64,000 nt of DNA from Flintibacter muris (lineage in GTDB: Bacteria > Bacillota > Clostridia > Oscillospirales > Oscillospiraceae), in NCBI RefSeq assembly GCF_943192995.1, contig NZ_CALPCP010000007.1, positions 1-64,000 of the forward strand, given 5' to 3'. A program made the translations under genes and the position numbers. Every line of letters starts with the position of its first letter. The stretch's first letter is position 1. The notes under the pieces are model-generated. The model searched no databases. It saw only the letters and a program-made list of their open reading frames with translations, and was not told the origin of the DNA. Of the stretch, positions 1 through 64,000 are shown one piece after another.

Positions 1-165
1 TCCTTTGAACAGGGACAGTTTGTCCTCACCGACCTGAACTCTACCTACGGCACCTTCCTGTCCAACGGCCAGCGGGTAGCCCCCAACAGCCCGGTGCGCC
101 TGCCCCCCAAGAGCTCCTTCTACCTGGGTGAGGCGGACAACACCGTCTATGTAGATCTGGAGTAA
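1..165 (+). CDS. FHA domain protein, C-terminal end (partial)
   Basis: The frame is open from the first base and ends at TAA 163-165, giving the last 54 residues of a protein. They contain the end of a forkhead-associated domain: LTDLNSTYGTFLSNGQRV is the typical N-S-T-Y-G-T-F loop that contacts phosphothreonine, followed by the last beta strands. The next gene starts three bases later and encodes a PP2C phosphatase, so the pair looks like part of a Ser/Thr phospho-signalling operon whose kinase may lie upstream. The N-terminus is outside the window, so the full architecture is unknown. Confidence 0.85.
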   Translation, partial: SFEQGQFVLTDLNSTYGTFLSNGQRVAPNSPVRLPPKSSFYLGEADNTVYVDLE

Positions 166-168
166 GCC

Positions 169-540
169 ATGAGACTATCTGCTTACTGCTATACCAATCA
201 GGGGGGCCGGGATCACAACGAGGACAGCGTGCGCTGCTGCGCCGAACAGGGAATTTTTGTCCTGGCCGACGGCCTGGGGGGCCACGGAAGGGGGGAGGTG
301 GCCTCCGCACTGGCGGCGGATGTCCTCTTTGAGGGCTGCGCCGTCCACCCCAGCCCCGAAGAGTTGATTGAGCTGTTCCAGAAGGCCAACGAGGCGGTGA
401 TAGAGGGCCAGAAGGTCCCCGGCCAGGAGGAGATGAAAACCACCGCCGTGGCCCTGTCCATCGGCGGGGACCGGGCGGTGTGGGGCCATGTGGGGGACTC
501 CCGGCTCTACCGTTTTTCCGGCGGGGCTCTGAGATTCTAA
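169..540 (+). pseudogene. PP2C-family Ser/Thr phosphatase, 3' half lost
   Basis: Reads 123 residues beginning MRLSAYCYTNQGGRDHNEDS. The early PP2C motifs are present: RDHNEDS, the metal-binding motif VLADGLGGHGRGEVAS and the GHVGDSRLYRF strand. Bacterial PP2C domains need about 240 residues, and everything after GDSRLYRFSGGALRF is missing, including the later metal-binding aspartates. At about 530-540 the sequence switches to an integrase fragment in another frame. The truncated product is very unlikely to be active. It starts three bases after the FHA gene, so the two were once co-transcribed. Confidence 0.85.
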
Positions 541-1036
541 AACACGCCGGATGCAAAAAGGTACGTTTCCACGACCTGCGGCATGTGTTCGCTGCCAATG
601 CTCTGGAGCACGGGATGGACATCAAGACTCTGTCCTCCGTCATCGGGCACGTCTCCAGCGCACAACGCTGAATGTCTACGCCCATGTCACCGATGATATG
701 CAGAGGCAAGCTGCCACAAAAATCGACCGGGGTATCAGCAAGGTGGAAGTAGCGGAGTCCACATCGATAGCAAAATCCATGCCCACGATGACCGATTTTC
801 GGCCTATCAGGGAGCGAAAGCGCCGATGGGGAACCGGGTCTCTCAGTAGAAATCAAAACGGTCAATGGGTTGGACGCTATACGATCACATTGCCAGATGG
901 AAGGTTGGAAACACGAAAGGTCCATGCCGACACTAAGTAGGAATGCGAAAGGCTACTGGCGGCAATGATAGCAGATTTGAAAGCGGAGGTGGCCGCTGAA
1001 AAGGAGCGGCTGAGGACAGAGAATAAGGCAAGCTGA
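530..1036 (+). pseudogene. Tyrosine recombinase (ICE-type integrase), 3' remnant
   Basis: Only the C-terminal part of a site-specific integrase remains. Residues typical of the catalytic core are visible: FHDLRHVFAANALEHG, the IGH motif and, in the next frame, TLNVYAHVTDDMQ with the nucleophilic Tyr. A single missing base near 660-662 shifts the frame between these blocks. Downstream is a C-terminal DNA-binding-type arm (GTGSLSRNQNGQWVGRYTI...) with an in-frame TAG at 938-940, after which the same frame continues ECERLLAAMIADLKAEVAAE to TGA 1034-1036. The lesions and missing N-terminus make it a dead relic of an integrative element. Confidence 0.8.
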
Positions 1037-1045
1037 ACAGCACAT

Positions 1046-1080
1046 AGCCCGCTGGGATACTCCCGGCGGGCTGGTTTTCT
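1046..1080 (+). terminator. Rho-independent terminator after the integrase remnant
   Basis: An inverted repeat AGCCCGC ... GCGGGCT (1046 to about 1072), with an inner GGGA/TCCC pair, is followed by GGTTTTCT. It lies ten bases after the integrase stop and would end plus-strand transcription from the element remnant. Confidence 0.6.
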
Positions 1081-1159
1081 CTGTCTGTGGGCAAATATGT
1101 GGTCAGAGGGTAAACGCCTTTGATGGACAGACGAAAGGGATAAATAAAGCGATTCTATC

Positions 1160-1206
1160 CAAAACAGCGATAGCAGAGAGGACAAAACTGTCCTCTCTGC
1201 TATCGC
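1160..1206 (-). terminator. Long hairpin, likely terminator of the minus-strand RraA/dehydrogenase unit
   Basis: A perfect 16-bp stem (1167-1182 with 1191-1206) encloses an 8-nt loop. On the minus strand it is followed by TGTTTT. It lies about 90 bases beyond the stop codon of the dehydrogenase at 1293. The rest of 1081-1292 shows no credible gene. Confidence 0.55.
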
Positions 1207-1292
1207 CCCTTTATAAGCTGTTTCACCGCCTTCCGCAACAAACATCTCATACAGAAATTGATACGCTGTAAACAAGAAAGAGACGGTAAGAA

Positions 1293-2252
1293 TTAAACCA
1301 GGTCCCGCAGTTCAGGAACAATAAACTTAGGAGTACGCCCGGAGAAGTAGTCGTCGATAGCCTGGGCGCAGACAATGGAAGAGCGGGTGGAGGCCTCCTT
1401 TGTGGCGCCGCCGATGTGGGGGGCCACCAGGACGTTCTCCATATTCAGCAGGGGATTGTTCAGGTCGAAGGGCTCCTGCTCCACCGTGTCCAGTCCGGCG
1501 CCGGCGATCTTTTTGGCCTCCAGGGCCCGGATCAGGGCAGGCTCGTCCACGATGGCTCCCCGGGCGGTGTTGATGAGGAAGGCGGTCTCCTTCATCAGGT
1601 CGAACTCCCGGTCGCTCACCGAGTGGGTGGTCTCCTTGGTAGCGGGGACGTGGAGGGAAACATAGTCGCTCTCTTTAAAAATCCGGTCCCGGTCCTCTAC
1701 CAGCTGAATGTACTCCGGGACCTCCCTGGCAAAGGGGTCGTAGGCTAGTACCTTCATGTCAAAGCCGTAGGCCGCTTTTTTTGCCACCAGCTTGCCGATG
1801 TTGCCTGTGCCAATCAGCCCTAAGGTCTTGCCCTCCAACTCAGTCTTTTGGATACCCATTTTGGCGTAACGGTAGTCCTCTTTGCATTGGGCCATGACCG
1901 CCTTAAAGCGCCGGGAGCAGTAGAGCATATAGAAGATGGCCAGCTCCGCCACCGAGATGGCGTTGGCACCGCCAGCGGTGGTGACCAGCACCTTGTTGCG
2001 CTGGGCTCCCTCCAGGTCCACGCCGTCATAGCCGGCGCCGTGGCGGGCAATGATCTTCAGCTTGGGGGCGGCGTCCAGAATCTTGCCGGTAATTTTGGCG
2101 GTACGGACAATCATGGCGTCGCAGTCGGGGATATCGGCCAGAATGGCCTCCTCAGTAAAGCCCTGACCGTCCACAACCTCAAAGCCGTGGTCCCGGAGAT
2201 AGGCGTAGCCCTCGGGCAGAATAGGCTGAGGCAAAAGAACTTTATAGCTCAT
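1293..2252 (-). CDS. D-2-hydroxyacid dehydrogenase (PGDH-like)
   Basis: 319 residues. NAD(P)-dependent oxidoreductase of the D-isomer 2-hydroxyacid family, interconverting a 2-hydroxyacid and a 2-oxoacid in the cytosol. The Rossmann motif GLIGTGNIGK lies in the middle. The family's catalytic Arg (INTARGA), Glu (VEQEP) and His (APHIGG) are all visible. I chose the ATG at 2252 because a GGAG lies about ten bases before it; the ATG at 2261 nearly touches that site. It follows the RraA-like gene by 29 bases and is co-directional. A second dehydrogenase of the same family is encoded at 7935-8912. The substrate cannot be read from sequence; 3-phosphoglycerate is less likely given the catabolic context. 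Confidence 0.85.
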   Translation of the reverse strand: MSYKVLLPQPILPEGYAYLRDHGFEVVDGQGFTEEAILADIPDCDAMIVRTAKITGKILDAAPKLKIIARHGAGYDGVDLEGAQRNKVLVTTAGGANAISVAELAIFYMLYCSRRFKAVMAQCKEDYRYAKMGIQKTELEGKTLGLIGTGNIGKLVAKKAAYGFDMKVLAYDPFAREVPEYIQLVEDRDRIFKESDYVSLHVPATKETTHSVSDREFDLMKETAFLINTARGAIVDEPALIRALEAKKIAGAGLDTVEQEPFDLNNPLLNMENVLVAPHIGGATKEASTRSSIVCAQAIDDYFSGRTPKFIVPELRDLV

Positions 2253-2281
2253 AGCAGTCATACTCCTTTCTGCTCCGGCGA

Positions 2282-2983
2282 TCAGGGCCGGTACACGTCA
2301 TCAATGATCTCGTAGCCCTTCTCCTCCAGAGCTTTCTCCACCCAGGCGCGGTTGGCGGTGCCGTTCTTGGCGGCGGCCAGCTTCTTCTCGTCGGCGGCCT
2401 GGAACTTTTTGGCGTCCTCCAGGATGGTCGCGGCATCCTGCCGGGGGATGACGATGATGCCGTCCGGATCGGCCAGGATAATGTCGCCGGGGTTGACGCT
2501 GATTCCGCCGCAGGAAATGGGCACGTTGATCTCGCCGGGACCCTCCTTGTAGGGGCCGCCGGGGGTAGTGCCGGTGCAGTAGACGGGGAAGTCCCACTTG
2601 CCGATTTCGTCGATGTCGCGGATAGGACCGTCCAGGATGATGCCGGCGATCTTCTTGGTGTAGCGCAGGTAGGCCATCATCACCTCGCCCATCAGGGCCC
2701 GGGTGGTATCCTCCTCATTGGAGACCACCAGCACATCCCCTTCACTGCACAGGTTCAGGGCGGCATGGAGGGTCAGGTTGTCCCCGGCCCGGCCCTTGAC
2801 GGTATAGGCGGGTCCCACCATCATCTGCTCCTTGGGGCTGCTCACCAGATGAATGCGGGGATTCATGGCGCAGCTGCGGTTCATCACGTCGGCGGTGTTG
2901 GAGGCCGGGATGGTCTTGAACTGGGCCATAATCTCAGGATTGGGCATCTCACGCTTGAGATAGATTCTTTTCCCAACGGACAT
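2282..2983 (-). CDS. RraA-like aldolase/decarboxylase family protein
   Basis: 233 residues starting MSVGKRIYLKREMPNPEIM; the ATG at 2981-2983 has GAGGAGGA seven bases upstream. The RraA fold is recognisable from ILDGPIRDIDEI, PVYCTGTTPGGP and ILADPDGIIVIP. Members of this family in gene clusters like this one are usually metal-dependent 4-hydroxy-4-methyl-2-oxoglutarate-type aldolases or oxaloacetate decarboxylases; the RNase E inhibitor role belongs to enterobacterial RraA and is unlikely here. It is divergent from a LysR regulator and in an operon with a hydroxyacid dehydrogenase, suggesting dehydrogenation and C-C cleavage of an imported hydroxy-acid. Confidence 0.8.
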   Translation of the reverse strand: MSVGKRIYLKREMPNPEIMAQFKTIPASNTADVMNRSCAMNPRIHLVSSPKEQMMVGPAYTVKGRAGDNLTLHAALNLCSEGDVLVVSNEEDTTRALMGEVMMAYLRYTKKIAGIILDGPIRDIDEIGKWDFPVYCTGTTPGGPYKEGPGEINVPISCGGISVNPGDIILADPDGIIVIPRQDAATILEDAKKFQAADEKKLAAAKNGTANRAWVEKALEEKGYEIIDDVYRP

Positions 2984-3122
2984 ATGTAATTCCTCCTCAA
3001 ATCTGATCGGTTTTGATGAAACCTCTTGTGTTTTCTGCGATTTCATATTAATATAAAACAATCCAAAAGTAAAACAGCGTTTTTTTAGATTGTTAACAAA
3101 AGAAATTTGTGGGGGTGTTCCC
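2984..3122. promoter_or_regulatory. Divergent promoter region, LysR gene / RraA-like gene
   Basis: This 139-base intergenic stretch is strikingly AT-rich compared with its neighbours and contains a dyad around TTTCATATTAATATAAAAC at about 3043-3061. LysR proteins usually bind such divergent regions (T-N11-A boxes), so it is the probable operator for both genes. Exact promoter elements are not clear enough to assign. Confidence 0.5.
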
Positions 3123-4079
3123 ATGGATCTCACCAGTCTGTACTACTTTTCCGAGCTGGCCAAAGACCTGCACATGACCCGCACCGCCAACCGGCTGTTC
3201 ATCTCCCAACAGACCCTGAGCAACCACATTCAGCGGCTGGAGGACTACTACGGCACCAAGCTGCTCTACCGCAAGCCCTCGCTCTCCCTGACCACCGCCG
3301 GGGAGTTTGTGCTGGGCTTTGCCAGCGTGGTCAGCAAGGAGGAAATTAATTTAAAGGATATTCTGTCCGATATCGCCCAGCAGGAACGGGGTGTTCTCCG
3401 CTTCGGGGCCAGCAGCTTGCGGCTGAATATGTGCCTGCCCGCCATTTTGCCTCAGTTTTCCTCCCGGTACCCCAATGTAGATATCCGGATCACAGACGCT
3501 GTCACCAAACAATTGGAGCCGCTGGTGCTGGACGGCTCCCTGGATTTTGCCATTACGCTCAACGATGAGGAATACCCCAAGCTGGTCACTCACCATCTGA
3601 TGGACGACCAGGTCTATCTCTGTGTAGCCGACTCTCTCCTCCAAAGGCATTATGGGGAGACGGCTGCGGCGCTGAAAGAGCAGGCGCTCCACGGGACCGA
3701 CGTCCGGGAATTCTCCCGGCTTCCCTTCTGCATTTTTAATAACCGCATGGGCCGGCAGATCAATCAATGCTTCGAGGCGGCCAACATTATCCCCCGCGCC
3801 TACATCACCAGCACCTATACCCAGATCGGGACCACGGCCTGCTTTCAGAGATTAGCCGCCTGCTTTATCTCTCAGATGAGCCTTGTCAGCCAGCAAAAGG
3901 ATATCCCCTCGGATATCAATATCTTTCCTTTGCATTACAAAGGACAGCCCCTGACCCAGAGGCTGTCCCTGATTCGGATGAAGGACCGCTATCTGTCCCA
4001 TTACTCCAAATTCTTTTTAGAGCTGATGTTTCAATACTTTGATGGTGTGGAGCATATCCGTTTGAATCAAATCGTGTAG
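3123..4079 (+). CDS. LysR-family transcriptional regulator (upstream copy)
   Basis: 318 residues, MDLTSLYYFSELAKDLHMTR... The N-terminal winged HTH (about residues 1-65) contains TANRLFISQQTLSNHIQRLE. The effector-binding domain fills the rest. Start chosen at 3123, after GGGGGTG; a further upstream in-frame start adds poor sequence. It is divergent from the RraA-like/dehydrogenase pair and convergent with tctA. A paralogue with closely similar HTH (NRLYITQQSLSGHIKRLE) sits at 10096-11061 at the other end of the cluster, so the two probably bracket and control one catabolic island. The inducer is unknown. Confidence 0.88.
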   Translation: MDLTSLYYFSELAKDLHMTRTANRLFISQQTLSNHIQRLEDYYGTKLLYRKPSLSLTTAGEFVLGFASVVSKEEINLKDILSDIAQQERGVLRFGASSLRLNMCLPAILPQFSSRYPNVDIRITDAVTKQLEPLVLDGSLDFAITLNDEEYPKLVTHHLMDDQVYLCVADSLLQRHYGETAAALKEQALHGTDVREFSRLPFCIFNNRMGRQINQCFEAANIIPRAYITSTYTQIGTTACFQRLAACFISQMSLVSQQKDIPSDINIFPLHYKGQPLTQRLSLIRMKDRYLSHYSKFFLELMFQYFDGVEHIRLNQIV

Positions 4080-4106
4080 CACAACTGTGTCACGCTCCGC
4101 TTTTCG

Positions 4107-5615
4107 TTACGCCTTGCGGCCCTTTACAGCCTTTATGGCACTCTGGATCGCGGGAACCACCACAGTGGCAACGATAAGGAGGATCAACACCAGGCTGGCC
4201 GGACGCTGCAGGTAGTAGAGCAGAATGGGCGTATCCTTTGCCATCAAAATGGCGTTCTTGAATCCCTGCTCACCAGTAGATTCCAGCAGCAGGCCCAAAA
4301 TAACGGGAGCGGTGGGCAAATCAGCTTTTTTACAGAGATAGCCGATCAGGCCAAAGACCAGCATCATATAGACATCGGAGATCCGGTTGTTGATGGAGTA
4401 AGACCCGATGGTGGACAGCACCACGATGACCGGGATCAGGATTGCGTCGGAGACCTTGGTGATTTTGATTACCTGGCGGCAGATGAGCATACCGATCAAG
4501 CCCATCAGGATATTCGCCGCAATAAAGCCGATGATGATCGTATAGGTCGTGGTCACGTTTTTGCCGAACATGGACTGGCCCGGCGTCAGGCCGTGCATGA
4601 TCAATGCGCCCAGCAGGACAGCCGCAACGGTGGAACCGGGGATGCCCAGGGTAATCAGCGGGATAATGGAGCCACCGGTGACGGCGTTGTTGGCCGTTTC
4701 AGAGGCGCAAATCGCCTCAATGGAGCCGTTACCAAATTCCTCGGGTTTTTTGGAGGCCTTTTTGGCCTGGCTGTAGGCGAACCACGCGCCAATGTCACCG
4801 CCGGCGCCGGGCAGGATTCCCACCACAATACCGATGATGGCGGAGCGGATGAAATTGGGCAGGTGGAGTATCATCTCCTTGGCAGCAGGCAGGAATTTAC
4901 CGTGCAGGGCGGACTCATCCACGGTCCGGTGCTCACCCCGCCGGAATGCGGCGTGCTGCTCACACAGCACCATGGCCTGGGAGATGGAAAACAGGCCAAT
5001 CAGCGCCGGAACAGTGGAAATGCCGGAGTACAGGCCCATATAGCCGAAGGTAAAGCGCAGCTGACCAGTGATAGTATCCGTGCCGATGGTGCCCAGGATC
5101 AGGCCGAACACGCCCATCAGGTAGCCCTTGACGGCGGAACCGCCTCCCAAGCCTCCGATGATGGACAGGCCCAGGATCACAATCAGAAAATACTCCGGGG
5201 CGCTGAACAGCAGCGTAACCTTCCCCAGCAAGGGGGCCAGCGTCAGCAGCGCCACACCGGACAGCGCGCCGCCGATCATGGAGGCCACTGTGGACATGCC
5301 CATGGCCTCCAGTCCCCGGCCCTTCTGGGTCAGCGCATAGCCGTCCCCGGCGGTGGCCGCGGAGGAGGGCGTGCCGGGGGTGTGAATCAGAATGGCTGTC
5401 AGGGAGCCGCCGTAGAACGCAGAGGTGTAGACCGCCATCATCATAGTAAACGCCGCATAGGGAGACATGGTATAAGTAATGGGGATCAGCAGGGAAATCG
5501 CCATGGTGGCATTCAGGCCGGGCAGCGCGCCGATGACCATTCCGCCCACAACGCCGACCACCAGAGCAATCAGGGACTCAAGGGAGAAGAAATTTGAAAA
5601 TACAGTCGTCCACAT
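4107..5615 (-). CDS. tctA: Tripartite tricarboxylate transporter, large permease TctA
   Basis: 502 residues, strongly hydrophobic throughout, fitting the roughly 12-TM TctA subunit. Family motifs include GALPGLNATMAISLL near residue 30 and LIHTPGTPSSAAT near residue 75. It starts at ATG 5615 behind GGGAGGTG. It forms a unit with the small permease TctB (19 bases upstream) and the binding protein TctC. TTT systems take up carboxylates such as citrate, tartrate or aromatic acids using an ion gradient. No substrate can be assigned; the enzymes around it point to a hydroxylated di- or tricarboxylate. Confidence 0.92.
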   Translation of the reverse strand: MWTTVFSNFFSLESLIALVVGVVGGMVIGALPGLNATMAISLLIPITYTMSPYAAFTMMMAVYTSAFYGGSLTAILIHTPGTPSSAATAGDGYALTQKGRGLEAMGMSTVASMIGGALSGVALLTLAPLLGKVTLLFSAPEYFLIVILGLSIIGGLGGGSAVKGYLMGVFGLILGTIGTDTITGQLRFTFGYMGLYSGISTVPALIGLFSISQAMVLCEQHAAFRRGEHRTVDESALHGKFLPAAKEMILHLPNFIRSAIIGIVVGILPGAGGDIGAWFAYSQAKKASKKPEEFGNGSIEAICASETANNAVTGGSIIPLITLGIPGSTVAAVLLGALIMHGLTPGQSMFGKNVTTTYTIIIGFIAANILMGLIGMLICRQVIKITKVSDAILIPVIVVLSTIGSYSINNRISDVYMMLVFGLIGYLCKKADLPTAPVILGLLLESTGEQGFKNAILMAKDTPILLYYLQRPASLVLILLIVATVVVPAIQSAIKAVKGRKA

Positions 5616-5633
5616 TTGATTTACACCTCCCGC

Positions 5634-6080
5634 TTACGGCATTTTTGTCTTCAGAATGAAGGTAAACAGCACATACAGGAACCCTACCAGCCCGCAGGGG
5701 ACTAAAATCATCGCCAGCTTATTGCGTGCGTAGTTAAACCACATCAGGCCGGCGGTAAACAGCAGAGACGGAATGATGAAGCCAACAAGATCCACCGCGA
5801 TGACATAAATAACGATGAACACAAATACCAAAAGAGGATACTTAATCTCTTCCCACTTCATATTTTTGAAGCGGGCCTCCCCTTTCTCTGCCGCCCGGGA
5901 GTCCCGGATTCCGTTGACCAGCATGGCTGTTGCCAACGCAGCGAAAATCAGAAGAATCAGGATGGGAAACTGCCTGGCCTCAGCGCTCTGCACTGTGAGC
6001 GCATGGAAGATCAGAAACGCGCTCAGGGCCAAAAGAAGAATCGCAATGATAATGTCTTGGCTCCAGCTTTTTTTCTTCAT
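5634..6080 (-). CDS. tctB: Tripartite tricarboxylate transporter, small permease TctB
   Basis: 148 residues with four predicted hydrophobic segments (about residues 10-28, 38-60, 80-108 and 115-142), matching the size and layout of TctB. It starts MKKKSWSQDIIIAI. It lies between tctC and tctA with short gaps, so its partner is the TctA channel. TctB is the least conserved subunit, so the assignment rests partly on position. Confidence 0.85.
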   Translation of the reverse strand: MKKKSWSQDIIIAILLLALSAFLIFHALTVQSAEARQFPILILLIFAALATAMLVNGIRDSRAAEKGEARFKNMKWEEIKYPLLVFVFIVIYVIAVDLVGFIIPSLLFTAGLMWFNYARNKLAMILVPCGLVGFLYVLFTFILKTKMP

Positions 6081-6108
6081 AAAGGAGACCCACCTTTCTT
6101 AATCAACA

Positions 6109-6144
6109 GCGCCGCCGCAGGGGCAATGCGACATACGGCGGCGC
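6109..6144 (-). terminator. Intercistronic hairpin between tctC and tctB
   Basis: GCGCCGCCG at 6109-6117 pairs perfectly with CGGCGGCGC at 6136-6144. There is no T-run after it on the minus strand, so it is more likely an RNA-stabilising or attenuating stem protecting the tctC part of the message than a full stop. Confidence 0.5.
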
Positions 6145-6166
6145 TTCGCGGTGTCCGTTCCGAATC

Positions 6167-7180
6167 TTATTCCCAGCCCAGCTCAGGCTTCAGCGCAACC
6201 ACATCGGACTCCTGACCCCGCAGGAAAGAGAGGTAATCTTCGCCGTCCATATAGCTGACCATCAGGCCCAGCGCCTCCAGCTCAGCGATGTGGTCGGCGT
6301 CGTTGATGGCCTCGTTAAACGCCTTGACAATGGCCTCCTTGGTAGCGGCGTCCACGCCGGAGGGGAGGAAATAGCCGCGGGAGGGGGCGGAATAGACGGC
6401 ACCGAAGCCGGCCTCCTCCAGGGTGGGCACATCAGGCAGCACATCGATCCGCTTGTCATTGAACACACACAGCACGTCCAGCTCATCGTCGGCCAGGACG
6501 GAGGCAATGTCGTCGTAGGTGGCGGAGACAGCGTCCACCGTGCCGCCCAGCAGAGCGGCGTAGTTGTCAGACCAGCCGTTCTGGTGGACGGAGGTGAGGG
6601 TGGCGTCCGGGTTGGCGATGCCGGTCTCAATCACAGCGATGTGCTTGTTTCCGTTGGCGCCCACGTCGCCCACTGTCACACCGCCGGAGCTCTTGGCGGC
6701 CTCCATAAAGGCGCCGATGTCCGCATAGGCACCCTTGGCGCAGACCAGGACTCCGTAGTCAATCACCTCGTTGCAGATGAAGTCGAAGTCGTCCATGGTT
6801 TCCTTATGACCCTGGGAGGGGTCCAGATAGTCATAGAACAGGGCGGGGGTGTTGACCATAGCGATGGTCTGGCCGTCCTTGTCGGCGTGAAGCAGCTGGT
6901 CCCAGGCCATCCAGCCGTTGGCGCCAGTCACGTTCTGAATCACAAAGGTGCCCCCGGTCTTCTTCTCAAGATAGGTGGCCAGGGAACGGACCTCCAGGTC
7001 GGAGGAACCGCCGGCGCCGAAGCCGCACAGCAGGGTGACGGTCCCGTTAGGCCAGCTACCGCCGTTACCGTTGGCGGCACTGGGGTTGCTGCCGCCGCCG
7101 GGTGTGGAGGAATTTCCGCAGCCAGCCAGCAGGCTGACGCACATGGCGGCCGCAAGGATCAGAGCGCTGAGTTTTTTCAT
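6167..7180 (-). CDS. tctC: TctC/BUG-family substrate-binding lipoprotein
   Basis: 337 residues. The N-terminus MKKLSALILAAAMCVSLLAGCGN is a lipoprotein signal with lipobox LAGC, followed by a Gly/Ser/Asn-rich linker. The mature part has the BUG pattern (GTVTLLCGFGAGGSSDLEVR near residue 50; late motif VPTLEEAGF). In a Gram-positive it would be anchored outside the membrane and deliver substrate to TctAB. It is the first transporter gene in transcription order, consistent with the need for excess binding protein. Confidence 0.9.
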   Translation of the reverse strand: MKKLSALILAAAMCVSLLAGCGNSSTPGGGSNPSAANGNGGSWPNGTVTLLCGFGAGGSSDLEVRSLATYLEKKTGGTFVIQNVTGANGWMAWDQLLHADKDGQTIAMVNTPALFYDYLDPSQGHKETMDDFDFICNEVIDYGVLVCAKGAYADIGAFMEAAKSSGGVTVGDVGANGNKHIAVIETGIANPDATLTSVHQNGWSDNYAALLGGTVDAVSATYDDIASVLADDELDVLCVFNDKRIDVLPDVPTLEEAGFGAVYSAPSRGYFLPSGVDAATKEAIVKAFNEAINDADHIAELEALGLMVSYMDGEDYLSFLRGQESDVVALKPELGWE

Positions 7181-7231
7181 GGTAATTTCTCCTTTTTACT
7201 GTAATTTGATTTAAAAAACGTTTGCTTTCAA

Positions 7232-7795
7232 TCAATACTTTTCAAGCCCTTTGACTGAGCAATTGAATACAAAGATGTCCACCGTGCGCACAAAATCGGA
7301 TTCCAGCGTCTGGTAGGACCGTTCCCCCTCAAAGGAGTGGGTGGCAATCAGGTGGACGACATTGTCCGGAAGTCCGGCTTTGCCGGCAATCAGCGCGCCG
7401 GAGAGCGGGTGGCGCATCAGCTGGAAATTCTCGCTGTGAACGGCCCCGCCCTTTCCGTCCGGCACAAACTCGGTCAGCTTGCCGATGTCGTGAAGCAGGG
7501 CGCCCGCCACCACCACGTCCCGATCAAAGGGAATTCCGTGTCGGAGGTAATATTTTTTCATCTGGTCAAACTCCAGGATGCACATCTGGGTCACATCGGT
7601 CACGTGCTCGATCCAGCTCACATCACACCCCTTCCAGCTCAGGGTTACCGGCGCGCCGGCCAGGTTGGCCTCGTTCCAGCCCCCCTGCTCCATGGCCATG
7701 GCCATCGCTTTCTCTGAGCGTTCGCGCAGTTCCTTGTCCTCAATTTCTAAAAAAGCCGAAAACACTTGCTCCAAATAATTTCGATCCACCATCAT
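7232..7795 (-). CDS. HD-domain hydrolase of unknown substrate
   Basis: 187 residues. HD-superfamily residues are visible: an early His (SWIEHVTDV), the doublet LLHDIGKLTEF, His in RHPLSGALI and ATHSFEGE, and a late Asp in VRTVDIF. These coordinate metal in phosphohydrolases of this group. It begins at tandem ATGs (7795 and 7792) after GGGAGGAG. It sits between tctC and a D-2-hydroxyacid dehydrogenase on the same strand. A role in the carboxylate pathway is inferred only from position; it could equally be a nucleotide phosphohydrolase. Confidence 0.75.
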   Translation of the reverse strand: MMVDRNYLEQVFSAFLEIEDKELRERSEKAMAMAMEQGGWNEANLAGAPVTLSWKGCDVSWIEHVTDVTQMCILEFDQMKKYYLRHGIPFDRDVVVAGALLHDIGKLTEFVPDGKGGAVHSENFQLMRHPLSGALIAGKAGLPDNVVHLIATHSFEGERSYQTLESDFVRTVDIFVFNCSVKGLEKY

Positions 7796-7844
7796 TTCTC
7801 CTCCCAGCGTTTATTATCGTTTCTCCTCCCGGCGTTTATTGTCG
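7795..7844. repeat. Two tandem 25-bp units before the HD gene
   Basis: 7795-7819 and 7820-7844 match at 23 of 25 positions, and a third unit begins (TTTCTG) before diverging. Each unit contains the complement of a GGGAGGAGAAA ribosome-binding site, so the HD gene has a duplicated Shine-Dalgarno region. Confidence 0.8.
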
Positions 7845-7934
7845 TTTCTGTCTGGCTGCTACCTATTTTAATATAGCCCCACCCCAATGGCAAACAGAGT
7901 TTTTTAGGCTTCTTCACAAAATATTTTTGTGATT

Positions 7935-8912
7935 CTATTCCTTCTCAGCGGGCAGAAACGCTTTGTTTACAAGGTGTGCCGGTTCTTTTCCCGCCGCGAA
8001 GTCCCGGATGTCCTGAGCCAGCATGGGCATGATTATGTCACCGATGTCCGCTGTCCCGCCGCCGATGTGGGGGGTGACGATGATGTTAGGCTCGGTGAGT
8101 AGCGGGTCGTCGACGGGGAGGGGCTCCCGCTCCACGCCGTCCAGGCCGGCCCCGGCCAGCTTGCCTGAGCGTACTGCCTGTACCAGAGCGTCGTCGTCCA
8201 CCAGCCCGCCCCGGGCGGTGTTGATGACGATGGCCCCGTCTTTCATCCGTTTCATCTGCTCCGCACCCAGCATGTGGCGGGTGGAGTCCAGCAGGGGCAC
8301 ATGGAAGGTGATAATGTCAGAGGTCTCGATCAAGGTCTCCAGGGGCACATAGATCATGCGGCACTGCTCCTCCAGGTCGGCGGGGAGGCGGCAGGGGTCG
8401 TAGTACTGCACCTGAGCGCCAAAGGCCTGAACCTTGGCGGCCACCTGACGGCCAATGTTGCCTCCACCCACGATACCCACCAGCTTGTTGTTCAGACAGA
8501 AGGAGCTGTTCAGATAGGTATTTTTGCTCCACTCTCCCTGGGTCAGGCTCCAGGTATGGCACAGAAGCTTGCGCCCTACCGCCAGCATCAGCATCACCGC
8601 CAGCTCGGACACCGCCCCGGCGTTGGCGCCGGGGGTGTTGGTCACCAGGATGCCCCGCTGGCCGGCGGCTTCAATGTCTACGGAGTCGTAGCCAGCCCCC
8701 CAGCGCAGGATCATCTTCAGCTTGGGATTGCGCCCGATCACTTCCTTGGGGGCCTTGAAGATGCGCAGGATCATGACCTCCGCGTCGGTCATGGCGTCGT
8801 AGGCCTCCGGGGTATCTACCGCTTTCAATCCGAACTGCTCCTCAGGCAGCATGGCCCGGAGTTTCTCATAGGTCCCGGCGGGATACTGGCCCGCTAAAAC
8901 AACATTTACCAT
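7935..8912 (-). CDS. D-2-hydroxyacid dehydrogenase (second copy)
   Basis: 325 residues, MVNVVLAGQYPAG... The NAD-binding motif GIVGGGNIGRQ is in the middle, with catalytic Arg (INTARGG), Glu (VEREP) and His (TPHIGGG) in family order. Start ATG 8912 follows GAGGGGG. It is separated by 13 bases from the upstream metallolyase gene, so they are co-transcribed. Together with the dehydrogenase at 1293-2252 it gives the island two enzymes of one family, perhaps acting on successive intermediates or opposite stereoisomers. It is not a close duplicate of the first. Confidence 0.85.
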   Translation of the reverse strand: MVNVVLAGQYPAGTYEKLRAMLPEEQFGLKAVDTPEAYDAMTDAEVMILRIFKAPKEVIGRNPKLKMILRWGAGYDSVDIEAAGQRGILVTNTPGANAGAVSELAVMLMLAVGRKLLCHTWSLTQGEWSKNTYLNSSFCLNNKLVGIVGGGNIGRQVAAKVQAFGAQVQYYDPCRLPADLEEQCRMIYVPLETLIETSDIITFHVPLLDSTRHMLGAEQMKRMKDGAIVINTARGGLVDDDALVQAVRSGKLAGAGLDGVEREPLPVDDPLLTEPNIIVTPHIGGGTADIGDIIMPMLAQDIRDFAAGKEPAHLVNKAFLPAEKE

Positions 8913-8925
8913 CGGTTCTTCCCCC

Positions 8926-9924
8926 TCATTTCAAAGCGGCGGCGGTCCTGGCGATCAACTCGTCGGACGGGGCTTTCTGATCGACGGCGGATACCTCGAC
9001 AATCAACCGGTAGAGGTTTACCTGATGCTCCTGAGCGGCGGCCTTGAACTTCTTCAGGAAACTGGAGTGGCAGCCGGACAGTCCCAGTACCAGGTCCAGA
9101 GGGGGGACAGGGTTGTGGTAGCTGTGAGCATCCATAGCGGGCTGTAGGCGCTTGTCGATAAAGTCCAGCATCCCGTACAGGTCAATCTCTTTCATCTGGC
9201 CGTACCGCCGCATGATGGCCACGCACATCTCGGTGGCTAGGTTGCCTGCGCTGCGGGCCATCCCCATCAGTCCGCAGTCCAGGATGGCGGCCCCGTTCTC
9301 ATAGGCGGCCACCGCGTTGGCGGCGGACAGCCCCAGGTTGTTGTGGCAGTGGAAAGCCACAGGGATGGAGACAGTCTGAGTCAGTTTCTCGGTGTACTCC
9401 GCCACCTGGCCGGGGAGCATGGTGCCGGCGGAATCCATAATGGTGATCTCATCCAGCCCAGCGTCCTCCAGCTTTTTGGCCTCCTCGGCCAGTTGGTCGG
9501 CAGTGAGCAGATAGGCTTTCATCTCGGAGTAAAAAGCTTTCAGCCCCGCTTTCTTGATGTCCCGGACGGCCGGAATGGAGATATCTCCGTCACCGGCGTC
9601 TGCTCCGACCCGCAGGAAAGATAGACCGCTCTCTTTGGCCAGGGCCACATTTTTCTCCCGATACCGCTTGGCATTGAGAAACATGCCCAGCTGGGAACCC
9701 CGGTTTAAATATTTTTGGGCTATGTCCAAGTAGGTCTGGTCGGTCTCTGCGTTGGTAAAGCCCGCCACCTCATAGGCACCGATCCCGCCGGCGTTGCCAA
9801 ATTCAATGATAGGCACATGGCAGCTGGTCAGCCCGTCCAGCACCATGTCTGTAATTTCGGCGGAGAAGCCTTTCCCTACCACGTTCGCACCGTCGCGCAG
9901 GGTACAGTCCATTAAGGTTATCAT
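8926..9924 (-). CDS. DRE-TIM metallolyase (HMGL/4-hydroxy-2-oxovalerate aldolase-like)
   Basis: 332 residues from ATG 9924, which has AAAGGAGGA seven bases upstream. The N-terminal ITLMDCTLRDGANVVG carries the D-x-T-L-R-D-G metal and substrate motif, and FHCHNNLGLSAANAVA contains the His-x-His metal ligands. The pattern is closest to pyruvate-forming aldolases such as DmpG/HpaI-type 4-hydroxy-2-oxoacid aldolases, but HMG-CoA lyase or isopropylmalate synthase relatives share the motifs. It is first in the minus-strand operon running into the dehydrogenase, HD gene and transporter. It probably performs the carbon-carbon cleavage step of the pathway. Confidence 0.8.
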   Translation of the reverse strand: MITLMDCTLRDGANVVGKGFSAEITDMVLDGLTSCHVPIIEFGNAGGIGAYEVAGFTNAETDQTYLDIAQKYLNRGSQLGMFLNAKRYREKNVALAKESGLSFLRVGADAGDGDISIPAVRDIKKAGLKAFYSEMKAYLLTADQLAEEAKKLEDAGLDEITIMDSAGTMLPGQVAEYTEKLTQTVSIPVAFHCHNNLGLSAANAVAAYENGAAILDCGLMGMARSAGNLATEMCVAIMRRYGQMKEIDLYGMLDFIDKRLQPAMDAHSYHNPVPPLDLVLGLSGCHSSFLKKFKAAAQEHQVNLYRLIVEVSAVDQKAPSDELIARTAAALK

Positions 9925-10038
9925 AATCTTCCTCCTTTGCTGTACTCGATCCAATCAGTTTCTGGGTATATTCAGCTTATCAGAAGTGCTACACAATTTC
10001 AAACAGTTATTTTTTCGTGTTTTTCACAGTCTCAAAGC

Positions 10039-10067
10039 TGTTAAATAGCCACAAACTATGATATAAT
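10039..10067 (+). promoter_or_regulatory. Extended -10 promoter of the second LysR gene
   Basis: TATAAT at 10062-10067 is preceded by TGA, making an extended -10. A weak -35 TGTTAA is 17 bases upstream (10039-10044). The region 9925-10095 also serves the divergent metallolyase gene. Confidence 0.6.
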
Positions 10068-10095
10068 GGGGCAGACCTTAAAGGGAGGCGAGGAA

Positions 10096-11061
10096 ATGGA
10101 ACTGAATTCATTCCATATTTTTTTGACCGTAGTTGAGGAAATGAATTTTTCACGCGCCGCAAACCGCCTGTATATCACACAGCAAAGCCTGTCCGGACAT
10201 ATCAAGCGGCTGGAGGAACATTACCATGTGAAACTTTTTCAGCGCCGGCCCCGGCTGTGCCTGACTCCGGCGGGAGAAGCTATGGTTTTTTATTCAAGAC
10301 ACATTTTGGAATCGGAACATGCTATGGTCGCCCGATTCGCGGATTTATCTCAACGGTCTGTCGGGATTCTCCGCCTCGGATTGTCCCATCAGCGCAGCAG
10401 CGCCTTTTTTCCGGGAATCTGGAGCCGCTACCACCCCGAATATAAAAATATTTCTGTTCGATTGCAGGAAAAACTGACTACTCCTCTTCTGGAAGATCTG
10501 TTGGCCGGAGATATTGATATCATGGTGGGAGTGGATATTCCCCCTCTGTCCGGCCTGGAAACTGTTCTTCTGGCTCAGGAGCAGATGCGCTGTATTATGA
10601 ACGAAGTGCTTTTGAAAGAATACTTTCCGGAAAGCTGGCAGGACATGCTGGAGCAGTATGCCCAAGACGGCGTTGACCTCATGGAGCTAAAAGAAATGCC
10701 GCTCATCTTGCTCTCCCCTCCCAACCGCCTGCGGCAGCCTGTTGATCAGCTATTCCGAAAGCATAATGCGATCCCCAACATCGCTCTGGAAACCGCCTCT
10801 CACAGCCTGCTCTATCAGTTGGGCTGCCACGGGAGTGGAGTCGCAATCGCAAATCCCCTGAGTCTGTATGAACAAATCAGACTCAGGGGACTCCCGCCGA
10901 AGGAATGTCACAGCTTTTTATTGCAGGGAATGCCAAAGCGTTCTGTTTCACTTGCTTACCGAAAAGATGCGGAAAAAACAAAATACATGATGGGGATGGT
11001 TGACGCCATCGTAGAAGAATTTGACTATTATATAGAGTTTCTAAATCGATTTTCATTGTAG
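10096..11061 (+). CDS. LysR-family transcriptional regulator (downstream copy)
   Basis: 321 residues from ATG 10096, behind GGGAGGCGAGG. The N-terminal HTH contains FSRAANRLYITQQSLSGHIK, followed by a LysR substrate-binding domain. It is divergent from the metallolyase-dehydrogenase-HD-Tct operon and is its likely regulator. Its HTH strongly resembles that of the LysR at 3123-4079, with the same spacing of NRL, QQ-LS-HI-RLE and LTPAGE-like motifs, so the two arose by duplication. Local base composition is lower in GC than in the enzymes nearby. Confidence 0.88.
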   Translation: MELNSFHIFLTVVEEMNFSRAANRLYITQQSLSGHIKRLEEHYHVKLFQRRPRLCLTPAGEAMVFYSRHILESEHAMVARFADLSQRSVGILRLGLSHQRSSAFFPGIWSRYHPEYKNISVRLQEKLTTPLLEDLLAGDIDIMVGVDIPPLSGLETVLLAQEQMRCIMNEVLLKEYFPESWQDMLEQYAQDGVDLMELKEMPLILLSPPNRLRQPVDQLFRKHNAIPNIALETASHSLLYQLGCHGSGVAIANPLSLYEQIRLRGLPPKECHSFLLQGMPKRSVSLAYRKDAEKTKYMMGMVDAIVEEFDYYIEFLNRFSL

Positions 11062-11095
11062 CGCAATCTCGTCAAACAGTGGCAATACGAAAAAA

Positions 11096-11131
11096 GCGGG
11101 ATCGGCCGTGCAGGTCGGTCCCGTATTTTCT
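11096..11131 (+). terminator. Terminator of the second LysR gene
   Basis: CGGGATCGGCC (11097-11107) pairs with GGTCGGTCCCG (11113-11123), allowing G-U pairs, and is followed by TATTTTCTG. It lies 35 bases after the LysR stop and just before mobile-element debris. Confidence 0.6.
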
Positions 11132-11139
11132 GTCCTGCG

Positions 11140-11733
11140 CGCCGCAAATCTCCTTGACCTGATTGGCAAAGCGTGCGCCGGAGTATCCCCCATCTACCAG
11201 AAACTTCTTTACACAGGAAAGATTGTCCCGGTTAAAAAGGATCATCTGAGCGGCTCCATCCCGGTCAGTCACATCAGCGGTTGTTACGGCTATGGCATGG
11301 GGCAGCCCCATCGTATCTACGACAACATGGCGTTTGATTCCACATACTTTTTTCCCGCGTCATACCCTTTTTCTTCCGCTGTGTCAGCATTCTGCACACT
11401 TTGCGCATCAACAATTCCAAAAGTGGTCTTATCCTGCCGCAGGTCCTCATTCCGTATCCGCTTTACCAATTTGTGCAGAACCTTGTCAAGAACACTGACG
11501 CCTGTCGCATCTTTTTCGGCCCATACCCGGAAATAATAGTACACGCTCTGCCATTCGGGATAATCGCTGGGCAGCATTCGCCATTGTATTCCACCCTGCA
11601 CCACATACAGCACTGCACAAAACACATCGTACAAATCGTACTGTCTTGGACGCGTTCTTTTTCGTGCTCCTTCCAAATCCTCTCGAATCAAATCATATTC
11701 TTCCCGGCTGATATCGCTTGGATATTGATGCAT
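11140..11733 (-). pseudogene. IS5-family transposase, C-terminally truncated
   Basis: The first frame (11733 to 11317) gives MHQYPSDISREEYDLIREDL... with QGGIQWRMLPSDYPEWQSVY, typical of the N-terminal part of IS427-group transposases. It ends at a stop after a run of six A residues (11348-11353 on the plus strand). A -1 shift on that run continues as KKVCGIKRHVVVDTMGLPHA and FLVDGGYSGARFANQVKE, the DDE core with its DGGY motif. This shift is the normal expression mode of the group. The C-terminal part with the last catalytic Glu is absent, replaced by unrelated residues. Confidence 0.75.
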
Positions 11734-11811
11734 CCTATCCTCATCTCCCGCCTGTTTTCCCTTATTATCTACTTCTCTCCCCCTCTTGTCTAAAGTTTTT
11801 AAACAGGCTCT
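11140..11811 (-). mobile_element. IS5-family (IS427-like) insertion sequence remnant
   Basis: The upstream (transposase 5') end is recognisable as GAGCCTGTTTAAAAACTTT read on the minus strand at about 11793-11811. The other end is missing: transposase coding sequence breaks off near 11140 and runs into the LysR terminator region. The element has landed in, and truncated, the HTH gene that ends at 11799, whose last residues come from the IS end. It is a non-mobile relic because one end and the transposase C-terminus are gone. Confidence 0.7.
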
Positions 11812-12245
11812 GAGTGCGCACTGTTGCTGTGGAGTGCGGGTGCTGTTGCGACCTGCTGACGCTCAGCCGTCGTATCCATCTGCGCCAGTTGCTGTTCGTA
11901 GAACTGGTCGAGCGCCAGTTGAATCGGACGGATGGTGTAGAGCAGATTGCTGTTGCGCTTCAGACCGACCTTGGTGGTGACGGTCGTGTTCTCTGTACTG
12001 ATGAGTTGGCAATCTTCCAACTCACACACATACTTACGGACGGTGTTGGCACTCATCCTCACCGCTCTGCCGATAATCTTGTAGCTGGGCCAGCACTGGT
12101 AGGTGCTCCTGTTCTCGCAGCAGAGTAGGTACGAGTAGACCGCCAGTGCGCCCGGTGATAGGCCCAGCAGGAATATCTCGTTGGGCAGCTGGAAGTAGTT
12201 CTTGACTGGATCACGCTTTGGACATGGTGGTACTTCACCCCGCAC
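11799..12245 (-). pseudogene. Helix-turn-helix protein of mobile elements, truncated by the IS
   Basis: 148 residues from a GTG at 12245. The segment NYFQLPNEIFLLGLSPGALAV plus SYKIIGRAVRMSANTVRKYV resembles the winged-HTH proteins often coded beside excisionase and relaxase genes in Firmicutes ICEs. The reading ends HSNSAHSEPV and stop; the last codons (GAG CCT GTT TAA) are the terminus of the adjacent insertion sequence, so the original C-terminus is lost. The start codon is uncertain, because no proper ribosome-binding site is visible. It overlaps the end of the excisionase relic. Confidence 0.65.
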
Positions 12246-12397
12246 CTCCCTGGGTGTGCCGCGACACCCACTCCACGAATTTCTCTTTGGGCACCACGAG
12301 CCTGTTGCCGATTTTGAGAACCGGAAGCGAAGGAGTAACAGAGGGCGCGAAACCGAGCACTATTTCGGGGGGCAGGAATATAATTCAAATCGGTCAT
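12235..12397 (-). pseudogene. Excisionase (Xis)-like gene with internal deletion
   Basis: The first frame starts MTDLNYIPAP, a common start for excisionase-type HTH proteins. A different frame ends with LPVLKIGNRLVVPKEKFVEW, the C-terminal half of the same family, to TGA at 12235-12237. The central helix-turn-helix residues expected between these blocks are missing and the frames do not match, so the gene has lost an internal segment. It belongs with the truncated HTH gene downstream as the relic of an integrative element. Confidence 0.6.
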
Positions 12398-12463
12398 CCC
12401 CTTATACGATTGATACTCGACGCTCCACAGTATATAATTGAAATATGCCGCTGAGTTTTATTC

Positions 12464-12495
12464 TTGACCAAATTTTGACTTTCTCCCTATATGAT
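12464..12495 (+). promoter_or_regulatory. Direct-repeat operator/promoter of the two-component genes
   Basis: TTGACC at 12464-12469 and TTGACT at 12475-12480 are direct repeats exactly 11 bp apart, one helical turn. A -10 TATGAT follows nine bases later (12490-12495). The same layout occurs at 15024-15055. This is how OmpR/PhoB-type regulators activate promoters, so autoregulation is likely. Confidence 0.65.
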
Positions 12496-12517
12496 GAAAA
12501 AGACTGGAGGTGTTCAC

Positions 12518-13192
12518 ATGGCATACAGAGTTTTGATCGTTGATGATGAACTTATCCTGACCGAACTGCTTTCCACCCATTTGCAGGATCACGGCTATAT
12601 GGTTTCCGTAGCCAACAGCAGCGATGAAGCCCTGGCAAAGCTGACTACAAAGCCAAATCTCATTCTGCTGGACATCAATATGCCGGGGATGGACGGGCTG
12701 GAGCTGTGCAAGGTCATTCGGAATCATATCGTCTGCCCCATCCTGTTCCTGACGGCGCGGATCACAGAGCAGGATAAGGTCAACGGCCTGCGGGCCGGAG
12801 GGGACGACTATATCACCAAGCCGTTCGGCTTGCAGGAACTGATTGCCCGCATTGAGGCCCATCTGCGCCGGGACGAGCGGAATAACCGCCCGCCGGAGGT
12901 CGTGACCTCTCAGGGGCTGATTATCAATCTCTCTGATAGAAAAGTATTTTGGAATGAGCAGGAGCTTTCCTTTTCCAAGAGGGAATTTGACATCATCGAA
13001 TTTCTGTCCTCTAACCCCAATCAGGTCTTTGACAAGGAGCGCATTTATGAGGCGGTATGGGGCTATGACGCGGAGGGCGACAGCAACGTGATTAAAGAGC
13101 ATATCCGCAAAATCCGCGCAAAGCTCATGCAGGCCAGCGGAAGTGAGTACATCGAAACAGTTTGGGGGATGGGCTACCGATGGAAAAAGTAA
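12518..13192 (+). CDS. OmpR/PhoB-family response regulator
   Basis: 224 residues from ATG 12518 (GGAGG eight bases upstream). The receiver domain (about 1-120) has the acidic pair in LIVDDE, phosphoacceptor Asp in LLDINMPGMDG and Lys in ITKPF. The C-terminal winged helix (about 128-222) has RKVFWNEQELSFSKREFDII and the final ETVWGMGYRWKK. The histidine kinase gene overlaps its end by 13 bases. The direct repeats at its own promoter and at 15024 are its probable targets, linking it to the lipoprotein/ABC operon. Confidence 0.93.
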   Translation: MAYRVLIVDDELILTELLSTHLQDHGYMVSVANSSDEALAKLTTKPNLILLDINMPGMDGLELCKVIRNHIVCPILFLTARITEQDKVNGLRAGGDDYITKPFGLQELIARIEAHLRRDERNNRPPEVVTSQGLIINLSDRKVFWNEQELSFSKREFDIIEFLSSNPNQVFDKERIYEAVWGYDAEGDSNVIKEHIRKIRAKLMQASGSEYIETVWGMGYRWKK

Positions 13193-14463
13193 AAAGGCAG
13201 TCATTGAAACGCTCTTTTATGAAGGCTGTGGCGGTCACAATGCTGATTGTGTTCTTTTGCAGCGCCCTTGCGATTTTCGGCTGTTACCGCTTTCAAAAAC
13301 ATATTCTCCCTGATTCCAATGAGGTCTGGCTGACGCAGCAGACAACCGCCCCGGATGGTACGGTCACAGAGGCAAAGATGAGGTATGTCCTTGACGGCTC
13401 ACCAGCGCCATTCGGTCAACTGGTAGCGGACGGCCAGGAACACAACGAGAGCCAGGGACAGACGAGCTACATGATAGAGCGCATTGAATCCAGCTACTCT
13501 ATGCTTTCCTCCAAAGCAAAAATGGCCTACCGCATTTCACAGGTATGTATGGTGCTGCTGCCGTTCCTGTTTGCAGTCATTGGAATTACTTTGTGCGCGT
13601 GGTGGTTTTATCGCAGGATACTGGAGCCGCCGATCACTGTTCTGATGGATGCCACCACACACATTCAAGACCGGGATTTGAGCTTCCAGATCAACTTTGA
13701 CGGGCAGGATGAATTGGGCCGGCTCTGTGCCGCCTTTGAGAAAATGCGGCAGACCCTATATGAGAATAACCGCCAGATGTGGAGTATGCTGGAGGAACGC
13801 CGGGCGTTGCAGGCATCCGTGGCCCACGATCTGCGCAACCCCATCGCCATTATGACCGGCTATGTAGAATATTTGCAGGAGAACAGCCAGGGCGGGACCC
13901 TGACGGAGGAAAAACTGGAGAAGGCGCTCTCCAATCTCGGCATGACCGTAGAGCGTATGGGCCGCTATACCGATACCATGCGCGACCTGGGGGCTATCGA
14001 AGAAACAGAAATCCACCGCAGAGAGGTGGAACTTCCTGATTTTTTACAGCACATGGCGGATTCTCTATCCATCCTGTTTCAGAATACCGAGGTGCTTTTT
14101 TCCTGTGATCTCCGTGTGCCGAAGGGCAGGGCCATCCTTGACGGGGAGCTGCTGTACCGCGTTCTGGAAAATCTGATCTCCAATGCCCTCCGTTTCGCGG
14201 AGCGGGAAATCGGGCTTGCTTTTTGTCTGGAGCATGGAATCCTGTCGGCCACCGTGACCGATGACGGGACGGGCTTTTCGGACAAGCTGCTGCAAAAGAA
14301 AACCGCCCTGTTTTACTCTGAAGATACCTCCGGCAAGCACCTGGGGCTGGGGCTTGCGGTGAGCCGGGTGCTGTGCCAGAAGCATGGGGGAACCATAGAG
14401 CTTTCAAACCAACCGCCCCACGGGGCCTGTGTGAAAGCCTCTATCGCGGTCATGCAAGAATGA
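13180..14463 (+). CDS. Membrane sensor histidine kinase
   Basis: 427 residues. The ATG at 13180 lies inside the regulator gene's end, after GGGGGATGGG. A transmembrane helix at about residues 15-37 and a second at about 118-142 bracket a roughly 80-residue extracytoplasmic sensor region. A HAMP region follows. The H-box AHDLRNPIAIM holds the phosphorylated His; LENLISNALRFA is the N-box, DDGTGFSD the D-box and LGLGLAVS the G2 box. It would phosphorylate the adjacent regulator. The signal is unknown; the downstream ABC-2 export genes suggest envelope stress or a peptide antibiotic. Confidence 0.92.
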   Translation: MEKVKRQSLKRSFMKAVAVTMLIVFFCSALAIFGCYRFQKHILPDSNEVWLTQQTTAPDGTVTEAKMRYVLDGSPAPFGQLVADGQEHNESQGQTSYMIERIESSYSMLSSKAKMAYRISQVCMVLLPFLFAVIGITLCAWWFYRRILEPPITVLMDATTHIQDRDLSFQINFDGQDELGRLCAAFEKMRQTLYENNRQMWSMLEERRALQASVAHDLRNPIAIMTGYVEYLQENSQGGTLTEEKLEKALSNLGMTVERMGRYTDTMRDLGAIEETEIHRREVELPDFLQHMADSLSILFQNTEVLFSCDLRVPKGRAILDGELLYRVLENLISNALRFAEREIGLAFCLEHGILSATVTDDGTGFSDKLLQKKTALFYSEDTSGKHLGLGLAVSRVLCQKHGGTIELSNQPPHGACVKASIAVMQE

Positions 14464-14472
14464 GAGGTAATT

Positions 14473-14946
14473 ATGGACTACAAGATTAGGCCAATATCAG
14501 CGGGAGAAGTAAGATTACTTCAAGATTTTTTATATGAAGCGATCTTTGTGCCGGAGGGATTGCCTGCACCTCCAAAATCAATTATCAATCAGCCTGAATT
14601 GCAGGTGTATATAACCGGCTTCGGGACGAAAAAAGACGACATTGGTTTGGTTGCGGAAATTGATAATAAGCCTATTGGAGCTGTTTGGGTACGCATTATG
14701 AATGATTATGGACATATAGACAATGATACTCCATCCTTTGCAATATCCCTGCACAAAGATTATCGGGGCTTGGGAATAGGTACTGCGTTGATGAAAGAAA
14801 TGCTCCGTATTCTCAAAGACAGAGGGTATAAACAAGCATCGCTTGCCGTACAAAAAACAAACTATGCTGTGAGGATGTATCGAAAAACGGGATTTGAGAT
14901 TGTAGATGAAAACGAGGAAGAATATATCATGCTATGCCGCTTGTGA
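14473..14946 (+). CDS. GNAT-family N-acetyltransferase
   Basis: 157 residues, MDYKIRPISAGEVRLLQDFL... The acetyl-CoA loop is seen in LHKDYRGLGIGTALMKEML (the R-G-x-G-I-G-x-A/L pattern), followed by YKQASLAVQKTNYAVRMYRK and the final TGFEIV strand. It follows the kinase by nine bases but its base composition and codon use are clearly more AT-rich than those of the genes around it, suggesting separate acquisition. A terminator follows it. The acceptor substrate is unknown. Confidence 0.85.
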   Translation: MDYKIRPISAGEVRLLQDFLYEAIFVPEGLPAPPKSIINQPELQVYITGFGTKKDDIGLVAEIDNKPIGAVWVRIMNDYGHIDNDTPSFAISLHKDYRGLGIGTALMKEMLRILKDRGYKQASLAVQKTNYAVRMYRKTGFEIVDENEEEYIMLCRL

Positions 14947-14986
14947 TGCTACAATATCCCGTTTCCCTTTGAAAACCATCTCCCGG

Positions 14987-15022
14987 ATGCCGCCCAAAAA
15001 AGTTGGGCGGCATTTCGCTTTT
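14987..15022 (+). terminator. Terminator after the acetyltransferase gene
   Basis: ATGCCGCCCAA (14987-14997) pairs perfectly with TTGGGCGGCAT (15003-15013) around a five-base loop, followed by TTCGCTTTTCTT. It separates the regulator-kinase-GNAT unit from the next promoter. Confidence 0.8.
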
Positions 15023-15023
15023 C

Positions 15024-15055
15024 TTGACCGAATTTTGACCTTTGCCCGTTATACT
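15024..15055 (+). promoter_or_regulatory. Direct-repeat operator/promoter of the lipoprotein-ABC operon
   Basis: TTGACC at 15024-15029 and 15035-15040 repeat at 11-bp spacing, and TATACT (15050-15055) follows after nine bases. Geometry and sequence match 12464-12495, so one response regulator probably activates both. Confidence 0.65.
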
Positions 15056-15083
15056 CGACCCATCAAAGCAAAGGAGGCCATGT

Positions 15084-16118
15084 ATGCGAAAACGATTGAT
15101 TGCCGTTCCCCTGCTGTGCGGCGCGCTTTTATCCATTGCCGCCTGCGGGAACTATGCCATTCCAGACAGCACGCCCCCGCCGTCACAGGCTGTCGCCGCA
15201 AACCCGTTTGAGGCGGCGGAGGAGGACGCCGGATTTCTGGCAATGCTCACCCACGAAGCAGCTTCGGCTGATTTCTCCGAGAGTGGGGAGCGCCTGCCCT
15301 TCCCCTATGACGGCGGCGAGTTTCGGCTGGACTACCGATTTTCCCTCTCCGGCAAGATGGATACTGTTGGATTTCTCCTGTTTCTGGACGGCCAGCCCCA
15401 GCCCTACAAGGTGAACGAACCCACAGCGGAGTATGAGTATTGTCACAGTTTCCCCGCAAAGGAGGATCAAAGCTTCTCCTTCCTCTTTGAGCCTGTGACC
15501 GGCAGCGCCGGAGATACGCTGGCCCTGACCGTGGTGAGCATCACGAACCCGGACTTCCAGCCGGATATGGAATCCACCTCCAGCTATGGCTGGTATCATA
15601 AAACGCTGGATTCCCATATTGAATTGAAGTTCAACGCGGACGCGCCAGCCGCCCATTCAAACCTTCCGCCCGTCCGGGAAATCTTTTCAAAAAGCGAAGT
15701 GCGGGAGGAAAAGGTCGCAGCGCAGTATGTGGAAAACGAGCTTCCCAAATACGGCTGGGGCGGTGTGAGCATGGACACGCTGGATAGCGGGATCTATTAT
15801 ACATTTTCCTGTGACGGCGAGCTCATTTATGACAACCTGTGCGTCTCCGCTCCCGTCACCCTGCGATTTACCATGTGCGGCACAGCCGGAACAAGTTACA
15901 GCATTGCTTTTTTCCTGGATCATCAGCCGGTGAAATTTGACGAAAGCACCTCCTGCTCCATTACATTGAGCAAAGGCGGCGTTATGGAGCTTGAAGCCGT
16001 AATCGACCCGGACAGGGTGGGGCAGTTTAACACCTTCTACTGTGTGGCCGTCCCCCAGGACGGAGCCTCTGGCCCGTTCTTTAAGACAAATTCTATTTTA
16101 TTGTATAAGGAGAACTGA
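15084..16118 (+). CDS. Hypothetical lipoprotein of the export operon
   Basis: 344 residues from ATG 15084 behind AAAGGAGG. The signal peptide MRKRLIAVPLLCGALLSIAAC ends in a lipobox-type IAAC, so the protein should be lipid-anchored outside the cell. The mature part looks like two similar beta-rich halves (DYRFSLSGKMDTVGFLLF and TLRFTMCGTAGTSYSIAFF both precede a D-G/H-QP stretch), suggesting a duplicated Ig-like or carbohydrate-binding-like fold. I do not recognise a named family. First gene of the operon running to 21618; its role could be sensing or protecting at the surface. Confidence 0.75.
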   Translation: MRKRLIAVPLLCGALLSIAACGNYAIPDSTPPPSQAVAANPFEAAEEDAGFLAMLTHEAASADFSESGERLPFPYDGGEFRLDYRFSLSGKMDTVGFLLFLDGQPQPYKVNEPTAEYEYCHSFPAKEDQSFSFLFEPVTGSAGDTLALTVVSITNPDFQPDMESTSSYGWYHKTLDSHIELKFNADAPAAHSNLPPVREIFSKSEVREEKVAAQYVENELPKYGWGGVSMDTLDSGIYYTFSCDGELIYDNLCVSAPVTLRFTMCGTAGTSYSIAFFLDHQPVKFDESTSCSITLSKGGVMELEAVIDPDRVGQFNTFYCVAVPQDGASGPFFKTNSILLYKEN

Positions 16119-16120
16119 AC

Positions 16121-17287
16121 ATGAAAAAGACATTCTGCATGACATTGGCGCTGCTTTTCACACTGGCATTGTCCGCCTGCGGCAAGACGGATGTCCCTGC
16201 CCCTGCGGTTTCGGGAAGCACCCCCTCCGACACTCCTGTGGTTTCTGTTCCGACCCCTGGCGGTCAGCCGGGGCAGTCCCCTTCCTCCTGCACCTTCGAC
16301 CCCGCCCTGTTTGGCGGCAAGCTCCAGAGCTGCGCCTATGCCGGGAACGGAACACTTTTCGTGCTGGCGGACAAGCTGTACCTCTATGACACAGGGGCTT
16401 CCTCGGTGCTGGCCACCGCAGAAGCGCCCCTGGGCGACTTTGAAGCGCAGGCCATTGACGGGGGTTACGTCCTGTCCGGCATGGGCGATAACGGCATGAT
16501 GGCGTACATCTACGACAGCTCCCTCTCTCTGAACAAGGAGATTGCGGTGAATGAGCTTTTACAGGGGGATTTTGTTTTCAGCGAATCCGGGGGCGTTGCG
16601 GCCTCCACAGACGGGAAAAAGCTGGCCTTCGCCGCCTTGGGCGGGCTGTATCTGTATGACCTGGAAAGCGGGAGCCTGACTACTCTCCTGGACATGGCCC
16701 AAAATGCCGGAACAGCCAGCATCAGTATTTCCATGCTGAACGGTGCTGCCTTTGCCCAGGACAACAGCCAGATCGTATTCTATGGCAGCGGCAGCTCAAT
16801 TCCCGCGGCAGACGGCGAGGAAGGTTTTTCCATCTACGGGAGCATCGCCGTGGATGGCAGCGGTCTGAAGCTCACAAAACCGTCCGGCTATGAAATGGAA
16901 GAAATGCAGAGCAGCGTCAGCCGGTTGTTTTTCCCGCAGACCTTCACCCAGGCCAACGGCACACTGCTTTGGATCGACCGGGCAACAGGCAGCGCCAATA
17001 CCCTTTCTTTTTCTGCCAGCGGTGAAGGCAAAGATGGCGTGTACGGCTCGGAGCAGGGGAACTATGTCGCTACCGCTGTTCTTGGCAGCAATCTGACTGT
17101 TCGCGTCTATGACGTGGCCTCCGGCGCATTGGTTGCCACCGAAGTGATTGAGAACTCCGACCCCACGTATTTCAACCGCATCCCCAGGGTTTACCTTTTG
17201 GACGGGGCCAAAACCGCCGTAGTCGTTCTCGGAGGCAGTATCAGCGAAGTTGATACGCTGGTATCCACATTTGAGTTTGGAGCGTAA
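16121..17287 (+). CDS. Lipoprotein with predicted beta-propeller domain
   Basis: 388 residues starting MKKTFCMTLALLFTLALSAC, a lipoprotein signal with lipobox LSAC, then a Pro/Ser-rich linker. The rest carries repeats of the type GGLYLYDLESGSLTTLLD, SIAVDGSGLKLTKPSG and VRVYDVASGALVATEV, which look like blades of a TolB/WD40-like propeller. It starts three bases after the previous lipoprotein gene. A related propeller-like region appears fused to the permease at 19618-21618, so surface propellers are a theme of this operon. Function unknown. Confidence 0.7.
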   Translation: MKKTFCMTLALLFTLALSACGKTDVPAPAVSGSTPSDTPVVSVPTPGGQPGQSPSSCTFDPALFGGKLQSCAYAGNGTLFVLADKLYLYDTGASSVLATAEAPLGDFEAQAIDGGYVLSGMGDNGMMAYIYDSSLSLNKEIAVNELLQGDFVFSESGGVAASTDGKKLAFAALGGLYLYDLESGSLTTLLDMAQNAGTASISISMLNGAAFAQDNSQIVFYGSGSSIPAADGEEGFSIYGSIAVDGSGLKLTKPSGYEMEEMQSSVSRLFFPQTFTQANGTLLWIDRATGSANTLSFSASGEGKDGVYGSEQGNYVATAVLGSNLTVRVYDVASGALVATEVIENSDPTYFNRIPRVYLLDGAKTAVVVLGGSISEVDTLVSTFEFGA

Positions 17288-17544
17288 CATGGAGATCGCA
17301 GGTGGAAACGTGCGTGGAATGGAAACAAAATGCCAGCCTATTTCCCGCATCTGGCTTGATACGGAACAAAAAATCGCGTCGTTTCATCCTTTCACTGATG
17401 CTGGGCCAAGCCATTTTTGCTGTTACAGCCGTGAGCAATTTATGATATATACCTTTGCCCTGGTAGAGAACGGATTTCGGTTTATGTAGGGCATTGTAAG
17501 CAACCTATATTCATTACTCGAATTTGGAGAATAACATGGAAATC
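17273..17544 (+). repeat. 25-bp direct repeats bracketing a small gene
   Basis: 17273-17297 and 17520-17544 match at 21 of 25 positions. Each copy contains TTTGGAG, a stop or spacer, and ATGGA-ATC, so each supplies a ribosome-binding site and start codon. The small gene lies between them. Confidence 0.75.
17289..17489 (+). CDS. Small conserved-looking protein (66 aa)
   Basis: 66 residues, MEIAGGNVRGMETKCQPISR... with a compact segment RIWLDTEQKIASFHPFTD and ending LVENGFRFM. It starts one base after the lipoprotein stop, with GGAG correctly spaced. The pattern I-W-L-D-T-E...ASFH...G-F-R resembles small proteins I have seen in clostridial mobile regions, but I cannot name a family. It is bracketed by 25-bp direct repeats that duplicate the start region of the following ABC gene, so it may have been inserted there. 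Translation is plausible, not proven. Confidence 0.5.
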   Translation: MEIAGGNVRGMETKCQPISRIWLDTEQKIASFHPFTDAGPSHFCCYSREQFMIYTFALVENGFRFM

Positions 17545-18423
17545 ACATTTGAAAGCGTATCGAAACAATACAAAAGCAAGTATGCGCTGAAAAACTTTAC
17601 CGCCACCTTGAGCGAGGGCGTGTATGGCCTGCTGGGTGAAAACGGGGCCGGGAAAACCACGCTTATCAATACTTTTGTAGGTATCCTGCGCGGGGACAGC
17701 GGCACGATCCGGGTGGACGGCCAGAATGTGAGGACGCTGGGCAAAGCGTTCCTGTCCCAAATCGGCTATATGCCTCAGTACCCCATTTTTTACCGGGATT
17801 TTACCGTCAAGGATTTTCTGCTCTATATGTGCGCTCTGAAAGACATTTCCACCTGCGGAGCGCAAGACCGGGTTGCGGAGCTGCTTGCCACGGTGAACCT
17901 GACGGATGCGCAGGACAAGAAAATCGGTGCGCTCTCCGGCGGTATGCGTCAGCGCGTTGGTATTGTGCAGGCCATGCTGTCTGACCCTAAAATTCTGATT
18001 TTGGACGAGCCTACCGCCGGTCTTGACCCCAGTGAGAGGATACGGTTTCGGAACCTGATCTCCCGGTTTGCCCAGGGCCGGACGATCCTGCTGGCAACCC
18101 ACATTGTTTCTGATGTTGAGTGCATCGCGCGGGAAATCCTGCTGCTGAAGCAGGGGACGCTGCTTATGCAGGGGACGCCCGCCGCGCTGGAGCGGAACAT
18201 TGAGGGCAAGGTGTGGAATGTGACCGCCGGGGCCGAGGATGCCGCGCTGCTGACCGATATGTACTGTGTCAGCAACATGAAGCAGGAGGACGGACGGTTT
18301 ACCCTCCGCATTGTTGAGGATGGATGCCCGATCAAGACCGCACAGCCTGTCCAGCCCAACCTGGAGGATGTGTTCTTGTACTATTGCAGAGGAGAGAGCC
18401 ATGATACGTCTGATACGGTATGA
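17536..18423 (+). CDS. ABC transporter ATP-binding protein (ABC-2 export type)
   Basis: 295 residues from ATG 17536. Walker A GENGAGKTTL (about residues 36-45), signature LSGGMRQRVG, Walker B ILILDEPTAGLDP and a switch His in ATHIVSD are all present. The C-terminal extension is of the kind seen in CcmA/BcrA-type ATPases that drive ABC-2 permeases. The next gene overlaps its end by 23 bases. It energises the two membrane proteins that follow. The two-component system upstream suggests a role in resistance to, or export of, a peptide or lipid-like compound. Confidence 0.92.
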   Translation: MEITFESVSKQYKSKYALKNFTATLSEGVYGLLGENGAGKTTLINTFVGILRGDSGTIRVDGQNVRTLGKAFLSQIGYMPQYPIFYRDFTVKDFLLYMCALKDISTCGAQDRVAELLATVNLTDAQDKKIGALSGGMRQRVGIVQAMLSDPKILILDEPTAGLDPSERIRFRNLISRFAQGRTILLATHIVSDVECIAREILLLKQGTLLMQGTPAALERNIEGKVWNVTAGAEDAALLTDMYCVSNMKQEDGRFTLRIVEDGCPIKTAQPVQPNLEDVFLYYCRGESHDTSDTV

Positions 18424-19621
18424 GTTTATCAAGCAGTTCTGCAAACGCTCCATCCTGGCGCTCTTTGTGGTGTTCAGCCTCGCCAACCTGTTCAAAATCT
18501 ATGGCGAATACAAATCCTACTCCTATCTGACAGACGGGAACGGAGAGCGGAGCTGGCACACGCTTCATTGGCAGCTCTATGAGGAATACCGGGGCGAGAT
18601 CACCCCGGAAAAGGTGGAACGGTTGCTTGCCGTGTATGTGCCTCTCGTGGAGGCCACATCGGATATGACCGCAAGCACAGCTACCGATGACCCCAACACG
18701 ATGACCGGGAATCTGTATAGCGACAGGAATCTGCTGGACAAGTATTTTGTGCAACCCATGCAGTATTCCTATGAGTACAGCGGCCGGTCGGAGCAAGTGG
18801 CGAATAGAGCGCGGCAAAGCGCCGCGCTCTATGGGGAACAGGGGGCGGTTTACCAGCAGAGGGAGAGCGGCGCGATCTATAATCTTTATGCTGGCCGCAC
18901 CATCCCCGCCTTTGCCTATCGGGAAATGTGCAATTACTATCTGAATTATGATTTTTCCATCGTCCTGACCCTCCTGCTCTGCCTCTATGGGATCATCGGA
19001 ACCTTTGTGAGCGAGAGGGAGACGCAGATGGATATGCTGCTGCTGGTAAGTCCCAACGGCGGCAGAAAAACAGCCCTGGCGAAAATCATTGCGGCCACCC
19101 TGTTTCTGCTCCTGACATCGCTGTGGTTTTCTTTCCTTGACCTGATTGGCTTTGCGGCCTCCTTTCAGACCTTTGAAGGGCTGGCCTTGCCGGTGTTCGC
19201 AATTCCGAACTTTGCGGAGGCATCCGTCAATCTCAGCATTTTTCAGTATGTCCTCCTGTCTGCTGCCCTCAAATGCGCCGGTACATGGGTGATCGGGATG
19301 CTCTGGCTGTTGGTTTCGATGTTCTGGAAAAATGCCCTGCTCCCCTTTGTCATCGACTTTGCCCTCTGTATGGCGCTGACCGTCAGCGGAGCCGCCTGTG
19401 CCTACTCCAATTTCGTCTGGACAAAAGTGCTGAACCCTTATTCTCTGCTGACAAACCGTGTTCTTCTGGGCAAAACGGAGTTTGTAAACCTGGACGGATT
19501 TCCCGTCCTGACTTGGCAGGCCGCAATATGGTTTGCCCTGATCGCGGGCCTTGCGGTTGCTGTTGTGATTTATTTTCTGTCAGCGGAAAACTGTCACCGC
19601 TGTGTTCGGAGGGCAAGATGA
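18401..19621 (+). CDS. ABC-2 type permease
   Basis: 406 residues from ATG 18401, behind GGAGAGAG. A first membrane helix (about residues 18-38) is followed by a large roughly 150-residue extracytoplasmic region, then five more hydrophobic segments (FSIVLTLLLCLYGIIG; FLLLTSLWFSFLDLIG; others), the classic ABC-2 layout. It overlaps the ATPase gene and its TGA overlaps the next ATG (ATGA). It works with the ATPase at 17536 and the second permease. Substrate unknown. Confidence 0.8.
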   Translation: MIRLIRYEFIKQFCKRSILALFVVFSLANLFKIYGEYKSYSYLTDGNGERSWHTLHWQLYEEYRGEITPEKVERLLAVYVPLVEATSDMTASTATDDPNTMTGNLYSDRNLLDKYFVQPMQYSYEYSGRSEQVANRARQSAALYGEQGAVYQQRESGAIYNLYAGRTIPAFAYREMCNYYLNYDFSIVLTLLLCLYGIIGTFVSERETQMDMLLLVSPNGGRKTALAKIIAATLFLLLTSLWFSFLDLIGFAASFQTFEGLALPVFAIPNFAEASVNLSIFQYVLLSAALKCAGTWVIGMLWLLVSMFWKNALLPFVIDFALCMALTVSGAACAYSNFVWTKVLNPYSLLTNRVLLGKTEFVNLDGFPVLTWQAAIWFALIAGLAVAVVIYFLSAENCHRCVRRAR

Positions 19622-21618
19622 GCGTTTTCTCTTATGAATGGAAAAAACTGATGATTTACCAGCGGGGCCTATGCTATATCCTGGCCGCGCTCCTGGTCAG
19701 TATGGTTTGGCTGGCCGCAGCCGACAGGCCGCAGAACAGCGCGATGGAAGAGTACCGCAAGGAATATGAGTGGTATCTGGAACGGCTGGACGGAGCCTGC
19801 ACAGAGGAAAAAGCTGCTTGGTTGGAGCAGGAGGCCCAGGCCATCACGGAGGCCCGCTACACCCGCTCTCAATCTCAGGAAAGCTATTACAGCGGCCAGA
19901 TCACAGAGGAACAGTATGAGCGGCAGATCGCGGAGGTCAACACGGTTTTGGCCCATGAGCATGGCTTTGAAGCTGTGTATCAGCAATACTTATATATCTG
20001 CGAGAACACCGGCAATCGTTACTTTCTGAAAACAAACGGCTGGGCGGGGTTGTTTTCCGCCCAAACGCTGGACTTCCCACTGTTCCTTGTCATTTTGATT
20101 TTGGCAGCTGCGGTTTTTTGCTCGGAGTATAGCTGCCAGATGGACGCGCTTTTGCGGACTGCGCCTCAGAGCCGCAAGAGCGCCAGAAGCAAAGCCGTGA
20201 TGACCCTCTGCGCCGTGTTCGCTCTCTGCGGAGGGCTGGCCCTGATTCGTTTTGTATTCTTCGGGATGAAATATGGCCTGCCCCACGGGGAGTACCCTGT
20301 CCAGAGTATCGCCAGTTTCGGAGGCAGCACAAAAAATATCTCTTTGCTGGCCGCGTATCTGATTCTAACCATCCTGCGCTGTTTTGGCTCAGTGTATCTC
20401 GCCGCCCTGCTGCTCTTTACCTCCGTTTTAGTGAAGAAATACGCTTTAACTGTGGTGATCGGGGTGGCATCCACCTTAATCCCGTACATCGGACTGTCCA
20501 GGCAGATTTGCTACCGCTTGCCGTTGCCCCTGCCGTTCCTGCTGGCAACCGGCTTTCTGGAGGGGGCTTCCTCCGCGGAGGATTCGCTGACAGGTGAACC
20601 CATCGTGATTTTTTCAGAGCGTTCCCCCCAGGAGCTTCTGGCCCTGCTGTGCCTGTCTGCTATGTGCTGTGCCCTCATGGTATGGTGGGTGCTGCGGCAA
20701 AACACAAACTGCTGGCAGTCTGGAAAAAAATTCGTCAGACGGCGCGGGGCCACAGTGTTGGGACTGCTAATTTTGCTCTCACTGTCCGGCTGCTCTGCCG
20801 CAGAATCCACAAACGGGATATTCAATTCATCTTCGCAAAGTGTGTCGGAAACTTACAGCGTGATCTACGATGACCAGACGCGGACATACGCTCTGGAAAA
20901 CCGGGCAACCGGCGCTTTGACGGATTTGGCTCTCTGTCCGCTGTTCGGGGCCTTTTCGGATGGCGAATCCATTAAAGCTGTCTATATGGATGCTCCGTAC
21001 ATTTATTATATGACCTCCCGCACAGAACAGTATGTGGATCGCGTCGGCAGCTATAACAGCACAGTTACCCAGGTGTCCATCGTCCAGCTTAATACAGAAA
21101 CCTTTGAGGAACAGGTTATTTTCGAGAAAATAACGGACAGTGGGCGCTCTCTGCTGGGAATTGACTATACCGTGGGGGATACCTGGATGTTTCTGCAATA
21201 CTGCTATGGCTTTTTCCTGAACAACGACAGTCTCTTTTTCATTACGAATGATGGGATTACGGAAGTGAGCAGGACGATCCAGCGAACGCAAGTGCTGGAC
21301 ATCCCCACCAGGGGGAATGTAGCGTTTGATGGGCGGACGATTTACTTCATCAACGAAAATTCTCTGCTGACAGCGTATGACACAAAAACCCACAAAGAAA
21401 GACCGTTTCGGAATATGGTTGCCTCTGACTTCTGCCTGACCGAGCAGGGGCTGTACTTTGTCAACCGCCTGGATTCCGATTGCGTTTATCTGTGTGGCAA
21501 GGATGGCGTTGGCAGTCTGAAGATTTCAAATGACCCAGCCCTATCGGTTGATTATGACGGTGAGAAAGTTACCATGATTCTAAAATCGGACGGGAAGGAG
21601 GTGGTTTTTGAACCGTGA
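19618..21618 (+). CDS. ABC-2 permease fused to a C-terminal extracytoplasmic propeller-like domain
   Basis: 666 residues. Residues 1-370 match the preceding permease in layout: an N-terminal helix (LCYILAALLVSMVW), a soluble loop and a cluster of five membrane segments ending near CCALMVWWVLRQ. After a charged stretch comes another hydrophobic segment, TVLGLLILLSLSGCSAAES, which looks exactly like a lipoprotein signal with lipobox LSGC. About 280 residues follow with repeated Y-D/Y-I-Y motifs (DAPYIYYMTSRTEQYV; SLFFITNDG; TIYFINENS; GLYFVNRL), a propeller-like pattern. So a permease and a lipoprotein appear to have fused into one frame. Whether it is one chain or is cleaved is unknown. Confidence 0.75.
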   Translation: MSVFSYEWKKLMIYQRGLCYILAALLVSMVWLAAADRPQNSAMEEYRKEYEWYLERLDGACTEEKAAWLEQEAQAITEARYTRSQSQESYYSGQITEEQYERQIAEVNTVLAHEHGFEAVYQQYLYICENTGNRYFLKTNGWAGLFSAQTLDFPLFLVILILAAAVFCSEYSCQMDALLRTAPQSRKSARSKAVMTLCAVFALCGGLALIRFVFFGMKYGLPHGEYPVQSIASFGGSTKNISLLAAYLILTILRCFGSVYLAALLLFTSVLVKKYALTVVIGVASTLIPYIGLSRQICYRLPLPLPFLLATGFLEGASSAEDSLTGEPIVIFSERSPQELLALLCLSAMCCALMVWWVLRQNTNCWQSGKKFVRRRGATVLGLLILLSLSGCSAAESTNGIFNSSSQSVSETYSVIYDDQTRTYALENRATGALTDLALCPLFGAFSDGESIKAVYMDAPYIYYMTSRTEQYVDRVGSYNSTVTQVSIVQLNTETFEEQVIFEKITDSGRSLLGIDYTVGDTWMFLQYCYGFFLNNDSLFFITNDGITEVSRTIQRTQVLDIPTRGNVAFDGRTIYFINENSLLTAYDTKTHKERPFRNMVASDFCLTEQGLYFVNRLDSDCVYLCGKDGVGSLKISNDPALSVDYDGEKVTMILKSDGKEVVFEP

Positions 21619-21676
21619 CGGTACGGGAGCGCCAGGTATCCGTCAGAGCAAGGCGAAAAAAACGCGGCAGATGTGA

Positions 21677-21700
21677 GGCCCCTTTCCAAAGGGGCCCTTT
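21677..21700 (+). terminator. Probable terminator of the export operon
   Basis: GGCCCCTTT (21677-21685) pairs perfectly with AAAGGGGCC (21688-21696), followed by CTTTGCC. The T-run is weak. It lies about 60 bases after the permease-fusion stop. The rest of 21619-21832 shows nothing else. Confidence 0.5.
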
Positions 21701-21832
21701 GCCCTGGGGTGGGACGGGGTATTTTGATGAAAAAATCCCATGGACTGGAGGACAAAACCGTCAAAAAGCCGCTAGTCAGAGCACGGTCCGGTGACTATAA
21801 TAGTTCGAGATTCTTTGAAGGAAGGTATATCC

Positions 21833-23242
21833 ATGACCAAAGACCTTACCACTGGCAGCCCCATGCGGCTGATTATTGGTTTTGCCCTGCCCACCCTGTT
21901 CGGGATGCTGTTTCAGCAGATGTACAACCTGGTGGACACCATGATCGTAGGCAAGCTGCTGGGGGCCTCCGCATTGGCGGCTGTGGGTTCCACCGGCTCC
22001 ATCAACTTCTTTGTGATCGGCTTCTGCATGGGGGTGTGCAACGGCTTTGCCATCCCGGTGGCCCAGCGGATGGGGGCCAACGAGCCCTCCAAAATGCGCC
22101 GCTACGTGGCCAACGCCGCCTATCTGGCGGCGGCCTTTGCCCTGGTGCTCACCGTGACCACCGGCCTGCTGTGCCGGAAAATCCTCACCCTGATGCTTAC
22201 CCCGGAGGATATCTTTGACAACGCCTGTCTCTATATCTTTGTCATCTTCATGGGTATCCCCGCCACCTTTCTTTACAATCTGCTGGCCGGGATTATCCGC
22301 TCCCTGGGGGACAGCAAAACGCCGGTATACTTTCTGGCCCTGTCCTCCATGCTGAACATTGTTCTGGACTTTGCCCTGATTCTGGGCGCCAATGCCGGGG
22401 TGGCAGGGGCGGCTGTTGCCACTGTCACCTCCCAGGCGGTGTCCGGGGTGGCCTGCCTGCTCTACATGATGAAAAAATACCCCATCCTCCGCATGACAAA
22501 GCAGGAGCGTCGGCTCGACCGCCACTCCTGCTGGGTGCTGTGCTCTATGGGCATTCCCATGGGGCTGCAATACTCCATCACCGCCATTGGCTCCATTGTC
22601 CTTCAGTCCTCGGTAAACGCCCTGGGCAGCCTGTATGTGGCCGCTGTGGCGGCGGGGGGAAAGGTGTATCAGCTGCTTGCCTGCCCCTTCGACGCTATGG
22701 GGGCCACCATGGCCACCTACAGCGGCCAGAATGTGGGGGCCTGCAAGCTGGACCGGCTGGGCCAGGGTATCCGCGCCTGTTCCCTGCTGGGACTGGGCTA
22801 CTCGGTCATCGCATTTTGCGCCATGCTCCGTTTCGCCCCCCAGTGCGCCATGCTGTTTCTGGACCCCAAGGAGCTGGATGTGGTTTTGCTGACCCAGCTG
22901 ACCACCCGGTATATTGTCATTCAGTCTGCCTTCTTCTTCCCGCTGTCCCTGGTGAATATTGTCCGGTTCTCTATCCAGGGCATGGGGTTCAGCCCCTTCG
23001 CCATCCTGGCCGGGGTTTTGGAGATGGCCGCGCGGACCAGTGTGGGCCTGATTCTGGTGCCCGCCTTTGGCTACACCGCCGCCTGCTTCGCCTCCCCCTC
23101 CGCCTGGGTGTGCGCCGACCTGTTTTTGATACCCGCCAGCATGGCCTGCATTGCCCGGCTGCGCCGGCTCTATCCCAACAACCCCAGCGAGGAGGAGCCT
23201 GTTCCCCAGCCGGTCCCCCTCAGGGCGGGAGCCCATCGATAA
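21833..23242 (+). CDS. MATE-family efflux transporter
   Basis: 469 residues from ATG 21833 behind GAAGGAAGG. About twelve membrane helices. The N-terminal MATE signature is evident: GFALPTLFGMLFQQMYNLVD, VGKLLGASALAAVGSTG and NGFAIPVAQRMGA, with a similar second half (QYSITAIGSIVLQSS; GGKVYQLLACPFDAMGA). It would export organic cations or drugs using a Na+ or H+ gradient. It follows the export operon on the same strand but after a probable terminator, so it is likely its own unit. Confidence 0.93.
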   Translation: MTKDLTTGSPMRLIIGFALPTLFGMLFQQMYNLVDTMIVGKLLGASALAAVGSTGSINFFVIGFCMGVCNGFAIPVAQRMGANEPSKMRRYVANAAYLAAAFALVLTVTTGLLCRKILTLMLTPEDIFDNACLYIFVIFMGIPATFLYNLLAGIIRSLGDSKTPVYFLALSSMLNIVLDFALILGANAGVAGAAVATVTSQAVSGVACLLYMMKKYPILRMTKQERRLDRHSCWVLCSMGIPMGLQYSITAIGSIVLQSSVNALGSLYVAAVAAGGKVYQLLACPFDAMGATMATYSGQNVGACKLDRLGQGIRACSLLGLGYSVIAFCAMLRFAPQCAMLFLDPKELDVVLLTQLTTRYIVIQSAFFFPLSLVNIVRFSIQGMGFSPFAILAGVLEMAARTSVGLILVPAFGYTAACFASPSAWVCADLFLIPASMACIARLRRLYPNNPSEEEPVPQPVPLRAGAHR

Positions 23243-23298
23243 AAATAAGAACCCCGGCCAATGTCATGAGGTTAAGCAAAGCGAGGAAACTCCCCCCC

Positions 23299-23980
23299 CT
23301 AAACACGCATAGAATTCATTCGACCGGTGCTTTGAAGCACCTTGGCGGCAGCCTGTTCAGCGAGCAGCCTGTTGTATCGTTCTGTCAAACGGGGATGCAG
23401 AAACTGCGCAACGCCTGGTGTGTCTGTATTCCTCGTTATTCCCGCAGATTCCAGCCACGCCTGACCTCCCCTGATGTAGATCGGTTCCCCAGGGTCGAAG
23501 ATCAAGGGCTCCGGGCGGTCTATCACGCCCTTGTCAGCCAAATGGTTGATAAAGTCCCTGTACTCCTGGAAGGACATCTGGCTTATGTCGCACTTTCCCG
23601 AAAGTGCCTCGATTTCCTGCTGCGTCAGTTGGCTTTCCCCACTCTTGGCCAGCTCTGACTGCCTGGCCAGCAGATTGGAAAAGTAGTCGGGGCCGGACAA
23701 CGCGCGCCGAAGCGGGAACCGGAGGGAGCACCAGGTCCTCCGGAACATGGGGCAACGCAGCTTCCTCCATTTCAGAAGCTGTGTTCTCATTGCTGACCAG
23801 ATCGTCCAGCGGCACACCGTACAGCCGGCTTAGATAGGTCAGATTATCCAGCGACGGCACTGCCGTTCCCACCTCCCATCTTGATATGGCTTGACGGGAG
23901 ACGTGCAGAGCCTCGGCCAGTTCTTTCTGAGTCAGGCCCTTGGCCCTTCTCAGCTCAGCCAGTTTTTCATTTATACCCAT
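23299..23980 (-). pseudogene. XRE-family regulator split by a frameshift
   Basis: The first frame (from ATG 23980) gives an XRE helix-turn-helix: KLAELRRAKGLTQKELAEAL, HVSRQAISRWEVGTAVPSLD. It then loses sense. A second frame continues with YFSNLLARQSELAKSGESQL... to the stop at 23299. Removing one C from the run of four complementing 23689-23692 joins them as SARVVRPDYFSNLL, giving a single protein of about 226 residues. The C-terminal part is not a family I recognise. It is either a real inactivating insertion or a sequencing error in a homopolymer. Confidence 0.75.
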
Positions 23981-24040
23981 TCAATCTCACCTCATCCAGT
24001 GTAAGATATACGCCTTAGCCTGTAAACCAATTATCTGTTG

Positions 24041-24076
24041 CGCCCAGGAAACTGTTAGTTGCCTGGGCGTTTTTAT
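24041..24076 (+). terminator. Intrinsic terminator, plus strand
   Basis: CGCCCAGG (24041-24048) pairs with CCTGGGCG (24062-24069) and is followed by TTTTTATATATA. It is oriented on the plus strand, yet no plus-strand gene ends nearby; it may stop read-through from the MATE gene or end an unrecognised short transcript. Confidence 0.65.
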
Positions 24077-24183
24077 ATATATCGGATGGACTTATTGGGA
24101 ACAATAGCCTTAAATTGGTTGCTTGTCAGCCCGGCATAAATGATAACAATCATTAGATTTGTCGCCATATGCAGGAACGATAA

Positions 24184-24209
24184 AAGCGGGACGGCGAACC
24201 GTCCCGCTT
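24184..24209 (-). terminator. Terminator of pnp (works both ways)
   Basis: AAGCGGGACGG (24184-24194) pairs perfectly with CCGTCCCGCTT (24199-24209) around a four-base loop. On the minus strand it is followed by TTATC, giving TTTTATC with the stem end; on the plus strand by AAAAAA. It lies ten bases past the pnp stop. Confidence 0.85.
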
Positions 24210-24218
24210 AAAAAATGT

Positions 24219-26369
24219 TTATTTGATGGGCAGACCGGCCTCTTTTTTGGCCTTGATCTCCCGGAGGGCGTCCTTGTAGGAAAGGTTGACCCGGCCCTTC
24301 TCGTCGATCTCGGTGACCTTGACCCAGATCATGTCGCCGATATTGACCACGTCCTCCACCTTCTCCACCCGGCGCTCGGCCAGCTTGGAGATGTGGACCA
24401 TGCCGTCCTTGCCGGGGGCCAGCTCCACAAAGGCGCCGAACTGGAGGATGCGCACCACCTTACCGTAGTACAGCTCACCCACCTGGGGAACGAACACGAT
24501 CGTCTCAATCATCTTCTTGGCGGCGTCGCAGGAGGCAGCGTCGGGGGAGGCGATGTGGATGGTGCCGTCGTCCTCAATGTCGATCTGGGCGCCCGACTCG
24601 GCGGTGATCTTCTGGATGACGGAGCCGCCCTTGCCGATAACCTCACGGATCTTGTCCGGGTCGATCTTCATGGAGATCATCTTGGGTGCCCACTTGCACA
24701 CCTCGGGGCGGGGGGCGGAGATGCAGGGCAGCATGACCTCGTCCAGGATGGCAAACCGGGCGTCACGGGTGATGTCCAGGGCCTCCTTGATAATCTCATG
24801 GGTCAGGCCGTCGTTTTTCAGGTCCATCTGGATGGCGGTAATACCCGCCTTGGTGCCGGCCACCTTAAAGTCCATCTCACCGTGGAAGTCCTCCACACCC
24901 TGGATGTCGATAAAGGTGGTAAAACCGCCGTTGTCGTCCTGAATCAGGCCGCAGGAGATGCCGGCAACCGGGGCCTTAATGGGCACGCCGGCATCCATCA
25001 GGGCCAGGGTGGAGCCGCAGATGGAGCCCTGAGAGGTGGAGCCGTTGGAGGACAGCACCTCGCTGACTACCCGGATGGCGTAGGGGAACTCCTCCTCGCT
25101 GGGCAGTACAGGGGCCAGGGCCCGCTCGGCCAGGTAGCCGTGGCCGTACTCCCGGCGGTTGGTGGAGCGGGGAGGCCGGGCCTCACCCACGGAGTAGGGC
25201 GGGAAGTTGTAGTGATGCATATACCGCTTCTCGGTCTCCTCCCAGATGGTGTCCAACTTCTGGGAGGCGGCCAGGGTGTTCAGAGTACATACGGACAGCA
25301 CCTGAGTCTGTCCCCGGGTGAACAGGCCGGAACCGTGGACCCGGGGCAGGATGCCCACCTCGGCGGCCAGGGGACGGATCTCATTCTGAGCCCGGCCGTC
25401 CACCCGGTGGCCCTCCAGCAGCCAGGCCTTGACAATCTTCTTCTGGAACTTGTAGGTGAACTCCTCCAGGTACTGGTCCATATCCGGATACTCCTCCAGA
25501 TACTTCTCGTGCCAGTGCTCGATCATCTCGTTCCAGCGCTTCTCCCGGACGGTTTTGTCGTCGGTGTCCATGGCGGCCTTGGCCTCATCCATAAAGTTGG
25601 CCACAATGTCGTCAAAGAGCTCCTGATTGAACTGGGCGTGGTCGTACTCCATCTTGGGCTTGCCAATCTCCCGGACAATCTGGTCGATAAAGTCAATCTG
25701 TTTGCGGATCTCCTCGTGGGCCTTGACGATACCGGCGTACATAACCTCATCGGGGATCTCGTCGGCCCCAGCCTCGATCATAACCACCTTCTCCCGGGTG
25801 GCGGCCACGGTCACGTCCATACGGCTGGTCTTGCGCTGCTCCTGGTTGGGGTTGAGGACGATCTGACCGCCACAGAAGCCCACCTCCAGGCAGCCAATGG
25901 GGCCGGCAAAGGGGATCTCGGAGTAGCTCACACAGGCGGAGGCGCCGATCATGGCGGCCACCTCGGGGGAGCAGTCGTAGTCCACGCTCATAACGGTGCA
26001 CTGGATGCACACGTCGTTGCGGAAGTCGTAGGGGAACAGGGGACGCATGGGCCGGTCGATCAGGCGGCTGGCCAGTACGGCGGGCAGAGAGGGCCGGCCC
26101 TCACGGCGCATGAAGGAGCCGGGGATTCTCCCCACGGCGTACAGCTTCTCTTCAAACTCCACGCTCAGGGGGAAGAAATCGATGCCGTCCCGGGGACGGG
26201 GGGAGACGGTGACCGCCACCATCACGGTGGTCTCACCGTACTTCACCAGGGCGGAGGCGGAGGCCAGCTCGGCCACCTTGCCCACCTCAATGGTGAGGGG
26301 CCGGCCGCACAGGTCCATGGTCCAGCTCTTGAATTTGTCGAATTGCTTGTGCTTGATGATTGTTGACAT
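24219..26369 (-). CDS. pnp: Polyribonucleotide nucleotidyltransferase (PNPase)
   Basis: 716 residues from ATG 26369 behind AAAGGAG. A 3'-5' phosphorolytic exoribonuclease acting in mRNA turnover. Two RNase PH-like domains are visible (FFPLSVEFEEKLYAVGRIPG and, in the second, EVLSSNGSTSQGSICGSTLA), joined by an alpha-helical linker, then a KH domain (DPDKIREVIGKGGSVIQKI, near 560-620) and an S1 domain (YYGKVVRILQFGAFVELAPG). Length equals the bacterial norm. It follows rpsO on the same strand, the usual bacterial order, and with rny at 56172 it gives the window two core RNA-decay enzymes. Confidence 0.98.
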   Translation of the reverse strand: MSTIIKHKQFDKFKSWTMDLCGRPLTIEVGKVAELASASALVKYGETTVMVAVTVSPRPRDGIDFFPLSVEFEEKLYAVGRIPGSFMRREGRPSLPAVLASRLIDRPMRPLFPYDFRNDVCIQCTVMSVDYDCSPEVAAMIGASACVSYSEIPFAGPIGCLEVGFCGGQIVLNPNQEQRKTSRMDVTVAATREKVVMIEAGADEIPDEVMYAGIVKAHEEIRKQIDFIDQIVREIGKPKMEYDHAQFNQELFDDIVANFMDEAKAAMDTDDKTVREKRWNEMIEHWHEKYLEEYPDMDQYLEEFTYKFQKKIVKAWLLEGHRVDGRAQNEIRPLAAEVGILPRVHGSGLFTRGQTQVLSVCTLNTLAASQKLDTIWEETEKRYMHHYNFPPYSVGEARPPRSTNRREYGHGYLAERALAPVLPSEEEFPYAIRVVSEVLSSNGSTSQGSICGSTLALMDAGVPIKAPVAGISCGLIQDDNGGFTTFIDIQGVEDFHGEMDFKVAGTKAGITAIQMDLKNDGLTHEIIKEALDITRDARFAILDEVMLPCISAPRPEVCKWAPKMISMKIDPDKIREVIGKGGSVIQKITAESGAQIDIEDDGTIHIASPDAASCDAAKKMIETIVFVPQVGELYYGKVVRILQFGAFVELAPGKDGMVHISKLAERRVEKVEDVVNIGDMIWVKVTEIDEKGRVNLSYKDALREIKAKKEAGLPIK

Positions 26370-26452
26370 GTTGATACTCCTTTTCTTGTTGCAGCTTCGG
26401 CGTTTCAACTGCCCCTTAGCACTTGAATACGTGGTCGAAATTGGGCAGCCGT

Positions 26453-26532
26453 CTGTAGGGCGCGACGACCTGGGCGCGGCGTTTGGAGCGCCTCTGCATG
26501 ATGGCGGCGCGCCCGGTGGCCGCGCCCTACAG
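26453..26532. repeat. 80-bp palindromic intergenic repeat (family A) between rpsO and pnp
   Basis: Perfect 12-bp terminal inverted repeats CTGTAGGGCGCG (26453-26464) and CGCGCCCTACAG (26521-26532). The ends match the elements at 27523-27642, 54259-54380 and, in reverse, 58016-58137. Non-coding; MITE- or REP-like. Confidence 0.75.
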
Positions 26533-26608
26533 CCAATACAAAACCCGTGTCAACCCCATATTCAACTGCTAAAAGACCAGCGAAAACGCCGGGTCCATAT
26601 GCGAACAT

Positions 26609-26636
26609 AGGGCGGAGCGCAAAGACGCCCGCCCTA
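26609..26636. repeat. Short GC-rich palindrome just after rpsO
   Basis: TAGGGCGG (26609-26616) pairs with CCGCCCTA (26629-26636). It shares the TAGGGCGG/CGCCCTA ends of repeat family A. It may act as a processing or stabilising stem after rpsO; no T-run is seen. Confidence 0.5.
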
Positions 26637-26648
26637 CATTTCACAATC

Positions 26649-26915
26649 TTACTTCCGGATGCCCAGCTTGGCAATGATGGCACGGTAGCGCTCGATATCC
26701 TTGGCCATCAGGTAGTCCAGCAGCTTGCGGCGCTTACCGATCATCTTGTACAGGCCGCGGCGGCTGTGGTTGTCGTGGATATGCACCTTCAGGTGCTGGG
26801 TCAGCTCGTTGATGCGGGCGGTGAGGATGGCAATCTGCACCTCGGGAGAGCCGGTGTCGGTCTCGTGGGTGCGGTTGGCCTCGATCACTGCGGTTTTTTC
26901 GTCCTTGCGGATCAT
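26649..26915 (-). CDS. rpsO: 30S ribosomal protein S15
   Basis: 88 residues from ATG 26915, [20 protein letters not shown]. The S15 hallmarks are present: [40 protein letters not shown] and RRKLLDYL. It binds the 16S rRNA central domain early in 30S assembly. Length matches the family exactly. GGTGG lies about eight bases before the start. It precedes pnp, with about 280 bases between them containing two palindromic repeats. A GC-rich stem in its leader (26974-26991) might serve S15 autoregulation. Confidence 0.98.
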
Positions 26916-26973
26916 AGGAAATTCCACCTTTCAAACTGTTCTGTCCAAAGGCCGGGCAGCGGGCGGGTGTGTC

Positions 26974-26991
26974 CCCGCGCACCTGCGCGGG
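26974..26991 (-). promoter_or_regulatory. Stem-loop in the rpsO leader
   Basis: CCCGCGC (26974-26980) pairs with GCGCGGG (26985-26991) around ACCT, inside the roughly 120-base untranslated leader of rpsO. S15 commonly represses its own mRNA by binding leader structures; that this is such a site is an inference. Confidence 0.4.
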
Positions 26992-27041
26992 CCGTATCCC
27001 GAAAGCCAAGCGATGGACGGCGCACGTTGCTGTGCCCGGAT

Positions 27042-27070
27042 AATATATCATAGTTTTTTCCTGATGTAAA
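27042..27070 (-). promoter_or_regulatory. rpsO promoter
   Basis: On the minus strand: -35 TTTACA (27065-27070), 17-base spacer, -10 TATATT (27042-27047) preceded by TGA (extended -10). Transcription would start near 27035, leaving a leader of about 120 bases. Confidence 0.75.
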
Positions 27071-27100
27071 GGGAAAATTCCGGGTTTTTGAGAAAATTTT

Positions 27101-27246
27101 TTATTTGTCTCCCATAGCCAGCTGAAGCTCCTCCAGTTCCCTCATGGCCTGCTCCGCCTGCGCTGAAATGTCCGCCAGCCTCGCAAAGGCCTTGGTGAAA
27201 GCGTATGATATTGTTGGGTGGTCAGCAAAATATGTTCATTTTCCAT
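27101..27246 (-). pseudogene. Small broken gene divergent from the RHH gene
   Basis: ATG 27246 (AGGAGG upstream) begins MENEHILLTTQQYHT, but that frame ends after 34 codons. A different frame carries AFTKAFARLADISAQAEQAM and RELEELQLAMGDK to TAA at 27101-27103, which looks like genuine helical coding sequence. The two halves suggest a frameshifted protein of about 48 residues. Divergent from the RHH gene at 27362 with shared operator-like repeats between them. No function recognised. Confidence 0.4.
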
Positions 27247-27270
27247 ATAGATTCCTCCTGGTATTTTTGA

Positions 27271-27345
27271 TTGACATTCATATAACACCAAAGACACTAA
27301 AAGAATGTCAATAAAATTGACCGTCTTTGATATACAATGACATTC
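27271..27345. promoter_or_regulatory. Operator-like TGACATTC repeats
   Basis: TTGACATTC at 27271-27279, its inverse GAATGTCAA at 27303-27311, and TGACATTC at 27338-27345 lie between two divergent small genes. Repeated and inverted short boxes of this sort are typical targets of RHH proteins such as the one coded at 27362. Confidence 0.5.
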
Positions 27346-27361
27346 AAAAGGAGGCGCTGAT

Positions 27362-27514
27362 ATGGAAAAAACTGAGGCACAGATCAGTTTTCGTGTAACC
27401 AACGAGTTCAAAGACCGTTTGGAGGCACAGGCACGGAAGGAGCGCCGTAGTGTTGCCAGCATGGTTCGTATTGTAATGGAAGATTATTTGAATGAAAAAG
27501 AGACGGAAAAGTGA
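27362..27514 (+). CDS. Ribbon-helix-helix (Arc/CopG-like) DNA-binding protein
   Basis: 50 residues, MEKTEAQISFRVTNEFKDRL... ending EKETEK. The strand AQISFRVT, followed by helices EFKDRLEAQARKER and SVASMVRIVMEDYL, is the RHH pattern of Arc/CopG repressors and many antitoxins. A strong AAAGGAGG lies seven bases before the ATG. Three TGACATTC-type boxes upstream suggest autoregulation. No toxin partner is evident; the divergent small gene at 27101-27246 appears broken, so this could be an orphan regulator. Confidence 0.7.
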   Translation: MEKTEAQISFRVTNEFKDRLEAQARKERRSVASMVRIVMEDYLNEKETEK

Positions 27515-27522
27515 AAAGAAAA

Positions 27523-27642
27523 ATCAATGTTTAGAACATCCCGCCGCATTTGCAGGGCGGGACGACTCGGCCCGCCGCTGGCTGGCAGTTTTGCGGACGG
27601 CGCGCCGAGGTCGTCGCGCCCTACAGTGCTAAAATTGATTTC
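27523..27642. repeat. Intergenic palindromic repeat (family A)
   Basis: The outer edges read ATCAATGTTTAGAACATCCC and AAAATTGATTTCC; inner inverted ends TGCAGGGCGGGACGA and TCGTCGCGCCCTACAG. Nearly the same edges occur at 54259-54380, and in reverse at 58016-58137. No coding content. Confidence 0.75.
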
Positions 27643-27659
27643 CATGAAAATCCATTTCC

Positions 27660-28472
27660 TCAGATCAAAATCACATTTTCTGCCCGGCTGGTGTAGTTTT
27701 GTTCCAGCATAGCCACATGGGAGAGAAAATCGGGGTCTTCAAAGTACTTGGCCTGGACGGTGCAGCGGCGGACACAGGCCTGGCACTTGATGCACAATCC
27801 AACGGCGTCCATGGTCTGAGGATCGATACTGCCCATGGGACAGGCCCTGGCGCAGGCTCCGCAGCGGGAGCACTTCTCCCAACGGGTCAGCGGCCTGGCC
27901 TTGAGGAATTTTGCGGGGGTGCCGTCCTCTTTCAGCGGAGTATAGTAGGGGCCGATCTCACTGCGGTCCATGTCCAGGGGGGGCAGTGCGTCCATGGACA
28001 GCTTTTCCGCCGCTTTGGCGGCAAAACTGCGTATTTCATCCAAATCGGACTGGTCGGGCCGGCCCTCTCCCACCCGGTCAGAGAAGGCATGCCGCCCGGC
28101 GAAGGCGGCCCCTGCGGCAATCTGAAAGCCATTGCCCTCCAGCAGCAGGACCAGCTCCCGCAGCGCCTCATCCGGGCTCCGGTTGCCAAAGACACAGATG
28201 GGGATAGCGGGGGTGGAGCTGCCGAAGATTTTGGCCTGATACTCAGGCATCAGCTTGTTGGGCAGCCGGCCGGCGTACACCGGGGAGGCCATCACCAGCA
28301 GATCGTCCGCCCCGAAGCGGTATTCGTCCCTCCGGCCCTGGGGCTTGGTGAAGTCGAAGTAAACCGGCTCCAGGCCCAGCGGACCGGCCAGCTCCCCGGC
28401 CACAAGGCGGGCGATCTTCTCCGTACCCCCGGTGGGGCTGAAACAGAGAACGCAGATTCGCTTGATATTCAT
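27660..28472 (-). CDS. EFR1-family flavodoxin-ferredoxin fusion
   Basis: 270 residues. The N-terminal flavodoxin-like domain has the FMN phosphate loop CFSPTGGTEKIARLVA (residues 10-25) and later MASPVYAGRLPNKLM. The C-terminal part has two 4Fe-4S clusters: CSRCGACARACP and CIKCQACVRRC. EFR1 proteins are cytosolic electron carriers of anaerobes whose partners are unknown. It starts 12 bases after the PLP-enzyme gene's stop, so the two form an operon. ATG 28472 has AAGGAG upstream. Confidence 0.9.
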   Translation of the reverse strand: MNIKRICVLCFSPTGGTEKIARLVAGELAGPLGLEPVYFDFTKPQGRRDEYRFGADDLLVMASPVYAGRLPNKLMPEYQAKIFGSSTPAIPICVFGNRSPDEALRELVLLLEGNGFQIAAGAAFAGRHAFSDRVGEGRPDQSDLDEIRSFAAKAAEKLSMDALPPLDMDRSEIGPYYTPLKEDGTPAKFLKARPLTRWEKCSRCGACARACPMGSIDPQTMDAVGLCIKCQACVRRCTVQAKYFEDPDFLSHVAMLEQNYTSRAENVILI

Positions 28473-28484
28473 GTCACAGGCTCC

Positions 28485-29675
28485 TTATTTGATATATTTG
28501 GGGTAAACTTCCGCCATCCGCTCCAGGGCCTCCTGGATGTAGCGGGTGGGACAGGCCAGATTCCACCGCTCAAAGCCGGCGCCCTGGGGGCCGAAGATAT
28601 AGCCCTCGTCAAAGAACAGCCTGGCCTGCTGATGGTTGATCCGCTCCAGCTCCCTGCTGTCCAGTCCCAGACCCCGGCAGTCCAGCCAGAGCAGATAGGT
28701 GGCCTCCAGCCGGGTCACTTTGATCTGGGGAAGCGTTTGGGCAAGAAAACCGGTTATCAGCTTCCGGTTGGTGTCGATCACCTGGATGGCCTGCTCCAGC
28801 CAGGGGGTGCAGTGTTTATAGGCGGCTTCACACGCGCGGTAGCCCAGAATGTTGCACTTGGGGTTGGTGGAGGAGCGCAGCAGGTGGTCCAGAAACTGCT
28901 TGCGCAGGCCGGGGTTGGGGATAAAGATGTTGGAGGTCTGCAATCCTGCCAGGTTAAAGGTCTTGCTGGGGGCGGTGCACACCACGCAGTTGTTGGCCGC
29001 CTCCTCCGACAGGGAGGCGAAGACGGTGTGGCGGTATCCAGGCATCACCAGGTCAAAGTGAATCTCGTCGGAGAGCACCAGCACATGGTGCTTCAGGCAG
29101 ATCTCAGAGATGCGCTCCAGCTCCTCCCGCAGCCAGATCCGTCCCACAGGGTTGTGAGGGCTGCACAGGATGAAAAGCTTGGTGTTTTTGTCGGCGGCCT
29201 TGCGCTCAAAGTCCTCAAAGTCGATTTCATAGCGTCCGGCCCGGTGTATCAGGGGGCAGTCCACCAGCACCCGGTTGTTGTTTTGAACAGCCTGGTACAT
29301 GGGGTAGTACACCGGCGTCAGCAGCATCACGCCCTCCCCCTCCCGGGTAAAGATCTGAACAGCGTGAAAAAAAGCCTCCACAATGCCGTGCTCAGGCAGA
29401 ATCCACTCAGGCCGGGCGTCCCAGCCATGGCGCTCCTTCATCCAGCGGCACACGGTGTCCAGATATTCCGGGGTGGGGTTGGCATAGCCCAGGACATAGC
29501 GGTCCAGCTCTTCCTTCAAAGCGGCCACAATCTCTGGTGCGGTCTCAAACTCCATGTCGGCTACGGAGAAGGGGATAATGTCCTCCCCCTCCCCTACGCC
29601 GTGCTCCAGCAGCTCGTCCCACTTGCCTGAGCCGGTGTAGTACCGTTTTCCAATAGTCTCAAAGTTGTATTTCAT
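28485..29675 (-). CDS. MalY/PatB-type PLP enzyme (cystathionine beta-lyase-like)
   Basis: 396 residues from ATG 29675 behind GAGGAGGGA. A fold-type I PLP enzyme: FSVADMEFETAPEIVAAL near residue 40 is the MalY/PatB hallmark, SPHNPVGRIW and VLSDEIHFDLVMPG bind cofactor, and the Lys that forms the Schiff base is in TAPSKTFNLAGLQ. MalY/PatB members cleave C-S bonds of cystathionine or cysteine conjugates; some are aminotransferases. The adjacent EFR1 redox protein suggests sulfur or redox metabolism, but this is inference. Confidence 0.9.
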   Translation of the reverse strand: MKYNFETIGKRYYTGSGKWDELLEHGVGEGEDIIPFSVADMEFETAPEIVAALKEELDRYVLGYANPTPEYLDTVCRWMKERHGWDARPEWILPEHGIVEAFFHAVQIFTREGEGVMLLTPVYYPMYQAVQNNNRVLVDCPLIHRAGRYEIDFEDFERKAADKNTKLFILCSPHNPVGRIWLREELERISEICLKHHVLVLSDEIHFDLVMPGYRHTVFASLSEEAANNCVVCTAPSKTFNLAGLQTSNIFIPNPGLRKQFLDHLLRSSTNPKCNILGYRACEAAYKHCTPWLEQAIQVIDTNRKLITGFLAQTLPQIKVTRLEATYLLWLDCRGLGLDSRELERINHQQARLFFDEGYIFGPQGAGFERWNLACPTRYIQEALERMAEVYPKYIK

Positions 29676-29696
29676 ATCGGTCCCTCCTCTCTCTAT

Positions 29697-29725
29697 AGAA
29701 TAGTCCATAACAGGGCCGTTTTCAA
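29697..29725 (-). promoter_or_regulatory. Promoter of the PLP enzyme / EFR1 operon
   Basis: Minus strand: -35 TTGAAA (29720-29725), 17-base spacer, -10 TATTCT (29697-29702). Two copies of GGCCCTGTT flank the -35, one in the spacer and one about 24 bases upstream, a possible operator. Confidence 0.7.
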
Positions 29726-29787
29726 GGCCAATTTCTCCAAACAGGGCCAATCAGGAAAGAAAACAGCCTCCCTCTCTGAGGGAGCCT

Positions 29788-29828
29788 ATAGCAATGATCA
29801 GATTTGCCGTCATATGTAGGGGCGATGT
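29788..29828. repeat. Interspersed repeat, family B
   Basis: AGCAATGATCAGATTTGCCG followed by TCATATGTAGGGGCGATG resembles 24138-24180 and the reverse complement of 55974-56016. The three share the order AATGATnA...TTTG-CG-CATATG-AGG-(G/A)-CG. Non-coding. Confidence 0.5.
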
Positions 29829-29884
29829 CAGCAAGTTTGAAGCTTGCTGTAAAAGGAAAACGCGAGTTTTTGGACACACTGAAC

Positions 29885-29912
29885 AGCCGCTCACCCAAAT
29901 TGGGTGAGCGGC
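29885..29912 (-). terminator. Hairpin after the sugar-acid operon
   Basis: GCCGCTCACCC pairs perfectly with GGGTGAGCGGC around AAATT, about 30 bases after the SDR stop. No strong T-run follows on the minus strand, so termination is likely but not certain. Confidence 0.5.
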
Positions 29913-29940
29913 TTTGGGCTTTTCGGTCTGGGAGGCCGGT

Positions 29941-30714
29941 CTACTTGCTGGCGTAGCCGCCGTCTACGGGGATAACCGCGCCGTTTAGGTAGTCAGAGGC
30001 GTGGCTGGCCAGGAAGATGCAGGTGCCCTTCATGTCTTCCCCCTTGGCTCTGCCCCAGCGGTGGGCGGGGATACGGTCGGTGATCTCCTTATATCGGGGG
30101 TTGGCCGGGTCCAGCAGAGCGGTGTTCATCTCGGTGGCCATGTAGCCGGGGGCGATAGCGTTGACGTTGATTCCCCGTCCGGCCCACTCATTGCACAAAG
30201 CCTTGGTCAGCAGGGCAATGCCTCCCTTGGCGGAGGCGTAGGCGGGGATGGTGAAGCCGCCGAAAAAGGACTGCATGGAGGCAATGTTGATAATCTTGCC
30301 ATAGCCCGCCTTCAGCATCTCCCGCCCGGCCAGCTGGCACAGCTCAAAGGGGGCGGTGAGGTTGACCTCCAGCACCGCGTCCCAGTCGGACATGGGGAAC
30401 TCCTCGCTGGGGTGGCGGCGCTGGATGCCGGCGCAGTTGACCAGAATGTCGATCCTGCCCCCCAGCAGCTCCAGGGAGCGGGAGAAAGCGGCGTTCAGAC
30501 TGGCCCGGTCGGCCAGGTCGGCCACCACCCCCTGACAGGCAAAGCCCCGGCTCCGGAACTCCTCCGCCACACCGTTCACCTTTTCGGAGGTGCCCCAGAT
30601 GACCACCTCCGCACCGGACTCCATCAGCCCCTCGGCCATACCCCAGCCCAGGCCCCGGGTGGCCCCGGTGACAATGGCCTTGCGGCCCTCAATATCAAAC
30701 AACGGATTTGTCAT
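29941..30714 (-). CDS. SDR-family oxidoreductase (gluconate 5-dehydrogenase-like)
   Basis: 257 residues from ATG 30714, six bases after GGAGGG. Short-chain dehydrogenase: NAD(P) motif VTGATRGLGWG (residues 14-24), NAG-like LVNCAGIQRR, catalytic Ser region INIASMQSFF and Tyr-x-x-x-Lys in YASAKGGI. The overall pattern is that of IdnO/KduD sugar-acid dehydrogenases, which reduce or oxidise keto-gluconates. It is the last gene of an operon with a Zn-dehydrogenase (2 bases upstream) and an IlvD/Edd dehydratase, so it likely handles the keto form of the same sugar acid. Confidence 0.87.
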   Translation of the reverse strand: MTNPLFDIEGRKAIVTGATRGLGWGMAEGLMESGAEVVIWGTSEKVNGVAEEFRSRGFACQGVVADLADRASLNAAFSRSLELLGGRIDILVNCAGIQRRHPSEEFPMSDWDAVLEVNLTAPFELCQLAGREMLKAGYGKIINIASMQSFFGGFTIPAYASAKGGIALLTKALCNEWAGRGINVNAIAPGYMATEMNTALLDPANPRYKEITDRIPAHRWGRAKGEDMKGTCIFLASHASDYLNGAVIPVDGGYASK

Positions 30715-30716
30715 CT

Positions 30717-31748
30717 TCAACCCTCCTTGTGAAACAGACCCACAACCTTCAAATAGTCGCCGGGATTCCGGTCCAGCTCGCCCAGCATGTGGGGCAGCTG
30801 GTCATAGGGGACCACCTTGGAGATGATCTTCTCCGCCGGGACCTTTCCGGTGTAAATCAGGTCGATGGCCTCCTCAAACTCCCCGGCTCCGTTGCGGGAG
30901 CCCCGGATTTGCAGCTCTTTTTTGGTAATCAGGTTGGTGGGCAGGGTGATATCGTGTTTGGGCCAGCCGGTGAGGGCAATGCGCCCGGTATAGGCGGCGT
31001 AATCCAGCGTGCTGCGCACCCCGGCGTCGGAGCCGGAGGCCTCCATGCAGCACTCCACTCCCCGGCCCTTGGTGATCTCCATAATTTTAGCCGCGGCGTC
31101 CTCCTTGGCGGGGTTGACGGTGTGGGGGATGCCGAAGGACTTTGCCAGCTCCAGCCGCTCGTCCACCACGTCCACCAGGATGGGGACGGCGTGATAGGCC
31201 AGCGCCCCCATACCGGCCAGCAGGCCAATGGCCCCCGCGCCGATAATGGCGATATGCTCCCCCGCTTTCAACTGACAGGTGTGCAGGCCGTGCATGGAGA
31301 TGACCAGGGGCTCGGCCAGGGGCACCCGCTCCCAGGGCATGTCCTGGGGCACCTTTCGCAGCATGTGGACAGGGTGGGAGAAGTATTCGCACATGGAGCC
31401 GTCACAGTGGACGCCCAGACAGTGGAGGGTCTCACAGCAGTTGGTCTTCCCTTGGGAGCAGGGGTAGCACTCCCCGCAGTAGAGGTAGGGGTCCAGCACC
31501 ACGTGGTCGCCCTTTTTAATGCCGTACTGGTTGTTCTCGTCCACGTCCTCCACAATTCCGGCTGTCTCGTGGCCAATGACAATGGGGTAGGAGGAGACGT
31601 TCACGTTGGTCCCCCGGAAGGTGGACACGTCGGTGCCGCAGATGCTGGCCGCCATCACCTTGACAATGGCATAGCCTTCCTTTCGCTCCGGCTGGGGCAG
31701 ATCTACCACCGCCGCCTGACCGGCGCCTTGAACTTGAATACCTTTCAT
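30717..31748 (-). CDS. Zinc-binding sugar/sugar-acid dehydrogenase (MDR family)
   Basis: 343 residues from ATG 31748 behind AAGGAG. Medium-chain dehydrogenase: catalytic zinc ligands in ASICGTDVS and GHETAG, structural zinc cysteines in LYCGECYPCSQGKTNCCETL, Rossmann motif GAGAIGLLAG. Close in type to L-idonate 5-dehydrogenase, sorbitol and threonine dehydrogenases. With the adjacent SDR it could run an idonate to 5-ketogluconate to gluconate sequence, as IdnD and IdnO do; that substrate is an inference from context. Confidence 0.88.
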   Translation of the reverse strand: MKGIQVQGAGQAAVVDLPQPERKEGYAIVKVMAASICGTDVSTFRGTNVNVSSYPIVIGHETAGIVEDVDENNQYGIKKGDHVVLDPYLYCGECYPCSQGKTNCCETLHCLGVHCDGSMCEYFSHPVHMLRKVPQDMPWERVPLAEPLVISMHGLHTCQLKAGEHIAIIGAGAIGLLAGMGALAYHAVPILVDVVDERLELAKSFGIPHTVNPAKEDAAAKIMEITKGRGVECCMEASGSDAGVRSTLDYAAYTGRIALTGWPKHDITLPTNLITKKELQIRGSRNGAGEFEEAIDLIYTGKVPAEKIISKVVPYDQLPHMLGELDRNPGDYLKVVGLFHKEG

Positions 31749-31769
31749 ATCAATTTCTCCTTACTGTTG

Positions 31770-31798
31770 GTATGTAGGGGCGGCCTGCGGCCGCCCGT
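31770..31798. repeat. Short GC palindrome between dehydratase and dehydrogenase genes
   Basis: GGGCGGCC and GGCCGCCC pair around TGC, preceded by TGTAG. Similar GGGGC-GGCC/GGCCGCCCC palindromes occur near 48004-48035 and 56060-56090. It may form a stem in the operon mRNA. Confidence 0.6.
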
Positions 31799-31805
31799 TT
31801 TGTTG

Positions 31806-33554
31806 TTATTGGTCATACTCCAGATACGCGCCCTTCATGGGGGAGGCGGCCAGGTCGGAGAACAGCCGCAGCACCCCCCTGGGATACTTGGAGGGCTTGG
31901 GCTGCCAGTGCTTTTTCCGCTCGGCCAGGATGGCCTCCATCTCCTCGGGGGTCTTCCGCTCCCCCTTCACCCCCACAATGGCCAGTATGCGCTCCTTCAC
32001 GTCCAGCTGGATCAGGTCGCCCTCCTCCACCAGGGCAATGGGGCCGCCGGCCTGGGCCTCGGGGGAGCAGTGGCCAATCACCGGGCCGGTGGAGGCCCCG
32101 GAGAAGCGGCCGTCGGTGATGAGGGCGATAGATTTGCCCAGCTCCTTGTCAGAGGAGATGGCCTCGCTGGTGTAGAACATCTCGGGCATACCGGAGCCCT
32201 TGGGGCCCTCGTAGCGGATGAACACCGCGTCGCCCGGCTTGACCTTGTGGTGGAGGACGGCGTCGATACACTCCTCCTCACTGTCGAAGGGGCGGGCGTT
32301 GAGGACGGCGGAGAACATCTCCTTGGGGCAGGCGGTGTGCTTGATAACCGCCCCCTCGGGGGCCAGATTACCCCGGAGAACGGCGATAGAGCCGTCGGTG
32401 CCGATGGCCTGATCGTAGGGGCGGATGATGTCCGCCCGGGTGAGGGACAGGTTGTACTTTTTGTTGGCCTGGTCCAGCCACTTCTGGCAGCGGTCGTAGA
32501 AGCCGCTGGCCTTCAGCTCCTCCAGGTTCTCCCCCAGGGTCTTGCCGGTGACGGTCAAGGCGTCCAGGTGGAGGACGCTCTTGATCTCCTCCATAATGGC
32601 GGGCACGCCCCCGGCGTAGTAGAAGAACTCGGCGGGCCAGCGTCCGGCGGGGCGGATGTCCAGCAGATAGCGGGCCCCGCGGTGGAGCCGGTCGAAGGTG
32701 TCGCCGTCAATCTCAATGCCGAACTCGTGGGCGATAGCGGGTAGATGGAGCAGGGTGTTGGTGGAGCCGGAGATGGCGGCGTGGACCATGATGGCGTTTT
32801 CAAAGCTGTCCATGGTGACAATGTCGGAGGGCCGCATATGCTCCATACCGGTGAGCTTCACCGCCAGCTCGCCTGCCCGGCGGGCGTACTCAATGAGGTC
32901 CGGGCTGGTGGCGGGGAGGAGGGCGGAGCCGGGCAGAGCCAGGCCCAGGGCCTCGGCCATGATCTGCATGGTGGAGGCGGTGCCGATAAAGGAGCAGGCC
33001 CCGCAGCTGGGACAGGCGTTGCACTTGGCCCAGTTCAGCCTGTCCTCGTCGATCTCCCCCCGCTCAAATTTGGCGGAGTACATGCCCAGCTGCTCCAGGG
33101 TAAGCAGATCGGGTCCGGCGGCCATGGTGCCGCCGGTGACCACCACAGCGGGGATGTTCACCCGGGCCAGACCTATCAGGTTGCCGGGCATACCCTTGTC
33201 GCAGCTGGCCATATAGACCCCGGCGTCAAAGGGGGTGGCGTTGGCCTGGATCTCAATCATGTTGGCGATCATCTCCCGGCTGGCCAGGGAGTAGTTGATG
33301 CCGTCGGTGCCCTGGCTCTCGCCGTCGCACATGTCGGTGCAGAAGTACCGGGCGCCGTGGCCGCCGGCCTGGGCCACCCCCTCCCGGGCGGCCTCCACCA
33401 GCTTGTCCAGATGGCCAGAGCCGGGGTGGCTGTCACCAAAGGTACTCTCAATAAAAATCTGGGGTTTGGACAGGTCCTCCGGCTTCCAGCCGGTGCCCAG
33501 GCGCAGGGGGTCCAGTTCGGGGGCCAGCTGACGCATTTTTTGACTTGTTAACAT
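31806..33554 (-). CDS. IlvD/Edd-family dehydratase (sugar-acid dehydratase)
   Basis: 582 residues from ATG 33554. The iron-sulfur cysteines are visible in ASCDKGMPGNL and NACPSCGACSFIGTAS, and the Edd/IlvD core in GRFSGASTGPVIGHCSPEA. The enzyme removes water from an aldonic acid or 2,3-dihydroxyacid to give a 2-keto-3-deoxy acid. Neighbours (two sugar dehydrogenases, GntP permease, FadR regulator) favour a sugar-acid substrate such as gluconate over a biosynthetic IlvD role. No KDG kinase or KDPG aldolase is in the window, so the lower pathway must be elsewhere. Confidence 0.9.
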   Translation of the reverse strand: MLTSQKMRQLAPELDPLRLGTGWKPEDLSKPQIFIESTFGDSHPGSGHLDKLVEAAREGVAQAGGHGARYFCTDMCDGESQGTDGINYSLASREMIANMIEIQANATPFDAGVYMASCDKGMPGNLIGLARVNIPAVVVTGGTMAAGPDLLTLEQLGMYSAKFERGEIDEDRLNWAKCNACPSCGACSFIGTASTMQIMAEALGLALPGSALLPATSPDLIEYARRAGELAVKLTGMEHMRPSDIVTMDSFENAIMVHAAISGSTNTLLHLPAIAHEFGIEIDGDTFDRLHRGARYLLDIRPAGRWPAEFFYYAGGVPAIMEEIKSVLHLDALTVTGKTLGENLEELKASGFYDRCQKWLDQANKKYNLSLTRADIIRPYDQAIGTDGSIAVLRGNLAPEGAVIKHTACPKEMFSAVLNARPFDSEEECIDAVLHHKVKPGDAVFIRYEGPKGSGMPEMFYTSEAISSDKELGKSIALITDGRFSGASTGPVIGHCSPEAQAGGPIALVEEGDLIQLDVKERILAIVGVKGERKTPEEMEAILAERKKHWQPKPSKYPRGVLRLFSDLAASPMKGAYLEYDQ

Positions 33555-33636
33555 AGGTCGCGTCATTCCTTTCATAGCAGATTGGGTTGGGAGAAAAGCC
33601 CTGTGAAAAGCGGCAGGTGTTTCGTCTGATGGGACG

Positions 33637-33665
33637 ATTTTAACATGCGACGTCATACCTTTCAA
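33637..33665 (-). promoter_or_regulatory. Promoter of the dehydratase operon with operator in the spacer
   Basis: Minus strand: -35 TTGAAA (33660-33665), exactly 17 bases, -10 TAAAAT (33637-33642). The spacer holds GGTATGACGTCGCAT. The same box (TG-C/T-GACGT-N-N-TA) is in the divergent GntP promoter, so a repressor binding there would block both. The FadR-type protein at 35609 is the obvious candidate. Confidence 0.7.
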
Positions 33666-33815
33666 GAGGGGATATTGACTAAGAATTGACCACCTGTTTT
33701 GTCTAAAATAGCAACTGCAATTCGGGAAGGAACATTTTTCCATGATGATCTGCACAAAACGGCAAAGGAGAAATTGGTTATCTATCCAAAAAATGAATGG
33801 GATATTCTTTTCTAT

Positions 33816-33844
33816 TTGACATATGATGTGTGACGTGGTATGTT
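33816..33844 (+). promoter_or_regulatory. GntP promoter with operator in the spacer
   Basis: -35 TTGACA (33816-33821), 17-base spacer, -10 TATGTT (33839-33844). TGTGACGTGGTATG at 33829-33842 overlaps the spacer and -10 and matches the box in the divergent promoter. The remainder of 33555-33917 shows no gene. Confidence 0.75.
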
Positions 33845-33917
33845 TTGGCTGTGAAGAGCCTATCCGCTGTGTGGGAGCGGCGGCAGGACGTTTTCGATCA
33901 AAATGGGAGGTATTTCT

Positions 33918-35309
33918 ATGTTGCTGCTGGTCTTTCTGATTTCCATAGCGGTATTATTGCTCTGTATCATCAAAATTAAACTGAACGCCTTTGTGGCCCT
34001 TCTGGTCTGCGCCTACGGCACCGGACTGCTGGCCCTGGCCACCTACGCGGGAGGGACGGCCCCGGAGGGCTTTGCCTCTATCGCCAATGTGACCGCCTGT
34101 ATCACCAACAACTTCGGTTCCACTCTGGGCTCTATCGGCATTGTCACCGGTCTGGGCGTAATGCTGGGTATGTTCATGTATGAGTCCGGGGGCATTGACA
34201 ATATCGTGGACAAGGTGCTCAAGGCCGTGGGCCCCAAGCGCTCCCAGTACGCGGTGTCCGTGGCCGGCTTTATCACCGGTATCCCCGTCTTTGGCGACGT
34301 GGTCTACATCATGTTCGCCCCCATGCTCCGGGTGCTGTCCCGCAAGACGGGCTACTCCATGGCCGCTTACGGCTGCGCCATCTCTGTGGCCACCACCTGT
34401 ACCTTTGCCCTGGTTCTCCCCACCGCGCCCCCTCTGGCTGTAGCTGGCGCCATGGACATCAATGTGGGCATTTTCTTCTTCTATGCCCTCATCTCCGCTT
34501 TTGTGGGCATGTTTGCAGGCGGTATCGTCTATGGCGGCATTGTCAACAAGCAGGACCAGAAGGCGGGCAAAAAGTGGGATTTCTCCGACCTGGACGCCGA
34601 GCTGGCGGAAAACGCCGCCAAGGCCTCTGACAGGCCCAAAATGGGGGCCGGAATGGCCATGTCCATCCTGCTGGTACCCATCCTGCTGATTCTGGTGGGC
34701 TCTTTCTCTGCCCTTCTGATTCCCAACAGCTCCATCCTGCCCGTGCTGGCCTTCCTGGGCGATAAGAATGTGGCTATGACCATCGGCGTACTCTACGGCG
34801 CGTTCATCTCCCGGCCCCATCTGAACCGCTCCATCACCGAGATTATGACCGACGGCGCTGACAAGGTGGGTCTGATTCTTCTGATTACCGGTGCGGGCGG
34901 CGCTTACGGCGGCGTGCTCAAGGCCTGCGGTATCGCCAACGTCATTACCGACGGCCTCCAGGGCTTCCACATGCCCATCCTGGTGATGTGCTTTGTCATT
35001 GCCCAGGTGCTGAGTATCGCTACCGGTTCCACCACTGTGGCCCTGACCACCACCGCCGCCATTGTGTCCACTGCGGCGGCCGCATCCGGCGTGTCCCCCA
35101 TCCTGTGCGCCATTGCGGTGTGTGCCGGCGGTATCGGCCTGTCCCTGCCCAACGACTCCGGCTTCTGGGCCATCTCCCGCTTCTTCCACCTCAATGAGAT
35201 CGACACCATCCGGGGCTGGACCCTGGGCGGCTTTGTGGCCGGTGTGTCCATCCTGATCTTTGCCTGCATCCTCAGCCTGTTCCAGGGCTTCCTGCCCGGA
35301 CTGATCTGA
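33918..35309 (+). CDS. GntP-family sugar-acid permease
   Basis: 463 residues from ATG 33918, seven bases after GGGAGG. About twelve membrane helices; GntP features include KIKLNAFVALLVCAYGTGLL near the N-terminus, FGSTLGSIGIVTGLGVMLG, ISVATTCTFALVLPTAPPLA and the final LSLPNDSGFWAISRF. Gluconate/H+ symporter family members import gluconate, idonate, fructuronate and related acids. Divergent from the dehydratase operon with a shared operator motif, so import and catabolism should be co-induced. Confidence 0.92.
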   Translation: MLLLVFLISIAVLLLCIIKIKLNAFVALLVCAYGTGLLALATYAGGTAPEGFASIANVTACITNNFGSTLGSIGIVTGLGVMLGMFMYESGGIDNIVDKVLKAVGPKRSQYAVSVAGFITGIPVFGDVVYIMFAPMLRVLSRKTGYSMAAYGCAISVATTCTFALVLPTAPPLAVAGAMDINVGIFFFYALISAFVGMFAGGIVYGGIVNKQDQKAGKKWDFSDLDAELAENAAKASDRPKMGAGMAMSILLVPILLILVGSFSALLIPNSSILPVLAFLGDKNVAMTIGVLYGAFISRPHLNRSITEIMTDGADKVGLILLITGAGGAYGGVLKACGIANVITDGLQGFHMPILVMCFVIAQVLSIATGSTTVALTTTAAIVSTAAAASGVSPILCAIAVCAGGIGLSLPNDSGFWAISRFFHLNEIDTIRGWTLGGFVAGVSILIFACILSLFQGFLPGLI

Positions 35310-35371
35310 GGCGGATACTTTCCGGGTTATTTCTCCTCTTGAAGGACAGAAATAAAGTTTGGTATGGAATA

Positions 35372-35414
35372 GGCCCGTCTGTCACTCCTTGGAAGGGCAG
35401 GCGGGCCCGTTCTA
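35372..35414 (+). terminator. Terminator after the GntP gene
   Basis: GGCCCGTCTGTC (35372-35383) pairs with GGCAGGCGGGCC (35396-35407), with two G-U pairs, followed by CGTTCTATAG. Sixty bases after the stop. Confidence 0.6.
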
Positions 35415-35454
35415 TAGGGCTTGTTTCATCATGTAAAAGCCGGCCTCTACAGAT

Positions 35455-35525
35455 AATTTGTAGGGACCGCCGCCCTCGGCGGCCCGGTGGCCGTAATGTT
35501 GAAGATTGCTATAAATTGATTTCCC
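35455..35525. repeat. Intergenic GC-rich repeat before the FadR-type gene
   Basis: TTTGTAGGGACCGCCG then CCCTCGGCGGCCCGG forms a palindrome and is followed by GATTGCTATAAATTGATTTC. The AATTGCTATAAAT part recurs near 56105-56120, marking another interspersed repeat edge. Confidence 0.5.
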
Positions 35526-35544
35526 TGGGCCCGCTCTATCCCGC

Positions 35545-35573
35545 TTGCAATCCAAAGGCGAATTGGGTATAAT
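35545..35573 (+). promoter_or_regulatory. Promoter of the FadR-type regulator
   Basis: -35 TTGCAA (35545-35550), 17-base spacer, consensus -10 TATAAT (35568-35573). No copy of the GACGT operator box is seen here, so the regulator may not control itself. Confidence 0.75.
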
Positions 35574-35608
35574 ACTGTCGAAGCGCTGAATGAAAGGGGC
35601 TGCCTGCT

Positions 35609-36334
35609 GTGAATGAAGATTTCTTTGAAACCCTGCAGACGAAGGAGTCCTCTCTGCCCGAGCGGACAGCGGAGCAAATATCCAGGCTGATTGTGGAGCG
35701 CCAGCTGACCCACGAGGACAAGCTCCCCAGTGAGTTTGAACTGGCGGAGATGCTGAACGTGGGCCGGGGAACCGTCCGGGAGGGGGTCAAGCTGCTGGTG
35801 GCCCGAAACGTGCTGGAGATCCGCCGGGGCAAGGGCACCTACATTGCCCAAAACCCTGGGGAGGTCCCAGACCCGCTGGGCTTTGCCTATTACCCGGACC
35901 AGTTCCGGCTGGCCATGGACCTGCTGGAGGTCCGGGGCCAGGTAGAGCCCTGGGTGGCCCGCGCGGCGGCGGAGCGGGCCCGGGAGGACGACCTGAAGGT
36001 CCTGCGGGAGACCTGCTCTGTGGTGGAGCAGGACATTCTGGCTGAGCGGGATCACTCTGAGCATGATGTGCAGTTCCATGTGGCCATTGCCAAATGTACC
36101 CAGAACCTGGTGGTGCCCAAGTTGATCCCCATCATCACCTACGCCGTCACTCTCTTTGTCTCTTTGACGGAGAGCCGCCTGAAAACCGAGACGCTGGTGG
36201 GCCACCGGGAGATTCTGGACGCCATCTGCGACAGGGATGGGGAGCGGGCCGCCAAAGAGATGGCCCAGCACATTGAGTATAACAGGGTCATGCTGGAGCG
36301 TATCCTGAAAGAGCGGAAACCGGAAGAGCACTGA
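35609..36334 (+). CDS. FadR-subfamily GntR transcriptional regulator
   Basis: 241 residues from a GTG at 35609 (AAAGGGG about nine bases upstream). The N-terminal winged HTH contains KLPSEFELAEMLNVGRGTVR and RRGKGTYIA; the C-terminal all-helical FCD domain has the metal-binding type pattern with RGQVEPWVARAAAER, HDVQFHVAIAKC and VGHREILDAI. FadR/FCD regulators in such loci respond to sugar acids. It follows the GntP gene and probably binds the boxes at 33645-33659 and 33829-33842. Confidence 0.9.
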   Translation: MNEDFFETLQTKESSLPERTAEQISRLIVERQLTHEDKLPSEFELAEMLNVGRGTVREGVKLLVARNVLEIRRGKGTYIAQNPGEVPDPLGFAYYPDQFRLAMDLLEVRGQVEPWVARAAAERAREDDLKVLRETCSVVEQDILAERDHSEHDVQFHVAIAKCTQNLVVPKLIPIITYAVTLFVSLTESRLKTETLVGHREILDAICDRDGERAAKEMAQHIEYNRVMLERILKERKPEEH

Positions 36335-36354
36335 CCACTTTTAAAAGACAAAAC

Positions 36355-36390
36355 ACCCCTCTGATTCCGAATGGAGTCAGAGGGGTTTAT
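36355..36390 (+). terminator. Terminator of the FadR-type gene
   Basis: ACCCCTCTGA-T-TCC pairs with GGA-G-TCAGAGGGGT around CGAAT (36355-36386), followed by TTATAAAT. It starts 20 bases after the stop. Confidence 0.75.
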
Positions 36391-36428
36391 AAATCCTGCC
36401 AGAAATATCATTTTTAACAAAACAGGGG

Positions 36429-36457
36429 TGTTCAGCGGCAAAATTTTATGTTATAAT
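36429..36457 (+). promoter_or_regulatory. glsA promoter (extended -10)
   Basis: TATAAT at 36452-36457 preceded by TGT (extended -10); weak -35 TGTTCA 17 bases upstream (36429-36434). Transcription near 36464 would give a leader of about 130 bases. Confidence 0.65.
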
Positions 36458-36505
36458 ACCGGCAAAGAACGCGGGCTGCGCGCCTTCATGGCAGTGGAAA
36501 CCGCT

Positions 36506-36546
36506 CAAAATGACCGGTCATTTTGCACCGGCGGATACTCCGCCGG
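36506..36546 (+). promoter_or_regulatory. Two perfect inverted repeats in the glsA leader
   Basis: 36506-36525 is a perfect 20-bp palindrome (CAAAATGACC and its inverse). Directly after it, ACCGGCGGA (36527-36535) and TCCGCCGG (36539-36546) form a tight stem. Either a DNA operator or a structured mRNA leader; I do not recognise a known riboswitch class. Confidence 0.5.
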
Positions 36547-36592
36547 CGTGGAAGCGCCCTCAGAACCGCGCGAAGACAGAAAGGACGTGTGA

Positions 36593-37543
36593 ATGGTTAT
36601 GGATGAGGCTCTGCTGAAACAGGCGTTGGAATTTGGCAAGCCCTACACCGGCAAGGGAGAGGTAGCCAGCTACATCCCGGAGCTGAGCAAGGCGGACGGG
36701 AGGGAACTGGGCATCTGTGTCAGGACCATTGGCGGGGAGGAGTACCGCTGCGGACACTGGCAGCGCCGCTTCACCATCCAGAGCATCTCTAAGGTTATCA
36801 ACCTTGCCATGGCTCTGGAGCACTACGGCTTTGACGCAGTGTTCCACAAGACCAAGATGGAGCCCTCCGGCGCCTCCTTCAACGCCATGTCCCGCATCTC
36901 AGACAACGAGGATATCCCCTTCAACCCCCTGGTCAACTCCGGGGCCATTGCCATTGTGGAGCTGCTGCTCCCCCTGGGGCTGGACCATATGCTGTCCACA
37001 GTCCGGGGGCTGTGCGGCGACAAGTACATCACACTGGACGAGGACGTGTTTAAATCCGAGTGGACCCACAGCGCCCGCAACCGCTCTCTGGCCTACCTGC
37101 TCCAGAGCAAGGGGCTGATCGATGGAAATGTGGATGAAACCCTGCTGCTTTATACCCAGCTGTGCTCCCTGAGCGTCACGGCGGAGAGCCTGTCCAATTT
37201 GGGACAGGTGCTGGCCAACGGCGGCGTTCAGCCGGAGACCGGACGCAGACTTTTGAAAGAGGAGGTGGTACGCACAACCCTGACCATGATGCTGACCTGC
37301 GGCATGTACGACGGCAGCGGCGAGTTCGCCGTGCGGGTGGGGCTTCCCAGCAAGAGCGGCGTGGGAGGCGGCATCCTGTCGGTTGTCCCGGGAGAAATGG
37401 GAATCGGCGTGTACGGTCCCAGCCTGGACAGCAAGGGCAACAGCGTGGCGGGGCAAAAGGTGCTGGAGTATATCTCCCGCACAGAAAAGCTCCATATTAT
37501 GGACCGTTTTGTCCGTCATACGGTCCCCGTGGCACAAAATTGA
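36593..37543 (+). CDS. glsA: Glutaminase
   Basis: 316 residues from ATG 36593. Converts glutamine to glutamate and ammonia in the cytosol. The serine-dependent active site is recognisable: the S-x-x-K motif in FTIQSISKVINLA (about residues 60-72), then NSGAIAIVELL, and the later GLPSKSGVGGGILSVVPGEM. Length is normal for the family. The next gene, an AGCS symporter, starts 21 bases downstream, so a glutamine import-and-hydrolysis pair is likely. The long structured leader suggests regulation of the pair. Confidence 0.95.
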   Translation: MVMDEALLKQALEFGKPYTGKGEVASYIPELSKADGRELGICVRTIGGEEYRCGHWQRRFTIQSISKVINLAMALEHYGFDAVFHKTKMEPSGASFNAMSRISDNEDIPFNPLVNSGAIAIVELLLPLGLDHMLSTVRGLCGDKYITLDEDVFKSEWTHSARNRSLAYLLQSKGLIDGNVDETLLLYTQLCSLSVTAESLSNLGQVLANGGVQPETGRRLLKEEVVRTTLTMMLTCGMYDGSGEFAVRVGLPSKSGVGGGILSVVPGEMGIGVYGPSLDSKGNSVAGQKVLEYISRTEKLHIMDRFVRHTVPVAQN

Positions 37544-37563
37544 GAGAAGAGAGAGGAAAACTT

Positions 37564-39009
37564 ATGTTAGAAGCCTTTTCCGGTCTGATTGACATCATCA
37601 GCTCATACATGTACAGCTATATCCTGATTATCATGCTGCTTGGCGTGGGCCTGTACTTCACCTTCCGGGGCAAGCTGGTCCAGCTGCGGCTCCTCCCTGA
37701 GTCCATTCGGGTAGTTACGGAAAAACCCAAGGACAACAACTCCGTCTCCGCCTTCCAGGCCCTGATGGTATCCACCGCCAGCCGGGTGGGCACCGGCAAT
37801 ATCGTGGGCGTGGCCACCGCCATTGCCGGCGGCGGCTACGGCGCCGTATTCTGGATGTGGCTCATTGCCATTATCGGCGGGGCCTCCGCCTTTGTGGAGA
37901 GCACCCTGGCTCAGATCTACAAGAAAAAGGACCCCCAGGGCGGCAGCTACGGCGGCCCCTCCTATTACATTGAGGCCGCCCTCCACAGCCGTCCCCTTGG
38001 CATCATCTTCGCCATCATTCTCATTGCCACCTACGCCGGCGGCTTTAATATGGTCTGTTCCTTCAACCTGATGGACAGCTTCACCAGCTACTCCTTCTAT
38101 GAGGCAGCGGGCACCATCTCTCTGTTTGGCAGGGAATTCAGCGTGGTCGCTCTGGCGGGTGCTGCCATGCTGGCTGTTCTGGTGGGCATCTGCGTCTTTG
38201 GCGGAGGCAAGCGTATTGTCAAGGTCACCGGCGTGATGGTGCCCATCATGGGCGTCATCTATATTCTGGTTGCCCTGGTGGTGGTCATCCTGAACATTGC
38301 CAATGTTCCCGCCGTTCTGGGCCACATTTTCGCCAGCGCCTTCGACTTCCAGGCTATCTTCGGCGGCTTTATGGGCTCCTGCGTGATGGAAGGCATCAAG
38401 CGCGGCCTGTATTCCAACGAGGCCGGTATCGGCTCCGCCCCCAACGCCGCCGCCGCCGCTGATGTGTCCCACCCCGTAAAGCAGGGATTGGTCCAGATGC
38501 TGTCCGTGTTTATCGACACCATCCTGATCTGTACCGCCACAGCCCTGATGGCCCTGTGTACCGGAATCGTCCCCTCCCCTGATCTGAAGGGCGCTCCCTT
38601 TGTGCAGGCCTCCCTGGCCAATACCTTCGGCCCCATTGGCCCCTACTTCATCACCTTCGCCCTGCTGCTCTTTGCCTTCACCACCCTGCTGGGCAACCTG
38701 TACTACTGCGAGGGCTGCATGAATTATATTGCCGGCCACAAGGTGGGCAAAACCGGCAAGTCCATCTTCAATATTGTCGCCGTTCTGCTGGTGTTCATCG
38801 GCGCTCAGCTGGAGTTCGGCCTGGTGTGGAACATCGCCGATGTGCTCATGGGCTTTATGGCCATTATCAACCTGCCTGTGATTGTCATCCTGGGCGGCAC
38901 CGCCATGAGGGCGCTGAAGGACTACACCGACCAGCGCGCCGCCGGCAGGGACCCCGCTTTCAAGGCCTCTTCTATCGGCCTGGGAGAGAAAACCGACTTC
39001 TGGAACTGA
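37564..39009 (+). CDS. AGCS-family sodium:amino acid symporter
   Basis: 481 residues from ATG 37564 behind GAGAGAGG. About eleven membrane segments. AGCS features include the N-terminal FRGKLVQLRLLPESIR and SAFQALMVSTASRVGTGNI, then SYGGPSYYIEAAL and the late GLYSNEAGIGSAPNAAAAAD. The family imports alanine, glycine or glutamine with Na+; being in an operon with glutaminase, glutamine is the best guess. Confidence 0.93.
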   Translation: MLEAFSGLIDIISSYMYSYILIIMLLGVGLYFTFRGKLVQLRLLPESIRVVTEKPKDNNSVSAFQALMVSTASRVGTGNIVGVATAIAGGGYGAVFWMWLIAIIGGASAFVESTLAQIYKKKDPQGGSYGGPSYYIEAALHSRPLGIIFAIILIATYAGGFNMVCSFNLMDSFTSYSFYEAAGTISLFGREFSVVALAGAAMLAVLVGICVFGGGKRIVKVTGVMVPIMGVIYILVALVVVILNIANVPAVLGHIFASAFDFQAIFGGFMGSCVMEGIKRGLYSNEAGIGSAPNAAAAADVSHPVKQGLVQMLSVFIDTILICTATALMALCTGIVPSPDLKGAPFVQASLANTFGPIGPYFITFALLLFAFTTLLGNLYYCEGCMNYIAGHKVGKTGKSIFNIVAVLLVFIGAQLEFGLVWNIADVLMGFMAIINLPVIVILGGTAMRALKDYTDQRAAGRDPAFKASSIGLGEKTDFWN

Positions 39010-39044
39010 ACAAAATTTTGATTTTTTTGAGGCACTTTGACCAT

Positions 39045-39080
39045 AAACCCGGCGCCCGTCAGCTGACGGACGCCGGGTTT
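39045..39080. terminator. Bidirectional terminator between the symporter gene and ptsI
   Basis: AAACCCGGCG and CGCCGGGTTT pair, enclosing the self-complementary CCGTCAGCTGACGG, so almost the whole of 39045-39080 folds. T-rich flanks (TTTTGTC on plus, runs of T/A on the other side) allow use by both convergent units. Confidence 0.85.
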
Positions 39081-39125
39081 TGTCATCATGTACGTTTTAT
39101 CGCAAACGTCAAAATTGCGATCAGA

Positions 39126-40781
39126 TCAGCACTCCAGCTTTTCCAGGGTGCAGGTCTTGGCGATAGACTTGCGGATCTCCGCCCGCAGAGGCAGCACAGA
39201 GGTGGGGGAGACAGACAGTTCGTCGATACCGATCGCCAGGAAGGTCTCCAGCAGCTCCAGGTCGGCCCCCAGCTCGCCGCAGATACCGATCCAGATGCCC
39301 GCCTTGTGGGCGGCGTCGGTGGCGATTTTCAGGGCGCGGAGGACGGCGGGGTGGTGGGGATCGAAGAACTTGCCCAGATCGTTGGCCTGGCGGTCACAGG
39401 CCAGGGTGTACTGGGTCAGGTCGTTGGTGCCCACCGAGAAGAAGTCCACCTCGCGGGCCAGCTCCTCGGCCACAAGGACGGAGGCGGGGGTTTCGATCAT
39501 AATGCCGATCTCGGTGTCCTTGTTGTAGGGAATACCCTCGGCGTCCAGCTCGGCCATCACCTTCTGGCAGGCCCGCTTGCACTCCTTTACCTCCCATACA
39601 GAGGTAATCATGGGGAACATAATGGCCACCTTGCCGTAGGCGGAGGCCCGGTACAGCGCCCGCAGCTGGGTGCGGAACACATCGGGCCGGTTCAGGCAGA
39701 TACGGATGGCCCGGACGCCCAGGGCGGGGTTCTCCTCCTTGTGCATCTCAAAGTAGTCCACCTGTTTGTCCGCGCCAATGTCCAGGGTGCGGATGACCAC
39801 CCGCTTGCCGTTCATGGCGGCGGCCACCTGCTTGTAGGCGTTGAACTGGTCCTCCTCAGAGGGGTAGTCGCTGGCGGCCAGATACAAAAACTCAGAGCGG
39901 AACAGGCCAATGCCCTGGCCGTCGTTGGTCAGCACGGCGGTCACATCATCCGGGGAGCCAATGTTGCAGTAGACCATCATCTCCCGGCCGTCCAGGGTGA
40001 CGTCCTTCTGGCCCTTCATGGTCTCCATCAGCTCTTTTATCTCCCGCTGCTTTTCCATCTTGGCCTGGAGGGCGGACAGGGTGATCTCGTCAGGCTCAAT
40101 GGCCACCTGGCCGGTCTCGCCGTCAATGTAGGCATCGCGGCCGTTCTGTTCCGGCTTCAGGGCCTCACCCAGGCCGCAGATGGCGGGAATGCCCATGGTG
40201 CGGGCCAGAATGGCGGTATGGCTGTTGCTGGAGCCGCCCTGGGTGATAAAGCCCAAAATCTTGCTCTTGTCCAGCTGGAGGGTCTCGGAGGGGGCCAGGT
40301 CGTCGGCGGCCAGGATCACAGGCACCTCAGAGTCAATGCCTCCGTCGGCAATGCCCATCAGGTTGTTCAGGATGCGGCGGGTCACGTCCTTGATGTCGGC
40401 GGCCCGGGCCTGCATGTAGGCGTCGTCCATGGCGGCCAGCATGGCGGAAAACTCCTCGCCGGCAATTTCAACCGCCCGCTCGGCGGTGCAGCCACGGTCC
40501 TCCAGGGCGTTCATCATGCAGTCCACATAGTCCTCGTCCTCCACAAACATGGCGTGGGTCTCAAAGAGGATGGCGGTCTCGTCTCCGGCCTCCTCCCGGG
40601 CCTTGTCGGCCAGGGCGTTGAGCTGCTCTGCGGACTTCTCCTGGGCGGCGGCAATGCGCTGCTTCTCCACCTGGATATCGGCGGCGGGGGCGTCGGAAAT
40701 AGTGGTGTCAGGGCGCTGGAAGAAGTAGATGGGCCCGTTGGCGACACCCTTGGAGACGCCCTTTCCCTGCATTAAAATCAT
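39126..40781 (-). CDS. ptsI: PTS enzyme I (PEP-protein phosphotransferase)
   Basis: 551 residues, slightly shorter than the usual 570. Transfers phosphate from PEP to HPr. The phosphorylated His is in QGGSSNSHTAILAR (about residue 190), the PEP domain in GIGLFRSEFLYL and PALGVRAIRICL, and the C-terminal GICGELGADLELLETFLAIG. It follows ptsH with a 75-base gap that holds a strong hairpin, so EI is probably made at lower level than HPr. The sucrose-type IIBCA at 44889 is one likely client. Confidence 0.96.
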   Translation of the reverse strand: MILMQGKGVSKGVANGPIYFFQRPDTTISDAPAADIQVEKQRIAAAQEKSAEQLNALADKAREEAGDETAILFETHAMFVEDEDYVDCMMNALEDRGCTAERAVEIAGEEFSAMLAAMDDAYMQARAADIKDVTRRILNNLMGIADGGIDSEVPVILAADDLAPSETLQLDKSKILGFITQGGSSNSHTAILARTMGIPAICGLGEALKPEQNGRDAYIDGETGQVAIEPDEITLSALQAKMEKQREIKELMETMKGQKDVTLDGREMMVYCNIGSPDDVTAVLTNDGQGIGLFRSEFLYLAASDYPSEEDQFNAYKQVAAAMNGKRVVIRTLDIGADKQVDYFEMHKEENPALGVRAIRICLNRPDVFRTQLRALYRASAYGKVAIMFPMITSVWEVKECKRACQKVMAELDAEGIPYNKDTEIGIMIETPASVLVAEELAREVDFFSVGTNDLTQYTLACDRQANDLGKFFDPHHPAVLRALKIATDAAHKAGIWIGICGELGADLELLETFLAIGIDELSVSPTSVLPLRAEIRKSIAKTCTLEKLEC

Positions 40782-40814
40782 GGTACTTCCCTCCTGTTTT
40801 TGTGAGAAATAGAA

Positions 40815-40849
40815 CAGGGGCGTCTGCCGTTTGGAGGCAGACGCCCCTG
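40815..40849 (-). terminator. Strong hairpin between ptsH and ptsI (attenuator)
   Basis: CAGGGGCGTCTGCC (40815-40828) pairs perfectly with GGCAGACGCCCCTG (40836-40849), a 14-bp stem with a 7-base loop. On the minus strand it is followed by TTCTATTTCTC, a poor T-run, so partial termination with read-through into ptsI is expected. Confidence 0.65.
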
Positions 40850-40856
40850 AACGGCG

Positions 40857-41120
40857 TTACAGATTCTCCTTGAAAAACTGCTCCATAGCGGCGCAGTTGG
40901 CTTCCTCATTGCCGCCCTCAACGGTGACGGTGACGGTCTCGCCGGTTTTGATGCCCATGCCCATAATGGCCATGAGCTTGGTGGCGGCGGCGGACTTGCT
41001 GCCATCAGCCTTGGTGATGGTCACGGTGCTGTCCAGAGCCTTGGCGGCCTTGGCCAGCAGGCCGGCGGGACGGGCGTGGACGCCAATGGGGTCGCTGATG
41101 GTGTATTGGAACTGTTTCAT
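40857..41120 (-). CDS. ptsH: HPr phosphocarrier protein
   Basis: 87 residues, MKQFQYTISDPIGVHARPAG. His15 in GVHARPAG is the EI-dependent phosphorylation site. The region that normally holds regulatory Ser46 (K-S-I-M-G-V-M-S-L-G-I in Bacillus) reads TKLMAIMGMGI here, with Lys48 at the aligned position, so the HPr-kinase site seems absent. The C-terminus is normal for HPr. First gene of a ptsHI pair. It should work in sugar phosphorylation, but classical CcpA-linked control through Ser46-P appears impossible with this protein. Confidence 0.95.
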   Translation of the reverse strand: MKQFQYTISDPIGVHARPAGLLAKAAKALDSTVTITKADGSKSAAATKLMAIMGMGIKTGETVTVTVEGGNEEANCAAMEQFFKENL

Positions 41121-41173
41121 AGGACATACTTCCTTTCATAAAAATGATCGCCCTTATAATACCACAAGGAGAA

Positions 41174-42007
41174 TTAAAAATCAATCTCCATGCCGTCGTA
41201 TGCGGCTAAAATTCCCCGTTCGGCGCCCCAGGCCGCCAGCTGGTCGTGGGTCATCTCGCCGTTGTGGCTGAAATGATTGATAACCTTGACGGTGCGGCTG
41301 TCCGCGCAGCCCAGCTGGGTGAGCTTTTGGAACATGGCCTCGTCGTCAGGCAGGCCCATGTGGTAGCCGGGGATGGTCTTTTTGCCCATAGTGGCGTCCA
41401 GGCTGACAAGGTCATACCGCTCTGCGGTGATAAGCTCCCAGGCCTGCCGGCTCAGATTGATGCCGGTATCGTGGCCATAGAAGAGGGCTTTGCCGTCTTT
41501 TTTGCAGATATAGACCAGGCACTCCTCCCGCTTGTCGTGGTCGGCGGGGACGGCGGTGATGTCCCAGCCGTTGACCTGAAAGCGGTCGCCGCCGTGGATG
41601 ACGTGGAAGTTGACCACGCCGTCGATGGGGTGGGGCTTGAAGCGGTCAATCAGGATGTGGGCGTCGAAGGCCTCCTTCACGGCCTGGCTGCCATAGACCT
41701 CCAGGGTGCCGGAGGCCCCGTGGCCAAAGTGCTCATGGCGGTGAATCAGGTCGGTGGGGAACCAGTGGTCCATGTGGCTGTGGGTGACCAGCAGGGTGTG
41801 GACCTTGGCCAGCTCCAGGCCGTGCATCAGGGCGTGGCAGTAGGTGTCCGGCGGAAAATCGATCAGCAGCTCGCCGTCCAGGATAGCCTGGGTACGGGTG
41901 CGAAGGTTTTTCCCGCCCTGTTCCCGGGCGTGGGTGCAGATGGGGCAGGAGCAGAACAGGGCGGGCCAGCCCTCGGCGGCGGCGGTGCCCAGGTAGCGTA
42001 TTTTCAC
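41174..42007 (-). CDS. MBL-fold metallohydrolase (PhnP-like)
   Basis: 277 residues from a GTG at 42007 with GAGGAGGG upstream. The metal motif is LLVTHSHMDHWFPTDL (H-x-H-x-D-H), with later ligands in AVPADHDK, YGHDTGINL and VINHFSHNG. Early cysteines in FCSCPICTHA resemble the zinc site of PhnP-type phosphodiesterases. It overlaps the GH13 gene by four bases (GTGA), so it belongs to the sucrose-type operon. Its substrate is unknown; a cyclic phosphodiester or phosphorylated sugar derivative is possible. Confidence 0.85.
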   Translation of the reverse strand: MKIRYLGTAAAEGWPALFCSCPICTHAREQGGKNLRTRTQAILDGELLIDFPPDTYCHALMHGLELAKVHTLLVTHSHMDHWFPTDLIHRHEHFGHGASGTLEVYGSQAVKEAFDAHILIDRFKPHPIDGVVNFHVIHGGDRFQVNGWDITAVPADHDKREECLVYICKKDGKALFYGHDTGINLSRQAWELITAERYDLVSLDATMGKKTIPGYHMGLPDDEAMFQKLTQLGCADSRTVKVINHFSHNGEMTHDQLAAWGAERGILAAYDGMEIDF

Positions 42008-43872
42008 AGCGCACCCTCCTCAGCCGGAGCCCCGGCGTCTCTGAGCAGCCAGGCAAAGCCGTTGGGCCACAGCTGGATGGAGCGGATATCGCTGTACTGG
42101 GTCCCATACATCAGCTCGGTGTAGCCGCCCTCCCGGTCCACGCCGGCGTGGACAAAGCTGGAGCTGAAATTGAACAGGCAGACCAGCTCCCTGCCCCCTG
42201 ACCGGCGGCACAGGGCCAGCACGCGGCTGTCGCCGCTGTCCTCTACCCATACGTCGGCCCCGGCGTCGAAGCAGGGCTCACCGGCCCGGAGCTCCTCCAG
42301 ACGCCGCAGGCCCTGGAACAGCCTGCCCTGGTAGCTGTCCGGATCGCTCCGGCACTCAGACAGGCCCCACTGGAAGGCACCCCGGTGGATATACCGGCTG
42401 TCCTCCCGCTTGTCCGGGTCGTTGTGGTAGGTGTAGTCGTTGAGCTGGCCGATCTCGTCCCCGCTGTAAATCACCGGAATGCCGCTTTGGGACAGCATCC
42501 AGGCGTGGAGAGTCAGGTCACAGGACACTGCCCGCTCCAGCTTGAAGAGGTCGCCCTCAAAGTCGGCGGCCTCCAGCCCGCACAGAGAGGCGGTGGTGCC
42601 GCACAGCCGGGCGTCACCCAGGCGGGGATCGTCGTTGTACAGCTCGCCCCGGGCGTCGCTGCCGGGGAACTTGCCGGTGAACCAGTTGTTGAGATAGCGC
42701 TTGTGGGCCACCTCATCAATGCCGAAGCGGTCCCTGAGCCAGGGGTAGTCCAGCCCCCAGCCGATATCGTCGTGGCAGCGCAGGTAGTTCAAAAACAGAA
42801 AATCCTTGGGCAGAGAGCAGACAATCTCCATCTGGCGCTTGAGCAGGGAGGTGTCTTTGGTGGCCAGGGTGTGCCAGGTGGTGGCCATGGTGGTCACGTT
42901 GTAGAGCATATGGCACTCGGGTTTTTCCGGGGTGCCGAAGTAGGGGGCCACCTTGGCCGGCTCCATCACCACCTCCCCCAGCAGCAGAACGCTGGGGCAG
43001 ACAATCTCGCACACCATGCGCAGCATCCGGGCCAGGGTATGGACCTGGGGCAGGTTGCGGCAGTCGGTGCCCAGCTCCTTCCAGATGTAGGGGATGGCAT
43101 CCAGGCGGATGACGTCAATGCCCCGGTTGGTCAGGAAGAGGAGGTTTTCCGTCATGTCGTTGAAAACGGTGGGGTTGGCGTAGTTCAGGTCCCACTGGTA
43201 GGGGTAGAAGTTGGTCATGACAATCTGGCCGTCCTCCAGCTGGGTAAAGCTGCCAGGGGCGGTGGTGGGGAACACCTGGGGGACGGTTTTTTCAAACTCC
43301 CGGGGGATATCCCAGCTGTTGTAGAAGAAGTACCGCTCCCGGTAGCCCGGCTCCCCCGCCCGGGCCTTTTTGGCCCACTCGTGGTCCTCGCTGGTGTGGT
43401 TCATCACAAAATCCAGGCACAGGCTTATGCCAGCCTTCCGGCAGGCGTCGGCCAGCTTTTCCAGGTCGTCCATGGTGCCCAGCTCGGGCTGGACGGTCCG
43501 GAAGTCGGAGACGGCATACCCGCCGTCGCTGCGGCCCTTGGGGGACTCCAGCAGGGGCATCAGATGGAGGTAGTTTACTCCGCACTCCTTGATATAGCTC
43601 AGCTTTTTCTTAACGCCGTTCAAATCCCCCGCGAAGGCGCTGACATACAGCATCATGCCCAGCAGGTCCCGGCGGCGGTACCAGCCGGGGTCGGCCTCCC
43701 GCAGCTTGTCCTGGTCCCGGAGGGCTTTTTTCCGCTGGTCCCAGCAGCGCCGGAGCATTTTGGTGAAATAATCAAAGGCCTCCTCGTCCTGGTACAGCTC
43801 CATATAGAGCCATTTCAGCTCGTCATAGTGCCGGGCCAGGCGGGTGGTAAATTCTGTTTTGGCGTATTTCAT
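42004..43872 (-). CDS. GH13 amylosucrase-like alpha-glucosidase
   Basis: 622 residues. The TIM-barrel motifs of GH13 subfamily 4 are clear: DFVMNHTSEDHEWAKKA (region I), GIDVIRLDAIPYIWK with the nucleophile Asp (region II), VLLLGEVV with the acid/base Glu (region III) and LRCHDDIGWG (region IV). The N-terminal helical domain (first about 90 residues) also fits amylosucrase. No signal peptide, so it is cytosolic. In an operon with a sucrose-type PTS and a PfkB kinase, where a GH32 sucrose-6-phosphate hydrolase is usually expected, it may act on sucrose or its phosphate. Confidence 0.88.
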   Translation of the reverse strand: MKYAKTEFTTRLARHYDELKWLYMELYQDEEAFDYFTKMLRRCWDQRKKALRDQDKLREADPGWYRRRDLLGMMLYVSAFAGDLNGVKKKLSYIKECGVNYLHLMPLLESPKGRSDGGYAVSDFRTVQPELGTMDDLEKLADACRKAGISLCLDFVMNHTSEDHEWAKKARAGEPGYRERYFFYNSWDIPREFEKTVPQVFPTTAPGSFTQLEDGQIVMTNFYPYQWDLNYANPTVFNDMTENLLFLTNRGIDVIRLDAIPYIWKELGTDCRNLPQVHTLARMLRMVCEIVCPSVLLLGEVVMEPAKVAPYFGTPEKPECHMLYNVTTMATTWHTLATKDTSLLKRQMEIVCSLPKDFLFLNYLRCHDDIGWGLDYPWLRDRFGIDEVAHKRYLNNWFTGKFPGSDARGELYNDDPRLGDARLCGTTASLCGLEAADFEGDLFKLERAVSCDLTLHAWMLSQSGIPVIYSGDEIGQLNDYTYHNDPDKREDSRYIHRGAFQWGLSECRSDPDSYQGRLFQGLRRLEELRAGEPCFDAGADVWVEDSGDSRVLALCRRSGGRELVCLFNFSSSFVHAGVDREGGYTELMYGTQYSDIRSIQLWPNGFAWLLRDAGAPAEEGAL

Positions 43873-43892
43873 GGCGGTAGTACGCCTCCTTG

Positions 43893-44828
43893 TCAGTCAG
43901 AGAGTTCTGCCAGGGTGGGCATGGCGGGGATGGCTCCGCTGCGGGAGCAGGTGAGGGCGGCGGCCCGGTTGGCAAAGTCCAGAATGTCTCTCAGCTCGGA
44001 TATTGTCAGGCCCTCCAGGGGCTTCTCGCCCCGGCGGCACAGCCGGCTGAGCACCGCCCCCAGGAAGGTGTCTCCGGCGCCGTTGGTGTCGGCCACCTTC
44101 ACGCTGACGCCGGGGACGGTGATACACTCCCCCTGCCAGCGGCAGAAGCTGCCCTTGCCGCCCAGAGTGACCAGCACCAGGGAAATGCCCCGCTCGGCCA
44201 GCAGGCGGCTGCCCTCCTCCAGGTCGCCGGAGCCGGAGATGAGGGGCAGCTCCTCCTCCGACAGCTTGATGACGTCCACCAGGGGCAGGGGAATTCGCAT
44301 CCACTCTGTAGCCTCAGCCTCGTCCTTCCAAAGGGCGGGGCGGTAGTTGGGATCGTAGCTGACCAGCACACCGGCCTGTCGGGCGGTACGGGCGGCAAAG
44401 ATGGTGCCGCTGCGGACCACGCCCTGGGACAGGCTGACAGAGCCGAAGTGGAGAAATTTGCCGCAGCTGACCGCCGCCTCGTCCACCTCCTGGGGGGGCA
44501 GATCACAGTCGGCCCCCCGCACAAAGCGGAAGCTGCGCTCCCCGGCAGTGTCCACCGACACAATGGCCATGGTGGTGGGCTGAACGCCGGTGCGCAGGCC
44601 GGAGCAGTCCACATGGTCCTGTTCCAACACACCGCGCAGGTAGGAGCCAAAGCCGTCGTCCCCCGTTTTGCCGATAAAGGCGGTGGACGCGCCCAGGCGG
44701 GAGGCCGCCACGGCCACATTGGCCGGGGCGCCCCCAGGGTTGGCGGCGAACAGAGGGACGCCTACCTCGCTGACGCCGGTCTGTGTCAAATCAATGAGAA
44801 TTTCTCCAATGGTGGTAATGTCCTTCAT
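43893..44828 (-). CDS. PfkB-family carbohydrate kinase (fructokinase-like)
   Basis: 311 residues from ATG 44828 behind GGGAGG. PfkB signature 1 is NPGGAPANVAVAASRLGAST (about residues 30-49), signature 2 is DTNGAGDTFLGAVLSRL with the catalytic Asp of GAGD. Phosphorylates a ketohexose, most likely fructose released by the adjacent GH13 enzyme. It lies between the GH13 and PTS genes on the same strand. Confidence 0.92.
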   Translation of the reverse strand: MKDITTIGEILIDLTQTGVSEVGVPLFAANPGGAPANVAVAASRLGASTAFIGKTGDDGFGSYLRGVLEQDHVDCSGLRTGVQPTTMAIVSVDTAGERSFRFVRGADCDLPPQEVDEAAVSCGKFLHFGSVSLSQGVVRSGTIFAARTARQAGVLVSYDPNYRPALWKDEAEATEWMRIPLPLVDVIKLSEEELPLISGSGDLEEGSRLLAERGISLVLVTLGGKGSFCRWQGECITVPGVSVKVADTNGAGDTFLGAVLSRLCRRGEKPLEGLTISELRDILDFANRAAALTCSRSGAIPAMPTLAELSD

Positions 44829-44888
44829 AAAGCAGCCTCCCGATCTGGATTTGCCCGTCCCTCAGGACAGGGCTTTACCTAAACTATA

Positions 44889-46775
44889 TCAAACCTGAAT
44901 CACTTTGTCCAGAACTTTACAGCCGCCGGTTTGAATGGTGAGATTTTCATAGTCGTCAGAGTTGGTCACCAGCACCACCACCACGTCGGGGTGATTGGCG
45001 GCGGCGATTTTTGCCCGGTCGAAGGCAATCAGCCTGTCGCCCGCCTTTACCTGCTGGCCCTCCTGGACAAAGCACTCAAACCCGTCGCCATCCATGGCCA
45101 CTGTGTCCACGCCCACATGGATCAGCAGCTCTATTCCGTCGGGGGAGGAGATGCCTACGGCGTGCCTGGTATCGGTGACAGATGAGATCTCACCGTCGAA
45201 GGGGGCGACCACAATGCCGTTTTCGGGCTGAATGCCCACGCCCTGGCCCAGTACGCCGGCGGCAAAGGTCTCGTCGGGGATCTGCTCGGAGGGGATGACG
45301 GTGCCGGCCACAGGGGCATACACCGCGCCGGGCTGGCACTGGATGGCGGGGACAGCGGGCTGGGGCTGGACGGTTTTGCTGCCCTCAGCGGGGGCGGCGT
45401 CCTTATAGCCAAAGACCCAGGTCAGGGCGAAGGCCACGCCAATGGAGATGGCGGCCATAATGATGTAGTTAATGGGGTCGTGGAGGCACAGCAGCAGGCC
45501 GAACAGGCCGGTCACGCCAGTGCCGCTGGCGCCCAGGCTGACCAGGGAGGCGTACATGGCGCCAGCCGCACCGCCGATGGCGCCGCAGACAAAGGGCTTG
45601 AAGTGGCGCAGGTTGACGCCGAAGATGGCGGGCTCAGTGATGCCCATAAAGCAGGAGAAGGCGGAGGGCAGAGCTACAGATTTTGTCTTCTGGGTCTTGG
45701 TCTTCATGGCCACAGCCAGACAGGCCGCGCCCTGGGCCATGTTGGCGGCGGAGGCCAGGGGAAGCCAGTAGGTCACGCCGTAGCTGGACAGCTGCCCCAC
45801 GTCAATCACGGTGTACATATGGTGGATACCGGCCACTACGGTGGTGGAGTAGAGCCCGCCCATAATCAGGCTGCCCACGCCGAAGGGCAGGGCGATCAGG
45901 GTCTGGATGCCGCCAATAATGCTGTGCTCAATGGTGGAGAAGATGGGCCCAATGATGGACAGGGTCAGATAGCCGGTGACAAAGACGCTGACCAGAGGGG
46001 TAACAAACAGGTCGAACATGGCGGGGACGATCTTATGCAGCCGCTTTTCAATGAAGCACATCACCCATACGGCAATGATGACCGGGATGACACTGCCCTG
46101 ATAGCCCACCAGATTGACCTCATAGAGGCCAAACCATACCCGCTGGGTCTGGAGGACGCCCTCGGTGGCCACGGTCCAGGCGTTTTGCAGGTGGGGGTGG
46201 ATCATAATCATGCCGATTACCGCCCCCAGGTAGGGGTTGCCGCCAAAGGCCTTGCCCGCGCTGTAGGCAATAAGGATGGGCAGGAAGGTGTAGGCGGTGT
46301 TGGCAAAGAGGTTGGCAAAGACGTAGATGGAGCCGGAGGTGTCAATGTTGAGGAATTCGTTGTTCACCATAAAGGTGAGGGCCTCCATAATGCCCATAAG
46401 AAAGCCGCTGGCCACAATGGCGGGGATGATGGGGACAAAGATGTCGCCCAGGCACTTGATGGCCCGCTTGAAGATGTTCTGCTTGGCGGCGGCAGCGGCT
46501 TTGACCTCCTCCTTGGAGGCGGCGGTGAGGCCGGAGATGGCGATAAACTCATCATAGACCTTGTTCACCGTGCCGGTGCCCAGGATAATCTGGAGCTGGC
46601 CGGAGGCGCTGAACACGCCCTTGACCCCGTCAATGTCCTCCACGGCCTTGGTGTCGCACTTGGCGTTGTCCGCCAGCACCAGACGCAGCCGGGTGGCGCA
46701 GTGGGCGGCAGAGATCAGGTTTTCTTTTTTCCCCACCTTGTCATAGATCTCTTGGGCTGTTTTTCTGTAATCCAT
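44889..46775 (-). CDS. PTS sucrose/beta-glucoside-type EIIBCA
   Basis: 628 residues with domain order IIB-IIC-IIA. IIB: phosphorylated Cys26 in LISAAHCATRLRLVL. IIC: about ten membrane segments over residues 105-460. IIA: about residues 495-628, with the phosphorylated His in ELLIHVGVDTV. The type imports and phosphorylates sucrose, trehalose or beta-glucosides; the fructokinase-like gene next door favours sucrose. A perfect palindrome at 46836-46851 in its upstream region is the likely LacI operator. First gene of the four-gene operon. Confidence 0.92.
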   Translation of the reverse strand: MDYRKTAQEIYDKVGKKENLISAAHCATRLRLVLADNAKCDTKAVEDIDGVKGVFSASGQLQIILGTGTVNKVYDEFIAISGLTAASKEEVKAAAAAKQNIFKRAIKCLGDIFVPIIPAIVASGFLMGIMEALTFMVNNEFLNIDTSGSIYVFANLFANTAYTFLPILIAYSAGKAFGGNPYLGAVIGMIMIHPHLQNAWTVATEGVLQTQRVWFGLYEVNLVGYQGSVIPVIIAVWVMCFIEKRLHKIVPAMFDLFVTPLVSVFVTGYLTLSIIGPIFSTIEHSIIGGIQTLIALPFGVGSLIMGGLYSTTVVAGIHHMYTVIDVGQLSSYGVTYWLPLASAANMAQGAACLAVAMKTKTQKTKSVALPSAFSCFMGITEPAIFGVNLRHFKPFVCGAIGGAAGAMYASLVSLGASGTGVTGLFGLLLCLHDPINYIIMAAISIGVAFALTWVFGYKDAAPAEGSKTVQPQPAVPAIQCQPGAVYAPVAGTVIPSEQIPDETFAAGVLGQGVGIQPENGIVVAPFDGEISSVTDTRHAVGISSPDGIELLIHVGVDTVAMDGDGFECFVQEGQQVKAGDRLIAFDRAKIAAANHPDVVVVLVTNSDDYENLTIQTGGCKVLDKVIQV

Positions 46776-46835
46776 ATTGCTTCTTTCCCTTCCTGTTTAT
46801 TTCAGCTCCTCATAGAAGCGGAGGTACGTCTTTAG

Positions 46836-46851
46836 AAGAATACGTATTCTT
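46836..46851. promoter_or_regulatory. Palindromic LacI-type operator upstream of the PTS operon
   Basis: AAGAATACGTATTCTT is a perfect 16-bp palindrome about 60 bases before the EIIBCA start. Its core GAATACGTATTC recurs with one change (GAATGCGTATTC, 47873-47884) in front of the lacI-type gene. Confidence 0.75.
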
Positions 46852-46862
46852 CAAGGGCCCGA

Positions 46863-46892
46863 AAAAAGGACAACTGCTCGTCGTCCTTTTTA
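46863..46892 (-). terminator. Terminator overlapping the LacI-type stop codon
   Basis: Minus strand: AAAAAGGAC-G-AC and GT-T-GTCCTTTTT form a stem, ending in TTTTTTCGGG. It separates the regulator from the PTS operon promoter region. Confidence 0.75.
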
Positions 46893-47858
46893 CGTGCTCT
46901 CCCGGGGCACCAGCACGGCGGAGAGCGGATGGTTCAGCGGTTCCCGCTGGCCCGGGTGCTCGATCCAGTCCAGCAGCCGGTCCACAGCCTCCCGGGCCAT
47001 CCGGGCAATAGGCTGGGAGACGCTGCTCAGCCTGGGGTTGAGGTAACGGCCCATAGAGGTGTTGTCAAAGCCAATGATCCCGGCCTGCTCCGGGACGGAC
47101 ACCTCCAGCGTCCGCAGGGCGTCCAGCACCCGCAGGGCGTAGATGTCGTTCCCGGCAAAGATGCCCGCCCGTTGGTCTGAGCTCCGGAGCCAGGCGGCCA
47201 GCGCCCGGTTGAGCTGGGCGTCCTCCTGATATACCACGTTGACAGCCCGCTCCGCCATCCCCTTTTCCTCAAGGGCCCGGCGGAAGCCGGCATATTTTCC
47301 GTCGTAGTCCTTGCCGATAAACAGAAACCTCCGAAAGCCGCGCTCCAGCAGATGCTCCGCCACCATGGCCCCGGCCTGTATGTGGTCCACATAGACGCAG
47401 TCCAGTCCCTGGGCCTGCCTGGTCACCGCTACAATGGGCACATCCAGTTTTTTTACATACTCCTGCCACGACCCGCTGGTTTCACGGATGGGGACGGCCA
47501 GCACACCGTCCACCCGGTAACGGCGTACCACATCCAGATACTCCTGCTCGCTTCTGGGGTTGTAGTCGCTGTTGAACAGGATAATGCTGTAGCCGCTTTT
47601 GCGGGCCGCCGTTTCGATCTCCTTGGCCAGGTCGGCAAAGAAACCGTTGGAGATGTCGGTCACCAGCACCCCCAGCAGTTTGGTCTTGCTTCCCTGGAGC
47701 CCTTTGGCAAGGGCGTTGAACTGGTAATCGTGCTCCCTGGCGCAGGCCAGAACCCGTTCCCGAATCTCCGGCGCCACAGTCTGGCTGCCGTTGAGCACCC
47801 GGGAGACAGTGGGCTGGGATACATGGGTCAATTTTGCGATTTCAGTCATTGTAATCAT
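46890..47858 (-). CDS. LacI-family transcriptional regulator
   Basis: 322 residues from ATG 47858 (no clear Shine-Dalgarno site; an upstream GTG at 47870 is possible). The N-terminal HTH MTEIAKLTHVSQPTVSRVLN is canonical LacI/GalR, followed by a periplasmic-binding-like effector domain with VLVTDISNGFFADL and IIGFDNTSMGRYL. Directly upstream of the PTS operon on the same strand. Two near-identical operators (46836-46851 and 47873-47884) suggest that it represses the operon and itself, with sucrose or fructose phosphate as possible inducer. Confidence 0.93.
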   Translation of the reverse strand: MITMTEIAKLTHVSQPTVSRVLNGSQTVAPEIRERVLACAREHDYQFNALAKGLQGSKTKLLGVLVTDISNGFFADLAKEIETAARKSGYSIILFNSDYNPRSEQEYLDVVRRYRVDGVLAVPIRETSGSWQEYVKKLDVPIVAVTRQAQGLDCVYVDHIQAGAMVAEHLLERGFRRFLFIGKDYDGKYAGFRRALEEKGMAERAVNVVYQEDAQLNRALAAWLRSSDQRAGIFAGNDIYALRVLDALRTLEVSVPEQAGIIGFDNTSMGRYLNPRLSSVSQPIARMAREAVDRLLDWIEHPGQREPLNHPLSAVLVPREST

Positions 47859-47872
47859 AACAAATACCACGC

Positions 47873-47928
47873 GAATGCGTATTCTCGGTTGATAAATGAA
47901 CTATAGCACAAAGCGTCTTCCGGTTCAA
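47873..47928 (-). promoter_or_regulatory. Promoter and operator of the LacI-type gene
   Basis: Minus strand: -35 TTGAAC (47923-47928), 17-base spacer, -10 TATAGT (47900-47905). The operator core GAATGCGTATTC (47873-47884) lies just downstream of the expected start, where a repressor would block elongation. Confidence 0.75.
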
Positions 47929-47987
47929 TTCGTATGCTGTACAAATTTTAGGTCACCATTTTGTGTATATTGCCAGAGCCTGGCCGT

Positions 47988-48035
47988 TGGAGATTGCTGG
48001 CCTATGCAGGGGCTGCCTTTGGCCGCCCCTGCGTG
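47988..48035. repeat. Interspersed GC palindrome downstream of ileS
   Basis: GGAGATTGCTGGCCTATGCA followed by GGGGCTGCC-TTT-GGCCGCCCCTGC; the palindrome resembles those at 31770-31798 and 56055-56095. The remainder of 47929-48072 shows no gene. Confidence 0.5.
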
Positions 48036-48072
48036 GCGAGCTTGGAGTGAGCAAAATTTGACACGCTGAAAT

Positions 48073-48100
48073 GGCTGGCCGGATCGAAATCCGGCCAGCC
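48073..48100 (-). terminator. Hairpin after ileS
   Basis: GGCTGGCCGGAT pairs perfectly with ATCCGGCCAGCC around a four-base loop, ten bases past the ileS stop. No T-run follows on the minus strand (ATTTCAG), so it may be a 3'-end stabilising stem as much as a terminator. Confidence 0.6.
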
Positions 48101-48110
48101 ATTGAACAAA

Positions 48111-50879
48111 TTATTCCACCTCGATAGCGGGCACCACCTTGGCGCACCGGGGACAGAGGGTGGGGTGGCTGGAATCGCTGCCCACGGTGGGCAGGACCTT
48201 CCAGCACCGCTCGCACTTCTGGCCCTGGGCGGGCTCTACGTTGGCAACGGTGAGGTCAGCCATCTCCGTCTCAACCTGAGAAACGATAAGGATGTCGGCC
48301 AGTTCCTCCTGATCCATTTCGGCAAAGAAAGCGTCCTCTTTCCGAAGACCCAAGATAACCTTGGCTTCCAGGCTCTTGCCGATCTTCTTCTCGGCCCGGG
48401 CTTTCTCCAGCTCGGCGTTGACCACGTCCCGGAGTTGAATGATTTCTTTCCATTTCTTCATCGCGTCCTCGTCCAGGGCGTAGAAGGGGAAGGGGTTGTT
48501 CATCTCGTTGAGCAGAACGTTGCGCTCGTCGTCGCCGGTGCGGTGGGGCATGGCCAGCCAGATCTCGTCGCAGGTGAAGGCCAGGATAGGGGCAAACAGC
48601 TTGGTCATGGTGTCCAGAATGAGCCACAGAGCGGTCTGGGCGGAGCGGCGGGAGAGGCCGTCCGTCTCGTCGCAGTACAGCCGGTCCTTGATGATGTCCA
48701 GATAGAAGGAGGACAGCTCCACCACGCAGAAGTCGTTGATGGCGTGGGAGACCACATGGTACTCGAAGTTGTCGTAGGCGGCGAAGCACTTCTCAATGAG
48801 CCCGTTCAGCTTGGTGATAGCCCAGCGGTCCAGCTCCAACATCTCCTGGGGGGTGACCAGGTTGTTGGGGTCGAAGCCGTTCAGGTTGCCCAGACAGTAC
48901 CGGGCGGTGTTACGGAACTTCAGATAATTCTGAGACAGCTGTTTAAAAATGTTGTCGGAGCAGCGCACGTCCACATGGTAGTCGGCGGAGCCGGCCCACA
49001 GGCGGATCAGGTCCGCGCCGTACTTCTTGAAGATGTCGGCGGGGTCCACGCCGTTGCCCAGGGACTTGTGCATAGCCTTACCCTCGCCGTCCACCGTCCA
49101 GCCGTGGGTGACGCACTCCTTGAAGGGCGCGCCCTTGCCCAGGGCGCCCACAGCGGTGAGCAGGGAGGACTGGAACCAGCCCCGGTACTGGTCCAGTCCC
49201 TCCATGTAGACGGTGGCGGGCCAGAAGCCCTGGTCCTTCTGCATGGAGGCGAAGTGGGTGGAGCCGGAGTCAAACCAGCCGTCCAGGGTGTCCTCCTCCT
49301 TGGTGAAGCCGCTCTTACAGCCGCAGTGGGGGCAGGTGAAGTCCTTGGGGAGAATGTCAGCGGCCTCCATCTCATACCAGGCGTTGGAGCCCTTCTCGCC
49401 AAAGAGCTTGCTTACGGCCTCAATGGCCTCATCGGTGCAGATGGGCTTGCCGCAGTCGGCGCAGTAGAACACCGGGATGGGCAGGCCCCACCGGCGCTGG
49501 CGGCTGATGCACCAGTCGGCCCGCTCCTGAATCATGGACTTCATCCGGTCGATACCCCAGCCGGGGACCCAGCGCACGTCGTCACAGGCGGCCACGGCGG
49601 CCTCCTTAAAGGACTCCACCGAGCAGAACCACTGGGGGGTGGCCCGGAAAATGATAGGCTTTTTGCACCGCCAGCAGTGGGGGTAGGAGTGGACAATGTT
49701 CTCGCTGGCAAACAGCGCCCCGCTCTCCTTCATGTCGGCCAGAATCACCGGGTTGGACTCCTCAGTCTTCATCCCGGCGTATTTTCCGGCGTAGTCGGTG
49801 TGGCGGCCCCGGTCGTCCACGGGGACCACCATGTCGATTTTGTAGCGCTTGCAGGTCTCGTAGTCGTCCGCGCCGAAGCCGGGGGCGGTGTGGACGCAGC
49901 CGGTGCCGCTGTCCATGGTGACATACTCGGCGGTACACAGCTGACTGGTCTTGTCCAGGAAGGGGTGCTGGGCCAGCATATACTCAAAGTCAGAGCCGGT
50001 AAAGGCAGCGACAGTCTCGTAATTCTCAATGCCGCCCACCTTCATGACCTTTTCACAGAGGGCCTCGGCCAGGATATACATCTCGCCGTTGTCCGCCTTC
50101 ACCAGCACGTAGCTGTCCCGGGGGTGGAGGGCGATAGCCAGGTTGCCGGGCAGGGTCCAGATGGTGGTGGTCCAGATCAGGAAATACATCTTGGACACGT
50201 CCCCGTACTGGCCCAGCTTGCCCTGGTCGTCCTTCACCTGGAATTTCACATAGACGGTGGTACAGGGGTCCTCCTGGTACTCAATTTCTGCCTCGGCCAG
50301 GGCGGTCTCGTCGTGGGGGCACCAGTACACCGGCTTGAGGCCCTTGTAGATATAGCCGTTTTTGTACATGGCCCCGAAAATCTTCACCTCTTCCGCCTCA
50401 AAGCCGGGGGCCATGGTGAGGTAGGGGTTCTCCCAGTCGCCGATGACACCCATGCGCTTAAAACCCTCCCGCTGCACATCTACATAGTGCTGGGCGAACT
50501 CGTGGCAGGCGGTGCGGAACTCGGGCACCGACATGGCCTTGCGGTTGAGCTTGTTCTGCTTGATGATGGCCGACTCAATGGGCATTCCATGGTTATCCCA
50601 GCCGGGGATATAGGGGGTGAGATAGCCGCGCATGGCGGCGGTGCGGGTGATGAAGTCCTTGATGGACTTGTTCAGGGCGTGGCCCATGTGCAGGGCGCCG
50701 TTGGAGAAGGGAGGGCCGTCGTGGAGAGAGTACAGGGGCTTGCCCTCGTTCTTTTTCAGCAGCTCATGGTAGAGGTCCATGTCCTCCCAGCGTTTCAGCA
50801 TGTCGGGCTCCCGCTTGGGCAGGCCGCCCCGCATGGGGAAGTCGGTCTTTGGCAGATTGATGGTCTTGTTGTAGTCCAT
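48111..50879 (-). CDS. ileS: Isoleucyl-tRNA synthetase
   Basis: 922 residues. Charges tRNA-Ile. Class I motifs: NGALHMGHALNKSIKDF (HIGH, near residue 57) and MHKSLGNGVDP (KMSKS variant, near 590-600). An editing domain lies between. The C-terminal zinc cysteines are in CERCWKVL and CPRCAKV. Start ATG 50879 has AAGGAGG upstream. Only 28 bases separate it from the upstream zinc-ribbon gene, and no T-box precedes it directly; the Ile-specific T-box is at 53925-54175, five genes upstream, and probably controls it by read-through. Confidence 0.97.
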   Translation of the reverse strand: MDYNKTINLPKTDFPMRGGLPKREPDMLKRWEDMDLYHELLKKNEGKPLYSLHDGPPFSNGALHMGHALNKSIKDFITRTAAMRGYLTPYIPGWDNHGMPIESAIIKQNKLNRKAMSVPEFRTACHEFAQHYVDVQREGFKRMGVIGDWENPYLTMAPGFEAEEVKIFGAMYKNGYIYKGLKPVYWCPHDETALAEAEIEYQEDPCTTVYVKFQVKDDQGKLGQYGDVSKMYFLIWTTTIWTLPGNLAIALHPRDSYVLVKADNGEMYILAEALCEKVMKVGGIENYETVAAFTGSDFEYMLAQHPFLDKTSQLCTAEYVTMDSGTGCVHTAPGFGADDYETCKRYKIDMVVPVDDRGRHTDYAGKYAGMKTEESNPVILADMKESGALFASENIVHSYPHCWRCKKPIIFRATPQWFCSVESFKEAAVAACDDVRWVPGWGIDRMKSMIQERADWCISRQRRWGLPIPVFYCADCGKPICTDEAIEAVSKLFGEKGSNAWYEMEAADILPKDFTCPHCGCKSGFTKEEDTLDGWFDSGSTHFASMQKDQGFWPATVYMEGLDQYRGWFQSSLLTAVGALGKGAPFKECVTHGWTVDGEGKAMHKSLGNGVDPADIFKKYGADLIRLWAGSADYHVDVRCSDNIFKQLSQNYLKFRNTARYCLGNLNGFDPNNLVTPQEMLELDRWAITKLNGLIEKCFAAYDNFEYHVVSHAINDFCVVELSSFYLDIIKDRLYCDETDGLSRRSAQTALWLILDTMTKLFAPILAFTCDEIWLAMPHRTGDDERNVLLNEMNNPFPFYALDEDAMKKWKEIIQLRDVVNAELEKARAEKKIGKSLEAKVILGLRKEDAFFAEMDQEELADILIVSQVETEMADLTVANVEPAQGQKCERCWKVLPTVGSDSSHPTLCPRCAKVVPAIEVE

Positions 50880-50907
50880 TTTGTGTTCCTCCTTTTATGG
50901 TAAGTGG

Positions 50908-51162
50908 TCATTCTTTGTTTTCAAAGGAAAATAGTATGGTGCCACAGCTCCGGCAAATCGTACCGGAGTACTGGGGAAGCGCGGAGAGGGCTTGGGGCGA
51001 AAAAGCGGACTTGGTGTGGTCTCCGGCGGGACGCAGACGCACGGCATCCTTTGGCCGTTGGAAATTTTTCAGTTTTTCCTGTTCGGATGTCCAAAACAGG
51101 TAGCCGCGGGGGGAATATACGGTTCCCGGCTCCATCTCGTTCCCACAGTTTGGACAGTTCAT
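50908..51162 (-). CDS. Small zinc-ribbon protein (DUF6487/PF20097-like)
   Basis: 84 residues from ATG 51162 behind AAGGAGGG. A cysteine pair at the start (MNCPNCGNEMEPG) and another near the end (TICRSCGTILFSF) would bind one zinc, with a YLFWTSEQEK stretch between. This matches small zinc-ribbon proteins common in clostridia, of unknown function. It sits immediately before ileS and is presumably co-transcribed with it. Confidence 0.65.
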   Translation of the reverse strand: MNCPNCGNEMEPGTVYSPRGYLFWTSEQEKLKNFQRPKDAVRLRPAGDHTKSAFSPQALSALPQYSGTICRSCGTILFSFENKE

Positions 51163-51176
51163 CACAGAATCCCTCC

Positions 51177-51779
51177 TTAAAAGTAATAATCCCGCCGCCA
51201 GCGGTCTCCGTGCAGACTGTCGCAGAACACCTCGTCAATGTGCCACTCCTCCGCCTCGCGTTTGAGGACAAAGCGGTATTTTTGAAAATAGCCATAGCAT
51301 TGGGCACTGTGTCCGCCGCGTTTGGCATCCTCCACCAGATAGCGCACATCCGGGTCGGACAAATCAAAGGGCACGCTGTCCTCGTCGGGGACCAGCTGCA
51401 CCGCAGCCTTTCCGGCGCTTTTCATGGTGACAGACAGTGTGCAGCCGGTATTCACGCAGTTGAATGAAGAGGGAAAGTGATCCGCGTGGAGGCAGTCCCG
51501 CCGCTGGGCAATCAGTTTTTGGGTGCAGTGGGGGTTCAGCAGGGCGGCGAAGCGGAGCTTCATTTCCTCTTTCCAGGCCTGAATGTCGGTGAACTCCCTC
51601 CGCACGCCGTCCTGGAACTCGATGACCCGCCCCTTTTTACACAGGCGGGTGTATTGGGCAAAGCTTTTGTCTTCCAGGGCCGCCAGCTCCTGCAGCAGGG
51701 CGGTCAGGGACTGGACGGCCTGCTCCGCCGCAGGCTGAAACTTTTCCGGGGTGTCCTGCATGACAATATTTGTCTCCAT
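51177..51779 (-). CDS. Hypothetical protein in the ileS operon
   Basis: 200 residues from ATG 51779. No signal peptide or membrane helix. Long charged helical N-terminal half (EKFQPAAEQAVQSLTALLQE...), then a beta-rich half with NCVNTGCTLSVTMKSAG and the end HIDEVFCDSLHGDRWRRDYY. The C-terminal part hints at an NTF2-like or immunity-type fold, but I do not recognise a family. It lies between an Imm51-like gene and the zinc-ribbon gene, in the T-box operon. Confidence 0.55.
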   Translation of the reverse strand: METNIVMQDTPEKFQPAAEQAVQSLTALLQELAALEDKSFAQYTRLCKKGRVIEFQDGVRREFTDIQAWKEEMKLRFAALLNPHCTQKLIAQRRDCLHADHFPSSFNCVNTGCTLSVTMKSAGKAAVQLVPDEDSVPFDLSDPDVRYLVEDAKRGGHSAQCYGYFQKYRFVLKREAEEWHIDEVFCDSLHGDRWRRDYYF

Positions 51780-51796
51780 AAAATCCCCCTGTCTGG

Positions 51797-52156
51797 TTAG
51801 TCCCACTCAATCTCATCGCCCTCTTCCCGGACGATGCGGCACAGCTCCTCCTCGTTTTCCACCAGGGAGGCAATGATTTCCACGAATTTTTTGGCCTTTG
51901 CCTCATTCTCCGGGGACGGGGCGTAATAGGCCATATAGGAGCCCGCCTCCGGGTCCGGCTCCAGGCCCTCCAGCAGCTCGGGGGCGTGCTTGGCCAGATA
52001 GCAGTTGAACAGGGCGTCCCAGTTGTAGCCGTTCATATAGGCCTCTTCGTTGGCCTCGTTCATCTTTTCGCCCACGGCAAAGGGTTTGTCGTCCTCGCTG
52101 TTGAACATGACATAAATCCGCTCGTCTGTGACATCCATCTTTACATAGTCCTGCAT
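51797..52156 (-). CDS. Imm51-like small acidic protein
   Basis: 119 residues from ATG 52156 (AGGAGG upstream), MQDYVKMDVTDERIYVMFNS. Very acidic. The stretch NGYNWDALFNCYLAKHAPEL, then EPDPEAGSYMAYYAPSPENE and the tail REEGDEIEWD resemble Imm51-family immunity proteins of polymorphic toxin systems as I remember them. No toxin gene is in sight. Immunity-like proteins also occur as solitary genes. Assignment tentative. Confidence 0.5.
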   Translation of the reverse strand: MQDYVKMDVTDERIYVMFNSEDDKPFAVGEKMNEANEEAYMNGYNWDALFNCYLAKHAPELLEGLEPDPEAGSYMAYYAPSPENEAKAKKFVEIIASLVENEEELCRIVREEGDEIEWD

Positions 52157-52179
52157 CGGAAAACCTCCTTCAAACACAA

Positions 52180-52932
52180 TCAGTCCACCAGTACCACCCG
52201 GTCCCGGGCCGGGAAGTGGATATGCAGACCCAGCTTCCACAGGTCGAAGTAGCCGTGGAAGGGGTTTTCCCGCTGGGTGTCGTACATGGGCCATTGGAGG
52301 CAGCAGGACAGGTCATAGTCGCAGCTGATGTGGTACAGGGCCTCGGACAGCAGCCCGATATCCTCGCACCCCTTCCGGTATTCCAGCTCCCGATACCACT
52401 CGTTCAGCTCGTCCAGGTCCACCGTCTGGATGCCTTCGCCAGTGATCCACATCTGACGGACCTGCTCCTCAAAGTCCCGGCCCTCCTGGCCGGAGAGAAA
52501 TTCAATCTCCCCGTCCTCGGCCAGGGGCGGCTCCTCCTCAAATTCCTCCACATAGATGCGGTTGATCGCCTTGATATAGGTTCGGGCGGCGTCAATGGCG
52601 GCCTGCTTGCGCTCCGGGTCAAACCGGGCGAAAAAGTAGGCGGCGCAGGCGGTCTGACCGGTGGAGGTGGTGCTGGTGGCGGTATCGCGGCTGGCCTCGT
52701 CAATCTCCAGCAGTCCCCGGAGCATGTCCAGCCCCGGCTGGCCGTAGAGGGCCAGAATGGGCCGCAGGTGCTCTATATTGCCGTCCCGCAGGTCCTGAAT
52801 CAGGAAGGGGGGCACCGCCTCCATCTCCAAATCGTACTCGTGCTCCTCAAAAATCTCCAAGAGAAGCGGGTCCTGTTGGATGAGCTGTGTCCAGCCGTCG
52901 GGCAGATGCTCCCGGCATTCGTCCAAAGTCAT
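52180..52932 (-). CDS. Hypothetical acidic protein in the ileS operon
   Basis: 250 residues from ATG 52932 behind AAAAGGAGG. Cytosolic and acidic, with a probable helical centre (DPERKQAAIDAARTYIKAIN) and a C-terminal end with CDYDLSCCLQWPMYDT and HIHFPARDRVVLVD. I do not recognise a family. The company of DUF1963 and Imm51-like genes suggests it is another immunity-type or stress protein, by association only. Confidence 0.5.
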   Translation of the reverse strand: MTLDECREHLPDGWTQLIQQDPLLLEIFEEHEYDLEMEAVPPFLIQDLRDGNIEHLRPILALYGQPGLDMLRGLLEIDEASRDTATSTTSTGQTACAAYFFARFDPERKQAAIDAARTYIKAINRIYVEEFEEEPPLAEDGEIEFLSGQEGRDFEEQVRQMWITGEGIQTVDLDELNEWYRELEYRKGCEDIGLLSEALYHISCDYDLSCCLQWPMYDTQRENPFHGYFDLWKLGLHIHFPARDRVVLVD

Positions 52933-52947
52933 AGCGGTTACCTCCTT

Positions 52948-53904
52948 TTACGACGTGGCCCAGTAGCCCAGCACCTGGGAAAAATCCCGGTTTTTCAGGT
53001 CCTTGGGCCGGATCAGGATGTTCAGCGAGCCAAAGCCCCCCAGATACAGGTCCATCTCCGGAAATTCTCCCGCCGGAAAGTCGATGAAGTCGTCGTGGAG
53101 CTGGAACAGCAGGGTGTCCCAGGCGGCCTGTTCCTCGTCGTCTTCGCGGAAGTCATACTGCTCAAACCGGGCGTAGCCCCCCAGCTTGCAGCCCCCCGTT
53201 TTCATCTGGTCATAGATATGGTACAAAATCTCACGTTCCTCAGGGGTCTCGTCCCACAGCTTGTAGGGCATGAACTCCTCCGGATCGGCCCCCGGCAGGC
53301 GGCGCTCCAGCTCGGCGGCAAAGAGATCGTCGAAGCGGAAATCGTTGTCCCCGATCACGTCCTGGACCACCGGGCGGAAGGATACCTTCAGGGGATGCGT
53401 GGGGATACGCCACAGGTTGGCCCGGCCCTCCTCAATGTCCTTCTGGTCGAACTTGTGGGCGGGGCGGGGCATGTTTTTCTTGCTGGCCTCCTCCCAGGGG
53501 ACGGCCATTTTGGCGGCGCACTCCGCCTCGGTGACCGAGCCGTCCATCTCCGCGTGGTAGACCACCCTCCAGCCGTTCTGCTCCTCCAGCTCCCCGGCGT
53601 AAAAGCCAAACCCGCCGTCGGCGTCAAAGTCGGAGGCAAAGAGCTGGAAGATCCCCCGGTCGGGAAAGCCGTCCAGAGGGGGCATCTGGGCAAAGTTGAT
53701 CTGGGCGCACAGCCACAGCTGGCTTCCTTTTTCGTCGGTGGGAATCTCGCCGTCCCGGGGGACGTAGGGGACCCCGCCCAGGTGGCTGTCAGTGACGCCG
53801 AAGGGCTCTTTGCTGAACTCCAGGTAACAGGCAGGCCGCTTGTTTTCCCGCTGAATCTGGTCCACAATTTCCTGACAAAGTTGAATTTTTTCAATATTTG
53901 TCAT
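52948..53904 (-). CDS. DUF1963 (YwqG-like) protein, first gene of the T-box operon
   Basis: 318 residues from ATG 53904 behind AAAGGAG. The DUF1963 pattern is evident: SHLGGVPYVPRDGEIPTDE near residue 40, LWLCAQINFAQMPPLDGFPD, GIFQLFASDFD, and the late KLGGYARFEQYD and LGGFGSLNILI. YwqG-type proteins are found near toxin genes and are proposed immunity proteins, though their biochemical role is unknown. It lies directly behind an Ile T-box, which is odd for such a gene; the intended target is probably ileS, five genes on. Confidence 0.8.
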   Translation of the reverse strand: MTNIEKIQLCQEIVDQIQRENKRPACYLEFSKEPFGVTDSHLGGVPYVPRDGEIPTDEKGSQLWLCAQINFAQMPPLDGFPDRGIFQLFASDFDADGGFGFYAGELEEQNGWRVVYHAEMDGSVTEAECAAKMAVPWEEASKKNMPRPAHKFDQKDIEEGRANLWRIPTHPLKVSFRPVVQDVIGDNDFRFDDLFAAELERRLPGADPEEFMPYKLWDETPEEREILYHIYDQMKTGGCKLGGYARFEQYDFREDDEEQAAWDTLLFQLHDDFIDFPAGEFPEMDLYLGGFGSLNILIRPKDLKNRDFSQVLGYWATS

Positions 53905-53924
53905 AGGATAACACTCCTTTCCCA

Positions 53925-54175
53925 AAATAAAAACGCCTCTGTCTCCATAAAGAGACAAAGGCGCAAACCTCTGCGGTACCACTCTTCTTGCCGGGACATA
54001 ATGGCCCGGCCACTCAAGTCTGCCCGGTAACGGGGGCGTCCGGAGAGGCTTACTGATGTTCAGCCCTCAGCTCCAAGGTGATCTTCACCACCCCCTCCCG
54101 TCCGCCTTGCACCAAACGGCGGCTCTCTTCGCGTCTCAGGGGCAGGTACTTGTCCTTTTCCAAGCGTTTTGCGTA
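53925..54175 (-). promoter_or_regulatory. T-box leader with Ile (AUC) specifier
   Basis: Minus-strand leader. The T-box element TGGTACCGC lies at 53973-53981. The Stem I specifier region reads GGTGAAGATCACCTTGGAGC (about 54071-54090), placing AUC (54080-54082) as specifier, an Ile codon. A terminator stem (CGCCTTTGTCTC with GAGACAGAGGCG, 53934-53963) followed by TTTTTATTTT ends the leader 20 bases before the DUF1963 start. Uncharged tRNA-Ile would favour antitermination and expression of the operon that includes ileS. Confidence 0.9.
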
Positions 54176-54186
54176 TTCAGGACACT

Positions 54187-54215
54187 ATCTTATCCGGTTT
54201 TCCCAGGGTTGTCAA
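54187..54215 (-). promoter_or_regulatory. Promoter of the T-box/ileS operon
   Basis: Minus strand: -35 TTGACA (54210-54215), 17-base spacer, -10 TAAGAT (54187-54192). Transcription near 54180 gives a leader of about 275 bases to the DUF1963 start. Confidence 0.8.
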
Positions 54216-54219
54216 GAGG

Positions 54220-54255
54220 GAAGTTTTAAACGCCATGGAAGTTTTAAACGCCATG
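54220..54255. repeat. Two perfect 18-bp tandem copies
   Basis: GAAGTTTTAAACGCCATG is repeated at 54220-54237 and 54238-54255, directly upstream of the T-box promoter. Each contains the palindrome GTTTAAAC. Only two copies; no known role. Confidence 0.8.
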
Positions 54256-54258
54256 GAA

Positions 54259-54380
54259 ATCAATATTGGAACATCCCGCCATATTTGTAGGGCGGGACGA
54301 CCTCGGCCCGCCGCAGATTGGCAGCTTTTGCGGACGGCGCGCCAGGGTCGTCGCGCCCTGCAACGCCAAAATTGACTTCC
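54259..54380. repeat. Intergenic palindromic repeat (family A)
   Basis: Same edges as 27523-27642 (ATCAAT-TT-GAACATCCCGCC ... AAAATTGACTTCCC) and the same inner inverted ends TGTAGGGCGGGACGACC and GGTCGTCGCGCCCTGCA. The interior (GATTGGCAGCTTTTGCGGAC) also matches that copy. Non-coding. Confidence 0.75.
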
Positions 54381-54384
54381 CTGC

Positions 54385-54490
54385 TGAAAAGCCTCCCCTC
54401 CTTGTGGGGGAGGTGGCCGCAAAACAACCGGAGGAGTCCCCCTCAGTCAGCCTGCGGCTGACAGCTCCCCTGTAAAGGGGGAGCCTTATG
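54385..54490. repeat. Second intergenic repeat type before rluD
   Basis: Contains CCTCCTTGTGGGGGAGGTGG, then CAGTCAGCCTGCGGCTGACAG and CCCCTGTAAAGGGGGAG, three small palindromes in series. This kind of CCCCTT/AAGGGG block is a familiar interspersed repeat of gut clostridia, as I recall. No gene. Confidence 0.5.
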
Positions 54491-54497
54491 GGGTGCA

Positions 54498-55406
54498 TCA
54501 CCGGTCAATTTTCCGCAAAACCGCTTCAAACCAGTCGGGCAGGGGGCACTCCAGTTCAACAGGCGATCCGGTGGTGGGGTGGATGAACCGCAGCCGCCGG
54601 GCATGGAGGCACTGCCCCGCCAGGCCGGGGACGGGTTTTTTCGCCCCGTAGACCGTGTCCCCCAGCAGGGGGTGGCCAATGGAGGCCAGGTGGACTCGAA
54701 TCTGGTGGGTGCGGCCTGTCTCCAGGCGGCATTCCACATGGATATACCCGGGATACCGGGCCAGGACCGACCAGTGGGTGACGGCCTCCCGGCCATTTCT
54801 GCGGTCTATGGCCATTTTTTTTCGGTCTGCGGGGTGGCGGCCAATGGGGGCGTTTACGGTGCCGCTGTCCTGCTTCAAGCCTCCCACCGCTACCGCCTCA
54901 TAGGTCCGGGCCAGAGAGTGGTCCTGAAGCTGGGCGGCCAGAGCCAGGTGGGCACGGTCGTTCTTGGCGGCGATAATCAGTCCGGAGGTGTCCCGATCAA
55001 TGCGGTGAACAATGCCGGGGCGCAGCTCCCCGTTGATTCCGGATAGTGAATTTCCACAGTGGTATAACAATGCGTTGACCAATGTGCCCTCCGGATGGCC
55101 CGGCGCGGGGTGGACCACCAGTCCCACTGGCTTGTTGACCACAATCACGTCCCTGTCCTCAAAGACCACATCCAGAGGAATGTTTTGGGGAATGAGATTG
55201 ACAGGCTCCGGGTCGGGCAGGGTCACCTCCAGCGTCTGACCGGGGGAGGGACGGTCGTTTTTTCGCGCCGGCCGGCCCTCCAGCGTAACTGCTCCCCGCT
55301 CCAGCAGCTTCTGGGCCCCGGAACGGGTCAGCTCCGGGACCAGCCGGGCCAGCATAGCGTCCGCCCGCTCCCCCTCCCGGTCAGCGGTCAGCTTCAGCGT
55401 TGTCAT
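54498..55406 (-). CDS. rluD: Pseudouridine synthase, RluA/RluD family
   Basis: 302 residues from ATG 55406. An N-terminal S4 domain (LVPELTRSGAQKLLERGAVT; ARKNDRPSPGQTLEVTLPDP) precedes the catalytic domain, whose Asp is in GIVHRIDRDTSGLIIAAKND; RTHQIRVHLASIGHPLLGDT is the family C-terminal motif. It isomerises uridines in 23S rRNA. It overlaps the end of lspA by 26 bases, the classical lspA-rluD order of Firmicutes. Exact RluA-type specificity cannot be told from sequence alone. Confidence 0.93.
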   Translation of the reverse strand: MTTLKLTADREGERADAMLARLVPELTRSGAQKLLERGAVTLEGRPARKNDRPSPGQTLEVTLPDPEPVNLIPQNIPLDVVFEDRDVIVVNKPVGLVVHPAPGHPEGTLVNALLYHCGNSLSGINGELRPGIVHRIDRDTSGLIIAAKNDRAHLALAAQLQDHSLARTYEAVAVGGLKQDSGTVNAPIGRHPADRKKMAIDRRNGREAVTHWSVLARYPGYIHVECRLETGRTHQIRVHLASIGHPLLGDTVYGAKKPVPGLAGQCLHARRLRFIHPTTGSPVELECPLPDWFEAVLRKIDR

Positions 55407-55872
55407 GGGGTTCCTCCCCCTTGTTCTCCAGCTTGTCCCACAAAAGCAGATAGTACAGCCCTGCGGCGATCCCTCCCACCACCACGCAGATATCCGCCAC
55501 ATTGAACACAGCAAAGCGCATAAACAGTACGTTGAACATGTCCACCACAAAGCCCCGGAAGGCCCGGTCGATCAGATTGCCCACCGCCCCCGCCAGCAGC
55601 AGGGTGAGGGTGAGCTTGCCCAAAGGGTGCCGGAACAGGTTGAGCCACAGGGCCGCCGCCAGCAGGATGGACATGACCAGCGACACCACCGCCAAAGCCC
55701 AGGTGTGCTCGGAGAAGATGGAGAAGGCCGCTCCGGTGTTGGTCACATAGGTCAGGTCCAGGATGTAGGGGATGAAGGGGACGTGCTCCCCCAGAGGTAT
55801 GTTGGTCATCACCAGGTATTTTACCAGCTGGTCCACAGCAACCAGGACCACGGCGATCAGTCCGTAAATCAT
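55381..55872 (-). CDS. lspA: Lipoprotein signal peptidase (signal peptidase II)
   Basis: 163 residues from ATG 55872 behind GGGAGGAA. Four membrane helices. The two catalytic Asp are in GNLIDRAFRGFVVDMFNVLF and VFNVADICVVVGG; TNTGAAFSIF is another family motif. Cleaves the signal peptide of prolipoproteins such as the three lipoproteins seen in this window. Overlaps rluD downstream. Confidence 0.95.
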   Translation of the reverse strand: MIYGLIAVVLVAVDQLVKYLVMTNIPLGEHVPFIPYILDLTYVTNTGAAFSIFSEHTWALAVVSLVMSILLAAALWLNLFRHPLGKLTLTLLLAGAVGNLIDRAFRGFVVDMFNVLFMRFAVFNVADICVVVGGIAAGLYYLLLWDKLENKGEEPHDNAEADR

Positions 55873-55973
55873 AGATGGTTCCTCCCGTAAAAAGCCAGAG
55901 ACCGCATTTCTGCGGCCCATCGTAGAGTGTTTCCTTCAGCAGGCGTACCAAGCTCCTGTGTCTCTCGGGCCGC

Positions 55974-56016
55974 CCCTACGTATGGCAGCAAAGCTGATAA
56001 TTGTTATCATTTTGTT
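55974..56016. repeat. Interspersed repeat, family B (reverse)
   Basis: GGGCCGCCCCTACGTATGGC followed by AGCAAAGCTGATAATTGTTA and TCATT; its reverse complement resembles 24138-24180 and 29788-29828. Lies in the lspA leader region. Confidence 0.5.
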
Positions 56017-56021
56017 CTTTT

Positions 56022-56050
56022 AGTATAGCTGTATGCTTCAAATTTGTAAA
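56022..56050 (-). promoter_or_regulatory. Promoter of lspA-rluD
   Basis: Minus strand: -35 TTTACA (56045-56050), 17-base spacer, -10 TATACT (56022-56027). About 150 bases of leader, containing repeat family B, precede lspA. Confidence 0.75.
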
Positions 56051-56054
56051 GGTT

Positions 56055-56095
56055 TTTTTGCAGAGGGAGGCCAACGGCCGCCCCTGCAAATAGCG
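56055..56095. repeat. Short GC palindrome between rny and lspA
   Basis: GCAGAGGGAGGCCAACGGCC followed by GCCCCTGCAAATAG; the AGGCC/GGCC core and CCCCTGC end resemble 48004-48035. Confidence 0.5.
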
Positions 56096-56129
56096 TCAAC
56101 CCTGGAAATTGCTATAAAATGCGCAATAG

Positions 56130-56164
56130 AAAACCCCGGGACGCTTGGGGGGCGTCCTGGGGCT
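56130..56164 (-). terminator. Terminator of rny
   Basis: Minus strand: GCCCC-A-GGACGC pairs with GCGTCC-C-GGGG(T), followed by TTTTCTATT. It starts eight bases past the rny stop. Confidence 0.8.
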
Positions 56165-56171
56165 TGTCTGA

Positions 56172-57719
56172 TTATTTGGCATATTCAATGGCCTTGGTCT
56201 CACGCAGGAGGTGGACCTTAATCTGGCCGGGGTACTCCAGCTCATCTTCGATTTTCTTGGCGATATCCCGGGCGAGAAGGACCATCTGGTCCTCGCTGAT
56301 GACCTCGGGCTTGACCATAATCCGGACCTCACGGCCGGCCTGGATGGCGAAGGACTTCTCCACGCCGTTGAAGGAGGAGGTAATTTCCTCCAGGGTCTCC
56401 AGACGCTTGATATAATTTTCCAGATTCTCCCGCCGGGCGCCGGGGCGGGCGGCGGAGATGGCGTCAGCCGCCTGAACCAGGCAGGCCACCACCGTTTTGG
56501 GCTCTACATCGTTGTGATGGGCGTGGATGGCATGGATGATGTTCTCGCTCTCCCGGTACTTCCGGGCCAGCTCCACGCCGATCTGCACATGGGAGCCCTC
56601 CACCTCGTGGTCGATAGACTTGCCCAGGTCGTGGAGCAGTCCGGCCCGCTTGGCCTCGGTGACGTTGGCGCCGATCTCGGCGGCCAGCAGTCCGGCCACG
56701 TGGGACACCTCAATGGAGTGGTTGAGCACATTCTGACCGTAGCTGGTGCGGTAGCGCATCCGGCCCAGCAGCTTGACCAGCTCGGGGTGCAGGCCGTGGA
56801 CGTTAGTCTCGAAGATGGCCCGCTCGCCCTCCGACTTGATGACCATGTCCACCTCCCGCTTGGCCTTTTCCACCATCTCCTCAATGCGGGCGGGGTGGAT
56901 GCGGCCGTCCAGGATCAGCTTTTCCAGGGCCAGCCGGGCGATCTCCCGGCGGACGGGGTCGAAGCAGGATACGGTGATGGCCTCAGGGGTGTCGTCGATA
57001 ATCAGATCCACTCCCGTGAGGGTCTCCAGGGTGCGGATGTTCCGGCCCTCACGGCCGATAATGCGGCCCTTCATGTCGTCGTTGGGCAGGGGGACCACCG
57101 ATACGGTAGCCTCTGACACATGGTCGGCGGCGCAGCGCTGGATGGCCAGGGAAATAATCTCACGGGCCCTGGTGTCCGCCTCGTCCTTGAACCGGGCCTC
57201 AATCTCCTTGATCTTCATGGCGGACTCGTGGGTGACATCCTCCTCCAGCTGGTTGAGCAGATAGCTTTTGGCCTCCTCCGAGGTAAAGCCGGAGATGCGC
57301 TCCAGCTCGGTCACCTGCTGCTGCTTCAGCTGTTCGGCCTCGGCCTGGGTGGCGTCCAGCTTGGCAATCTTGGCGGACAGCTGTTCCTCCTTGCGCTCGA
57401 TGTTCTCCATCTTGCGGTCCAGGTTCTCTTCCTTTTGCTGCAGACGGTTTTCCTGGCGCTGCAGCTCACTGCGGCGGTCTTTTACCTCTTTTTCGTGCTC
57501 GTTCTTGGCCTTGAGGATCTCCTCCTTGGCCTCTACCAGGGCCTCGCGCTTTTTGCTCTCGGCGCTTTTGTAGGCCTCGTTGACAATGCGGGTGGCCTCA
57601 TCCTCGGCGGACTTGATCTCCCGCTCGGCGGTGGCCTTGCGGCGGTTCCAGCCGAAGAGAGCGCCGCCCAGCGCGCCAATCACCAGCCCGATCACCGCTG
57701 CGATGATATAGGGTATCAT
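56172..57719 (-). CDS. rny: Ribonuclease Y
   Basis: 515 residues. Membrane-anchored endoribonuclease that starts mRNA decay. N-terminal helix [20 protein letters not shown] anchors it; a long coiled coil follows (about 25-200, rich in K/E). Then a KH domain ([19 protein letters not shown]) and an HD domain with the doublet in [19 protein letters not shown] plus HAIHAHHND. Length is standard. Transcribed from a consensus promoter at 57907-57935. Convergent with nothing; lspA-rluD lies downstream on the same strand. Confidence 0.97.
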
Positions 57720-57906
57720 TGGGTCTTGTTACACCTCCAAATTTTTCATGACGCGGCGGACCGCCGCGGCGCCTGCCGCCGGAGGTTCCGATTCCGGTAC
57801 AGGCTTGCAGTAAAAGGCCGCAAGGGGCCGGACAGGCGGGCTGCCTGCCCTCCCCTGCGGCAACTGAAAAACATCCCCACAGGTTTTTCAATATTTGTCC
57901 TTCTAT

Positions 57907-57935
57907 ATTGTAAAGGCCAACCGCTTTTCTGTCAA
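57907..57935 (-). promoter_or_regulatory. rny promoter
   Basis: Minus strand: -35 TTGACA (57930-57935), 17-base spacer, -10 TACAAT (57907-57912). The transcript would have a leader of about 180 bases (57720-57900), GC-rich, in which I see no recognised element. Confidence 0.85.
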
Positions 57936-58015
57936 GATTTATTCACATTTGAAATGGAGGGTTTTTTGAAAAATTTTTCCAACACTGGGGGTATGCGCCT
58001 GTTTTTCTATGTTGG

Positions 58016-58137
58016 GGAAATCAATTTTGGAGCTGCAGGGCGGGACGGCCCCGGGGCGCCGCGAGGAAAAGCTCCAGCCAACGGCGTGCCGAGCTGTCCC
58101 GCACTGCAAATCCGGCTGGATGTTCTGAACATTGATG
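58016..58137. repeat. Intergenic palindromic repeat (family A, reversed)
   Basis: Begins GGGAAATCAATTTTGGAGCT and ends CTGGATGTTCTGAACATTGA, the reverse complement of the edges at 27523-27642 and 54259-54380; inner ends GCAGGGCGGGAC and GTCCCGCACTGC. Inserted just before the promoter of the giant gene. Confidence 0.75.
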
Positions 58138-58160
58138 TCGTGTTTCTACACAGTTATCCC

Positions 58161-58189
58161 TTTCCAAACGGAATGGATTGTGCTACAAT
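58161..58189 (+). promoter_or_regulatory. Probable promoter of the 1596-residue gene
   Basis: -10 TACAAT at 58184-58189 with a -35-like TTTCCA 17 bases upstream (58161-58166). The leader would be about 50 bases. Confidence 0.55.
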
Positions 58190-58245
58190 TATCATGAGAA
58201 AATTTTGCCGCTCCAGCGCTTTGGGGCGGCTGATGAGGTGACGGT

Positions 58246-61200
58246 ATGAACAAAATGATCCGACAGTTGAACCGTGATATCCTCGAGGCCCTGGCTGCCC
58301 GCAGGCCGGGGGGGCTGTCCAACCGCCGGGCCCTTCAGGAGATGATGAAGGCGCCCGCCTGGACCGACGGTCTGGCCGCTTTGTTTCCCATCCGGGAGCG
58401 GCTGAGCTGCGCCCGCGTTCTGGAGTTGTGTACCCCCATCCTGGACCGGATATGTCCTCAGGCCCCGGAAAAGGGCTGGGGCCCCTTCTGCTACCAGTAT
58501 ATCTGCGGCGTGATGTACCCAGGCAGCGGCTTTGCCCCGGAGGCCCCCCGGTATGAGAACGGGGCGCTGTTCTATCTCACCGTCCTCCAGCTTCTGCTGG
58601 ACTACGAGCGCTCCGCCCTTCCCTTTGACCCTATGATGGACTTTCAGTTCCTCACAGAGGAGGAGTATGAGGCCTGTGACAAGGCCCGGGAGTACCGCCG
58701 GTTTCTGGCCGCATGGCGGGGAGAATTCCTCTATGAGCTGATGCGCCTGGGGCTGGAGTACACTCCCTTTAAAACGCTGAGCCACATTTCCGGCGTCCAC
58801 TACATCGCCATGACCGCCGCCCGGGGGCTGGCGGAGGCGGGGGTGGAGGTGGATCTGGCCCTCATTTCCGCCGCCGCCGCCGTCCACGATGTGGGCAAAT
58901 TCGGCTGCCGCCCCGGGGAGCGGGTGCCCTACCTCCACTACTACTACACCGATCAGTGGCTGCTGGAGCGGAAGATGGACGACATCAGCCATATCGCCTC
59001 CAACCACTCCACCTGGGACCTGGAGCTGGAGTCGCTGTCGGTGGAGTCCCTGCTGCTCATCTACGCCGACTTCCGCTCCAAGTCGGAGCGGGGCCCCCAG
59101 GGTGAGGAGATCATCATTCTCTACCCCCTGGACCAGTCCTTCCAGGTGATTTTGTCCAAGCTGGACAATGTGGACCGGAAAAAACGCCGCCGGTATGAGT
59201 TTGTCTACGGCAAGCTCCACGACTTTGAGGACTACATGCGCCGCCTGGGGGTGGACGTGGACCTCACCGGAAAAAAGCAGGCCCCCAGTCCGGCCAAGGA
59301 CCCCGCCCTGATGGGGCCGGAGGAGACCCTGAACTGCCTGATCCTGCTGTCGGTGGAGCACAACCTGCAGCTGATGCACATGCTGTCCAACGAGCAGCGC
59401 TTCGGCAACATCATTGAGGCCGCCCGCTCCACCAAGAGCTGGCAGCAGCTGCGAGCCTACCTCAATGTGTTTGAGGAGTACTTTACCTATCTGTCCGTGC
59501 GCCAGAAGACCCAGGCCCTGTCCTTCCTCTATGAGCTGCTGATGCACCGCGAGGGTGACATCCGCCGCCAGGCCGGCGCCCTGATCGGCCAGATTATCGC
59601 CCGGTTCCACCTGGTATACCGCAAAGAGATTCCCAGCCACGCCCAGAACGACCCGGCGGAGGAGGTGCCCTTCACCCTGTGGGGCCAGTATCTGGATATG
59701 ATTATCTTCCCCGACCACAAGACCACCCCCCAGCAGCGCTCCCATATCAGCTACACGTTAAAGCTGGTGGTGGAGTCCATGCTCAACCACGCCCGGCCCG
59801 GGGACATCCCCCGGTTCTTAGACGCCCTGCTCCAGTATTACAACGACCCGGAGCACACCGACGACGACACCGCCTTTACCTTGCTGGACGCCGCCCGCTA
59901 TCTGCCCCCCAAGCACTACGGAGAGGAGACCCGGGCAAAGCTGGTGGACTTTGCCGCCCACTTCTCCGCCGTGGACGACCCCAGGCTGGTGACCGCCGCC
60001 CTCCAGTTCCTGCGGGAGACGGTGCGCAACATCCCCCGCAGCCACCCCCAGATGGCCCGCATTGCCGACCTGGTGGAGGCTGTCCCCTCCAGCCAGCTGA
60101 CCACAGTGTTTCTCAAATGCCGTATCCTCCGCCGGGCGGGACGAGACGTGTCCGCCCTGGAGCATACCCTGTACCACACCGATATTACCAGCGAGGTCTT
60201 TTTGGACAACCTGAAAATCGCCACCCCCTGGGTGGTGAAGGTGGCCGGCGTGGAGCTGCTCCGGGACCAGGTGGAGCACGGGATGGAGGCCCACGTTCTC
60301 CATATCGCCACCCACTTCTCCAACCTGGTCAAGGTGTCTGAGCGGGTGGTGGTGCGGCACACTGCTGGCTCCGCCCTGGTGCACACCCTGTCCCTGCTGC
60401 GCCGGGAGCAGCGCAACGAGGTGGTGGTGGAGCTGGGCAAGGGCCTGGAGATGGGCCAGTATGAGATCTCCAAATATATCCCCCAGTACCTGGGGGAGGC
60501 CGCCTTGTACCTCCACCCCAGCGAGCTGGACGAACAGGTGCTGTGGCTCAAGGGCCTGCTGGGCTCCCCCAACGACTCCGCCGTGGCCGGGGCGCTGAAC
60601 ACCATTGCGGTGCTGCTTCAGCACTACCCCGCCTATCAGCAGCGTTTTTCAGAAAAGCGGGAGGTCTACACCCGGCGGCGGCGGGAGCTGCTGGGCCTGC
60701 TCCTCCAGGGCCTGGCCCACTACCGGGAGACGGTGCGCCAGGAGGCGCTGCTGGTCACCGGCAAGCTGCTGTTTGAAAGCCCCATCCTGGGTATAGAGGA
60801 GAAGGCACACCTGTTCTCCCTCAGCTACCGCAAGCTGCTCTTCCTCACCCAGGAGTCCTCCCGGCAGGACGGCCTCACCTTCTTCTACCGGGCGGCGGCC
60901 CTGGCCCATATCAACCGCTTTATCGCCCTGCGGCGGCTGGACTACGGCCCCTTCACCTTTGAAAAGCCCCGGAAAATCGCCTTCTTCCCCGGCACCTTTG
61001 ACCCCTTCACCCTGTCCCACAAGGGCATTGTCCACGCCATCCGGGACCTGGGCTTTGAGGTATATCTGGCGGTGGACGAGTTCTCCTGGTCCAAAAAGGC
61101 CCAGCCCCACCTGATCCGCCGGCAGATTGTCAACCTGTCGGTGGCGGGGGACTTCCACGTCCACCTCTTCCCCGACGACATTCCGGTGAATATCGCCAAC

Positions 61201-63036
61201 CCCGCTGACCTGCGGCGGCTGACAGACCTGTTCCCCGACCAGAAGGTGTATATTGTGGCGGGCAGCGACGTGGTGGCCAACGCCTCCTCCTACAAGGCCC
61301 AGCCCCAGCCCTTCTCCATCCACCAGATGAACCACGTCATCTTCCGCCGGGCGGGGGAGAAGGAACTGCCCGCCCCGCTGCCCATCACCGGCGAGGTGAT
61401 TCAGCTCCAGCTCCCCCCCCACCTGGAGGACATCAGCTCCACCCGCATCCGGGAAAACGTGGACCTGAACCGGGATATCTCCAACTTTATCGACCCGGTC
61501 ATCCAGGACTTTATCTATCAAAACGGACTCTACCTCCGGGACAGCCAGGAGAAGCCCATGCTGGGCACCGGCGACCTGGAGTTCCAGTGGGTGGGCCAGC
61601 CCGACCCCATATTGATGGACAGCCTCACCGCCGGCCTGTCCGACCGGGGGCCGGTGTGCGCCGCCGTCTTCGACCGGGGGGATTGGATGCTGCTGCTGCG
61701 CCAGGCCGGCCAGGGGGAGATTTTAGGCTATATCGCCTACCGCTCCCTGAGCACCTCCCAGCTCTTTGCCGCCCTGGGGGACACAGAGCTGGCCAACCGG
61801 GTCCGCCTGCGGGCGGCGGGCAACACCCTGCTTATTACCGCTTTGTCCGTTGTGGAGTCGGAGCGGTTTAAGGACTACCGCCAGCTGCTGCTGTGTGAGC
61901 TGCTGGCCCGGGCGCTGGAGGAGGACTGTGTCTACGCCGTCTTCTGTCCCCACGACCGGAAGGTGGACGACAAGCTGGAGGATGTGCTGATCCGCACCGG
62001 CTTCTTAGTCCGGGAGGAGGGCCAGCCCATCTGGGAGACCGACATGCACGCCCCCGCCACCCTCATCCAGAACCTGGAGACCACCATCCAGGACCCCCTG
62101 TCCCGAAATCCCAGGGTGCTGGCGGCCATCCGCCGCAGCCACCAGAGCTTGCAGCGGGCTCTGGCCCGGCTCTATCCCGGCTCCCTGCTGCTTACGTTGT
62201 CTGCCGACATTATCCACCAGCGCCTGCTGGAGAAAATCACCGCCTATAACAATGTCCCCGCCGTTCCCACCACCCCCAGGGTGCTGGGGGAGAACATGTG
62301 CGTCCCCTACGGCAAGCTCCTGCGGGGCAAGACGGTGCCCAATACAGTGACCAAGACCATCCACACCGACAGGGTCTACTCCCCCGACCTGTCTGAGAGC
62401 GTGATGGAGCCCTTCCCCTACTACGCCCCCATTTCCAGCCAGATCAGGACCATCAAATCCTTCGACAGGCCTGTGATTCTGGTGGACGACCTGATGCACC
62501 CCGGCTTCCGCTTCAAGGCTCTGGACCCCATTCTCCGCCGGGAGGGGGTGCCCATCCGCATGGTACTGGTGGGGGTGCTGTCCGGCTATGGCAAGGACCT
62601 GATGGACCACTGGGAGAGGCCGGTGGATTCGGTGTACTTTCTGCCCACCCTGCGCCAGTGGTTTATTGAGGCCACCCTCTACCCCTTTATCGGGGGCAAC
62701 ACCGTCCGGCGGTCCAGCTCTCCGGTGCCCGGACTGCTGCCCGGCATCAACCACATTTTGCCCTACGCCAGCCCCGTCTATCAGGAGCCCTGTGCCCGGG
62801 AGGCGGTGTTCCAGCTGTCCAAGGCCTGTCTGGAGGGGGCGCTGGATATCATTCGCACTCTGGAGCAGGAGTACCGCATCCTCTACGGCCGCAACCTGAC
62901 CCTGGCCCGCCTGCCCGAGGCTGTGATTCTCCCCCTGTGCCCCGACAAGGGCACCTGCCTGCACTACGACCCCACCCTGTCTGCCTCCGTCTACCTGGAA
63001 AACGACCTGGAGCAGCTTTTGAGGCAAAATCAGTAA
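58246..63036 (+). CDS. Giant multidomain protein: HD, helical repeats, NadD-like, GNAT-like, PRTase-like
   Basis: 1596 residues, no signal peptide or membrane helix. In order: an HD-type domain (SGVHYIAM, the doublet His214-Asp215 in VHDVGKFG, then HIASNHSTWD and IYADFRSKSER); a long region of HEAT-like helical repeats (about 390-900); a nucleotidyltransferase domain with FFPGTFDPFTLSHKG at 913 and ISSTRIREN at 1063, as in NadD or CoaD; a GNAT-like segment (about 1105-1255); and a phosphoribosyltransferase-like region with the PRPP-type loop VILVDDLMHPG at 1410. NadD fused or linked to an HD (YqeK) phosphatase is known, but this order and size are not familiar to me. A role in nucleotide or NAD-type cofactor metabolism or its repair is inferred. 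GAGGTG precedes the ATG. Confidence 0.85.
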   Translation: MNKMIRQLNRDILEALAARRPGGLSNRRALQEMMKAPAWTDGLAALFPIRERLSCARVLELCTPILDRICPQAPEKGWGPFCYQYICGVMYPGSGFAPEAPRYENGALFYLTVLQLLLDYERSALPFDPMMDFQFLTEEEYEACDKAREYRRFLAAWRGEFLYELMRLGLEYTPFKTLSHISGVHYIAMTAARGLAEAGVEVDLALISAAAAVHDVGKFGCRPGERVPYLHYYYTDQWLLERKMDDISHIASNHSTWDLELESLSVESLLLIYADFRSKSERGPQGEEIIILYPLDQSFQVILSKLDNVDRKKRRRYEFVYGKLHDFEDYMRRLGVDVDLTGKKQAPSPAKDPALMGPEETLNCLILLSVEHNLQLMHMLSNEQRFGNIIEAARSTKSWQQLRAYLNVFEEYFTYLSVRQKTQALSFLYELLMHREGDIRRQAGALIGQIIARFHLVYRKEIPSHAQNDPAEEVPFTLWGQYLDMIIFPDHKTTPQQRSHISYTLKLVVESMLNHARPGDIPRFLDALLQYYNDPEHTDDDTAFTLLDAARYLPPKHYGEETRAKLVDFAAHFSAVDDPRLVTAALQFLRETVRNIPRSHPQMARIADLVEAVPSSQLTTVFLKCRILRRAGRDVSALEHTLYHTDITSEVFLDNLKIATPWVVKVAGVELLRDQVEHGMEAHVLHIATHFSNLVKVSERVVVRHTAGSALVHTLSLLRREQRNEVVVELGKGLEMGQYEISKYIPQYLGEAALYLHPSELDEQVLWLKGLLGSPNDSAVAGALNTIAVLLQHYPAYQQRFSEKREVYTRRRRELLGLLLQGLAHYRETVRQEALLVTGKLLFESPILGIEEKAHLFSLSYRKLLFLTQESSRQDGLTFFYRAAALAHINRFIALRRLDYGPFTFEKPRKIAFFPGTFDPFTLSHKGIVHAIRDLGFEVYLAVDEFSWSKKAQPHLIRRQIVNLSVAGDFHVHLFPDDIPVNIANPADLRRLTDLFPDQKVYIVAGSDVVANASSYKAQPQPFSIHQMNHVIFRRAGEKELPAPLPITGEVIQLQLPPHLEDISSTRIRENVDLNRDISNFIDPVIQDFIYQNGLYLRDSQEKPMLGTGDLEFQWVGQPDPILMDSLTAGLSDRGPVCAAVFDRGDWMLLLRQAGQGEILGYIAYRSLSTSQLFAALGDTELANRVRLRAAGNTLLITALSVVESERFKDYRQLLLCELLARALEEDCVYAVFCPHDRKVDDKLEDVLIRTGFLVREEGQPIWETDMHAPATLIQNLETTIQDPLSRNPRVLAAIRRSHQSLQRALARLYPGSLLLTLSADIIHQRLLEKITAYNNVPAVPTTPRVLGENMCVPYGKLLRGKTVPNTVTKTIHTDRVYSPDLSESVMEPFPYYAPISSQIRTIKSFDRPVILVDDLMHPGFRFKALDPILRREGVPIRMVLVGVLSGYGKDLMDHWERPVDSVYFLPTLRQWFIEATLYPFIGGNTVRRSSSPVPGLLPGINHILPYASPVYQEPCAREAVFQLSKACLEGALDIIRTLEQEYRILYGRNLTLARLPEAVILPLCPDKGTCLHYDPTLSASVYLENDLEQLLRQNQ

Positions 63037-63049
63037 GGAGGTCCTTTCT

Positions 63050-64000
63050 GTGCTTGACATTCCAAATATCCGCGCTGTGCTGGACACCGCCAGCCGGTGG
63101 GACATGGACCTGGCCCAGTTCGCCTGCTGGGGCCACGCCCATCTGCTGAACCCCGTCCTCCCCCCGGAGGAGCTGGCGGCCTGGGAGGAACTGACCCAGG
63201 TCACCCTCCCAGAGGACTACCGGGCCTATCTCACCCAGCTGGGCAACGGCGGGGCCGGCCCGGCCTACGGGCTGTTTCCTCTCTCCCTGCCCAAGGACGA
63301 GTTCGCCCAATACCTCCAGCAGCCCTGCATCTACAGCGACGGCCAGGAGGAGAAATTTCAGGACGTGGTACAGCGCTTCGTCCACTGGGAGGACTTCGAC
63401 GACGACTGGTCCCTGTATCTGGACTACTTTCCCGACACTCCCTCCTGGAAGGACCAACGGTGGCAGAACGAGCACCGGAAGGAGTGGGGAGACGAGCTGG
63501 ACCGGCTGATCGACCAGACTATTATCTTCCCGCTCCTCCATTACGGCCAGTATCAAATCACCAACGAGGGCTGCTCCGGGGACATCTTTATCATCCTCAA
63601 CGGCTCCCACCGGGGGTATATCCACTGTGCCACCGCCGACTGCGACGCCGGTCTGGCCTTCCGGGAGCCGCGCACCTTTGCCACCTACAAGGAGGACTAT
63701 CTGAAGCGGACCTTTGCAGATTATTTCATGGAGTATGTGAACCGCACAGAGGATGTGTGTAACAATCTGTCCGCCGAAACGCGCCAAAAATTCCAGCGGG
63801 AGCGCGCCCAGGCCCGGGATTTTCTTGCCGCCGTCCAGGCCCGGGACTGGGATGGGGTGGTCAAGCTGCTGAACGCTATTGAGGACCCGGCAGCCTTGTC
63901 TACCAAGAGCAAGAGCCTCTATATCCACTATGATGAAAATCACCTGCTCTCCCCTCTCTCCACAAATCCGGCCGTGAAGCGGTTCTACGATAAGCTCTAT
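63050..64000 (+). CDS. SMI1/KNR4 (SUKH) domain protein, 3' end outside the window
   Basis: Begins with GTG 63050, eight bases after AAGGAGG, and stays open for 317 codons to the window edge. The SUKH pattern is visible: VTLPEDYRAYLTQLGNGGAG near residue 60, then AYGLFPLSL, and later YGQYQITNEGCSGDIFIIL, NGSHRGYIHC and TFATYKEDYL. SUKH proteins are common immunity proteins against polymorphic nuclease toxins and also occur as cytosolic orphans. It follows the giant gene by 13 bases, so it is in the same operon. The C-terminus is unseen. Confidence 0.85.
   Translation, partial: MLDIPNIRAVLDTASRWDMDLAQFACWGHAHLLNPVLPPEELAAWEELTQVTLPEDYRAYLTQLGNGGAGPAYGLFPLSLPKDEFAQYLQQPCIYSDGQEEKFQDVVQRFVHWEDFDDDWSLYLDYFPDTPSWKDQRWQNEHRKEWGDELDRLIDQTIIFPLLHYGQYQITNEGCSGDIFIILNGSHRGYIHCATADCDAGLAFREPRTFATYKEDYLKRTFADYFMEYVNRTEDVCNNLSAETRQKFQRERAQARDFLAAVQARDWDGVVKLLNAIEDPAALSTKSKSLYIHYDENHLLSPLSTNPAVKRFYDKLY

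Follow-up and report, generated by a model that had tools for sequence, protein, structure and literature searches.

A giant HD, HEAT and NadD-fold fusion protein of anaerobic bacteria, conserved with two altered redox proteins

A gene for a giant HD / HEAT / NadD-fold / GNAT-fold / phosphoribosyltransferase (PRTase)-like protein, termed A here, occurs in many anaerobic bacteria, those of the gut among them, and it is nearly always accompanied by one and the same pair of altered redox proteins, B and C. As listed in Table 1, gene A lies towards the end of the window, by which we mean the whole 64,000-nucleotide stretch of Flintibacter muris DNA that was analysed, and B and C follow beyond it. 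The three genes form a conserved module. Our leading, though tentative, reading is that A is a transferase–hydrolase on a scaffold, which would make and remove an adenylylated metabolite other than NaAD in the service of B and C.

All the folds are known; we found no description of their combination, of the altered pockets or of the fixed partners in the literature searched. The initial annotation could match the architecture to no described enzyme, and our own search (titles and abstract openings, with few subscription journals) likewise returned nothing on it.

Table 1. Features of the gene A region and its partner genes (window positions unless marked as contig positions)
Feature	Residues	Position	Strand	Remarks
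Gene A, giant HD / HEAT / NadD-fold / GNAT-fold / PRTase-like protein	1596 aa	58246..63036	+	
HD phosphohydrolase-like domain	178–275	58777..59070	+	H180, H214, D215, D275 invariant in 37/37
HEAT/ARM-like helical repeat scaffold	about 371–900	59356..60945	+	AlphaFold2 model and fold searches
NadD-fold nucleotidyltransferase	909–1098	60970..61539	+	FFPGTFDPFTLSH and ISSTRIR retained; several NadD acceptor-side residues changed
GNAT-fold segment without the usual CoA-binding loop	about 1110–1267	61573..62046	+	Fold search, alignment
Type I phosphoribosyltransferase-like segment (weak evidence)	about 1290–1500	62113..62745	+	Weak profile matches
PRPP-like motif VILVDDLMHPGFR	1410–1422	62473..62511	+	Sequence, alignment
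C-terminal helical tail	1518–1596	62797..63033	+	Conserved
SUKH-like gene	359 aa	63050..64000 (continues to contig base 64129)	+	Insertion between A and B
Gene B, LDH-like	about 413	contig 64157–65395, past window end	+	Profile and alignment
Gene C, FMN-reductase-like	about 350	contig 65882–66940, past window end	+	Profile and alignment

Gene A is a single uninterrupted open reading frame of 1596 codons, and its relatives at 66 loci in other genomes (41–91% identity) bear out the one giant fusion frame that had been proposed. Near-full-length single frames were found at 57 of these loci, at seven the frame stopped at a contig end or no more than 30 bases from one, and it was broken at two (L045 and L067); barring the contig ends and the broken frames, A was one gene at every locus read. 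Since these 66 relative loci hold mostly single frames, the conservation of A as a giant fusion is not chance. The class samples contain relatives as low as 33% in identity that are still in one piece, and other classes of the same phylum also encode full-length relatives. At one locus (L052:6243-12779), the A frame extends about 560 residues upstream of the match, counted stop to stop.

Against four relatives, the whole-gene dN/dS of A was 0.11–0.31. That of its NadD segment was 0.04–0.15, the segments being cut by residue number with boundaries that gaps shift slightly. A Pfam scan of A returned CTP_transf_like at 913–1070 (24 bits; cut-off 21), HD at 178–275 (21 bits; cut-off 22) and no further convincing domain, and no Rfam family was found in 57700–64000. 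We could locate the motifs His214-Asp215, ISSTRIR (1063–1069) and VILVDDLMHPG (1410–1420). The HD and nucleotidyltransferase motifs rank among the best conserved stretches of A, as judged, like all residue counts for A given here, from alignments of 37 rows that were picked for spread and represent a subset of the loci.

The 913–1090 segment, taken for a nucleotidyltransferase in the initial annotation, has a NadD fold according to a structure model and fold search. ISSTRIR is present as had been noted, but there is no H-x-x-H; A has T922-L-S-H925 instead, the first His of the H-x-G-H motif being Ser or Thr in 37/37 rows and the first Gly of the GxFxPxHxGH-like motif being replaced by Pro in 36/37. 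F918, P920, H925 and R958 are kept in all 37, G1006, D1008, S1064, S1065 and R1069 in 36, and R1035 in 35.

The other side of the pocket was compared with the NadDs of 31 loci, chosen without a motif filter. A Trp that is invariant in 31/31 NadDs is Tyr in 37/37 giants, a Thr (30/31) is Asp, Asn or Ser, a Tyr-Thr pair (30/31 and 27/31) falls in a gap, and Pro-Pro-His (28–30/31) becomes Trp, Ser, Lys in nearly all giants. The last Lys of PPHK is retained in 18/37, a pairing that depends on the alignment, since PPHK fell in a gap in a second one. With the exception of one Lys, the 37 aligned giants have replaced the acceptor-side residues that 27–31 of the 31 NadDs conserve.

We take the GxFxPxHxGH-like and ISSTxxR motifs to be the ATP-binding side of the domain, and the W, T, YT (and PPHK) residues of NadD are presumably the nicotinate side. 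Given that the ATP-side residues are kept and the nicotinate-side residues replaced, the ATP half of the transferase in A appears largely functional, and its acceptor half differs. The lost acceptor-side residues would change the acceptor.

Profile scores were also far from those of an ordinary NadD. TIGR00482 gave the giant 34 bits, compared to 140.6 for the NadD of its own genome (cut-off 112.45); with E values up to 10 allowed, this model matches 36/37 A members (best 5e-15), and the NCBIfam NadD models match A far below their cut-offs. The same genome encodes a canonical NadD–YqeK fusion (L091:901-2160, strand −), and a NadD above cut-off was present in 23 of the 24 A carriers tested (24 of 25 carriers were searched for NadD and for ELFV dehydrogenase, G178 being omitted). 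One carrier of A, B and C (G056, locus L075), 98% complete, gave no NadD match at E 1e-15, in view of which a NadD role of A is conceivable there.

Like the NadD–YqeK fusion, A joins a NadD-fold transferase and an HD part in one chain and shares the ATP-side motifs. Unlike it, A has the reverse domain order, a HEAT spacer of about 530 residues, added GNAT and PRTase-like parts, replaced acceptor-side residues and an HD part that is not recognisably YqeK. CoaD (phosphopantetheine adenylyltransferase) resembles A in PGTFDP and in a first motif of the T-x-x-H type, but the NadD models score higher on A, and over a longer stretch.

The H...HD...D metal ligand pattern of the HD superfamily is present in A, so the His214-Asp215 site, described earlier as intact-looking, has kept its ligand residues throughout the alignment (Table 1). 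A kinship with YqeK, the accompanying idea, was not recognisable: when the HD region was aligned with one NadD–YqeK sequence of the same genome, hhalign returned a probability of 0.1%, in the motif region only. In the fold search around the HD part, HEAT entries took up the match list and masked HD. These entries agree with the long helical-repeat scaffold that had been foreseen, which appears HEAT/ARM-like in both the AlphaFold2 model and the fold searches. Family searches with the C-terminal tail gave no family.

The expectation of an acetyltransferase-like segment proved correct as regards the fold, since a fold search of the model gave GNAT, but not as regards the cofactor site: by eye, no CoA-binding loop (Q/R-x-x-G-x-G/A) was seen in the expected stretch of the 37 rows. 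This segment is also the least conserved part of A, with 4 invariant positions in 192 columns.

The PRPP-loop-like motif is indeed present, but the PRTase segment around it is only weakly recognised, and a PRTase fold at 1380–1500 is putative. At a lenient limit of E 10, Pribosyltran matches 21/37 A members (best 6.1e-5); in the same scan, the copy in the window matched no family. In a rescan, 7/10 members matched at 11–17.4 bits, below the cut-off of 26.3. By hhalign, the segment reached 30.6% (E 5e-4, over only 31 columns) against a mixed set and 3.1% against one APRT. A viral fold list contained three PRTase-type entries (E 2–4e-3, high rmsd, without ranges), and a PDB profile search gave one match at chance level (E 0.25). 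In fold searches with the C-terminal model, NadD and GNAT matches took up the lists and masked the PRTase part, and none of the 50 rows listed was a PRTase chain.

Type I PRTases (APRT, HPRT, Xpt) share with A a PRPP-like hhhhDD, found in most rows, and the helix that follows it, and some members give weak Pfam or NCBIfam matches. Unlike them, A has no T-G-T loop and a longer segment, with similarity mostly at the motif region; Xpt-looking PRTases of the same genus (by eye) are also without T-G-T. Nicotinate and nicotinamide PRTases have a fold other than type I, and we assume that the PRPP motif of A is of the type I kind, unlike that of nicotinate PRTases.

The gene order in the window's genome is A, SUKH gene, B, C, with a terminator-like stem 3′ of C; the spacer between B and C measures about 490 bases (L094:3397-3882). 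The SUKH gene starts 13 bases past A on the same strand, which agrees with its having been called co-operonic, but it is not a conserved partner. It was found at only four other loci among those compared, two of them cut short, and some of the loci break off before a SUKH gene could be seen. SUKH is a local insertion outside the conserved module, and the neighbourhood survey shows two redox-type genes, B and C, to be conserved instead.

Of the 81 loci with room to tell, 73 carry B and C downstream of A and on its strand. This count excludes 15 loci lacking room and eight names that stood for duplicates, for copies from the own genome or for ordinary NadD loci. B alone, without C, was found at L015, L033 and L036; at L013 B is present and C is on the opposite strand, at L037 both are upstream of A on the opposite strand, and L077, L085 and L118 have neither.

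A sample of 291 genomes, placed in the class Clostridia from named relatives and possibly overlapping in part with the 66 relative loci, gave a similar count: A was present in 25 (at E 1e-100 or better, weaker matches covering the NadD segment or less), B in 24 and C in 23. At E 1e-20, neither B nor C was found in the 266 genomes without A, the profiles having been built from A-linked copies, so that distant B- or C-like proteins could escape this threshold. Among the A carriers, G178 lacked both partners and G240 lacked C; each is an assembly of more than 300 contigs.

Gene B is like L-lactate and malate dehydrogenases in keeping G119, V121, G122, R205, R279 and H303 (27/27 rows) and D144 (25/27); G119, V121, G122 and D144 belong to the dinucleotide motif. 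It differs from LDH in that the catalytic Asp is Met and the Asn is Asp, both in 27/27, compared to 20 LDHs; the His is retained, although its conservation in the comparison set is by construction, because those LDHs were selected by G[EQ]HG. In the four members scanned, Ldh_1_N reached 19.9–24.4 bits where its cut-off is 27, and there is an N-terminal extension of about 110 residues.

Gene C is like NADPH-dependent FMN reductases and iron-sulfur flavoproteins: FMN_red (PF03358) was above cut-off in the four members scanned, and C210, C213, C218 and C227 are invariant in 27/27 rows. From the four Cys and the FMN_red profile, we predict an iron-sulfur flavoprotein-like protein, in which the four-Cys motif is probably Fe-S. 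It departs from such flavoproteins in the C-x2-C-x4-C-x8-C spacing and in about 160 extra N-terminal residues. The alignments of B and C comprised 27/36 and 27/34 usable rows, respectively, from 38 loci, with pieces of 280 residues or fewer omitted.

In the window's genus, A was present in 59 of 61 genomes and in 31/31 of the good ones. A tree of A made by a quick method clusters the rows mostly by family, with those of families f25 and f101 in at least two places. Phage records contained no match, viral contigs yielded no confirmed relative, and PADLOC at E 1 matched none of A, B, C and SUKH. One record labelled as a plasmid is a 2.63 Mb Acetoanaerobium replicon.

Genes of nitrogen metabolism lie near the module in some lineages. 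An ELFV-family (glutamate-type) dehydrogenase is found 0.4–4.7 kb past C in 7/24 carriers, all of them from f25, the family that supplies 9/24 carriers. Past C, the Clostridium fessum-like loci have a histidine kinase, a YcbB-domain response regulator, a glutamate symporter and an ELFV dehydrogenase, with some of these neighbours absent in some loci, and two f27 genomes have an ammonium transporter and three glutamate-synthase-type genes between A and B. No such neighbours were found in the loci compared from the window's genus. These associations amount to a few events, in lineages related by descent.

At L118 (G606:C1:135001-155000, 1381-12871), an A gene with intact motifs has as neighbours TelA, YceG, a C-C bond lyase and three TerD-like genes, of which two were scanned. 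With four Ter-type probes at E 1e-8, L118 alone was matched among the loci compared, and the window gave no match. Within the 60 kb fetched, neither B nor C was found at L118, L174 or L175.

Starting from the observed domains (to the degree stated above), their conservation, the changed NadD and LDH pockets and the co-occurrence of A, B and C, we infer catalytic activities, a product, a direction of flow, complex formation and a nitrogen role as follows. A would be both enzyme and scaffold of a three-protein module. Its NadD-fold domain would bind ATP and move AMP onto a phosphate-bearing acceptor other than nicotinate mononucleotide, which the PRTase-like segment, by binding PRPP or a phosphoribosyl compound, may supply or recognise. 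The HD domain would hydrolyse the product or faulty versions of it, by analogy with YqeK for NadD. The HEAT solenoid would hold the catalytic parts together and probably B and C too; B, with its NAD-site motif kept and its active site changed, and C would bind, reduce or use the product, and the module as a whole would serve redox or nitrogen (glutamate, ammonia) metabolism in anaerobes. In a minimal Mycoplasma, a YqeK domain fused to NadD splits NaAD and its faulty analogues (PMC9426524); the HD part of A may, by analogy, act as YqeK does in that fusion.

A bolder version of this reading, possible though doubtful, is that A, B and C make up a complete pathway of their own, whose product, an adenylylated dinucleotide, would be a cofactor or signal not yet described. 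A would assemble this dinucleotide from ATP and a phosphoribosylated precursor and break it down through HD. The dehydrogenase-like B and the iron-sulfur flavoprotein C, both dedicated to it, would use it and tie it to the glutamate and ammonia metabolism of anaerobes.

The nearest rival to the transferase–hydrolase reading is a GlnD-style reversible regulator, in which the transferase would nucleotidylate a protein or a small molecule, HD would remove the group, the GNAT- and PRTase-like parts would sense, and B and C would be the targets. A transferase and a hydrolase on one chain would suit such a regulator, as would a GNAT without its CoA loop and an unusual PRPP loop, which sensors would show, and the glutamate, ammonia and two-component genes (YcbB-domain response regulator) near the module in some lineages. 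We nonetheless hold it to be rather unlikely: in 17/24 carriers tested the ELFV dehydrogenase does not adjoin the module, NadD-fold enzymes act on small phosphates, and ligand sensing by the GNAT- and PRTase-like parts is putative. Next comes a Ter-like stress response making a nucleoside-like metabolite, suggested by the L118 copy of A beside TerD, TelA, YceG and a C-C bond lyase, and by the pairing of such lyases with PRTases in Ter operons. As this concerns one locus only, whose A has neither partner in the 60 kb covered, we give it a small chance of being right. Much the same small chance goes to A being chiefly a scaffold with dead enzyme domains: the lost GNAT loop and altered PRPP loop would fit, but the strong conservation of the HD and nucleotidyltransferase motifs and the low dN/dS of the NadD segment speak against it.

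A nucleotide machine of some kind, as the initial annotation had envisaged, is likely; pyridine-nucleotide synthesis, its more specific proposal, is not favoured by our data. A self-contained machine for NAD synthesis or salvage would pass a mononucleotide from the PRTase part to the NadD part, which would make the dinucleotide, and NadD is indeed the closest family by TIGR00482, with G056 as a carrier in which NadD itself found no match. Yet nearly all carriers own a NadD above cut-off, the acceptor-side residues of A are changed in 37/37, its scores are far below the NadD cut-offs, and its PRPP motif is of type I rather than of the nicotinate PRTase kind. We therefore set this very unlikely explanation aside on the profile score, the NadDs of the own genome and of the carriers, and the residue comparison. 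An antiphage or mobile-element system, to which the patchy occurrence in the class (25/291) and the SUKH neighbour in a few genomes might point, is exceedingly improbable: A is core in its genus, its rows mostly group by family, and PADLOC, phage records and viral contigs gave no relative, or none that was confirmed. Antiphage defence was rejected on the genus core, the PADLOC search at E 1, the phage records and the viral contigs.

If A makes a dinucleotide that is not NaAD, biochemistry would have missed a cofactor or signal in a clade that is widespread in the gut and the environment. The A–B–C pattern suggests that some part of bacterial cofactor or signalling chemistry has yet to be described, and the tight co-occurrence of the three offers a small, expressible three-protein target, for which the NadD–YqeK of the same genome is a ready control. 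Even if the product turned out to be a known one, a 1600-residue chain whose HEAT scaffold seemingly brings nucleotidyl transfer together with hydrolysis would merit a structure.

Two duplicate A genes (L077:7826-13842 and L085:6016-12112) form a branch of their own and are 47% identical to each other. Both have damaged nucleotidyltransferase motifs, no B or C, and an adjoining APH-family gene. This hints that decay of the transferase motifs goes together with the absence of B and C, as seen in one duplication; L118, with intact motifs and neither partner, is a counter-example.
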